A stretch of 37,965 nt of DNA from NCBI GenBank assembly GCA_016873215.1, contig VGXU01000021.1:1-37965 (forward strand). Reading direction: 5' to 3'. This DNA comes from Planctomycetota bacterium (GTDB lineage: Bacteria > Planctomycetota > Phycisphaerae > Sedimentisphaerales > Anaerohalosphaeraceae). The notes beneath the pieces are model-generated. The model searched no databases, was not told the origin of the DNA, and was given only the letters and a program-made list of their open reading frames with translations. A program made the translations under genes and the position numbers. The number at the start of each line of letters is the position of its first letter. Position 1 is the first letter of the stretch. This document shows positions 1 to 37,965 of the stretch, piece after piece.

Positions 1-5
1 TTAAT

Positions 6-266
6 ATGAATAAACAGTATCAATCCCCCTGGCAGATCGTACATGCCGAATGGCCGAAAATGACGATTGAACTTGCCAAACTCCAACCGCTGATGTTAGA
101 CTGGCTCGGACCGGATTATGTCACCAAGGAAGAATATGCTCTGAGGGGGGACGATGTACCATGGTTGCCCTTTTTTGCCTGGCTGGCCCGTCCAGGGGCC
201 GGCGTCGAGGCGATTGTTGACCTGCCCGGCCAACGGCCTTATAATACCCCGTTTTGGGATACGTAA
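6..266 (+). CDS. Small hypothetical protein (86 aa)
   Basis: I do not recognise the family. The 86-residue product is rich in Trp and Pro (LDWLGPDY, WLPFFAWLARPGAG). It has no signal peptide, no obvious membrane span and no Cys motif. The ATG lies only five bases from the window edge, so the ribosome binding site and any longer N-terminus cannot be judged. It reads in the same direction as the Cys-cluster gene 27 bases downstream and may share a transcript with it. Coding is supported by an uninterrupted frame of plausible composition and by tight packing against the next gene. Confidence 0.55.
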   Translation: MNKQYQSPWQIVHAEWPKMTIELAKLQPLMLDWLGPDYVTKEEYALRGDDVPWLPFFAWLARPGAGVEAIVDLPGQRPYNTPFWDT

Positions 267-293
267 ATTCAATCAGGGAGAGTGTGTACGACA

Positions 294-728
294 ATGAGTA
301 AGACCAGAAAGGCGAAAAGTAAGAAAAAAGTGTTATGTCATCACTGCACGGGATTGTGCTGCCGGTATTTTGCGCTGCCCATTGATACGCCCAAAGGCTG
401 GGCGGATTACGACGATATCCGGTGGTATCTGAGCCATCAGGGTACCGAAATTTTTGTAGAGGACGGTGACTGGTATTTGAATGTTTTGAACCCGTGCCGA
501 TACCTGGCCGGCGACCATACCTGCGTCAATTATGAGCTGCGGCCGAAAATCTGCCGGACATATCAAACTGACGACTGCGAATACACCGGCGATGATTATG
601 GCTACGAGCTGCATTTCACCTCCGACAGGCAGATGGAGGACTATATGAAAGTCAAGTTCGGACCGAAGGTCTTTGAAAAGTACAACAAGACAAAACAGAA
701 AAAATGTGCCAGACGCAAAGCCGGGTAA
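294..728 (+). CDS. YkgJ-family Cys-cluster protein (putative Zn/Fe-chelating)
   Basis: The 144-residue protein has the Cys pattern of the YkgJ/CxxCxxCC family: CHHCTGLCCRYFALP near residues 16-30, then a second set (CRYLAGDHTC, RPKICRTY, DDCEY) at about residues 67-96. Members are thought to bind a zinc or iron centre, but the biochemical role is unknown. The C-terminus is very basic (KYNKTKQKKCARRKAG). An in-frame GTG at 282 would add four residues but sits one base from the AGGGAG at 275-280, so the ATG at 294 is preferred. The next gene begins two bases after this stop. Confidence 0.85.
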   Translation: MSKTRKAKSKKKVLCHHCTGLCCRYFALPIDTPKGWADYDDIRWYLSHQGTEIFVEDGDWYLNVLNPCRYLAGDHTCVNYELRPKICRTYQTDDCEYTGDDYGYELHFTSDRQMEDYMKVKFGPKVFEKYNKTKQKKCARRKAG

Positions 729-730
729 AA

Positions 731-1672
731 ATGAAGGAAAAGAGAAAAAAGAAGAAGGGTAATATCGTCACCGATTATCTGCTGTATCTATTTGTGCGGC
801 TGGTGGTGGCGATATTTTATTGTTTCCCGATTGAGGCCAACCTGCGGACGGCGTGTTGGCTGGGCCGGCTGATGTGGAAGTATTACCATCGCGGCAGGCA
901 GCGAGCGTTGGATAATCTGCGGGCCAGTTTTCCCGATAAAGATGAACAGTGGCTGGCGGAAACGGGCCGGCGGTCGTTTGAACATCTGGTGATGATGGTG
1001 ATGGATGTGCTGTTTTCGCCGCAGTTGGTCAGGCTCGAAAAATGGCCTGAAATATTTGATGTCAGGAATATCGAGCGTGTCAAGTGGATGATGAAGGAGG
1101 AAAAGGGGCTTTTGATGGTGACCGGCCATTACGGTAATTTTGAAATCATTGGTTACCTGATGAGCCTGTACGGTCTGAAGATTTACAGTATCGCCCGGCC
1201 GCTCGATAACCGTTTTGTCAATCGCTGGCTGATGAGCGTCCGCGAAAGCAAGGGACAGAAGATTATCGACAAAAAGGGCGCCGCCGAAATGATGGATCAA
1301 TTGTCCGCCGAGGGCGCGACATTATGTTTTATCGCCGACCAGGACGCGGGGAGGAAGGGTGTTTTCGTGGATTTCTTTGGCCGCAAGGCCAGTACATATA
1401 AAAGCATCGGCCTGCTGGCGATGCAGCATAATATGCCGATCGTTGTTGGCGGATGCCGGCAGCATTATGGAAGATTTTTCTTCGAGATGGAACCGTCGCG
1501 GATTATCTATCCCCGCGAATGGGCCGACAAACCTGATCCGCTCAAATGGATCACGCAGGAATATACTAAGGCCATCGAGGACTTCATCCGCAAAGACCCG
1601 GCTCAATACTGGTGGCTGCATCGTCGATGGAAAACCCGGCCCAAGGAAGAACGACAGGCGATGGGGGAATAA
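731..1672 (+). CDS. LpxL/HtrB-like lysophospholipid (lipid A) acyltransferase
   Basis: The 313-residue product matches the lipid A late acyltransferase family, which transfers acyl chains onto a lipid A-type precursor at the inner membrane. A hydrophobic anchor (DYLLYLFVRLVVAIFYCF) follows a very basic N-terminus. The catalytic H-x4-E box is TGHYGNFEIIG at about residues 132-142. A second family block, FIADQDAGRKGVFVDFFG, follows near residue 200. Length is normal for the family. An in-frame ATG at 704 inside the previous gene would add nine residues. The ATG at 731, just after the upstream stop, is preferred, but neither has a clear ribosome binding site. It implies an outer membrane with a lipid A-like component. 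Confidence 0.87.
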   Translation: MKEKRKKKKGNIVTDYLLYLFVRLVVAIFYCFPIEANLRTACWLGRLMWKYYHRGRQRALDNLRASFPDKDEQWLAETGRRSFEHLVMMVMDVLFSPQLVRLEKWPEIFDVRNIERVKWMMKEEKGLLMVTGHYGNFEIIGYLMSLYGLKIYSIARPLDNRFVNRWLMSVRESKGQKIIDKKGAAEMMDQLSAEGATLCFIADQDAGRKGVFVDFFGRKASTYKSIGLLAMQHNMPIVVGGCRQHYGRFFFEMEPSRIIYPREWADKPDPLKWITQEYTKAIEDFIRKDPAQYWWLHRRWKTRPKEERQAMGE

Positions 1673-1713
1673 AGGTATCTTCTGTGGGAATGACATTATA
1701 AAGAAACAAAAAA

Positions 1714-1747
1714 AAACGCCGTCAGTTAATATCGCCCGACGGCGTTT
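1714..1747 (-). terminator. Rho-independent terminator between converging genes
   Basis: A perfect 10-bp inverted repeat (AAACGCCGTC at 1714-1723, GACGGCGTTT at 1738-1747) encloses a 14-base loop. On the minus strand the stem runs straight into a run of T, formed by the A-run at 1708-1716 on the plus strand. This fits termination of the minus-strand gene ending at 1784. The plus-strand T-tract is weaker, but the site may also stop the acyltransferase transcript. Confidence 0.85.
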
Positions 1748-1783
1748 CTGTTGTGAATTTGTTATGAGAATTTTTTGAGCGGA

Positions 1784-2383
1784 TTAATCCAAGTAGCCCA
1801 TCAGAACCAGATTTGCCTGCTGCTTTGCCGTCAGCGACTTGCACAAATCGGTTTTGGCTGTTGCCAGCGCCGCTTTGACTTTATCTTTTGCCGCGGTCAG
1901 CTCGGTGAGCTTGGCCTTGATGGCGTCTTCAGTAGCAGCGGGGTCGCCAACCAGGGTTCTGAGAGCTTCGGTGCATTTGCCGATTTCAGTTGTCGGGGCG
2001 GGGGGCGCCTGGTCGGGATTCTGGCCTCTGCGACCCATTCCTCCAAACATTCCGCCGCGCAGTTCTGCTGATAGATTTGTTACTTTTTGCAACAGCGGTT
2101 CGACCGTTTTCCATTTCTCGTCATCGATCTGGAGAGTGGTCTTTATCCGGTCGAGCTGTCGTTTCATCATCTCTTCCGGGTTCATCTGCGGTCTGTTGCC
2201 GCGCTGACCGCCGCCCTGACCACCTTCTGGTCTCACAGCAGGACCGCCACCCGGCCTTTGGCCAGGCTCACGGGCCGGAGGTTCGGCGGCGATTGCCATT
2301 GCCGCGGCGATCAATGTTATTGCTGCTATACTCAATACCAGTTTACCATCCCATGTCTTCCACATTTTGTTCAACATCTGCAT
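1784..2383 (-). CDS. Exported Spy/CpxP-like protein with Gly/Pro-rich linker
   Basis: This 199-residue protein starts with a signal-anchor or signal peptide (GKLVLSIAAITLIAAAMAIAA, about residues 14-34; cleavage likely near AIA-AEPP). A low-complexity Arg/Gly/Pro segment follows to about residue 70. The helical C-terminal half has NPEEMMKRQLDRIK and ends in LTAKQQANLVLMGYLD, which resembles the LTxxQ repeats of periplasmic Spy/CpxP-like chaperones. That match is by pattern only. An AAGGGA ribosome binding site lies just upstream of the ATG. It is transcribed away from argH and ends at a strong terminator. Confidence 0.75.
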   Translation of the reverse strand: MQMLNKMWKTWDGKLVLSIAAITLIAAAMAIAAEPPAREPGQRPGGGPAVRPEGGQGGGQRGNRPQMNPEEMMKRQLDRIKTTLQIDDEKWKTVEPLLQKVTNLSAELRGGMFGGMGRRGQNPDQAPPAPTTEIGKCTEALRTLVGDPAATEDAIKAKLTELTAAKDKVKAALATAKTDLCKSLTAKQQANLVLMGYLD

Positions 2384-2404
2384 TCCCTTTCATTTTTAAA
2401 CATA

Positions 2405-2433
2405 AAATTAGGTTTGTATTCAGGTGAATTCAA
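2405..2433 (-). promoter_or_regulatory. Candidate sigma70 promoter for the Spy-like gene
   Basis: On the minus strand, TTGAAT (2428-2433) and TAATTT (2405-2410) are separated by exactly 17 bases, about 20 bases upstream of the start codon. Both hexamers are imperfect, so this is tentative. Confidence 0.35.
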
Positions 2434-2520
2434 CAGAGTAAACGTTCACCACAATGATTTTATTGCATACGTCTGCTTTCATCGTTTGTTCGAGATGGCG
2501 ACTTACGCGGTCGATATTTT

Positions 2521-2549
2521 CATAAAGCGGCTTTTTAACTTGCTTTATG
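2521..2549. promoter_or_regulatory. Inverted repeat upstream of argH promoter
   Basis: CATAAAGC at 2521-2528 is repeated in perfect inverse as GCTTTATG at 2542-2549, with a 13-base spacer. It ends five bases before the -35 box of the argH promoter, a position suited to an operator. It does not resemble an ArgR box. A role as a transcript hairpin is also possible. Confidence 0.35.
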
Positions 2550-2553
2550 TGTC

Positions 2554-2582
2554 TTGACTTTCACTGGTGCAGGCTCTATTAT
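2554..2582 (+). promoter_or_regulatory. Sigma70-type promoter of argH
   Basis: TTGACT (2554-2559) and TATTAT (2577-2582) are separated by exactly 17 bases. Each matches the consensus at five of six positions. A transcript starting near 2589 would have a leader of about 30 bases carrying the GAAGGG ribosome binding site. Confidence 0.75.
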
Positions 2583-2617
2583 CGCAGTGTCCATTATATA
2601 ATGAAGGGATGGATTTT

Positions 2618-4009
2618 ATGAAAAAGACTGAAAAAAACTGGGAAAAGCGACTTAGCGGACAAAGCGATGATTTAGCGGTGGATTTTGTGGAATCGCTGTC
2701 GTACGACCGACGGCTGTATAAATATGATATTGTCGGCTCGATTGCCCATGCGCGGATGCTGGCGACGCAGAAGCTGATTACCAAGGAGGAGTTTGAGCGG
2801 ATTCAGTCGGGTCTGATTGAAATTTCCGATCAGATTGCCGCCGGGAAATTCGTTTTTGACAATACCCAGGAAGATATCCACATGGCCATTGAATCGGCCC
2901 TGATTCAGAAAATTGGCGATGCGGGAAAAAAACTGCATACCGGCCGGAGCCGAAATGACCAGGTGGCGACGGATATCCGGCTGTGGATGCGGGACGAAAT
3001 CGAACTGCTGCAAACCCGAATTACGTTATTGCAAAAGGCTTTCGTCAAACAGGCGGAAAAATATGCGGAAGCGATTATGCCGGCCTATACGCATTTGCAA
3101 CGGGCGCAGCCTGTCAGCATTGCGGCATATCTGCTTAGTTTTGTCGAACAGTCGGCGCGGGATTTTTCCCGGCTGGCGGATTGCTGCAAACGGCTTAATA
3201 TCAGCCCGCTGGGCAGCGGGGCCGTGGCGGGTTCCACGCTGCCGCTGGACCGGGCGCAGACCGCTCAGAATTTAGGTTTTGCCGAAGTCAGCCGAAACAG
3301 CATTGATGCCGTGGCCGACCGCGATTTCTGCGCGGAATTTATCTTTTGCGGCGCGTTAGTGATGGCACACCTGTCAAAGCTGGCGGAGGACTGGATTATT
3401 TATATGAGCGGCGAATTTTCGTTTATTCGGATTGACGATGCCTACTGCACCAGTTCGAGTATGATGCCGCAAAAGCGCAATCCGGATATGCTGGAGCTGA
3501 TGCGGGGCAAGACCGGCTCGGTGTATGGGGCGCTGGTGGCGATGTTGACGATTTTGAAAGCGCAGCCATCGACGTACAATCGCGACCTGCAGGAAGACAA
3601 GCTGCACGTTTTTACCGCCGCCGACGTCGCCGACCAGTGTCTGCAAATGGCCGAGGCGATTGTGTCGCATACGGCGTTTAACACCGACAAAATCGCCGCG
3701 AGTCTGGATAAAGGATTTCTGGACGCCACGGCGATGGCTGAATACTTAGTTAAAAAGGGCATTCCATTCCGTCAGGCCCACGGCATCGTCGGCTCGCTGG
3801 TGGCGCAGTGCGAAAAAGAAGGTAAGGAAAAACTGGCTGATTTGACACTCGAGCAGTTTTTTGCTGCTTGTGATAAGATTGATAAAGACGTCTATGAGAC
3901 GCTGAATCCCAAAGGCGTATGTGCGACGTATAAGACCGACGGTTCCGGCGGAATCGAATCCGCGAAATCACAAATTGCATATTGGCAGGAACGACTAAAG
4001 ACGCAATAG
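2618..4009 (+). CDS. argH: Argininosuccinate lyase
   Basis: The enzyme cleaves argininosuccinate to arginine and fumarate, the last step of arginine biosynthesis, in the cytoplasm. The 463-residue protein has the family blocks in order: HTGRSRNDQVATD (about 104-116), YTHLQRAQPVS (about 153-163) and the fumarase/aspartase signature TSSSMMPQKRNPD (about 278-290), which holds the catalytic serine loop. Earlier in-frame starts exist at 2567 (GTG) and 2609 (ATG). The ATG at 2618 is best placed, about eight to ten bases after GAAGGG, and gives a normal length. It stands alone behind its own promoter, with no other arg gene in the window. Confidence 0.97.
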   Translation: MKKTEKNWEKRLSGQSDDLAVDFVESLSYDRRLYKYDIVGSIAHARMLATQKLITKEEFERIQSGLIEISDQIAAGKFVFDNTQEDIHMAIESALIQKIGDAGKKLHTGRSRNDQVATDIRLWMRDEIELLQTRITLLQKAFVKQAEKYAEAIMPAYTHLQRAQPVSIAAYLLSFVEQSARDFSRLADCCKRLNISPLGSGAVAGSTLPLDRAQTAQNLGFAEVSRNSIDAVADRDFCAEFIFCGALVMAHLSKLAEDWIIYMSGEFSFIRIDDAYCTSSSMMPQKRNPDMLELMRGKTGSVYGALVAMLTILKAQPSTYNRDLQEDKLHVFTAADVADQCLQMAEAIVSHTAFNTDKIAASLDKGFLDATAMAEYLVKKGIPFRQAHGIVGSLVAQCEKEGKEKLADLTLEQFFAACDKIDKDVYETLNPKGVCATYKTDGSGGIESAKSQIAYWQERLKTQ

Positions 4010-4273
4010 AACAAAATAAAAAATGCAGACAAAAAATCAAAGATATGCAGTCGGAAGCGTTTGCATGAGCTTGAAAAGGTATTGCGTGCTGTGCCGACAA
4101 GTTGAGCATTTTTCAATGCTCGGCAATGTTGCCTGAGCAAACTTTTGACGCGGGCATCTGGCTTGCGGTCGATACACGAGCTGGAAAGTTTGGAATTATA
4201 GTGGTTTTTGGGCAAAAAATGAGGATTTGTAATTATTTTTATTATTTACTGGTGCAATAAACAGATTTTGCCG
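4010..4273. other. Gene-free gap after argH with two adjacent hairpins
   Basis: No convincing coding frame is seen. GAGCATT (4104-4110) pairs with AATGCTC (4115-4121) around a TTTC loop, and directly behind it GGCAA/TTGCC (4122-4133) forms a second small hairpin. No T-run follows, so this is not a classic terminator. The rest is A/T-rich and leads into the cold-shock promoter. Confidence 0.45.
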
Positions 4274-4279
4274 TATAAT
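4274..4279 (+). promoter_or_regulatory. -10 box of the cold-shock gene, with a long leader
   Basis: A perfect TATAAT lies about 110 bases upstream of the GTG start, but no good -35 box stands 16-18 bases before it. The implied leader of about 100 bases fits the long structured 5' regions of cspA-type genes. Within it, ATCTCTC (4305-4311) can pair with GAGAGAT (4340-4346), and GGTCTG/CAGGCC (4358-4374) forms a hairpin next to the AGGGAG ribosome binding site (4375-4380). Confidence 0.55.
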
Positions 4280-4387
4280 AGGCAATCACGAAGTATATTC
4301 TTTCATCTCTCAAGAGTTTGCTTCCCATAACCAATAGTAGAGAGATAACAGTTTAGTGGTCTGTAAAACAGGCCAGGGAGTAGTTCA

Positions 4388-4591
4388 GTGAGTACAGGTA
4401 CAGTAAAATGGTTCAATGCGGGTAAAGGATTTGGTTTTATCACTCCTGATGGCGGCGGCGAAGATTTGTTCGTCCATCATTCGGAAATCAAGACAGGCGG
4501 CTACGCCTCTCTTGACGAAAACCAGAAGGTTAAGTTTGAAGTCGGCCAGGGGAAAAAAGGCCCTTGTGCAACAAACGTAACCCCTGTTTAA
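4388..4591 (+). CDS. Cold-shock domain protein (CspA family)
   Basis: The 67-residue protein is a single OB-fold cold-shock domain that binds single-stranded RNA and DNA. RNP1 is GKGFGFI (residues 13-19) and RNP2 is DLFVHHS (about 27-33). The N-terminal TGTVKWFN is diagnostic. The start is a GTG preceded by AGGGAG seven bases away. A long leader and a strong terminator make it a single-gene unit. Family members act as RNA chaperones; whether this copy is cold-induced cannot be told from sequence. Confidence 0.96.
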
Positions 4592-4641
4592 TTCCAAGCC
4601 TGAATACCCTACGGGTATAAATCAAGCAGAAGAATCGAAAG

Positions 4642-4667
4642 GCCCTGCCATCCGGCAGGGCTTTTTT
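4642..4667 (+). terminator. Rho-independent terminator of the cold-shock gene
   Basis: GCCCTGCC (4642-4649) and GGCAGGGC (4654-4661) form a perfect 8-bp stem with an ATCC loop, followed by six T. It also lies 26 bases past the ileS stop on the other strand, where the T-tract is poorer, and may serve both genes. Confidence 0.92.
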
Positions 4668-4686
4668 GTTTTTAAAGTTTTTCCGC

Positions 4687-7533
4687 TTATCCGCGGATGA
4701 CGCCGGCACAGCGGTCGCAGAGGTCGGGGTGTTGTGAATCCCGGCCGACGGCGGGGCGGTAGTTCCAGCATCGCTGGCATTTCTGATGCGCGCTTTTTTG
4801 GGCGACGACTTTCAAGGCCGGGCCTTTTTCGATTTTGACCTCGCTGATGATGCACAGCGCGGTGAAGTTATCGAGGCCAAAGGTTTGGATATGGCCCAGC
4901 AAGTCATCATCGTCTGTCGTAATGCAGACGGAGGCCTCTAGGTTGGAGCCGATGATTTCATTCTTACGGAGGTCTTCGAGGGCTTTGAGGACTTCATTTC
5001 GCAGGGTCATCACTTTATCCCACATCGCGGCATTGGCGTTGCAGTCAATGGCCGCATTCAATTCAGGCATTGCGGCCAGGTGGACGCTGGGGACGAGTTG
5101 TGATTTATAAAGAATGGCGGCCCAGACTTCCTCGGCAGTGTGGGCAAGGATCGGGGCCAGCATCCGCACGAGCGAATCGAGAATATGGTACATTGCGGCC
5201 TGTCCGCTGCGGCGGACGAGGCTTTCTTTGGCGTCGCAATACATGCGGTCTTTGAGAACGTCCATATAGACGCTGCTCATTTCGATGGTGCAGAAGTTAT
5301 AGATGAGCGAAAAGACGCGGTGGAACGCGAAATCTTCGTAGGCCTGACGGACTTCGGCAATCAGTTTTTCGAGTTTTTCCATGGCCCAGCGGTCGATAGG
5401 GAGCATGTCGGCGTAGGCAACGGCGTGTTTTGCGGGGATGAAGCCGTCGATACTGCCGAGAAGATAACGCAGGGTGTTGCGGATTTTGCGATAGGCTTCC
5501 TGGAGGCGACCGATGAGCTCGTCGGTGCATCGCATATCTTCCTGATAATTGACGCTGGCGACCCAGAGGCGGAGGATGTCGGCGCCGTATTTGTGAATTT
5601 CTTCCAGTGCGCTGACGTAATTGCCTGCGGATTTGGATTGTTTCATTCCCTTGTCATCGACGGTGAAGCCGTGGGTGAGTACAGTTTTGAAGGGGGCTTT
5701 GCCCAGCGCGCCGAGAGCCGGCAGGAGAGACAACTGAAACCAGCCGCGGTGCTGGTCGGAGCCTTCGAGATATAAATCGACAGGGATTGGCCAGCCGGCA
5801 TTTGCGGCAACGGCGTGCCAACTGCATCCGGATTCAAACCAGACGTCAAAGATGTTTTCTTCTTTGTGTAAGTCATCCCACGAGAACCCTTCGGGCAGAA
5901 CGAAATCAGCGCCGAGGATGTCTTTGGGCGAATCGGTGAACCATGCGTTGGAACCTTTCTGGCTGACATAGCGGGCGACGGCGCTGACGGATTCTTTGGT
6001 CAGCATCGCCTGGCCCTGGCTATTGATAAATGCCGGGATAGGTAATCCCCAGGCGCGCTGGCGGCTGATGCACCAGTCCGGCCGGGATTCGAGCATGCCG
6101 CGGATGCGTTTTTCGCCCCAGCCGGGAACCCATTTAACATTGCCGAGCTGTTCGAGAGCCATCGTTCGCAGGCTTTTGCCGAATTTTGGGATCACTTTAT
6201 CCACGCCGATGAACCATTGTTCAGTGGCGCGGAAAATGACGGGCATTCTGCTGCGCCAGCAGTGGGGATAACTGTGCATCATTTTTTCTTCGTGGACGAG
6301 CAGGCCGATTTTGCAGAGGTGGTCGTTGACTTCGCCATCGACTTTGAGGACGCTTTTGCCGATAAGCCATGCGGGCACGGTGTTGTCGTAGCAGCCGTTG
6401 TCTTTGACGGGCGAATAGACGGCCAGATTATTCTGCATCCCGGCCTGATAGTCTTCGACGCCGTGGCCGGGGGCGATGTGGACGATGCCGGTGCCGTCTT
6501 CGGTGGTGACAAAGTCGGCGTTGATGGCGAACCAGCAGTCTTTATCGGTTGGATTTTTTTCGATATACGGATGGTGATAGCGCAGACCTTTGAGTTCTTT
6601 GCCGGGAACCTTTTTTGCAGTAATGGCATATTGGCCTTCGACCAGGCCTGCGGCTTTGATGACCGCTTCTAATCGCTGGGCGCAGACGATGGAAGTAAGT
6701 TTTGTGCCGTCTTTGGTGTAAGTAAGCCCCACATAATCCAGCAGGGGATGGACGGCGACGGCGAGATTGGCGGCCAGCGTCCACGGGGTGGTCGTCCAGA
6801 TCATAAAGCAGAGTTTGCCGGCGTCGGCGAGGCCCAGCAGTGATTTGGCCTTCTGTGCAGAAGCATCATCGAGCGGGAAATTGACGTAAATGCTGGGCGA
6901 GGCGATGTCTTTGTATTCGAGTTCCGCCTCGGCCAGCGCGGTTTCGCAGCCAACGGACCAGTGGATGGGTTTCAATTGTTTATAGACTAAGCCGTTGCCG
7001 ACGAGTTCGGCGAAAATTTCGAGGATGCTTTTTTCATATTGCGGCTTGAGTGTCAGATAAGGATTTTCGAAGTCGCCGAAAATGCCGAGGGATTTAAACT
7101 GCGTGGTTTGCAGCTTGACGTATTTGGATGCGTATTTCTGGCAGTGCTTGCGGATTTCGGGTTTGGTCATCGTTTTGGCGCTGTCGCCGAGTTCGGACAT
7201 AACTTTGGCTTCGATGGGCAGGCCGTGGCAGTCCCAGCCGGGGATGTAGGGGGCGCGGAAGCCGGCCATCGTTTTATATTTGACGACGAGGTCTTTGAGG
7301 ACTTTGTTGATGACGTGGCCCATGTGAATATCGCCGTTGGCATAGGGCGGGCCGTCGTGCAGGACATAGAGCGGCGCATCTTCGCGGGCCTTGAGAATCA
7401 GGTTGTAGATGTCCTGTTTGTCCCAGTCTTTACGCTGCTGCGGCTCGCGCTGCACGAGGTTGGCCTTCATCGCAAAATTCGTCTGCGGGAGGCATAATGA
7501 GTCTTTGTACGATTTCTTCTCTGAATCCGACAT
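4687..7533 (-). CDS. ileS: Isoleucyl-tRNA synthetase
   Basis: This cytoplasmic class I aminoacyl-tRNA synthetase charges tRNA-Ile and edits valine. The 948-residue protein has the HIGH box as PPYANGDIHMGH near residue 70. The editing domain contains WTTTPWTLAANLAV and GTGIVHIAPGHG. The KMSKS loop is written GMKQSKSAGNY, with Gln replacing the usual Met. A C-terminal zinc finger, CQRCWNYRP...CDRCAG, is of the bacterial type. An AAGGA precedes the ATG at 7533 and a good promoter lies upstream. Transcription is divergent from the glycosyltransferase gene. No T-box leader is visible. Confidence 0.97.
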   Translation of the reverse strand: MSDSEKKSYKDSLCLPQTNFAMKANLVQREPQQRKDWDKQDIYNLILKAREDAPLYVLHDGPPYANGDIHMGHVINKVLKDLVVKYKTMAGFRAPYIPGWDCHGLPIEAKVMSELGDSAKTMTKPEIRKHCQKYASKYVKLQTTQFKSLGIFGDFENPYLTLKPQYEKSILEIFAELVGNGLVYKQLKPIHWSVGCETALAEAELEYKDIASPSIYVNFPLDDASAQKAKSLLGLADAGKLCFMIWTTTPWTLAANLAVAVHPLLDYVGLTYTKDGTKLTSIVCAQRLEAVIKAAGLVEGQYAITAKKVPGKELKGLRYHHPYIEKNPTDKDCWFAINADFVTTEDGTGIVHIAPGHGVEDYQAGMQNNLAVYSPVKDNGCYDNTVPAWLIGKSVLKVDGEVNDHLCKIGLLVHEEKMMHSYPHCWRSRMPVIFRATEQWFIGVDKVIPKFGKSLRTMALEQLGNVKWVPGWGEKRIRGMLESRPDWCISRQRAWGLPIPAFINSQGQAMLTKESVSAVARYVSQKGSNAWFTDSPKDILGADFVLPEGFSWDDLHKEENIFDVWFESGCSWHAVAANAGWPIPVDLYLEGSDQHRGWFQLSLLPALGALGKAPFKTVLTHGFTVDDKGMKQSKSAGNYVSALEEIHKYGADILRLWVASVNYQEDMRCTDELIGRLQEAYRKIRNTLRYLLGSIDGFIPAKHAVAYADMLPIDRWAMEKLEKLIAEVRQAYEDFAFHRVFSLIYNFCTIEMSSVYMDVLKDRMYCDAKESLVRRSGQAAMYHILDSLVRMLAPILAHTAEEVWAAILYKSQLVPSVHLAAMPELNAAIDCNANAAMWDKVMTLRNEVLKALEDLRKNEIIGSNLEASVCITTDDDDLLGHIQTFGLDNFTALCIISEVKIEKGPALKVVAQKSAHQKCQRCWNYRPAVGRDSQHPDLCDRCAGVIRG

Positions 7534-7559
7534 AGCAAGTCCTTATATAGAAACGGAAT

Positions 7560-7588
7560 ATACTATGGCACAAGGCGGGGTATGTCAA
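7560..7588 (-). promoter_or_regulatory. Promoter of ileS
   Basis: On the minus strand, a perfect TTGACA (7583-7588) and TAGTAT (7560-7565) are separated by 17 bases. The predicted transcript start near 7553 leaves a leader of about 20 bases carrying AAGGA. Confidence 0.72.
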
Positions 7589-7611
7589 GAGCGGGTCGGG
7601 GTGAAGGATGG

Positions 7612-7640
7612 TTGCGTCGAGGGGTGAAATCGGGTATCCT
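7612..7640 (+). promoter_or_regulatory. Weak candidate promoter for the GT4/ABC operon
   Basis: TTGCGT (7612-7617) and TATCCT (7635-7640) have 17-base spacing and point toward the glycosyltransferase gene at 7673. The match to consensus is only partial, and the pair would sit back to back with the ileS promoter. Confidence 0.3.
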
Positions 7641-7672
7641 GTGGCCTGAATAATGGATTTTGGGAGTCAGGG

Positions 7673-8962
7673 ATGCGAATTGTACAGCTTGCACCGGGAT
7701 CTGGGGGCGGGTTTTACTGCGAAAACTGCATTCGCGACGCGATGCTGGTACGGCAGCTTCATCGGCTTGGGCATGAGGCGGTTGCGGTGCCGATGTATCT
7801 GCCGGGCGTGGCGGAACAGAGTGATACAATTCAAGGGCCGGTATTTTTCGGTGGAATCAATGTCTGGCTGCAGCAGCATCTGGGGTTATTTCGCAAGACG
7901 CCGCGATGGGTGGACCGGTGGTTTGACCGGCCGGGGCTGTTGAGGATGGCGGCGAAAAAGGCGGCGATGGTCAACGCCAGGGAGCTTGGCCGGACAACCA
8001 TTTCAATGCTGGAGGGCGCCGACGGCAGGCAGGTCAAGGAATTGGACCGGCTGCTGGACTGGCTCGCTGCGGCGGATAATAAGCCTGACGTTGTGATTTT
8101 GTCCAATGCGCTGCTGGCGGGGTTAGCGGGGCCGATTCGGCGACGGCTGGATTGTACGGTGGCATGTCTTCTTCAGGATGAGGATGGATTTGTTGACGGG
8201 CTTGGCGTGCCGTGGGCACAGCAGGTGTGGGAATTGATGCGGCAATGCGCTGCGGATGTGGATTTATTTATTGCGGTAAGTCGATACTACAAAACCTTAA
8301 TGGCGGAAAAACTTTCATTGAAACCGGAGCGGATACAATGCGTATATCCGGGATTGGACGTAGATGCGTATCAGCCGGCGGTTCAAAAACCGGAGACACT
8401 GACGATTGGTTTTCTGTCGCGGATGTGCAAAGAAGACGGACTGGATATTCTGGTCGATGCGATAGCGATTCTGGCCGAAAGCGACGAGTTTAATTCTGTG
8501 CGATTGAAAATCTGCGGGGGACAAACGGCGGCGGACATAAGCTATGTGCAGACCATTCGAGAAAAACTTCAAAGCTGCGGTTTGGCAGAGAATGTAGAAT
8601 GGGTGGATGATTTCGGTATAGAGAGCCGGAAGTCATTTTTGCAGCGGATATCGCTGATGTGTGTGCCGGTTCGCAAAGCGGCGGCATACGGGCTGTGTGT
8701 GCTGGAGGCGATGGCCTGCGGCGTTGGATTTGTGGAGCCGAAGGCGGGGGTGTTTGAGGAACTGGCACAATTGAGCGGGGCCGGGGTTTTGTATGAGCCG
8801 AATGAGCCTGCGGCGCTGGCTGAGGCGATTCGTCCTTTGCTGTCGGACAGAGGAGCCGTGATGCAGATGGGACAGAAGGCCCGGCAGGCAATCGAAAGTC
8901 ATTTTGATATACGAAAAACAAGTCAATCGCTGATAAAACTCCTGGAAGGAGTACGACGATGA
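7673..8962 (+). CDS. GT4-like glycosyltransferase with N-terminal Cys pair
   Basis: The 429-residue protein has the two-Rossmann layout of GT-B family 4 enzymes, which transfer sugars from nucleotide-sugars. The N-terminal glycine loop is APGSGGGFYCENCIRD, with a CxxC pair and an RD. The C-terminal donor half contains IGFLSRMCKEDGLDILVDA and the E-x7-E-type region VLEAMACGVGFVEPKAGVFEE. It has no signal peptide and is probably cytoplasmic or membrane-peripheral. Its stop overlaps the start of the ABC ATPase by four bases (ATGA), so the three genes are likely co-translated. The acceptor is unknown; an envelope glycan or lipid is likely from context. Confidence 0.85.
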   Translation: MRIVQLAPGSGGGFYCENCIRDAMLVRQLHRLGHEAVAVPMYLPGVAEQSDTIQGPVFFGGINVWLQQHLGLFRKTPRWVDRWFDRPGLLRMAAKKAAMVNARELGRTTISMLEGADGRQVKELDRLLDWLAAADNKPDVVILSNALLAGLAGPIRRRLDCTVACLLQDEDGFVDGLGVPWAQQVWELMRQCAADVDLFIAVSRYYKTLMAEKLSLKPERIQCVYPGLDVDAYQPAVQKPETLTIGFLSRMCKEDGLDILVDAIAILAESDEFNSVRLKICGGQTAADISYVQTIREKLQSCGLAENVEWVDDFGIESRKSFLQRISLMCVPVRKAAAYGLCVLEAMACGVGFVEPKAGVFEELAQLSGAGVLYEPNEPAALAEAIRPLLSDRGAVMQMGQKARQAIESHFDIRKTSQSLIKLLEGVRR

Positions 8963-9648
8963 GTGCATTTTTGCGTCTTGAAGATATTCGAAAAAGCTAT
9001 GCCGGCCCCGGCGGGCAGACGGAAGTGCTGAGCGGGATTTCTCTGGATGCGGGACAGGGGCAGACGATTGCCATTGTCGGGCCGTCGGGCTGCGGCAAAA
9101 GCACGCTGCTCAATATTGTCGGTTTATTGGACAGGCCCACAGCGGGCAAGGTGATATTAGACGAGCGCGAGCTGACGGCTCTGTCGGATACGGAGGCGGC
9201 CAAGGTACGCAACCGGAAAATCGGATTTGTGTTTCAGATGCACCATTTACTGCCGCAGTGCAGCGTGCTGGAGAATGTTTTGCTGCCGACACTGGCGGGT
9301 GGAAAGAAATTGCCTGCCAGGGAGTTTCAATCGCGGGCCCAAGAACTTTTGGAACGGGTGGGGCTGAAAGACCGAATGCAGCATCGGCCCGGCCAGCTCA
9401 GCGCCGGTCAGCGGCAGCGTGCGGCTATTGTACGGGCACTGATTTTACAGCCTGTTTTACTTTTGGCCGACGAGCCGACGGGGGCATTGGACAAAGATAA
9501 CGCCGAACAAATCGCCGAACTGATAGTTGAACTGAACCGGCAGGAAAAAATGACGCTTATTGTCGCCACCCATTCGATGGAACTGGCGGGAAAAATGGAA
9601 TGGCGGTATCAGTTGACGCAGGGCGTTCTGCGGCAGAGTGAAATATGA
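8959..9648 (+). CDS. ABC transporter ATP-binding protein, LolD/MacB type
   Basis: The 229-residue ATPase carries Walker A (GPSGCGKST, about 36-44), the Q-loop (FVFQMHHLLPQCSVLENVLLP), the signature LSAGQRQRAAI, Walker B (LLLADEPTGALD) and a switch His in VATHSMELA. The GALD and HHLLPQ wording is typical of the LolD/MacB/FtsE branch, which drives extrusion of lipoproteins or peptides by a mechanotransmission mechanism rather than solute import. It overlaps both neighbours by four bases, and the next gene supplies the FtsX-type permease. Confidence 0.93.
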   Translation: MSAFLRLEDIRKSYAGPGGQTEVLSGISLDAGQGQTIAIVGPSGCGKSTLLNIVGLLDRPTAGKVILDERELTALSDTEAAKVRNRKIGFVFQMHHLLPQCSVLENVLLPTLAGGKKLPAREFQSRAQELLERVGLKDRMQHRPGQLSAGQRQRAAIVRALILQPVLLLADEPTGALDKDNAEQIAELIVELNRQEKMTLIVATHSMELAGKMEWRYQLTQGVLRQSEI

Positions 9649-12600
9649 ACCTGATTGGCATTACAAAACAGGGTTTACGGTTTTACTGGAAGACGCATTT
9701 AGCGACGGGGCTGGCGGTGCTGGTCGCGGCGGCGGTGCTGGCAGGTGCTCTGGCGGTGGGCGATTCGATAAAAGCCACCCTGACCCGGCGGGCGCAAATG
9801 CGTCTGGGTCGGGTAGGGACGGCGGTGCAGTGTCCGGGACTGTTTCGGGCTAAACTGGCGGCGGAACTGGAAGAGAAACTGACGCCGCAGCAGGGTCAGG
9901 TGGCTTCGACGAATGCGCTGCAGGTTGTTGTCGCGCCGGTCCTGCGGACGACGGGATTTACGGAGAACGCGGACGGCACGGTGCGCGTGGGCAACATACA
10001 AATTCTTGGCATTGATGAACGGTACTGGAAACTGGGGCCGCAGTCGTCGACTCGTCAGGCGGAGGAAATAAAAGAGGGCGCGGCGGTCAGCCGGGCGCTG
10101 GCCCAGCGGCTGGGATTGAAAGCCGGTCAGGAGATTGTCGTGCGGATGCGTGCCGTGGGCGGGACGCCCGCAGAAACGGTGCTGACGCCGGAGGAACAGA
10201 CTCGTGTGTCGTTTCGGCGGACGGTTGCGCGGGTTGTCGAAGACGAAGCATTCGGCGGATTTGATTTGTATTCCCGGCCCGACAGCGGTCTGAATGTGTT
10301 TGTGCCGCTGGAGGAACTTAGCGCGATGACGGATGCGGAAGGCGGGGTGACTTGGGCCAATATGCTGCTCATCGGCGGTGCGGTTAATACGAATGATATT
10401 CGGCAGACGCTGCCGACGGTATGGCAGTTGGAGGATGCGGGGCTGGAATTACGGCTGGTGGACTGGCCGCGTGTTCTGGAATTGCGCAGCCAGGGGGTAT
10501 TTATTCCGGACGCCATTACTCAGGGGATACAGAAGAATGTCGGCGGTGCGCTGGGGCTGGTGACCTATTTTGTAAATGAGCTGCGCTGCGGCCTGCGGAC
10601 GGTACCGTATTCATTTGTGTGCGCGGTGGATGATATGCCGCAGGAAAAATCGCCGGTGACGGTGACGCAGGAAGAGATGATTATCAATGAATGGCTGGCC
10701 GATGCATTGAAAGCGTCGGAAGGGGATAAAATTGAGATTCGTTATTTTGTGCCATCGCAGGCCAAGAAGCTGGTCGAACAGGCGGGGACATTCACGGTCA
10801 AGACGGTGATTCCGATGATGGGCAGCGGAGCGGACAGTTCGCTGATGCCGGGGTATAAGGCGCTGGCGGACGCGGAGAACTGCCGTGATTGGAAAGCGGG
10901 GATTCCTATTGATTTGTCCAAAATCCGTCCTGAAGACGAGGAGTACTGGGAGAAATACAAGGGTGCGCCCAAGGCGTTTATTTCGATGAAGGCCGCCAGG
11001 CTGTTATGGTCGAGCCGGTTTGGGACGCTGACGGCGATACGATTTTCGGTGGATGAATATGATATGCGTTCTCTGCGCGCCAAAATTCTTTCCGCGATAG
11101 ACCCGTGGCAGGCGGGGTTTGTGGTATTCGATATGCGGCATACTGCACACGAGGCCGCGAAGGCGACGACGGATTTCGGCAGTTTAGTGACGGGATTGAG
11201 TCTGTTTCTCATCGCGGCATCGCTGATACTGGCAGGGCTGGTGTGGTCATTCGGTCTGCGCCGGCGGGCTATGCAGGTAGGGATGCTGTCGGCGACGGGT
11301 TTTACAAAGGGACGTATCGGATGGGTTTTTCTGCTGGAGGAAGGGCCGGTGGTTTTGGTTGCCTCGTTATTAGGAACGGCGGCGGGGCTGGTTTATACGA
11401 AATTGATTCTGGCGGGGCTGAATAGTATTTGGGCCGGGGCCGCAGGCGGAATGAAAATGCTGTTTGCCGTGCGGCCGCAGACAATGGCGCTGGCAGCGGG
11501 GATTTCGATTGTCATGGCGGCCATTGTCTGGCTGCTGCGGATCCGTGAATTTACAAAACGGCCTGCGGCTCAATTGCTGGATAGGACACAGGAAATCCTT
11601 TTACCGAAGGGGATGGTTGGATTTTCACTGGCGGGTGCGGTGTTTCTTGTGTTTGCCGCGGCCGGGCTAAGCGTTTACGGCACAATGGTTTCGGCGCAGG
11701 CTGCGGGGGGGATGTTTTTCGGCGCCGGCGCGATGATATTGATTGCAATGTCGCTGTTTTTGTCAGCGGGATTGGCGTATCTCGGAGTGCAGGCAAAACG
11801 AATATCTTCGTCACGATGGGGGCTGGCGATAAAAAGCGCGGCCCGGCGAAGAGGGCGAAGCCTGGCGGTTTCAATGACGCTGGCGATGGGGATATTTGTC
11901 GTTCTGGCGACGGGGATTTTTCAGCGGACTGCGCCGAAAGACCCGGCGGAAAAAACAAGCGGTACGGGCGGTTTTACGCTGTGGGCGCAGAGCAGTGTGC
12001 CGTTGGTCAATGACCTCAATGATACGCGGTTTCAACAGCAGGTTGGGATAGTGTTTGCCGAAAAAGGGGATTTCAATGCGGTATCGCTGCGGGTGCAGTC
12101 GGCGGAGGATGCCAGTTGTCTGAATCTCGGGCGGGCGCAGCAGCCGAGTTTATGGGGCGTACGGCCGGAGTCGCTGGCCGGGCGGTTTCGTTTCAAAAAA
12201 GTTCTCGATAGGAAACCGCCGGCCAATTCGTGGGAATGGCTAAATCTGGATTTGGGTGAAGATATCGTCCCGGCCATCGGTGACTGGGCGACGGTATATT
12301 GGGGACTGCATAAAGATGTTGGCGATGAAGTGGATTATACGGACCAGAACGGCAGGGTGTTTCGGCTGAAAATTGTTGCGATGCTGGATGATTCGATATT
12401 GCAGGGCGGGCTTGTCATCAGCGAAAAGCAATTTTTGAAACGATTTGAGAATACCAGCGGCTGGACTGTCTTTTTGATGGATGTCCCGGTTTCATCGGCC
12501 GGGGCTGCGGGTAAAACGCTGACGCAGTCGCTGGGAGTGTATGGGTTTGAGGTACAAACCACCGCCGAAAGATTAACGATGTTTCATCAGGTGGAAAATA

Positions 12601-12977
12601 CGTATATTGGAATTTTTATGGTTCTCGGTTCGCTGGGACTGGTCATTGGGACTGTGGGGCTGGGGCTTGTGGTACTGCTTAACGCGATGGAGCGGACGGG
12701 AGAAATGGCGATGATGCGGGCCATTGGGTACAAGAGGAAGACGCTGGGGTTGATGCTGTTTGCTGAGCATGCGGGACTTTTGACGGCGGGCCTTGTGTTT
12801 GGCATTATTTCGGCGGCGGTGGCGGCGGGACCGCAGCTTGAACAAATGGCGAATCTGCCATGGAAGATGGTTACATCGCTGACGGCAGTGATGTGGGTCA
12901 ACGGATTAGTGTGGGTGGGGATAGCGGCGTCGGCGACAATGCGGGGCGATTTGCTGGAACCGTTGCGAAAAGAGTAA
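9645..12977 (+). CDS. Large FtsX-family ABC permease (1110 aa)
   Basis: A membrane span near residues 20-42 precedes a long extracytoplasmic domain (to about 510). A bundle of spans follows (SLVTGLSLFLIAASLILAGL near 515, further spans to about 720), then a second extracytoplasmic domain (about 770-980). Closing spans include GLVIGTVGLGLVVLLNAMER and the coupling sequence MMRAIGYKRKTLG. This duplicated FtsX layout is common to long LolC/E- or MacB-like permeases. The substrate cannot be read from sequence. Together with the overlapping ATPase and glycosyltransferase it suggests export or extraction of an envelope lipid, lipoprotein or glycoconjugate. Confidence 0.9.
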   Translation: MNLIGITKQGLRFYWKTHLATGLAVLVAAAVLAGALAVGDSIKATLTRRAQMRLGRVGTAVQCPGLFRAKLAAELEEKLTPQQGQVASTNALQVVVAPVLRTTGFTENADGTVRVGNIQILGIDERYWKLGPQSSTRQAEEIKEGAAVSRALAQRLGLKAGQEIVVRMRAVGGTPAETVLTPEEQTRVSFRRTVARVVEDEAFGGFDLYSRPDSGLNVFVPLEELSAMTDAEGGVTWANMLLIGGAVNTNDIRQTLPTVWQLEDAGLELRLVDWPRVLELRSQGVFIPDAITQGIQKNVGGALGLVTYFVNELRCGLRTVPYSFVCAVDDMPQEKSPVTVTQEEMIINEWLADALKASEGDKIEIRYFVPSQAKKLVEQAGTFTVKTVIPMMGSGADSSLMPGYKALADAENCRDWKAGIPIDLSKIRPEDEEYWEKYKGAPKAFISMKAARLLWSSRFGTLTAIRFSVDEYDMRSLRAKILSAIDPWQAGFVVFDMRHTAHEAAKATTDFGSLVTGLSLFLIAASLILAGLVWSFGLRRRAMQVGMLSATGFTKGRIGWVFLLEEGPVVLVASLLGTAAGLVYTKLILAGLNSIWAGAAGGMKMLFAVRPQTMALAAGISIVMAAIVWLLRIREFTKRPAAQLLDRTQEILLPKGMVGFSLAGAVFLVFAAAGLSVYGTMVSAQAAGGMFFGAGAMILIAMSLFLSAGLAYLGVQAKRISSSRWGLAIKSAARRRGRSLAVSMTLAMGIFVVLATGIFQRTAPKDPAEKTSGTGGFTLWAQSSVPLVNDLNDTRFQQQVGIVFAEKGDFNAVSLRVQSAEDASCLNLGRAQQPSLWGVRPESLAGRFRFKKVLDRKPPANSWEWLNLDLGEDIVPAIGDWATVYWGLHKDVGDEVDYTDQNGRVFRLKIVAMLDDSILQGGLVISEKQFLKRFENTSGWTVFLMDVPVSSAGAAGKTLTQSLGVYGFEVQTTAERLTMFHQVENTYIGIFMVLGSLGLVIGTVGLGLVVLLNAMERTGEMAMMRAIGYKRKTLGLMLFAEHAGLLTAGLVFGIISAAVAAGPQLEQMANLPWKMVTSLTAVMWVNGLVWVGIAASATMRGDLLEPLRKE

Positions 12978-12994
12978 AAATAAAATCAAACATT

Positions 12995-13071
12995 AAAAGG
13001 CAAAAAGCAAAATTGAGGAATCGCCTGCGGCGATGAAATTAACACTGGATTCTGGCCTTCGCCAGAATGAC
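12995..13071. repeat. Intergenic hairpin element, copy A
   Basis: An AAAAGGCAAAA-type A-rich lead is followed by ATCGCC-TGC-GGCGAT (13020-13034) and then by ATTCTGGC-CTTC-GCCAGAAT (13049-13068) plus GAC. The second hairpin resembles the dispersed palindromes seen in many bacterial genomes as GGATTCC...GGAATGAC. Confidence 0.7.
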
Positions 13072-13083
13072 AAATGTGAATCT

Positions 13084-14484
13084 ATGAATATGCGACAACA
13101 AAGACTAAAATGGGTATTGCCGGGCCTGCTGATTGCGGTAGGGACGGCGTTGTTTTCCGTGTGGATTTGTCGCTACCAGCGGTTTGAAGTGACGGTGCGT
13201 TTGCCGGGGGCGGATGGACGGCCTGCGGCATCGGTTGCTTCCGTTGGCGGCGGGCCTGCGGCGGGCAGTCTGCAAATGTTTGACGGTAAACCTTCGGCGA
13301 TTGCCAATTCGTGGCCGTGTTTTCGGGGGGCCGATTACGATGGAATCAGCAAAGAAAACGTTCCGCTGCTGCGGCAATTTCCGGAAGGCGGGCCGAAAAA
13401 ACTGTGGCAGATACCGCTTGGCGAAGGTTACGCAGGAGCAACGGTTTGGAAGGGACGGGTTTATGTGATTGATTACGACCCGGCTAAGCAGGCCGATGCG
13501 ATACGATGCCTGAGCCTGGAAGATGGCAAGGAAATCTGGCGATATTCTTATCCGGTGAAAATCAAGCGCAATCACGGGATGAGCCGAACGACGCCGGCGG
13601 CGGCGGATGGATTTGTTGTGACGATGGGGCCGAAGTGCCATGTCTGCTGTTTGAATGCGGAGACGGGGCAGTTTATCTGGGGGATGGATTTGGTTCGTGA
13701 GTATGGCACGCAGGAGCCGCTGTGGTATGCGGGGCAGTGTCCGCGCATCGAGAACGGCCGGGCGATTATCGCGCCGGGAGGAAAGGCGCTGATGATTGCC
13801 GTCGAATGCGCCACGGGCAAAGTCGTCTGGCAGACGGAAAATCCGGACGGGTGGCAAATGACGCATTCGTCAATTCTGCCGATGAATTTCGCGGGCAAGC
13901 GGATGTATGTATATTGTGCAAGCGGCGGCGTGGTTGGGGTGGATGCCGAGAACGGGCGGATACTCTGGAAGACGGACCAATGGAAGCTCAAGACGAACGT
14001 GCCGACGCCGGTGGATTGCGGGGATGGGAAAATATTTTTCTCGGCGGGGTATAACAAGGGCAGCATGATGCTGCAACTAAAACAGGCAGGCGGAGAAATT
14101 GTTCCACAGGTTTTGTTTACGCTGAAGGCGAATGTGTTCGGTGCAGACCAGCAAACTCCCGTCTTTTATCAGGGGTACATCTACGGCGTGCGTCCCGATA
14201 AACGGCTTGTGTGTATGGATACAAATGGCAAAATTCTCTGGAACAGCGGCGAAGCAAATACGTATGGGCTGGGGCCGTATATGGTTGCCGATGGTAAGAT
14301 TATTGTCCTGAATGATGAAGGGGTTTTGTCTTTTATTCAGGCGAAATCCGACGCTTTTGACCTGATAACACAGACGAAAGTATTGGAGGGGCATGAAAGC
14401 TGGGGACCGATGGCGCTGGTGAGCGGACGGTTGATTGTGCGGGATTTGACGAATATGGTGTGCGTGGATGTGGCGCAGCGGTAG
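13084..14484 (+). CDS. Membrane-anchored PQQ/BamB-like beta-propeller protein
   Basis: The 466-residue product has an N-terminal membrane span (WVLPGLLIAVGTALFSVWI, about 9-27) and a short linker. The propeller begins at WPCFRGADYDGISKE and has repeats such as GRVYVIDYD, LEDGKEIWRY, CATGKVVWQT and DAENGRILWKT. The blades look like BamB/PQQ-like propellers (A-x-D-x2-T-G-x2-x-W type). I do not see quinoprotein-dehydrogenase active-site residues, so a binding or scaffolding role outside the membrane is more likely than catalysis. The frame opens at 13033 inside a repeat element; the ATG at 13084 avoids this and keeps the anchor. No clear ribosome binding site is seen. Confidence 0.85.
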   Translation: MNMRQQRLKWVLPGLLIAVGTALFSVWICRYQRFEVTVRLPGADGRPAASVASVGGGPAAGSLQMFDGKPSAIANSWPCFRGADYDGISKENVPLLRQFPEGGPKKLWQIPLGEGYAGATVWKGRVYVIDYDPAKQADAIRCLSLEDGKEIWRYSYPVKIKRNHGMSRTTPAAADGFVVTMGPKCHVCCLNAETGQFIWGMDLVREYGTQEPLWYAGQCPRIENGRAIIAPGGKALMIAVECATGKVVWQTENPDGWQMTHSSILPMNFAGKRMYVYCASGGVVGVDAENGRILWKTDQWKLKTNVPTPVDCGDGKIFFSAGYNKGSMMLQLKQAGGEIVPQVLFTLKANVFGADQQTPVFYQGYIYGVRPDKRLVCMDTNGKILWNSGEANTYGLGPYMVADGKIIVLNDEGVLSFIQAKSDAFDLITQTKVLEGHESWGPMALVSGRLIVRDLTNMVCVDVAQR

Positions 14485-14534
14485 CCGGATTGTTTTTGTT
14501 TTTAAAAAGCGTTATACTGACGAAATTGACGATT

Positions 14535-14594
14535 GAAAATCGACGATTTTCGATTGGTTTTGGATTGAGATACAATCGTCAATCGTAAATCGAC
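14535..14594. repeat. AATCG-rich intergenic repeat with palindrome
   Basis: GAAAATCG-A-CGATTTTC (14535-14551) is a perfect palindrome around one base. It is followed at 14573-14592 by a 20-base string that recurs at 36392-36411 with one difference. It lies directly before the NHL gene. Confidence 0.6.
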
Positions 14595-14602
14595 CATCGT
14601 TA

Positions 14603-15649
14603 ATGGAAATTTGGAGAAACGATTTGAATTATCGGCAAGGTAAAATTGATTCAGGTGTATGGGCGGGGGTGGTGATTACCATAGCCATCGCGGCAGGATT
14701 TTGCGCAGTGCTGTTTTTCGATACGACGGGGCAGAAAGGCAGCGGTCTTTCGGAAGAGTATGTCTATGATATTTCGCAGTACACCAAAATTGACCCGGCG
14801 ATGATTTTATACCGGCAGGCGGGGCCGACGATTGCCGCGGGGCTGAAAAGTACAAAGGCGATTGCGGTGCGGGGTGAGATTTACATTGCCGGAGATAAAG
14901 AAATTATCGTTGTAGATGGGGCGGGCAAGGCCAAACGTAAAATTACGCTGGATGCCGAGCCGACGTGTATTACGTTAAAAGAAGACGGCACGATTGTCGT
15001 GGGAATGGGGGATGCGCTAGTCGTAATCAATCCGGAAGGACAGGAGCGGACGCGATGGGCAGTCGAGGAGGCAAATGCGAGGCTGACATCAGTTGCGCTG
15101 AGTCCGGAAATAATTTTTGCCGCCGATGCGGTCAATGGGCTGATTTATGAGTATGACTGGGCGGGAAAACTTATTCGCACCATTGGTCAAAAAAGTGACG
15201 GCAAAGGCAAAAACGGATTTGTGATTCCAAGCCCGTATTTTGATATTGCGATGGCGCCGGATGGATTGCTTCGCGTAGTTGACCCCGGCAGACATTTGAT
15301 TGTCGCCTATACAATCAATGGCGACAGAGAATGGAGCTGGGGGACGGCGACACCGGCGATTGAGGGATTCAGCGGATGCTGCAATCCTGTGAATTTTGCG
15401 ATACTGCCGGACGGATCATTTGTGACGATCGAAAAAGGGCTGGTGCGTGTCAAAGTGTATGATGCGGAGGGGAAGTTTATCGGCGTCGTCGCAGGCGCCG
15501 AACAACTGGAGTGGACACAACAGCAGCAGGTCTGCAATACGCCCGAACAATGTCAAAGTAAAGGCTTCGATGTGGCGGTTGATAACGACGGCCGGATTTA
15601 TGTTTTGGATACGGTAAAAAATGTGGTTCGAATTTTTGAGAAAAAATAA
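14603..15649 (+). CDS. Membrane-anchored NHL-type beta-propeller protein
   Basis: A single N-terminal span (GVWAGVVITIAIAAGFCAVLFF, about 19-40) precedes repeats of the NHL/SMP-30 style: KSTKAIAVRGEIYIAG, DGTIVVGMGDALVVI, YFDIAMAPDGLLRVVD, FAILPDGSFVTIEKG and FDVAVDNDGRIYVLDT. Two adjacent Cys (GCCNPVNF) and a CNTPEQC pair could form disulfides or bind a metal. No catalytic signature is seen. Either the ATG at 14603 or an in-frame TTG at 14624 could start it. The TTG has a GGAG eight bases upstream, the ATG has none. Its end overlaps the next gene by 29 bases, which ties it to the Fe-S block. Confidence 0.8.
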   Translation: MEIWRNDLNYRQGKIDSGVWAGVVITIAIAAGFCAVLFFDTTGQKGSGLSEEYVYDISQYTKIDPAMILYRQAGPTIAAGLKSTKAIAVRGEIYIAGDKEIIVVDGAGKAKRKITLDAEPTCITLKEDGTIVVGMGDALVVINPEGQERTRWAVEEANARLTSVALSPEIIFAADAVNGLIYEYDWAGKLIRTIGQKSDGKGKNGFVIPSPYFDIAMAPDGLLRVVDPGRHLIVAYTINGDREWSWGTATPAIEGFSGCCNPVNFAILPDGSFVTIEKGLVRVKVYDAEGKFIGVVAGAEQLEWTQQQQVCNTPEQCQSKGFDVAVDNDGRIYVLDTVKNVVRIFEKK

Positions 15650-15893
15650 AACTGAGACGATTTTGGATGGTCGGCGCCAGTGGCTTGTCGCGGCGGGGCG
15701 ATGGGGGGTTGTCGCGCTGATTGCCGGGACGGTGGGCGGATTGTGGAAAAGCGGCAGGATTACACCCCGGAGGCAAACCTGTGCTGATGAGGAAGGCAAA
15801 ATCGGCTGTCGAAAATGCGCGTATCTGAATGATTGCGGACATCCAAAAGCATTGTCAGCAAAACAGGTCATTAAGGAAAACAGCAAAGGGTAA
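15621..15893 (+). CDS. Small Cys-rich membrane protein (90 aa)
   Basis: I know no name for this family. The protein has one membrane span (WGVVALIAGTVGGLWKSG, about 28-45) and a short tail with four Cys in the pattern C-x8-C-x2-C-x5-C (TCADEEGKIGCRKCAYLNDC). Such a set could hold an Fe-S cluster or zinc. The reading frame starts inside the end of the NHL gene. This overlap, and its place just before the polyferredoxin and NapH-like genes, argue that it is real and belongs to the same membrane redox assembly. Function is inferred from context only. Confidence 0.72.
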   Translation: MWFEFLRKNKTETILDGRRQWLVAAGRWGVVALIAGTVGGLWKSGRITPRRQTCADEEGKIGCRKCAYLNDCGHPKALSAKQVIKENSKG

Positions 15894-15993
15894 AAGGAAA
15901 AAATGCAGATTCGCCTCTGGCGAAGAAAATAAACTGGATTTCCGCCTTCCCCCTTCGCCAAAAGGCTTCGGTGGGACAAGTCGCGGGAATGAC
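15892..15993. repeat. Intergenic hairpin element, copy B
   Basis: An A-rich lead with TAAAAGG is followed by TTCGCC-TCT-GGCGAA (15910-15924), then an AAACTGGATTTCCGCC start and a GCGGGAATGAC end. A further CGGGAATGA follows near 16001. It fills the space between the small Cys protein and the polyferredoxin gene. Confidence 0.65.
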
Positions 15994-16021
15994 AAAAAAG
16001 CGGGAATGATAAAAGGCGGCA

Positions 16022-16582
16022 ATGGACGAAAAGAAAAATCAATACAGTCGGCGTGATATTCTGCGGCATGGTGTATGGGGGGCATGCGCGGCGGGTGTCG
16101 CGGGGACAGGTGCGATACTGGCGTCGAAGAGCCGGGGACAAAAATACGTCTGGCAGATTGATCCCTATAAATGTACCGCCTGCGGTAACTGCGCGACATT
16201 CTGTGTCCTGCAGGAATCGGCGGTCAAATGCGTTCACGCTTATGCGATGTGCGGCTACTGTGATTTGTGCACGGGATACTACCGTCCTGAGCCGAAGGAA
16301 CTGAATACCGCGGCGGAGAATCAGCTCTGTCCGCGCGGGGCGATCAAGCGGACTTACGTCGAAGACCCCTATTTCGAATATACGATTGACGAAACGAAGT
16401 GCAACGGCTGCGGCAAATGTGTCATGGGATGCACCTCTTTCGGCAACGGGTCGCTGTTTCTGCAAATCCGGCACGACCGATGCGTCGGCTGTAATGAATG
16501 TGCGATTGCGATAGCGTGCCCGGAAAACGCCATCGTGCGAGTGCCGGCGGAGGAACCTTATTTGCTCAAGGACCGGCGATGA
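16022..16582 (+). CDS. Tat-type polyferredoxin, NapG-like
   Basis: The 186-residue protein opens with a twin-arginine signal (YSRRDILRHG plus a hydrophobic stretch to about residue 36), so it is probably exported folded with its clusters. Cys sets follow: CTACGNCATFC near 51, CGYCDLC near 77, CNGCGKCVMGC near 124 and CVGCNECAIAIACP near 149. This gives room for up to four 4Fe-4S clusters, as in NapG/NosG-type electron carriers that pair with a NapH-type quinol dehydrogenase. The next gene, a NapH-like protein, overlaps it by four bases and supports this pairing. Physiological donor and acceptor are unknown. Confidence 0.87.
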   Translation: MDEKKNQYSRRDILRHGVWGACAAGVAGTGAILASKSRGQKYVWQIDPYKCTACGNCATFCVLQESAVKCVHAYAMCGYCDLCTGYYRPEPKELNTAAENQLCPRGAIKRTYVEDPYFEYTIDETKCNGCGKCVMGCTSFGNGSLFLQIRHDRCVGCNECAIAIACPENAIVRVPAEEPYLLKDRR

Positions 16583-17736
16583 CACGACGAATGTGGACAT
16601 ATCTATTGCCGGTTCTGATGTTGTGCGTGTTGGCGTGGGGTGTGGAGCGATTTCCGCCGCCGCAGTTCGAATCAGGACATCAAGTGCCGCAGATGGCAAC
16701 GCCTTTGCCGCGTGCGGCGGTATGGGACTGGATTGATACGGGGGTGTTGTTTGCGGCTCTGTGTGCGGCGTCGTGGCTGGCGTTAAAGAAGCGCAATCGA
16801 AAATGGATTGCGGGGCTGATGATTTTTTCGCTGCTGTATTTTGGATTCTGGCGGCGCGGGTGTGTGTGCCCGGTGGGGGCGATTGGCAATGCGGCGCTGG
16901 CGGCGGCGGATTCGAGTTATGCAATTCCCGCTGTCGTGCTGGCGTTTTTTTTGCTGCCTTTGATTTTCACGCTGTTTTTTGGGCGCGGTTTCTGCGGGGC
17001 GGTATGTCCGCTGGGGGCGGTGCAGGATTTGTTTATCATTAGGCCGATGCGCGTGCTGCCGGCGCTGGAAGCGGGGTTGCGATTGTTCGCGTATTTATAC
17101 CTGGCGGCGGCGGCGGTGATGGCGGCGACGGGAACGATGTTTTTGATTTGCCGATACGACCCGTTCGTGACGCTGTTTCGATTTGACGGCAACTGGAACG
17201 GCTGGGTACTGACGGCCAGTTTCCTTGCGATTTCGATATTTATAGCCCGTCCGTATTGCCGGTTTTTATGCCCTTATGGGGTGATATTGCGGAATCTGAG
17301 CCGGTTGTCAAAATGGCGGGTTACGATTACGCCGGACGAGTGCATTCATTGCAGGTTATGCGAGAACGTCTGTCCATTTGGCGCTATCAGCGAGCCGAGT
17401 AAAGTATTGCCCCTGGCTGAGACGGCCGAAAATAAACGCAGGCTGGTGGTTTTCATTATCCTTGCGCCGATACTTGCCGCGGCAGGCGGATGGCTGGGAT
17501 GGACGGTATATCCAATGCTGGCGAAACAGGGCGGTGTCGCGGAATCGGCGAAGTCTTTGGGAATAAAACTGGCTATTGTGGCGGGTGTGTTTGTAGGCCT
17601 TGCGGCGGCGGGCAAACTGATTGGCAGCGTCATCGGCCGACGGCAGGAAGATTACGAGGCCCGGCGGGCGGATTGCTTTGCGTGCGGACGGTGTTTTGAA
17701 TATTGTCCGAGAGAGCAGCTCAAAAGGAAGCAATAG
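16579..17736 (+). CDS. NapH-like membrane Fe-S protein
   Basis: The 385-residue protein has about six membrane spans. It carries the paired C-x3-CP motifs of the NapH/NosR/CcoG group: FCGAVCPLGA near residue 140 and YCRFLCPYGV near 230. A ferredoxin-like C-x2-C-x2-C-x3-CP (CIHCRLCENVCPFG) follows near 255, and after two more spans there is a C-terminal CFACGRCFEYCP. The earlier segment CVCPVGAIGN adds another CP. Relatives oxidise quinol and pass electrons to a periplasmic polyferredoxin. The start at 16579 overlaps the upstream stop (ATGA). The additional C-terminal cluster after the extra spans is not standard for NapH. Confidence 0.87.
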   Translation: MTRRMWTYLLPVLMLCVLAWGVERFPPPQFESGHQVPQMATPLPRAAVWDWIDTGVLFAALCAASWLALKKRNRKWIAGLMIFSLLYFGFWRRGCVCPVGAIGNAALAAADSSYAIPAVVLAFFLLPLIFTLFFGRGFCGAVCPLGAVQDLFIIRPMRVLPALEAGLRLFAYLYLAAAAVMAATGTMFLICRYDPFVTLFRFDGNWNGWVLTASFLAISIFIARPYCRFLCPYGVILRNLSRLSKWRVTITPDECIHCRLCENVCPFGAISEPSKVLPLAETAENKRRLVVFIILAPILAAAGGWLGWTVYPMLAKQGGVAESAKSLGIKLAIVAGVFVGLAAAGKLIGSVIGRRQEDYEARRADCFACGRCFEYCPREQLKRKQ

Positions 17737-17742
17737 CAAAAT

Positions 17743-19455
17743 ATGGATTATATTGACAATACAGAAATTAAACTTCGGCCCGCGTATCAGGGGCTGATGG
17801 GCGGAGCGGTTGCGGCGGCGGTGTTCGCGGGTTTAGCGGCGGCGCTGTTGATGGTCAACGCATATCAGATTCGGGTTATCGAGCCGCGACAGGCCGGGCA
17901 TCTGCTCGAAATGGAAAAGCAATTTGACGCCCGTCAAAACGATGAAGCGCTGGCGGGACGAATCCGCGATTTTGACGCTCATGTTCGCCGGGATGCACTG
18001 CGCCGGCAGCAATTCGCTCATACGGGGGCGATGTACTTGGTCTGCAGTCTGATTGTGTCGGCGGGATGTTTTCTGGCGGCCCGGTTGATGCTGCGTCCAT
18101 CGCCGGTTATTCCTGCGAGGCCGGTTTGTGCCGGGTTGCAGGTGCGTCAGGCGATACAGGTCAGGATGGCGGTGACGGTGGTGCTGGCGGTTGTCGCGTC
18201 GGCGGGATTGTATGCTGTGCTGCGTGTGCCGGCGGAATCGAAGCCAAAGACATCTGCAATGACTGTGGACTGGGCCGAGACGGTTAAAGGGCAATGGCCG
18301 TCGTTTCGCGGGCCGTGGGGCGACGGTGCGGCGGGAGAAAAAGATATTCCCGCGGCATGGAATGAAAAAGAAAATAAAGGTGTGCTTTGGAAGTCGGTTG
18401 TGCCGCTGACTTCGCACAGTTCGCCCATAGTGTGGGGCGATAAAATTTTCTTAAGCGGTGCGATAAAGGATGAACAAAAAATATTCTGTTACGGCGCCAA
18501 AGACGGCAAATTATTGTGGACGAGTGCGATTAAGCCTGCCGGAGTGGAAGGCCGGGCGGCGCCGGATGTGATGGAGGATACGGGGTATGCCGCATCAACG
18601 CCGGCGGTCAACGGTAAATATGTGTGTGCGATTTTTGTTACGGGCGATATCGGCTGTTTTGATATGGACGGCAAAGTCCAATGGCAAAAAGCGCTGGGCG
18701 TTCCGGAAAGTATATACGGCTATGCCGCATCGCTGGCGGTATTCAATGATATGGTGATTGTGCAGTTTGACCAGGGGACGGAGGCGGGCAGGAGTGAATT
18801 AATCGCTATCAATATGACCGACGGCAAAATCGCATGGCGGACGAATCGGCCTGTGCCGAATTCGTGGACTTCGCCGACGGTGGTGAAAGTCGGGAATGGT
18901 TATCAGATATTGGCCAGCGGTTCGCCGTGGGTCATTGGCTACGAGGCATTGACGGGACGGGAATTATGGCGTGCGTCGTGTCTGGGCAGCGACATTGCCC
19001 CGACGCAGATTTCAGTGGGCGGGTTGGCGCTTGCGGTTCAGCCTTATGATAAACTGTATGCTATTCGAATGGATAATGCCGGCGGGGATGTGACACAGAC
19101 GGCGATGACCTGGCAAAAACAGGGTGATATGCCGGACATTTGCAGTCCTGTCAGCGATGGTAAATTAGTCTGGACTTTGACAACCAATGGAACACTGAGC
19201 TGTTTTGATCTGGCCGACGGCAAGGAAGTTTACAAGCAGTCGCTGGAAGGCGACTTTCATGCATCGCCCTCGGTTGTGGGGGATAAGTTATATATTTTAA
19301 ACCGTAAAGGGCTGATGATTATTGCCCAGATAGGCCGTGTGTATAAGGAGATTACTCGCAGCGCGATTGAGGAGGAATGTTTCGCATCACCAGCCTTTGC
19401 CGAGGGGCGAATTTATCTGCGTTCGACGAAAAGTCTTTATTGCATCGGGCAATAA
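17743..19455 (+). CDS. Multi-span membrane protein with PQQ/BamB-like propeller
   Basis: The first 165 residues hold three predicted spans (about 15-37, 91-115 and 138-160), with a charged helical segment (QFDARQNDEALAGRIRDFDAH) between the first two. The propeller starts at WPSFRGPWGDGAAGE (about residue 186) and contains blades such as AKDGKLLWTS, MTDGKIAWRT and LTGRELWRA. It should sit outside the cytoplasmic membrane. It begins six bases after the NapH-like gene and lies directly before the NADH module, so it probably belongs to the same complex or pathway. Dehydrogenase active-site residues are not evident. Confidence 0.83.
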   Translation: MDYIDNTEIKLRPAYQGLMGGAVAAAVFAGLAAALLMVNAYQIRVIEPRQAGHLLEMEKQFDARQNDEALAGRIRDFDAHVRRDALRRQQFAHTGAMYLVCSLIVSAGCFLAARLMLRPSPVIPARPVCAGLQVRQAIQVRMAVTVVLAVVASAGLYAVLRVPAESKPKTSAMTVDWAETVKGQWPSFRGPWGDGAAGEKDIPAAWNEKENKGVLWKSVVPLTSHSSPIVWGDKIFLSGAIKDEQKIFCYGAKDGKLLWTSAIKPAGVEGRAAPDVMEDTGYAASTPAVNGKYVCAIFVTGDIGCFDMDGKVQWQKALGVPESIYGYAASLAVFNDMVIVQFDQGTEAGRSELIAINMTDGKIAWRTNRPVPNSWTSPTVVKVGNGYQILASGSPWVIGYEALTGRELWRASCLGSDIAPTQISVGGLALAVQPYDKLYAIRMDNAGGDVTQTAMTWQKQGDMPDICSPVSDGKLVWTLTTNGTLSCFDLADGKEVYKQSLEGDFHASPSVVGDKLYILNRKGLMIIAQIGRVYKEITRSAIEEECFASPAFAEGRIYLRSTKSLYCIGQ

Positions 19456-19473
19456 AAATTGAAATCTAAAAAT

Positions 19474-19577
19474 AAAAAGGCAAAATTGAGCAATCGCCTT
19501 CGGCGTGACTGAAAAAAGCAGAGTCCTCGCCCCATAAAGGGGTTCGGAATGACCACCCACAAACAAGTTTGGGGGTG
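19474..19577. repeat. Intergenic hairpin element, copy C, with extra hairpin
   Basis: AAAAAGGCAAAATTG leads into CGCC-TTC-GGCG (near 19494-19504), then a CCCC-ATAAA-GGGG hairpin ending TTCGGAATGAC (to 19553). A further near-perfect 11-bp inverted repeat, CACCCACAAAC/GTTTGGGGGTG, spans 19554-19577 with one mismatch. It occupies the gap before the HydCB fusion gene. Confidence 0.65.
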
Positions 19578-19600
19578 CCACCCGATAACGAATAAAATAT

Positions 19601-21952
19601 ATGCAAGATGATGGTATAGACAAGATAGACTCGATTTTGGGTCGAGTTGGAACCGGCGGGGAAAAAGTCCTTGCGATTCTGCAGGCGGTCCAGCAGGTGT
19701 ATGGTTATCTGCCTAAGGAAGCGCTGGAACGGGTGTGTGAGAGGACGTCCATTCGGTCCGCGGATTTATGGGGTGTGGCGACATTTTATGACCAGTTTCG
19801 GCTGGAGCCGACGGGCAAGCATCGTATCCGTGTGTGCGTGGGGACGGCCTGTCATGTCAAGGGCAGCGAGCGGGTGTATGAGGCGTTTCGGCGTGTGCTG
19901 GAAATTGAATCGGGTAAAGACACGGATGCGCAGAGACTTTTCACGGTGGAGAAAATCGCGTGCCTGGGGTGCTGTACTTTGGCGCCGGTGGTGCAGATTG
20001 ACCAAAAGGTCTACGGGCCAGTCCGGCCGGAGTCGGTGAGTGAAATTCTGGAAGCGGCGCAGCAGGAAACCCAGCGAGATATTTCGATTCTGCCGGGCGG
20101 TTCGAGTGCATCGGCGGAACAGACGGCTGAATTGCGTGTGGGGCTGGGATCATGCTGTATGGCGGGGGGAAGTCTCAATGTCCGGAAAGAGCTTGACCGT
20201 ACAATTGCGAATCTGGGGCTGGGCGGCGGCGTGAAGGTCAAACCCGTCGGTTGTGTGGGGATGTGTCATCAGACGCCGCTGGTGGAAATTTTGCTGCCGA
20301 AAAAGACAGCAACGGAGTCGAATGGCGACGGAGATAAAATTTTATATACGAAAGTGACGACGGCGGATGCGGGGCGGATTGTCCGGCGGCATTTTCGGGC
20401 GAAGGGATTGTGGCGGCGCATTCGGGGAACGATGGATGAAGTGCTGGACAGCGTGGTTAAAGCGGATGAGAGAATACCTGTGCCGCGGGCGGTGCGGGAT
20501 ACGGAAATCTGTGCATTTCTGGGCGGGCAGCGCCGTATCGCAACGGAATACTGCGGCGGGCTTAATCCGCTGGACGTGGATGAGTATATTCGGTATGAGG
20601 GGTGGAGGGCCTGGAAGCGGGCCAAAGAGATGCCGGCAGGGGATATTATTGAGGAGGTCAAAAAATCCGGCCTTCGCGGACGCGGCGGGGCGGGGTTTTC
20701 GGTGGGGCGAAAATGGGAGATTGCACGTCAGGCTAAAAGCGACGCCGACGGCATTAAATATATTATCTGCAATGGCGACGAGGGCGACCCCGGCGCGTTT
20801 ATGGACCGGATGATTCTGGAGAGTTATCCGTATCGTGTGCTGGAAGGGATGGCAATTGCCGCCAAAGTCGTGGGAGCCAGAGAAGGATTTTTATACATTC
20901 GTGCGGAATATCCGCTGGCGGTAGAGCGTGTGCGTGCGGCGATACAAATTTGCCAGGAGCGAAAACTTTTAGACGGATTAAAATTATCGATTGCCGAAGG
21001 GGCGGGCGCGTTTGTCTGCGGCGAAGAAACGGCGCTGATTGCTTCAATTGAAGGGCGTCGCGGGATGCCGACGATTCGTCCGCCGTACCCGGCTGAGGAG
21101 GGCTTGTGGGGCAGGCCGACGCTGATTAATAATGTGGAGACATACGCAACGGTGCCATGGATTTTGCGAAATGGGGCGGATGCATTTGCCGAAATCGGTA
21201 CACAGACCAGCAAAGGGACGAAGGTTTTCGCGCTGGCGGGAAAAATCCGGCGGGGCGGATTGATTGAAGTGCCGATGGGAATGACGATTCGGCAAATCGT
21301 GGAGGATATCGGCGGCGGTGTCGCCGGCGATGCGAAATTCAAGGCGGTGCAGATTGGCGGGCCTTCGGGGGGATGCGTACCTGCGGGTTTGGCTGATACG
21401 CCGATAGATTTTGAATCGCTGGGTGAAGTTGGTTCGATGATGGGGTCTGGCGGAATGGTGGTGCTGGACGAAAACGACTGCATGGTCGATATCGCGCGAT
21501 ATTTTCTTGAATTTACGCAGGCGCAATCGTGCGGGAAGTGCACGTTCTGCCGGGTGGGGACCAAGCGAATGCTGGAAATGCTGGAGCGTCTTTGCCGGGG
21601 CGAAGGCTGTGACCTCGATGAACTGGAAAAACTGGGACGCCAAATCAAGGCGGGCAGCCTGTGCGGGCTTGGCAAGACGGCGCCCAATCCGATTCTTTCA
21701 ACGCTGCGATATTTTCGTGAAGAATATGAAGCGCATCGGCACAATCAGTGCCCGGCCGGGCGATGCAAAGAGCTGATTCATTATGTCATCGGCGACAAAT
21801 GTATCGGCTGTACGATTTGTGCGCAGAATTGTCCAGTGGCGGCGATTACACCGAAACCCTATCAAAAACACGAGATTCAGCGGGATGTCTGTATTCGATG
21901 CGGAACATGCAAAAGCGTGTGTCCGCAGCAGGCGGTGGAAGTGCAAAGTTAA
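19601..21952 (+). CDS. HydC-HydB (NuoE-NuoF) fusion, NADH-oxidising Fe-S flavoprotein
   Basis: Four modules are fused in 783 residues. Residues 1-150 are NuoE/HydC-like, with 2Fe-2S ligands C79/C84 (CVGTAC) and ACLGCC near 122. Residues 175-265 are a second thioredoxin-like 2Fe-2S domain (GLGSCCMAGGS, GCVGMCHQTPLVEI). Residues 320-690 are the NuoF core, with GRGGAGFSVGRKWE, NGDEGDPGAF (FMN and NADH) and SCGKCTFCRVGT. The tail has two 4Fe-4S sets, CIGCTICAQNCP and CIRCGTCKSVCP. This matches the B and C subunits of HydABC-type bifurcating enzymes, normally two separate proteins. No [FeFe]-hydrogenase gene is nearby. The partner is probably the flavoprotein starting five bases downstream. Confidence 0.92.
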   Translation: MQDDGIDKIDSILGRVGTGGEKVLAILQAVQQVYGYLPKEALERVCERTSIRSADLWGVATFYDQFRLEPTGKHRIRVCVGTACHVKGSERVYEAFRRVLEIESGKDTDAQRLFTVEKIACLGCCTLAPVVQIDQKVYGPVRPESVSEILEAAQQETQRDISILPGGSSASAEQTAELRVGLGSCCMAGGSLNVRKELDRTIANLGLGGGVKVKPVGCVGMCHQTPLVEILLPKKTATESNGDGDKILYTKVTTADAGRIVRRHFRAKGLWRRIRGTMDEVLDSVVKADERIPVPRAVRDTEICAFLGGQRRIATEYCGGLNPLDVDEYIRYEGWRAWKRAKEMPAGDIIEEVKKSGLRGRGGAGFSVGRKWEIARQAKSDADGIKYIICNGDEGDPGAFMDRMILESYPYRVLEGMAIAAKVVGAREGFLYIRAEYPLAVERVRAAIQICQERKLLDGLKLSIAEGAGAFVCGEETALIASIEGRRGMPTIRPPYPAEEGLWGRPTLINNVETYATVPWILRNGADAFAEIGTQTSKGTKVFALAGKIRRGGLIEVPMGMTIRQIVEDIGGGVAGDAKFKAVQIGGPSGGCVPAGLADTPIDFESLGEVGSMMGSGGMVVLDENDCMVDIARYFLEFTQAQSCGKCTFCRVGTKRMLEMLERLCRGEGCDLDELEKLGRQIKAGSLCGLGKTAPNPILSTLRYFREEYEAHRHNQCPAGRCKELIHYVIGDKCIGCTICAQNCPVAAITPKPYQKHEIQRDVCIRCGTCKSVCPQQAVEVQS

Positions 21953-21957
21953 AAGAT

Positions 21958-23520
21958 ATGACCGACAATACGAAAACAATTCGATTGACGATAGACAGCA
22001 GGACTGTTGAGGTGGGACGGGGCGCGACAATTCTGTATGCGGCGCGCGCGGCGGGAATTTCGATTCCCACGATGTGCCATAAGGACGGATATAAGCCTTC
22101 GACGAGTTGTATGGTTTGTGTGGTGCGAGTGGAAGGGAATCCGTCATTCGTGCCGTCCTGCGGGGCGGCGGTGCAGGATGGGATGCGAGTTTGGACGAAT
22201 ACCCCTGATGTTTTGGAGGCGAGGAAAACGGCTGTGGAATTGCTGCTGAGCGAACACGCCGGGGACTGCGAAGGGCCGTGCCGGATAGGATGTCCTGCCA
22301 ATATGAATATACCGCTGATGCTGCGGCAGATTACGGCCGGGCGGCTGGACTTGGCGATTGGGACCATTAAGGCGGATATTGCGCTGCCGGCGGTGCTGGG
22401 GCGAATATGTCCGGCGCCGTGCGAGAAGGTGTGCCGCAGAAATGCTCATGATGCGGCGGTGTCGATTTGTCAACTGAAACGATTTGTCGCGGACTGGGAC
22501 TTGCGGCGGTTTGATACATATCGACCGCAATGTGAACCGGCTGGCGGCAAAAAGGTCGCAGTCGTGGGGGCGGGGCCTTGCGGTCTGGCGGCGGCATATT
22601 ATTTGGCACGAAGCGGGGTTCGCTGCGTGTTGTTTGATAAAAATGAAAAAGCCGGCGGGGCGCTGCGAACGGGTATTGAAGAATCTGTACTGCCGCGTGA
22701 TATTCTTGATATGGAAATTCATCAAATTCTTTCGCTGGGGAATATAGAATTTCATGGCGGGATGGAAGTTGGGTTGGAGTTGTTCGATTCACTTTGCAAG
22801 GACTATGACGCGGTCTTTATCGCTTCAGGTGAAAATAGTGCGGATAAATATGGTTTGAAAAAGACTGCTAAGGGATTAAAAGCGGACCTTGCCACCTATC
22901 AAACCGACCGGGCCAATGTCTTTGCCGGCGGCGGCGTTATCGGCAGACGCAGAATATGTGTGCGTGCCGTGGCCGATGGCAAGGAAGCGGCGGTTTCAAT
23001 TTTACAGTATCTGCGAGGACAGAATATTGCCGGGCCGGAAAAACGGTTCAACAGTCATCTGGGGCAGCTTATGGAAGGAGAAATGGAACAATTTTTAACA
23101 GGGGCGGAAAAGGGGCCGCGATGTCCGGCAAGGAAAGAGGGTTTTTTGACGCTGGAGGCGATGACCGAGGCGCAACGATGTCTGCATTGCGATTGCGGCA
23201 AGGCGGACGATTGTACCTTGCGTAAAATGGCGGAGTTGAACTATGCCCGACAGCAGACGTATAAAGGACAGCGTAAGCCTTTTAGTCGTCAGGCAGGTAA
23301 TTCGGGGCTTGTTTTTGAGGCGGGAAAGTGTATCCTGTGTGGGCTGTGTGTGCAGGCGGCGAGGGCTTATACCGAAAGTACAGGCCTGACATTTTCAGCC
23401 AGAGGGTTTGAAACGCGGGTAGCTGTGCCATTACAGAAAGCTCTTAATGAGGCCTTGACGAAAGAGGCCATGGAAAAATGTGTTGCGGTCTGCCCGACAG
23501 GGGCGATGACAAAAATTTAA
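21958..23520 (+). CDS. NuoG/GltD-like Fe-S flavoprotein lacking the NAD(P)H domain
   Basis: The 520-residue protein begins with a NuoG-type 2Fe-2S domain (C40, C51, C54, C68). A GltD-type Fe-S segment follows (C104, C108, C112, then CPAPCEKVC at 151-159). The FAD fold has GAGPCG at 204-209. In GltD a second Rossmann fold for NADPH follows. Here VFIASGEN passes within about 25 residues to NVFAGGGVIG, the FAD closing motif, so the NAD(P)H domain is missing. The C-terminus adds CLHCDCGKADDC (from 408) and a NuoG-like CILCGLC...VCPTGA set (from 458). It presumably relays electrons between the NADH module and another Fe-S partner rather than using NADPH itself. Confidence 0.87.
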   Translation: MTDNTKTIRLTIDSRTVEVGRGATILYAARAAGISIPTMCHKDGYKPSTSCMVCVVRVEGNPSFVPSCGAAVQDGMRVWTNTPDVLEARKTAVELLLSEHAGDCEGPCRIGCPANMNIPLMLRQITAGRLDLAIGTIKADIALPAVLGRICPAPCEKVCRRNAHDAAVSICQLKRFVADWDLRRFDTYRPQCEPAGGKKVAVVGAGPCGLAAAYYLARSGVRCVLFDKNEKAGGALRTGIEESVLPRDILDMEIHQILSLGNIEFHGGMEVGLELFDSLCKDYDAVFIASGENSADKYGLKKTAKGLKADLATYQTDRANVFAGGGVIGRRRICVRAVADGKEAAVSILQYLRGQNIAGPEKRFNSHLGQLMEGEMEQFLTGAEKGPRCPARKEGFLTLEAMTEAQRCLHCDCGKADDCTLRKMAELNYARQQTYKGQRKPFSRQAGNSGLVFEAGKCILCGLCVQAARAYTESTGLTFSARGFETRVAVPLQKALNEALTKEAMEKCVAVCPTGAMTKI

Positions 23521-23579
23521 AACTTAAAACCATGAACTCAAAACCAAAGATTAAAAGTCAAAGATGATTGGAGATTAGA

Positions 23580-24875
23580 ATGAACAAAATCAGCAGGCAA
23601 AGAATAACAGGATTGTTTTTGGTATGTCTGGCGTCCTTTGTTTTTGCGGCAGACTGGCCGAGATGGCGCGGGCCGAACGGCGACGGTATTTCCACGGAGA
23701 AAGACTGGGATGCGCTGGCGGTCAATGATGGAAATAAACCGTTGTGGACAGCCCAGGTGGGAACCGGTTTTTCAGCAATCGTGGTGGCCCAGGGCAAGGC
23801 TGTTACGATGGGCAATATCAAGAATACTGATGTCGTATTCTGTTTTGATGCCCAGACAGGCAAGGAACTGTGGAAGTACGAATACCCTGAATCACTGGGG
23901 GCTAAAAATTATGACGGCGGCACGCACGGCACACCGACGATTGCGGACGGCAAAGTATATGTGCTCAGTAAATTCGGTAAAGCGTTCTGTTTTTCGCTGG
24001 CTGACGGAAAAGTGATTTGGCAAAAAGAACTTAAAATGAAAGCGCCGGAGTGGGGATTCGCCGGTTCGCCGGTGATTGTGGGTGACAAGGTGATTTATAA
24101 TGTTTCCGACCGCGGCGTTGCGCTGAATAAGACGACAGGACAGGAAATCTGGGCCGGCGAAAACAAGCCGTCGGGGTACAGTACGGCTGTAGTTGAAACG
24201 AAAGACAATCAAACAGTCGTTTATTTATTCGATGGCGATAATCTGCGATGTGTGAATGCGGACACGGGTGTCGCCTTATGGTCCTATCCATGGAAAACGC
24301 AGTACGGCGTCAACGCGGCCGATCCGCTCGTCATCGGTCAGGAAATATTTATCACCGGCGGTTATAACCATGGATGCAGCCTCCTTAAGATCGAGGCGGG
24401 TCAGCCGGTCAAGCTCTGGGAAAATAAAAATATGCGGTCACAGATGTCTGGCCCCGTGGTGATTGACGGATATATTTACGGGATTGATGATAATCAACTG
24501 GTGTGCCTGGACTGGAAAACCGGTGAAAAGAAATGGCAGGAAAAATCTGTGGGCAAAGGCAGCCTGATGGCCGCCGACGGCAAATTGATTGTGCTTGGTG
24601 AGAAGGGCAAATTATTTATTGCCAAAGCGATACCCGAAAAATTCGACCTGATTGCTTCGATGCAGGCAATTGAAGATTACTGCTGGACGATGCCCACGCT
24701 GGCCAACGGCAAAATCTATGTCCGCAACGCCAAAGGGATGCTGGTGTGTGTCGATGTATCACAAAAGAAAGCGGTCCGTTCTGTGGAAACGGGCGAAAGG
24801 GGCGCCGAGAGCCCTTTTGGCCGCAATGGCAGGGGCCGAAACGAAATAACGTTAGCGAAGAAACGGGACTGTTGA
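23580..24875 (+). CDS. Exported BamB-like propeller, first half of a split double propeller
   Basis: A signal peptide (ITGLFLVCLASFVFAA, cleavage near residue 24) leads into WPRWRGPNGDGISTE and repeated blades: AQTGKELWKYE, LADGKVIWQKE, DTGVALWSY and DWKTGEKKWQE. The frame 23580-24875 reads 431 residues. From TTT at 24816 onward it turns into basic nonsense (GRNGRGRNE...) to its stop. A -1 change there continues as WPQWQGPKRNN, the entry motif of a second propeller. The ATG at 23580 has a GGAG six bases upstream; a TTG at 23568 is less likely. The intact product would be 804 residues. Confidence 0.85.
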   Translation: MNKISRQRITGLFLVCLASFVFAADWPRWRGPNGDGISTEKDWDALAVNDGNKPLWTAQVGTGFSAIVVAQGKAVTMGNIKNTDVVFCFDAQTGKELWKYEYPESLGAKNYDGGTHGTPTIADGKVYVLSKFGKAFCFSLADGKVIWQKELKMKAPEWGFAGSPVIVGDKVIYNVSDRGVALNKTTGQEIWAGENKPSGYSTAVVETKDNQTVVYLFDGDNLRCVNADTGVALWSYPWKTQYGVNAADPLVIGQEIFITGGYNHGCSLLKIEAGQPVKLWENKNMRSQMSGPVVIDGYIYGIDDNQLVCLDWKTGEKKWQEKSVGKGSLMAADGKLIVLGEKGKLFIAKAIPEKFDLIASMQAIEDYCWTMPTLANGKIYVRNAKGMLVCVDVSQKKAVRSVETGERGAESPFGRNGRGRNEITLAKKRDC

Positions 24876-25993
24876 AAAGCCGGCCGGCCGGCGGGCCGAA
24901 AATGCTGTGGAGCTGCAGCGGGCTGGGACAGGGTTATTCGACAGTCAGTATCGCCGCCGGCAGGATTTATACGACGGGAATGGTTAATAAGGAGGGGATT
25001 CTTTTCTGTATTGACTGGGACGGCAAAGAATTGTGGAAGCAATCCTATGGGCCGGAATGGACGGGTGATAAGCCGGGAGTACGCTGCACACCAGCGATTG
25101 ATAACGACAAGGTCTATATCATCAGCGGCCAAGGTGTTGTGTCATGCCTGAGCGCCGCCGACGGTAAAATCGTGTGGCAGGAAAACGTTGCGGCGAAATT
25201 TGAGGGCAAGGCTCCCAGCTGGGGGTATTCGGAATCGCCGCTGATTGTCAAAGACAAAGTCATTTTTACGGTCAATGGGGCCAAAGCGAATATCGTTGCC
25301 CTGGATAAGGAAACGGGCAAGTTAGTCTGGGCCGGCGGCAATCTGGAAGGCGGCGCCGCCTATGTTTCACCCCTTGCGTTTGAATATGGTGGGCGGATTA
25401 TCATTGTGTGTTATACAGGCAAGTATGTTTTTGGCGCCGATGCCGCCGATGGGAAAATCCTGTGGAATTATGCCATCTCTGAATCATCTCGGATGGGCGG
25501 TAATCTGCACACTAATACGCCGGTCTATCGCGATGGGATGCTGTTCTTTACCAGCGGTTATAATACCGGCGCTATGATGCTCAAACTCAGCGCCGACGGC
25601 GCCAGTGTGGAGAAGGCATGGGAAAATAAGGATTTCGATGTGCATCACGGTTCAGTTGTACTGCTTGGCGATTATCTGTATGGGGCCAACTGGAAGAACA
25701 ATGGCGACGGCGACTGGATGTGTGTGGAATGGAAGACGGGTAAAACAATGTATCAGACCCACTGGGAAAACAAAGGCTCGCTGACCAGTGCCGAGGGAAT
25801 GCTGTATTGTTACGAAGAAAAGAATGGCACTGTTGCCCTGGTCAAAGCTGACCCGGCTGGATTTAATCCAGTCAGTACCTTTCAAATTTCGCTGGGCAGC
25901 GGCGAATACTGGGCGCATCCGGTGGTCTGCGGAAAACGGTTGTTTGTCCGCCACGGCGACGTGCTGATGGCGTTTGATATCGAGGCCAAGTAA
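24746..25993 (+). CDS. BamB-like propeller, second half reached by -1 frame
   Basis: Read from TGG at 24818, this frame gives WPQWQGPKRNNVSEE, followed by a full propeller with blades such as SAADGKIVWQE, DKETGKLVWAG, AADGKILWNY and EWKTGKTMYQT, to the stop at 25993. The frame itself is open from a GTG at 24746, but the residues before WPQW are antisense-like (MCRCITKESG...). There is no signal peptide and no ribosome binding site. Related propellers here are all exported, so an independent start is unlikely. It is best read as the C-terminal half of the protein begun at 23580, joined by frameshift, or separated from it by a one-base deletion or a sequencing error. Confidence 0.75.
   Translation: MCRCITKESGPFCGNGRKGRREPFWPQWQGPKRNNVSEETGLLKSRPAGGPKMLWSCSGLGQGYSTVSIAAGRIYTTGMVNKEGILFCIDWDGKELWKQSYGPEWTGDKPGVRCTPAIDNDKVYIISGQGVVSCLSAADGKIVWQENVAAKFEGKAPSWGYSESPLIVKDKVIFTVNGAKANIVALDKETGKLVWAGGNLEGGAAYVSPLAFEYGGRIIIVCYTGKYVFGADAADGKILWNYAISESSRMGGNLHTNTPVYRDGMLFFTSGYNTGAMMLKLSADGASVEKAWENKDFDVHHGSVVLLGDYLYGANWKNNGDGDWMCVEWKTGKTMYQTHWENKGSLTSAEGMLYCYEEKNGTVALVKADPAGFNPVSTFQISLGSGEYWAHPVVCGKRLFVRHGDVLMAFDIEAK
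24812..24818 (+). other. C CCT TTT slippery heptamer at the propeller frame change
   Basis: In the upstream frame the codons are AGC CCT TTT GGC. The bases C-CCT-TTT fit the X-XXY-YYZ pattern for -1 slippage, and slipping one base back makes the next codon TGG, the first residue of the WPQWQGP motif. Equally, adding one T to the run at 24815-24818 restores a single frame. Sequence alone cannot separate programmed slippage from an indel. Confidence 0.5.
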
Positions 25994-26026
25994 TATATCA
26001 GGATGAAAAGATTAGGAGAAGGTGAT

Positions 26027-26836
26027 ATGTTAAAACGAATGGCAAAATATTGTGTTATCGTGATAATAATGTTCTTAATTATGCCCGCAGCGCAGTCGGG
26101 ACAAATACCAATCGCGAATAATTCATTTGAGATTCCTGCTATCGGTCCCAATGATTTTCCGGCTTTACCGATTGCGCCATTATGGACGGAGGTGGATTTA
26201 GATACGGAATACAGTACCAATACCGGTACCTTCAGAAACCCTCCGCCGGACAGCCCCTATGGCGATTATATTGTCAATGCGGATGGTAATCAGTTGGCGT
26301 TTCTCGGCAGTCAGTCAGGGAATGGTTTTTTACAAGAGACGAATTCGACTTATCAAACAGGCAAGAGCTACCGGCTGATGGTGGAGGTCTGTCCTTCAGT
26401 CAGGTACACTCCTTCCGGGCCGGACCCAAACAATAAATTGGTTCTTTCTTTATATTATGTTAACGATGCGAATTCCGTGGACATCCAGACATCGCCGGTT
26501 CCTTCAACGGAGTTGACCACTAACGTCTTGAAAACATTCTCCGTGACTATGCCTGCCGTACAGTCTGGCGACGCCTGGGTCGGCAAAAATATCGGCATTG
26601 CAATTCGTGCCGATGGAGTGCCTGGCGGATACTGGGATTTGGACAATGTTCGTCTGACCGAATTTCAGACTATGCCGGACTTTACGGGAGACTCTTTCGT
26701 GAATCTGCAGGACTTTACAGTCATGGCTTCGGAATGGCTGTCCTGTACCGAAGCGGAAGCGGATATGACGGGAGACGGATGCGTGGATACTGAGGATTTG
26801 CTGATATTGGCGAAATACTGGCTTGGATATGTCTGA
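26027..26836 (+). CDS. Exported protein with C-terminal dockerin-like repeat pair
   Basis: The 269-residue protein has a signal peptide (MAKYCVIVIIMFLIMPAAQSG). The beta-rich middle part begins IPIANNSFEIPAIG, resembling the PEP-type or carbohydrate-binding domains often found in secreted planctomycete proteins. The end is a pair of Ca-loop segments: DFTGDSFVNLQDFTVMASEWL and DMTGDGCVDTEDLLILAKYWL. These are dockerin type I-like repeats, which in cellulosome systems bind cohesins. In Phycisphaerae they are widespread without a known cohesin, so this is a class-level assignment. The ATG at 26027 follows AGGAG by eight bases, better than the ATG at 26003. Its end overlaps the prepilin start by eight bases. 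Confidence 0.8.
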   Translation: MLKRMAKYCVIVIIMFLIMPAAQSGQIPIANNSFEIPAIGPNDFPALPIAPLWTEVDLDTEYSTNTGTFRNPPPDSPYGDYIVNADGNQLAFLGSQSGNGFLQETNSTYQTGKSYRLMVEVCPSVRYTPSGPDPNNKLVLSLYYVNDANSVDIQTSPVPSTELTTNVLKTFSVTMPAVQSGDAWVGKNIGIAIRADGVPGGYWDLDNVRLTEFQTMPDFTGDSFVNLQDFTVMASEWLSCTEAEADMTGDGCVDTEDLLILAKYWLGYV

Positions 26837-27638
26837 TACGGTTATAACCGGGCATTGCTGTTGTGATCGCCATCGGCGTCGGGCCTTTACGCTAATCGAA
26901 CTTTTGGTCGTCATTGCGATAGTATCGCTTTTGCTCACGATTCTGATACCTGTGCTCAAACGAGCCAGATATCAGACCCGCAGGATAGCTTGTATATCGA
27001 ATCTGCATAATGTGGGCCTTGCAATACACGCCTATGCCAACGATTGTAAAGGTACTATTCCTTTCGGGCCTGAGGGACTTCCGATGATGGGGGGAAATTT
27101 TTATACCGTAAAAGGCGATGTAACAAGTTTGATATCGCTGATGAATGGAGCGCCTGTCGGACTGGGGCTGTTATTGCAGAATTACCTGGCCGAGCAGCCA
27201 AAAGTTCTTTTTTGCCCCGGCGCCGACCAGCCGTCGGACGCTGAGGTGCAACTGGTTCGCGTAGGGCTAAAACAGGCACAAGGAGACTATTATTACCGTC
27301 ATGCCTCTGTGGCACTGCTGTCAGGGACTCCGGAAACGTTTCATATCCAACTGAGCCGTCTGGGAAAAAATCGCAACGGGCGTTCCATTACCGCCCTTGT
27401 AATGGACGTCCAGTTTCTGGCGCATCCGTCGCTGGCTTCCTTTCAGGTTGTGACGCGAACGAGTCATGACCGGAAAATCAGTAATATTTTATTTGCCGAT
27501 GGCCAGGTTGGTTCACAAGACAATGCTGATGGCCGATTTACTGTCGATATAGGTGCCTATCCATACGATGCGCTGGATAAGATATTAAAAGTATTTGAAT
27601 TGGCCGATGAACGTCGTTATGCTGCCTTTAGTCCTTGA
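26829..27638 (+). CDS. Type II secretion/pilin-like prepilin protein
   Basis: A short basic leader with three Cys (TGHCCCDRHRRRA) precedes the prepilin motif FTLIELLVVIAIVSLLL. The +5 Glu is present, and the residue before Phe is Ala rather than the usual Gly. The globular part contains ARYQTRRIACISNLHNVGLAI and a late SNILFADGQVG, as in the many prepilin-like proteins of planctomycetes that end with an H-x-G- or DGQV-type motif. It is probably processed by prepilin peptidase and surface-exposed. The stop converges with that of the minus-strand fcl gene, the two overlapping by 11 bases. Role beyond the prepilin fold is unknown. Confidence 0.85.
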   Translation: MSDTVITGHCCCDRHRRRAFTLIELLVVIAIVSLLLTILIPVLKRARYQTRRIACISNLHNVGLAIHAYANDCKGTIPFGPEGLPMMGGNFYTVKGDVTSLISLMNGAPVGLGLLLQNYLAEQPKVLFCPGADQPSDAEVQLVRVGLKQAQGDYYYRHASVALLSGTPETFHIQLSRLGKNRNGRSITALVMDVQFLAHPSLASFQVVTRTSHDRKISNILFADGQVGSQDNADGRFTVDIGAYPYDALDKILKVFELADERRYAAFSP

Positions 27639-28620
27639 AGGTATCTTTACGAGCCAGATAATCCTGATAGGCCAGCCTGATGCCCTCCTCCAGTTTTACT
27701 GTCGGACGCCAGCCCATCGCGAAAATACGCGAACTATCCAGGAGTTTTCGCGGCATTCCATCGGGTTTGCTGCTGTCCCAGATGAGTCGGCCTTTAAATC
27801 CGACAACGCCAGCAACGGTCTTCGCCAGTTCCTTGATGGTAATATCCTGACCATATCCGATGTTCACCAGCGGCGGCTGGTCCGGACAATAGATCAATGT
27901 ATTAAATATTGCTTCTTCCTTATTCAGCAAGTAAACACAAGCCGCCGCTAAATCCTGATTATACAGGAATTCACGATACGGACTGCCTGTCCCCCATAAA
28001 GTCACGGTCTTATCCGACCGTTCTTTGGCTTCGTGCATTTTGCGAATCATCGCCGGCATGACATGCGAATTCTGCAGGTTATAATTATCTCCCGGCCCAT
28101 ACAGATTAGTCGGCATGGCGGCGATATATTTTGTGCCGTATTGACGATTATATGCCCAGCACTGTTCGATACCGCCGATTTTGGCCAAAGCATACGGCCG
28201 ATTGGTCGGTTCCAGTGGGCCGGTCAGCAGATGTTCTTCTTTCATCGGCTGCGGCGCCGACTTTGGATAGATACAGGATGACCCGAGGAACAGTAATCGC
28301 TTCACTCCATTCAAATAGGAACAATGGATTACATTGCTCTGGATCATCACGTTTTCATAATAAAACTGCGCCGGGTAAGTATTGTTGGCGACAATTCCGC
28401 CCACTTTTGCTGCTGCCAGAAAGACATATTCCGGTTTATTTTTGTCAAAAAACATCTGCGTCTGCTTCTGATTTGTTAAATCCATATCCCGAAAGTCGAT
28501 CAAGAGAAGATTGTCATAATCCTGCGATTTGAGCTGTCGGGTGATTGCAGAACCCACCAGGCCGGTATGTCCGGCCACAAGAATCTTTGCATGTCTATCC
28601 ATATACATAACGGGTATCAT
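27628..28620 (-). CDS. fcl: GDP-L-fucose synthase
   Basis: This NADPH-dependent epimerase/reductase turns GDP-4-keto-6-deoxymannose into GDP-L-fucose, in the cytoplasm. The 330-residue protein has the Rossmann loop GHTGLVGSA, the active-site GSSCIYPKSAPQP and the Y-x3-K in PYALAKIGG, followed by MPTNLYGPGDNYNLQNSHV, a hallmark of the family. The start overlaps the stop of the upstream cytidylyltransferase-cupin gene by four bases (ATGA). Alternative starts a few codons later (MYMDRH) are possible. With gmd upstream it completes the two-step route from GDP-mannose. Confidence 0.95.
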   Translation of the reverse strand: MIPVMYMDRHAKILVAGHTGLVGSAITRQLKSQDYDNLLLIDFRDMDLTNQKQTQMFFDKNKPEYVFLAAAKVGGIVANNTYPAQFYYENVMIQSNVIHCSYLNGVKRLLFLGSSCIYPKSAPQPMKEEHLLTGPLEPTNRPYALAKIGGIEQCWAYNRQYGTKYIAAMPTNLYGPGDNYNLQNSHVMPAMIRKMHEAKERSDKTVTLWGTGSPYREFLYNQDLAAACVYLLNKEEAIFNTLIYCPDQPPLVNIGYGQDITIKELAKTVAGVVGFKGRLIWDSSKPDGMPRKLLDSSRIFAMGWRPTVKLEEGIRLAYQDYLARKDTFKD

Positions 28621-29390
28621 TTCTGCGGATTGGGAAGCCGCCCATACTTGGCCTCCCGGCGCATGGCATCATCTGCGCTAAACTTTCCATAAGATATTGT
28701 AAGGATGCGTCCATTACTGATAGCAGTGACTCTATGAAGTGCTTTTTTGGGTATAATGATAGAATCACCTTTTCTATAAATCCGGGTTTTCGCAGAATGT
28801 CCCACTTGGATTCTTACACTGCCGTCAAGAACATACCAGTGTTCTTCTCTGTGATTATGGCTCTGAAGAGATGTTTCTTCGCCTTTATTTAAAGTCAGGA
28901 TTTTCACCGTAACTTTTTTATTTTCAACAAATGTACTGAAATTCCCCCATGGCTTTTCAGCTTTTTTATCAGCACACCCCAATAATTTGGAGGAAGATTG
29001 AATTTTTTTGCCTAAGCCATCCACGATAGACACCTTGTTCTTCTTGCAGACATCGACTTCGGGGATATTGGATAGTATCCTGTCGCCGCCTTTTGCGAAA
29101 ATAAATTTACACCCTTTGTATGTCTTTGTAATTGCGAGGATTGTTTTACACACACTGCGGTCATCGTCTATGGATTTTATTACGTCATCGACAAAGGCTA
29201 ACTTGCGGATGATTTGCATTCGCTCATTGCATTTCATAAAAACAAAATCTTTTTTGGCCATCGTTTGTTTGTCATTGTTCACAATAACAACAAGACGATC
29301 GCCCAGCTTTTTCGACCTTTCCAAATATTCTATATGCCCCTTATGAATCGGGTCAAAGTAACCACTGGCTATTACGATGGTATCTGCCAT
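28617..29390 (-). CDS. Cytidylyltransferase-like/cupin fusion protein
   Basis: The first 130 residues form a nucleotidyltransferase of the glycerol-3-phosphate cytidylyltransferase/HldE-C type: SGYFDPIHKGHIEYL with the HxGH site, then FAKGGDR near residue 95. The last 110 residues are a cupin like the phosphomannose isomerase part of type II PMI-GMP enzymes: EKPWGNFSTFVE, SLQSHNHREEHWYVLDG and KALHRVTAI. The two are joined by a short Ser/Lys linker. Sitting between gmd and fcl it likely supplies or modifies a sugar for a fucose-containing glycan, but the substrate is unknown. It is richer in A/T than its neighbours. The ATG at 29390 has GGAG upstream and is preferred over 29402. Confidence 0.83.
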   Translation of the reverse strand: MADTIVIASGYFDPIHKGHIEYLERSKKLGDRLVVIVNNDKQTMAKKDFVFMKCNERMQIIRKLAFVDDVIKSIDDDRSVCKTILAITKTYKGCKFIFAKGGDRILSNIPEVDVCKKNKVSIVDGLGKKIQSSSKLLGCADKKAEKPWGNFSTFVENKKVTVKILTLNKGEETSLQSHNHREEHWYVLDGSVRIQVGHSAKTRIYRKGDSIIIPKKALHRVTAISNGRILTISYGKFSADDAMRREAKYGRLPNPQK

Positions 29391-29462
29391 CTTGATCTCC
29401 ATTCCTTATATTCTCGTAATTCCGTCAATCATAATCTCCTGCCAATCTGAGCATACTCAGTT

Positions 29463-30467
29463 TTATTTGTTGTGTTCTTTAACAAGGCGTTCGTTTCTGG
29501 CGATATTCCGGTCGGCATCCGTCATCATTCTGGCCAATTGTTTAAAATCGACGGTTGGCTTCCAGCCGAGGACTTTTCTGGCTTTGGATGCATCGCCTTG
29601 CAGCAAATCCACCTCCGTTGGGCGGAAGTATTTGGGGTCAATCACGACATAGTTGTGCCAGTCGAGGTCCAGATAGCCGAACACTTCATCGAGAAACTGG
29701 CGTACAGAATACGTCTGGCCGGTGGCGATAACATAATCATCGGGTTTGTCCTGCTGGAGCATCAGTTGCATCGCTTCCACATAATCGCCCGCGTAGCCCC
29801 AGTCGCGTTTGGCTTCGAGATTGCCAAGATAAAGTTTGTCCTGAAGGCCCTCTTTAATCCGTGTTGCCGCGCGGGTGATCTTGCGGGTGACAAAAGTCTC
29901 GCCGCGGCGGGGCGATTCGTGGTTGAATAAAATGCCGTTGCAGGCAAACAGTCCGTAGGCCTCGCGATAATTGACTGTCTGCCAGTGGCTATAGACTTTG
30001 GCGCAGGCGTATGGACTGCGGGGACAAAACGGTGTTCTTTCTGTCTGCGGGGTTTCGACGACCTTGCCGTACATCTCGGAACTGGAGGCCTGGTAGAACC
30101 GCGGCGGTTTTTTCATCATTCGCAATGCTTCCAGCAGCCGCAGGGTGCCCAGCGCATCGGTATTGGCGGTATAGATGGGCTGGTCAAAACTGACACGAAC
30201 ATGACTCTGAGCGGCGAGGTTATAGACCTCATCCGGCTGGGTATCATTCAAAACAGAGGAAAGGTTGCCGCCGTCGGTCAAGTCGCCGTAGATGAGCCTG
30301 AGTTTCGGCTGATTATGCGGGTCCTGATAGAGATGGTCGATTCGGCTGGTATTGAATGATGAGCTGCGGCGAATAATTCCATAGACCTCATAGCCTTTTT
30401 TCAGCAGCAGTTCGGCCAGATAAGAACCATCTTGGCCGGTAACGCCAGTGATAATAGCGCGTTTCAT
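29463..30467 (-). CDS. gmd: GDP-mannose 4,6-dehydratase
   Basis: The enzyme converts GDP-mannose to GDP-4-keto-6-deoxymannose, the first step to GDP-L-fucose or GDP-rhamnose. The 334-residue sequence is typical: [49 protein letters not shown] and [17 protein letters not shown]. The expected Y-x3-K is PYACAKVY. A longer frame begins at 30527, but family alignment favours the ATG at 30467. No clear ribosome binding site precedes it. It is the first gene of the minus-strand fucose operon. Confidence 0.96.
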
Positions 30468-30498
30468 AGCTTGAAAAACTCCACATAATAGAAGATAG

Positions 30499-30527
30499 AT
30501 GGTATCAGCTTTTAACGTCTTGTACAA
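30499..30527 (-). promoter_or_regulatory. Candidate promoter of the gmd operon
   Basis: On the minus strand, TTGTAC (30522-30527) and TACCAT (30499-30504) are separated by 17 bases and lie 30 bases before the gmd start. Both boxes are imperfect. Confidence 0.35.
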
Positions 30528-30968
30528 CTTTTATTATGTCGTGATTAATGAACCGAATTGTAGCGGCTTTAAACCATATTTCAAACAATAAATCCTCCAT
30601 TATCGCCTGATGTTTGGGTTGCGTTACGGGTTGACAAGTCGAGTGTGATGGGCCTGATTCCGCCTCCGAAGCTCAGAGAAAAGTTGGAAAGGGATAGACT
30701 TAATAGGGGGCGCTGTATAATGGCCATAATGTTGCTCAGCAGCGTCGCCGGTCAATGGTATATAGGAGGTCCCGGTTTAGTTTATCACATATACCACCAG
30801 GATTATTACAGAGGACAAGACCGTGGACAAAGTCATGCGGGAATTTGAAAACTCAAAGTGGCCGGTCGGGATTTGGAGTGACGGTCTTCTTGTTTCACAA
30901 AGTAATCTGCTATTTCACAGCCGGGGGGCTAAATAGCAAAAACTGTGGAATGAGGAGCCGCATAAGGG
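30528..30968. other. Gene-free region between gmd and rarA
   Basis: No convincing gene is present. A 67-codon frame at 30645-30848 and a 72-codon frame at 30755-30973 have odd composition and no known motif. A TTGACA stands alone at 30631-30636, and a TATAAT at 30716-30721 is followed by GGCC. The same TATAATGGC string recurs at the rarA start. An unannotated small RNA from this region is possible but not shown. No tRNA, SRP RNA or tmRNA signature was found. Confidence 0.4.
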
Positions 30969-30974
30969 TATAAT
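30969..30974 (+). promoter_or_regulatory. -10 box that would give a leaderless rarA mRNA
   Basis: A perfect TATAAT ends eight bases before the rarA ATG at 30983. A start seven to nine bases downstream of the box would fall at or next to the A of the start codon. No Shine-Dalgarno precedes the gene. The -35 region (TGGAAT at 30946-30951) is poor. Confidence 0.5.
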
Positions 30975-30982
30975 GGCTGTTG

Positions 30983-32350
30983 ATGTCGGCCAAAGGTGAT
31001 AAATCGTTGTTTCAGTCAACAGAGGATAAAACCCTTTCGGGTTTTGCGCCGCTGGCGGTGCGGATGCGGCCCAAAGTTATCGGCGAATTCGTCGGGCAGG
31101 AGCATTTCGCGGGCGAAGGGAAACTTCTCCGCCGGATGCTCGAAGGCGGGGCCATCAGCAGTTTGATTTTTTACGGCCCGCCGGGCAGCGGCAAGACGAC
31201 CTTGGCCAAAGTCATCGCCAATCATACCAACGCCGTGTTTGAATCCATCAGCGCGCCTGCGGCGGGCGTCAAAGAACTTCGTCAGGTGCTTGATAACGCC
31301 AAAGACCGGCTGCTTTCTTCAGGCCGGCGGACGGTGCTGTTCATTGATGAAATCCATCGGTTTAACCGTGCCCAGCAGGATGTGCTTTTGGATGACGTGG
31401 AAAATGGCGTCGTGACGCTGATCGGCGCGACGACGGAAAATCCGTTTTTCAGTATCAATTCGCCGCTTATCAGCCGCAGCACGGTGTTCACGTTTGAGCC
31501 GCTGACCTCGGAGCATATCAAGGTGATTTTGAAGCGGGCGGTTGCGGATGAGCAAAACGGGATGGGCAAGCTGAAATTAAAAGTCAACACGGACGCGGAA
31601 GATTTTCTGGCGCAGTTATGTGACGGCGATGCCCGCAAGGCCCTCACGGCGCTGGAAGTGGCGGTGTTTTCCAAACAGAAGCATACGAAAAAAGGCGCCG
31701 AGATTTTCATCACTCTCGATGACGCAAAGGAATCCATCCAGTGCAAGGCCCTTGAGTATGACGGGACGGGCGATACGCATTATGATTTGGCCAGCGCGCT
31801 GCAAAAGTCCATGCGGGGTTCGGACCCGGACGCGACGGTGTATTGGCTGGCGCGGATGATAGCGGGCGGCGAGGATTTGCGGTTTATTGCCCGGCGAATT
31901 GTGGTCTGTGCGACGGAGGACGTGGGCAACGCCGACCCGACGGCGACGATATTGGCGGCCTCGGCGATGCAAATCGCGGAATTTGTGGGATTCCCGGAGG
32001 CGCAATTAGCGCTGGCACAGGCGGCGATTTATATCGCCTGTGCGCCGAAATCCAACGCATGTGCCAATGCCATCTGGAACGCGGTAGCCGATGTGCAGTC
32101 GGGCCGGACGATTTCTGTGCCGCCGCATCTGCGCGATTCGCATTATAAATCCGCCGCAAAGCTTGGCCATGGTATTGGTTATCAATATCCGCACAACAGC
32201 CCGACGGGATATATTCCGCAGGATTACGTGGGACAGAAGCTGACGCGGGAATATTATCAGCCTAAGCAGATTGGGCGGGAAAAATTAATTGCGGAGTATT
32301 TACAAAAACTACGAAATCAGGTAGAACAGATGCAGCAGAAAACGAAATAG
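30983..32350 (+). CDS. rarA: Replication-associated recombination protein A (MgsA-type AAA ATPase)
   Basis: The 455-residue AAA+ ATPase acts at stalled replication forks as a clamp-loader-like protein. Walker A is GPPGSGKTT near residue 72 and Walker B is FIDEIHRFN near 122. The sensor 1 region is GATTENPFFSIN, with the arginine finger nearby in SRSTVF. The C-terminal tetramer domain includes DTHYDLASALQKSMRGSDPD and YQYPHN, both strongly conserved in RarA/WRNIP1. The start is ATG 30983, two bases after an in-frame TTG. It heads a plus-strand run with the folate and envelope genes. Confidence 0.96.
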   Translation: MSAKGDKSLFQSTEDKTLSGFAPLAVRMRPKVIGEFVGQEHFAGEGKLLRRMLEGGAISSLIFYGPPGSGKTTLAKVIANHTNAVFESISAPAAGVKELRQVLDNAKDRLLSSGRRTVLFIDEIHRFNRAQQDVLLDDVENGVVTLIGATTENPFFSINSPLISRSTVFTFEPLTSEHIKVILKRAVADEQNGMGKLKLKVNTDAEDFLAQLCDGDARKALTALEVAVFSKQKHTKKGAEIFITLDDAKESIQCKALEYDGTGDTHYDLASALQKSMRGSDPDATVYWLARMIAGGEDLRFIARRIVVCATEDVGNADPTATILAASAMQIAEFVGFPEAQLALAQAAIYIACAPKSNACANAIWNAVADVQSGRTISVPPHLRDSHYKSAAKLGHGIGYQYPHNSPTGYIPQDYVGQKLTREYYQPKQIGREKLIAEYLQKLRNQVEQMQQKTK

Positions 32351-32382
32351 AAGACCGGCCCAAAAAGCGGGCCATTGATATT

Positions 32383-32949
32383 ATGGATAAAGCGCAGTTG
32401 CGAAAGGATTTACGGCAGATTCTGGCCCGCATGCCGGAGGAAATCCGACGGCAAAAAAGCCGGCAAATCTGCGGCCATCTGCTGGACGCGGGCGACTATA
32501 AAAAAGCGTCGGTGGTGATGGCGTTTTTATCGATGCCGGGCGAGGTCGATACAACGCCGATTTTGCTGGATGCGTGGCAGCGAGGCAAGACGGTTGTTGT
32601 GCCGAAAGTTTTATGGGAACAGCGGCGGATGATTCCGGTGGAAATTCGTTCATTAGATACGGGACTTGGCGTTGACAAGATGGGCCTGCGAAATCCAACG
32701 ACGGGCGAGCCTGTGCCATACGATGATATTGATTTAGTGATTACGCCGGGGCTTGGTTTTGACCGTCAGGGCAACCGGCTGGGTCGAGGCGGAGCGTATT
32801 ATGACCGATTTTTTGTTTCGCCGGGGCTGCGTGCGATGAAATGGGCCGTGGCATTTTCTGAACAAATAGTAGATGCAATACCGTGCGACAGCGGTGATAT
32901 TCCGATAGAAGCGATAGTGTGCGAGACGGGTATTATCCGGTGCGGATAA
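32383..32949 (+). CDS. 5-formyltetrahydrofolate cyclo-ligase
   Basis: The 188-residue enzyme uses ATP to turn 5-formyl-THF into 5,10-methenyl-THF. The N-terminal LRKDLRQILARMPEEIRRQKS and the C-terminal TPGLGFDRQGNRLGRGGAYYDRF, which forms the nucleotide and folate site, identify it. Length is normal. It starts 33 bases after rarA and is followed within six bases by the L,D-transpeptidase gene frame. No 6S RNA is seen beside it, although that association is known in other bacteria. Confidence 0.92.
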   Translation: MDKAQLRKDLRQILARMPEEIRRQKSRQICGHLLDAGDYKKASVVMAFLSMPGEVDTTPILLDAWQRGKTVVVPKVLWEQRRMIPVEIRSLDTGLGVDKMGLRNPTTGEPVPYDDIDLVITPGLGFDRQGNRLGRGGAYYDRFFVSPGLRAMKWAVAFSEQIVDAIPCDSGDIPIEAIVCETGIIRCG

Positions 32950-32979
32950 ATTAATATGAAGGTCATGGAGGATTTCGTT

Positions 32980-34056
32980 ATGAAATTCCAGTATCGACCG
33001 TATCACGAAAGTCAAAAAGGAACCAGCCGGACACGATGGATCTTGCTGGGTCTGGCGGTTGTGATTGTCGGTCTTGTTGTGCTGAACCGGTATCGCCATA
33101 AGTCGGCGCCGGGAGATGAAGCGGCATTAGAGAACAACACCACGATGACGGAAAGTACGGCCGCACCGGCGGCGGTTGAGCAGACTCAACCCGCCGCGAC
33201 ACCCGTGCCAACGGAACAAATGGCCCAGCCATTGACGCCGTCGCCTGCCGTGCAAGCCGCTCCTGAACCCAATCAGACTATTGTCGTGGATAATACCAGC
33301 CCCGAAGCAGCGGCGGTCGTCAAACAGGCGGTGGCGGATATGACCGCCGGGCGAATCATCGCCGCGCGCGACCAATTCAATCGTGCGCTGGATATGAAGT
33401 TGGGCGATACCGTTGGCGGAGAAGTCAAGAAGCGTCTTTCCGAACTGGCGAATCAGTGGCTGTTCGGTAAAACGGTTTATCCCGGCGATACGCTGACGGA
33501 ACTGCATACGGTGCAGTCGGGGGAAGTGCTGGCGATTCTGGCCCGGCGATATAAAGTGCCTCACGAATGTATCGAGAAAATCAACGGCATCATCAACCCG
33601 GAGCGATTGCAGGCCGGGCAGGCGATTAAGGTTGTTCACGGGCCGTTCAGCGCTGTCATCAGTAAAAACAAATTCACCCTCGATTTGTATCTGCAGGGGA
33701 TGTTTGTCCGGCAGTATAAAGTGGGTCTGGGACGGGTGGAGCACGAGACGCCTACCGGGAAATGGCGTGCGTCGGCGGGCGGAAAACTTGTCAAGCCCAC
33801 ATGGACGGACCCTGATACAGGCAGAATCTATCACGGCAATGACCCGGATTATCCGCTGGGTTCGCGATGGATAGCGCTGGAAGGTCTGGAAGGCGCCGCC
33901 AAGGGACGAACAGGTTTTGCGATACATGGGACCAAGGATCCGGAAACCATCGGGACGCGGGCTTCACGCGGGTGTATCCGGCTGTTTAACGGCGATGTGG
34001 TTGAGGTCTATGACCTGATGGAGCCGGGCGTGTCTGAGGTTCTCGTTGTCGAATAA
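32980..34056 (+). CDS. Membrane-anchored LysM/L,D-transpeptidase (YkuD family)
   Basis: After a short basic start the protein has one span (WILLGLAVVIVGLVVLNRY, about 17-35) and a Thr/Pro/Ala-rich linker to about residue 105. A helical segment (AAVVKQAVADMTAGRIIAARDQF) precedes LysM (LHTVQSGEVLAILARRYKVP, about 170-215). The YkuD domain ends with HGTKDPETIGTRASRGCIR, containing the catalytic His and Cys. It would form 3-3 cross-links in peptidoglycan, or attach a protein to it, on the periplasmic side. The ATG at 32980 has GGAGG eight bases upstream, better than 32956 or 32965. Presence of the enzyme implies a peptidoglycan wall. Confidence 0.92.
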   Translation: MKFQYRPYHESQKGTSRTRWILLGLAVVIVGLVVLNRYRHKSAPGDEAALENNTTMTESTAAPAAVEQTQPAATPVPTEQMAQPLTPSPAVQAAPEPNQTIVVDNTSPEAAAVVKQAVADMTAGRIIAARDQFNRALDMKLGDTVGGEVKKRLSELANQWLFGKTVYPGDTLTELHTVQSGEVLAILARRYKVPHECIEKINGIINPERLQAGQAIKVVHGPFSAVISKNKFTLDLYLQGMFVRQYKVGLGRVEHETPTGKWRASAGGKLVKPTWTDPDTGRIYHGNDPDYPLGSRWIALEGLEGAAKGRTGFAIHGTKDPETIGTRASRGCIRLFNGDVVEVYDLMEPGVSEVLVVE

Positions 34057-34095
34057 AAGGCAAAAGAAAAAATGTAAAATCCGCCAGAGGCGGAT
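34055..34095. repeat. Intergenic hairpin element, copy D
   Basis: AAAAGGCAAAAG leads into a perfect 7-bp hairpin, ATCCGCC-AGA-GGCGGAT (34079-34095). It starts at the stop of the L,D-transpeptidase gene and ends 10 bases before the VWA gene start, so the AGGGA ribosome binding site follows it directly. Confidence 0.7.
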
Positions 34096-34105
34096 AGGGA
34101 AATCG

Positions 34106-35014
34106 ATGATTGCACGGAGGGGAAAAATTTGTCTGTCGGCCGTCGGGGCTTCAGTTGCGGTACATCTGGCGCTGCTGGGGGGATTTGTGTCTGTTCATAT
34201 CAGCGCTCCCGCCGAATCAAAACCCACCCTCGGGGCGGTAAGTGTCCAGACGATGGAACGGCATATTGAGGAACCCCTCATCACTCCGAAACCCGAAGTG
34301 AAGACGGAAGACAAGCCGGTTGTTCAGGAGGTCAAGCCGACAGAAGAAATCCCGCAGGTTGTTGATCCCCCCGTTGCGGAAGAAATTCCAGTTCAGCCGC
34401 AGCCGCAATCGCAGCCGGTCGTTGCGCCTGTCAAGGAAACAGTGCCGGTTTCCTCGACGGAAACGGCGGCCGTATCCGGGGCGGAATTTTTCGGTCAGGA
34501 AACGGCGGCGGCGACGGTTTGTTTTGTGGTGGACTGTTCGGGCAGTATGTACGGACGGCGGGAACTGATCGGGCGGCAGTTGAAAGAATGCATTGCGTCG
34601 CTGCGGGATACACAGTCCTTTTATCTGATTTTCTTTATGGATGGCGACAAGCTGCTTGAAAACGGCGAGGGCAGGGCTGTCCTGGCGTCCGGATATGCCA
34701 AAGCGAAGGCGTTTACGATGATTGACCATATTCATCTGGAAGGCCGAACCAACGCCCGGCAGGCGCTGGAGCGGGCGATGAAAATCCGCGACGGCATCGG
34801 CAGGCCGGTGCAGTTGATTTATTTTCTGACCGACGGGTTTGATTTGGAAGAATGTTCCCAGCAGAGTTTTTGCCGGGATATTCAGCGGTTGCGGAACCGA
34901 AATGCCCCATCGACGGTGATTCATACGATAGGACTTTGGACGCAGCTGCAGGATGAAAAAATACTCCAGACCATCGCCGAGGCGACCGGCGGGCAATTTA
35001 TCCATGTAGAATAA
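34106..35014 (+). CDS. TonB-like anchored von Willebrand factor A protein
   Basis: The 302-residue protein has a basic N-terminus, one span (LSAVGASVAVHLALLGGFVSV, about 10-30), and a long Pro/Glu/Val-rich stretch to about 125, like the periplasmic rod of TonB. In place of a TonB C-terminal domain there is a VWA fold: FVVDCSGSMYG holds the DxSxS MIDAS site, with FFMDGDK and FLTDGFD as later strands. The ATG at 34106 has AGGGA five bases upstream; the longer frame runs through a repeat element. ExbB and ExbD follow 25 bases downstream, suggesting a proton-powered VWA protein in the cell envelope. Confidence 0.85.
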   Translation: MIARRGKICLSAVGASVAVHLALLGGFVSVHISAPAESKPTLGAVSVQTMERHIEEPLITPKPEVKTEDKPVVQEVKPTEEIPQVVDPPVAEEIPVQPQPQSQPVVAPVKETVPVSSTETAAVSGAEFFGQETAAATVCFVVDCSGSMYGRRELIGRQLKECIASLRDTQSFYLIFFMDGDKLLENGEGRAVLASGYAKAKAFTMIDHIHLEGRTNARQALERAMKIRDGIGRPVQLIYFLTDGFDLEECSQQSFCRDIQRLRNRNAPSTVIHTIGLWTQLQDEKILQTIAEATGGQFIHVE

Positions 35015-35039
35015 CGACTCACGAAAAGGAATTGCATTT

Positions 35040-35864
35040 ATGGATTACACAGCCGCAATCAGATGGGACGAACTATCGCAGACGTATTTTGCGCAGTATT
35101 TCGTGTCCGGCGGACCGATTGTCTGGTTTATTTTGCTGCCGATGTCTGTGATCGCGGTTTATTTTATTGCGGAGCTGAGTATTACGATTCGGCGTAAAAA
35201 GCTTCTGCCGGCCAACATTGGTTTGGAAATCGCGATGGCGGCGGCGCGGCACGGCGTTGAAACCATCCCGGCGCGTTTTGGGAAGAAGCCGGATTTTGTC
35301 AGCCGGGCGATATGTGCCGTATTTGAAAAGACGCGAAAGATGACGCCGTCGATTTCGCTGATGAGTCAAATCGCCGCTGAAAGTCTGCAGGAGCAGGGCA
35401 TGAAGCTGCTGCGGAAGAATGAATGGTGCAATCTGCTTGGCGCCGTTGCCCCGATGGTGGGTCTGTTCGGCACGGTTTGCGGAATGATTGACGCGTTTAA
35501 TCAACTGGGAATTGCTGCGGGGCAGCCCCGGCCGGCTCAACTGGCGTCCGCTATTTCCGTGGCCCTGGTGACGACGTTCTGGGGGCTGCTGATTGCGATA
35601 CCGTGCCTCTTTGTCCATGGAGTATTCCGTACCCGAATCGAAAGTTTGACGGCCGAAGCGGCGGTGGAGGTCGAAACGCTGCTGGAACGGCTGGGAGAAC
35701 TGCGGACGGCCGGCGAAACCGGCGCTCCTGTCGTAAAAGAGCGGGTCGGGCCGACGCAAGCGGTCGCTCAAAAAATGACGGAAGCGACGATTTCGCGTCC
35801 GGTCAAACCGCGGCCAAACCTATTGCAGGTTCCCGGACGCATGGAAGTCCCGGTGAAAAAATGA
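35040..35864 (+). CDS. MotA/TolQ/ExbB proton channel family protein
   Basis: The 274-residue protein has three spans: GPIVWFILLPMSVIAVYFIA (about 23-42), GAVAPMVGLFGTVCGMIDAF (about 134-153) and ISVALVTTFWGLLIAIPCLF (about 172-191). The large cytoplasmic loop between spans one and two is standard for ExbB/TolQ. Together with ExbD it should form the proton-motive-force motor of a TonB or Tol-type system. An AGGA lies before the ATG, and its end overlaps the ExbD start (ATGA). The C-terminal extension of about 80 residues is charged and of unknown role. Confidence 0.92.
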   Translation: MDYTAAIRWDELSQTYFAQYFVSGGPIVWFILLPMSVIAVYFIAELSITIRRKKLLPANIGLEIAMAAARHGVETIPARFGKKPDFVSRAICAVFEKTRKMTPSISLMSQIAAESLQEQGMKLLRKNEWCNLLGAVAPMVGLFGTVCGMIDAFNQLGIAAGQPRPAQLASAISVALVTTFWGLLIAIPCLFVHGVFRTRIESLTAEAAVEVETLLERLGELRTAGETGAPVVKERVGPTQAVAQKMTEATISRPVKPRPNLLQVPGRMEVPVKK

Positions 35865-36319
35865 AGATTTTTCTTTCGAGGCAGGAAACCGTAGGTTTCG
35901 ATATGACGCCGCTGATCGACGTGGTGTCATTGCTGATTATCTTTTTTATGCTGGTTTTTCAATTTTGCGCCGCCGAGCTGTTTGAAGTCCAGGTGCCGGA
36001 TAAAATTGTCAATGCGGACGCTTCGGCTTCGCAGGCCGGGTCATGGATGACGATTACCGTGATGCAAAAGGACGGCAAAATTTGTTATGCGGCAGGGGCG
36101 GATATTCTGCCTGGCGATGAGCCGGCGCTGCTGGAAAAGATGATTGTCTCGGCGATTGACAGCCGTACACACCAGGCGGGACAGGAAAAGACGGTTTGCC
36201 TTCGATGCGATAAGCAGGTCGCGTTTGAAAACATACGTCCCGTTCTGGCGGGTATCGCCCAAAGCGACGCCAAAAAAATCCAGTGGGCCGTCACACAGAA
36301 CGATTCAACGGTCGAATAA
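35861..36319 (+). CDS. ExbD/TolR-type biopolymer transport protein
   Basis: The 152-residue protein has the ExbD start FDMTPLIDVVSLLIIFFMLVF, a single span carrying the key Asp of the proton path, and a small periplasmic domain. The frame stays open from 35603, but ATG 35861 overlapping the ExbB stop is clearly the start. It is the last gene of the VWA-ExbB-ExbD set and is followed by a hairpin with a T-run. Confidence 0.9.
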   Translation: MKIFLSRQETVGFDMTPLIDVVSLLIIFFMLVFQFCAAELFEVQVPDKIVNADASASQAGSWMTITVMQKDGKICYAAGADILPGDEPALLEKMIVSAIDSRTHQAGQEKTVCLRCDKQVAFENIRPVLAGIAQSDAKKIQWAVTQNDSTVE

Positions 36320-36339
36320 ACTCCCGTCGGCAGCTTTTA

Positions 36340-36440
36340 ACCCTGAGCCTGTCGAAGGAGAAGAATCCCTTCCATTCCAAATCTCAATCATCAATCGTCA
36401 ATCGAAAATCGTCAATTTTACGTGGGCAATGCCCACTTTT
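36340..36440. repeat. Compound intergenic repeat with terminator-like hairpin
   Basis: Three dispersed motifs are stacked after exbD. CCCTGAGCCTGTCGAAGGAG lies near 36343. The AATCG-rich 20-mer at 36392-36411 is shared with 14573-14592. GTGGGC-AAT-GCCCAC (36422-36436) is followed by TTTT. The last could act as a terminator for exbD. Confidence 0.6.
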
Positions 36441-36513
36441 CTGTGAACCCTTTGCCCAAAAAAGCCGATAATACATTACAGAGGCCAATAAAAACGCTTT
36501 TTATGAAGGCAAT

Positions 36514-37200
36514 ATGAACGCTAAAATCCTTATCGTCGATGACCAGAAAGACCTGCTCGACCTGCTCACGATGAGCCTGTCGCCGGAAGGCTACCAGGTC
36601 CGGACCGCCCTCAACGCCGCCGAGGCCATCAGCGCAATCAGGCTCCAGAAGCCCGACCTCATCCTGCTCGACATCCTTCTGCCCGATATCTCCGGCGTCC
36701 GCCTCACCACACGGCTCAAAAACGACGCCGAAACCGCTGACATCCCCGTTATTCTGCTGACCGCCAAGGACAGCGAAACCGATATCATCGTCGGCCTCAG
36801 CGTCGGCGCAGACGACTACATCACAAAGCCCTTCAGCATCAAGGTCCTCCTCGCCCGTATGGAAGCCGTACTCCGCAGGGCCTACCCGCAGTCCAAAGAC
36901 GTCAAACAGGTTATCTCCTCCGGCCTCGTCCGCATTTTTCCCGCCGCCCGGCAGGTCTTCGTCGAAGGCCAGCCCGTCGAACTCACCGGCGCCGAATTCG
37001 CCATCCTCATGGCCCTCATCAATGCCAATGGGACGGTATTATCCCGCGACGAACTCGGCAAGACCCTGCAAAACTCACCCGACGCCGGCGGCAGCGAACG
37101 CGTCGTCGATGTCCACGTCGCCGCGCTGCGTAAAAAGCTCGGCAAGGCCCGCAATTTCGTCAAAACCATCCACGGCCAGGGCTATCGCGCCGTACTGTAA
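36514..37200 (+). CDS. OmpR/PhoB-family response regulator (orphan)
   Basis: The 228-residue protein has a receiver domain (residues 1-120) with acidic pocket DDQ at 10-12, phospho-Asp in LILLDILLPDISG near 53, the Thr switch in ILLTAKDS and Lys in YITKPFS. A winged-helix DNA-binding domain (about 130-228) ends SERVVDVHVAALRKKLGKARNFVKTIHGQGYRAV, shown here as its known block, typical of OmpR. No histidine kinase gene is present in the window. Codons end strongly in C (CTC, GCC, ATC), unlike the neighbours that favour CTG and GCG, so its origin or expression may differ. Target genes are unknown. Confidence 0.93.
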   Translation: MNAKILIVDDQKDLLDLLTMSLSPEGYQVRTALNAAEAISAIRLQKPDLILLDILLPDISGVRLTTRLKNDAETADIPVILLTAKDSETDIIVGLSVGADDYITKPFSIKVLLARMEAVLRRAYPQSKDVKQVISSGLVRIFPAARQVFVEGQPVELTGAEFAILMALINANGTVLSRDELGKTLQNSPDAGGSERVVDVHVAALRKKLGKARNFVKTIHGQGYRAVL

Positions 37201-37331
37201 TTGGCTTAATGGGTTTGTTTGGGTTTGCTTTGATTTTGCGTTTTTGAGACTAGTCCTTTCTTTGTAATAAGTTATCGATTTTTGAAATGGGTTTGTTTTT
37301 CCAAAAAATGATGGTGAACCATTTTTTGGAT

Positions 37332-37426
37332 ATCAAAAATCAAAGTGCAAAAATCAAAATTAAGGAGTCGGCAGGGCCGACGGCTGAAATAAGCGGATTC
37401 CTCACCCGCAAGGGGTTCGGAACGAC
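37332..37426. repeat. Intergenic hairpin element, copy E
   Basis: An A-rich lead (AAAATCAAAATTAAGGA) precedes GTCGGC-AGG-GCCGAC (37367-37381), then AAATAAGCGGATTCCTCACC and AAGGGGTTCGGAACGAC. The layout matches copy C closely in the second half, which shares GGGGTTCGGAA. Confidence 0.65.
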
Positions 37427-37575
37427 GGGCAAGATGCACAGTTTTGCTGCGCGAGTTCGCGGGTTGCAAGTGGTTTGCCATGATGAGTTTAACGGATTTT
37501 GCAGTCATTGGTTTTTTCATATTTGGGTTATAAATGGGTTTATATTGGGTTTTTAGGAGCAGTTTTTTGACCCCT

Positions 37576-37619
37576 CTTTGCAGTGGATGCGCGCGGCATC
37601 CGCGAGATGCCTTGCAAAG
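37576..37619. repeat. Nested stem-loop
   Basis: An outer 7-bp pair CTTTGCA/TGCAAAG (37576-37582 and 37613-37619) encloses an inner perfect hairpin GGATGC-GCGCG-GCATCC (37585-37601). It abuts hairpin element F. Confidence 0.5.
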
Positions 37620-37621
37620 GC

Positions 37622-37670
37622 AAAAGGTAAAAGTAAAAAGGCAAAAATATTGTCGGCCTGCGGCCGGGCT
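37622..37670. repeat. Intergenic hairpin element, copy F
   Basis: AAAAAGGCAAAAATATTG leads into CGGCC-TGC-GGCCG (37654-37666). It has the lead and first hairpin of the family but no recognisable second hairpin. Confidence 0.6.
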
Positions 37671-37965
37671 GAATTATAAAATTACTATGACACGTCATAC
37701 TCCTTTCTGAGGCGCAAAATAAGCGTCTCCTATATGGGCTGGAATTGCGTGGCGGTGTCGAAAATTCGTGATTTTTGGGGAGCGGGAAAGCCGTAAGTCT
37801 TTATGGCGAAACGAGTTAAGAATTTATGGGATTTTTAGGAATAGCAGGATAGTGCAATCGCAATTGTGTTGAAATAACATAAACCACAGATTGACGCAGA
37901 TTTACACAGAGAGAAAAAAGGGAGAAGGCAAGAGACAAAAGGTATGTAGATATACAGGTATGGGG

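Follow-up and report, generated by a model that had tools for sequence, protein, structure and literature searches.

The window analyzed here is a stretch of 37,965 nucleotides from a Planctomycetota bacterium (GCA_016873215.1, contig VGXU01000021.1, positions 1 to 37,965), which contains a cluster of redox genes encoded on the forward (+) strand. The conserved head of the cluster is a gene for a TM-anchored PQQ-like β-propeller (13,033–14,484), which is followed by genes for a TM-anchored NHL-type propeller with a conserved vicinal cysteine pair in the motif GCCNP (14,603–15,649) and for a small RR-leader protein with four conserved cysteines (54, 63, 66, 72; 15,621–15,893) that is present at some loci only. 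Downstream of these, a predicted Tat-exported ferredoxin is encoded (16,022–16,582), the 17 conserved cysteines of which offer room for four [4Fe-4S] clusters, and its stop codon is overlapped (ATGA) by the start of the gene for a NapH-like integral membrane Fe-S protein with 15 conserved cysteines (16,579–17,736). A membrane-anchored PQQ-like β-propeller with hydrophobic segments near residues 20–46, 99–117 and 134–160 (17,743–19,455) is conserved directly 5′ of the gene for BfuCB, a fused BfuC-BfuB (NuoE-NuoF) core protein of 783 amino acids (19,601–21,952). Five bases past the stop codon of this open reading frame starts the gene for the A subunit BfuA (21,958–23,520), an intact reading frame of 520 amino acids from its ATG, and a further PQQ-like β-propeller is encoded at a conserved position 3′ of it (23,568–24,875).

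BfuA starts with a Fer2_4 domain (residues 6–82, above the Pfam cut-off) containing the [2Fe-2S] ligands C40, C51, C54 and C68, followed by a GltD-type Fe-S region (H100, C104, C108, C112, C151, C155, C159, K174) that is matched by Fer4_20 at residues 104–182. A FAD half-domain (residues 198–352), a further cysteine group (C408/C411/C413/C419) and a C-terminal [4Fe-4S] site (C458, C461, C464, C512) within a Fer4_Nqo3 match slightly under the cut-off (residues 455–518) complete the protein. The Pfam profile Pyr_redox_2 is matched by residues 198–300 at its positions 1–119 of 291 only. The original prediction had placed the loss of the NADPH domain between the motifs VFIASGEN and NVFAGGG; the former ends at residue 293 and the latter begins at residue 320, leaving 26 residues in between, and together with the truncated Pyr_redox_2 match and split PDB alignments this bears the prediction out. 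At the DNA level, the first half of the FAD Rossmann fold is encoded by positions 22,549–22,830 (+ strand; residues 198–291, including the invariant GxGPxGL motif and a flavin-ring loop at 238–244 that is degenerate in short forms) and the linker standing in the place of the NADPH domain by positions 22,831–22,926 (+ strand; residues 292–323).

Alignments of BfuA to the A subunits of NfnABC (9bov_A), Thermococcus NfnA (9n5u_A) and StnC (8oh5_C) are each interrupted at the NADPH domain and fall into at least two pieces; for 9bov the alignment jumps from residue 294 to 426. The AlphaFold2 model of BfuA, calculated with 40 sequences, reaches a pLDDT of 92.8 and a pTM of 0.90, and it superposes with 506 of its 520 residues on residues 1–680 of 9bov_A (Z 40.6) and with 250 residues at 1.7 Å on residues 47–472 of NfnL (5jfc_L), showing that the fold is complete except for the absent NADPH domain. 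An alignment with GltD, NfnB/NfnL and HydABC-family flavoproteins and a structure model had originally been proposed as checks; the comparisons yielded matches to NfnABC, StnC and NfnL, in each case minus this one domain. Pfam and the linker length agree that the NADP(H)-binding Rossmann domain, a hallmark of the A subunits of Stn and Nfn-Bfu, is missing.

The protein had originally been described as a GltD with NuoG ends attached. The NuoG-type front and tail are indeed present; however, they are ancestral, as the full-length counterparts of BfuA are the A subunits StnC and NfnA of the Bfu-type transhydrogenases StnABC and NfnABC, which carry the same ends. BfuA does not have the layout of GltD/NfnL, i.e., FAD and NADPH domains lacking a NuoG-type N-terminus. 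The best NCBIfam match of BfuA is the PRK12814-type family NF009454 (657 amino acids, “putative NADPH-dependent glutamate synthase small subunit”), which has the same domain order as BfuA; full-length relatives score 620–807 bits against this profile (cut-off 916) compared to 380 bits for BfuA, which lacks the NADPH domain. A GltD with newly added NuoG ends is ruled out by this domain order, shared by StnC, NfnA and the PRK12814-type proteins. Judged from its sequence, the protein is a StnC/NfnA-type Bfu A subunit from which the NADPH domain was excised.

The closest solved structures for both the A and the B subunit, in sequence and in structure, are the Type 1 Nfn-Bfu enzymes NfnABC of Caldicellulosiruptor (9bov) and Thermococcus sibiricus (9n5u). 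BfuA contains one C-terminal [4Fe-4S] cluster and lacks the second, as does NfnA of T. sibiricus. Unlike the system described here, these enzymes bind and use NADP(H), and their published descriptions report no membrane module. StnABC of Sporomusa ovata (8oh5; PMC10482914) likewise combines a NuoE/NuoF-like bifurcating core with a C subunit that has a NuoG front, a GltD Fe-S/FAD domain and the Fe-S clusters C3–C7. The BfuA model matches StnC with a Z score of 39.2 over 506 residues and retains StnC K170 as K174. In contrast to BfuA, StnC (1172 amino acids) includes an NADPH domain and, at its C-terminus, an FdhF-like domain that holds clusters C1 and C2 and lies off the FAD-to-FMN path. Moreover, StnA and StnB are separate proteins, whereas their equivalents are fused in BfuCB, and StnC C114 is replaced by isoleucine in BfuA.

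The loss of the domain is common to homologues in several phyla, and the local deletion that had been considered as the alternative outcome did not appear. In a set of 98 aligned homologues (68 short and 30 full-length forms) the stretch from an A-x-G motif (residues 289–291) to the next FAD motif (G325) comprises 33–37 residues in 65 of the 68 short forms and 179–198 residues in all full-length forms, with no intermediate lengths; the three outliers among the short forms have linkers of 9, 19 and 24 residues. The shortest of these belongs to a 473-residue protein (L132:7054–8475), the genome of which also encodes a full-length form. Short homologues occur in Planctomycetota, Bacteroidota, a Lentisphaerae-type phylum and others; 28 of 34 genomes of the same family that were searched contain a BfuA match at E ≤ 1e-60, and a contig search returned 13 loci from Planctomycetota, Aminicenantes, Lentisphaerae and Bacteroidota records at 41–53% identity. 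Some genomes encode a short form alongside a full-length one (G345 and G346; G1061 and G1070). In a tree built without the linker columns, the short forms make up one side of a single branch (SH-aLRT 99), so that a single change accounts for them. A local deletion, a frameshift or an assembly error is ruled out by the homologues that share this linker, and the single change rules out recent recurrent losses. There is accordingly next to no chance that gene decay or an assembly artefact in this genome explains the short form, given the same linker length in nearly all short homologues of a single clade spanning several phyla. The domain is present in GltD, Nfn, DPD and Stn alike, so that the change is most directly read as a loss rather than a gain, and it was apparently one ancient event that was retained across several phyla.

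The full-length forms suggest a route for the excision. In these, the NADPH domain lies between two strand-hinge motifs that resemble each other, D-A-V-F-L-A-I-G and A-D-T-V-I-A-A-I-G-Q. The linker, counted from A-x-G up to the FAD motif that follows, is exactly 37 residues long in 55 of the 68 short forms, and the segment after the second motif (A-I-G-Q) comprises 34–49 residues in nearly all full-length forms and 38 in the full-length form at locus L126. Since the length of the short linker matches that of the segment past the second motif, the excision seems to have run between the two A-x-G motifs, a mechanism that we infer from these lengths. L126 (genome G757) branches beside the short clade; its A subunit is full-length, with a Pyr_redox_2 match covering profile positions 2–291 and the motif GGGNTAMD, and its cluster (L126:456–9528) contains a fused BfuCB as well as genes for the NapH-like protein, the Tat-ferredoxin and propellers. 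The presence of a whole NADPH domain within such a cluster and the position beside the short clade make L126 look like an evolutionary intermediate, in which the membrane cluster was acquired first and the domain loss followed afterwards; it is a single locus, and the reading frame of its Tat-ferredoxin is split.

The partner protein BfuCB retains the features of a bifurcating core. It matches Complex1_51K, NADH_4Fe-4S, Fer4 and 2Fe-2S_thioredx, all above the Pfam cut-offs, and comprises a NuoE-like [2Fe-2S] domain, an N-terminal [2Fe-2S] domain, an FMN/NADH domain, the B1 [4Fe-4S] cluster, the B2 ligands and two C-terminal [4Fe-4S] clusters; its closest PDB relatives are HydB and the B subunits of NfnABC and StnABC. 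In the Bfu family, the B2 [2Fe-2S] cluster is ligated by four cysteines, one of which may be a threonine, and by a histidine that is tied to the bifurcating members (Schut et al., 2022, PMC9304861). The B2 ligands of BfuCB, assigned with the description in that study as a guide, are kept among homologues, i.e., C627 (CMVD), a threonine (CGLGKTAPNP), a histidine (EYEAH), C717 and C722, and so are the cysteines of B1, of the two C-terminal [4Fe-4S] clusters, of the N-terminal [2Fe-2S] cluster and of the NuoE part. On the side of BfuA, the A1/A2 cluster features of the Bfu family are present as Fer2_4 and the conserved residues C40/51/54/68 and H100/C104. The complex belongs to the Bfu family by the sequence features tested, and bifurcation among NAD(H), ferredoxin and a third substrate is predicted.

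The Fe-S chain of the short forms is complete. All 12 candidate ligands of the StnC clusters C5–C7 (H100, C104, C108, C112, C151, C155, C159, K174, C408, C411, C413, C419) are conserved, as are the four ligands each of C4 and C3, and among short and long forms of comparable divergence the Fe-S regions are slightly more conserved in the short ones. K174, a lysine in 85% of a wider homologue set, corresponds to StnC K170, which is required for activity (Kumar et al., PMC10482914). As all ligands of C3–C7 are retained, the FAD-to-FMN path of Stn (C7-C6-C5-C4-C3) is, by its ligands, intact in short BfuA. The original idea of a relay protein is supported. A 605-residue frame with a NuoG-type front in the same genome (G000:C1:10340–10954) also matches BfuA and may represent a separate HydA/NuoG-type subunit.

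The role left for the FAD is less uniform in its signals. The glycines of GxGPxGL (G204, G206, G209) are 100% conserved in the 68 short forms, G233–G234 are conserved in 98% and R237, near-invariant in full-length forms, in 85%, and the FAD return segment is retained (A339, G341, A345), suggesting that dinucleotide binding is still under selection. However, a second group of residues, consisting of the loop YGIPxYR (Y238, G239, I240, P241, Y243, R244), which presumably lines the flavin ring as in the GltD/Nfn family, and the aspartate D326 of the GD motif, is 93–100% conserved in full-length forms and drops to about 20–50% in short forms (P241 28%, R244 20%, D326 25%). Hydride chemistry was therefore probably lost in short BfuA, and its FAD, for which an exchange of electrons with Fe-S partners alone had originally been suggested, could act as a relay, be structural or be redox-inactive. 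Cys171, one helical turn from K174, is new in this position and is found in 80% of the short forms compared to 6% of the full-length forms; lying near the FAD-proximal cluster of StnC, it is perhaps an extra ligand.

These data bear on three alternative explanations. The GltD-derived half-domain might be a structural leftover with an idle flavin; electrons would then move directly between the Fe-S chain (C5–C7) and a partner, unless the sole role of the A subunit were to stabilize BfuCB. The decay of the flavin-ring loop and the GD aspartate, the faster evolution of the first FAD segment (conservation of residues 198–260 is 0.46 in short and 0.57 in long forms) and the fact that Stn itself retains the non-functional clusters C1/C2 for assembly (PMC10482914) agree with this; nevertheless, the invariant GxGPxGL motif, the frequent R237, the full set of Fe-S ligands and the compact fold predicted with high confidence by AlphaFold2 make it unlikely, though a serious competitor. 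Alternatively, the nucleotide site could be provided in trans by another protein, and the complex would then still use NADPH, or a different soluble donor of hydride, at the exposed FAD, as the retained FAD signature and normal-length GltD-type proteins elsewhere in the genome would allow; this is very improbable, since no stand-alone NADPH-domain protein was recognized among those proteins of the conserved cluster that were scanned with Pfam and the loop positioning the flavin for hydride transfer is degenerate. Slightly less probable still is a switch of the Rossmann half-domain from FAD to another nucleotide such as NAD: at the end of β-2 the predominant acidic residue is Glu in long forms (76%) and Asp in short forms (82%), and the pocket around the flavin ring has loosened, but the acidic residue is a weak, single-position sign and the FAD return segment persists.

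The gene neighborhood points to what may have taken the place of NADPH. Counting only loci with at least 7 kb of upstream sequence, the pair of NapH-like protein and Tat-ferredoxin lies upstream in 25 of 31 short loci compared to 1 of 10 full-length loci, the latter being L126 (Fisher p 1e-4, uncorrected for common descent, the loci of a single clade not being independent). The order and spacing of the cluster are the same in Planctomycetota and Bacteroidota. The NapH pair is missing from six short loci that have long flanks, and four of these (L042, L117, L118, L121) also have no BfuCB in the flanking DNA examined; L117 and L118 are the most divergent short forms, and these A subunits may have other partners. 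The product of 16,579–17,736 scores 53.5 bits against a cut-off of 213 and 47.6 against 234 with the NCBIfam NapH models and above the Pfam cut-off with Fer4_5; by these scores it is NapH-like, not NapH. Its AlphaFold2 model (pLDDT 79.6) has no PDB match at E ≤ 0.001. The cluster proteins scanned revealed neither an FMN-binding domain (FMN_bind in Pfam) nor a cytochrome or known periplasmic reductase, and membrane subunits of complex I were likewise not recognized in the cluster.

Several further proteins accompany the cluster. The GCCNP cysteine pair of the NHL-type propeller (residues 259–260) is kept in 25 homologues across phyla and is possibly a periplasmic redox or metal site. The small RR-leader protein has 90 amino acids, the pattern C-x8-C-x2-C-x5-C and no Pfam match. 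A GT4 glycosyltransferase, an ABC ATPase and a 1110-residue FtsX-type permease adjoin the redox cluster (7,673–12,977) and are also conserved next to it in Bacteroidota and other phyla (L038, L040, L045, L047, L119). A ferredoxin-like protein of about 267 amino acids with an N-terminal Cys-containing domain lies 3′ of short BfuA at L037:11534–12334, L077 (about 13485–14282) and L120:8056–8862; it occurs at three loci only and was not counted among the core parts.

Based on the distribution of the NapH-like/Tat-ferredoxin pair, short BfuA probably links the NADH and ferredoxin of the cell to the membrane or periplasm. The A subunit would belong to an NADH- and ferredoxin-linked Bfu flavoenzyme resembling HydABC and StnABC and, as the gene neighborhood suggests, would exchange electrons with the membrane module where NADPH formerly docked. 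The FAD is probably still bound via its ADP part, judged from the motif, and would no longer accept a hydride; its redox part may serve as a one-electron stepping stone or be lost. Cytoplasmic NADH and reduced ferredoxin would then be coupled by (con)bifurcation at the FMN to the quinone pool or to a periplasmic Fe-S acceptor or donor. We favor, with some reservation, that the NADPH domain was excised once in an ancestral Bfu A subunit and that a membrane electron route replaced the NADPH input.

Related solutions have been described. The Bfu core was proposed to have been combined with many third substrates by changes in BfuA, and many clades are unassigned (Schut et al., PMC9304861). A coupling of the Bfu core to a membrane acceptor was likewise proposed for Nuo-Bfu (Type 3; PMC9304861), which uses complex I membrane subunits, whereas a NapH-like protein and a Tat-ferredoxin are present here. 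As proposed here, a NapH-like (PF12801) membrane Fe-S protein serves as transmembrane conduit in extracytosolic electron transfer systems (PMC8238504); those systems are defined by ApbE-flavinylated FMN-binding domains, none of which was found among the cluster proteins scanned, and the parts of that work consulted describe no link to Bfu. The open-licence papers searched yielded no description of a Bfu/GltD relative without NADPH domain in bifurcating enzymes or of this cluster. The A subunit without NADPH domain would represent a new variation on the known Bfu family. Going further, the data allow, with a chance slightly short of even, for a new Bfu enzyme type, in which a GltD-derived Fe-S subunit without hydride activity wires a ferredoxin/NADH (con)bifurcating core to a NapH-like transmembrane conduit, a Tat-exported ferredoxin and several anchored β-propellers, so that anaerobes from several phyla would exchange bifurcated electrons with the periplasm, the L126-type operon being the bridge from NADPH to membrane use.

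The swap of a third substrate can be read directly in this family, with one excision of the NADPH site, a membrane/periplasmic redox module fixed alongside and an apparent intermediate in L126. Short BfuA moreover provides a natural test of the role of a GltD-type FAD once hydride transfer is gone. If the link to the membrane module is real, it would give the energetics of NADH and ferredoxin a route to the periplasm that needs neither Rnf nor complex I.
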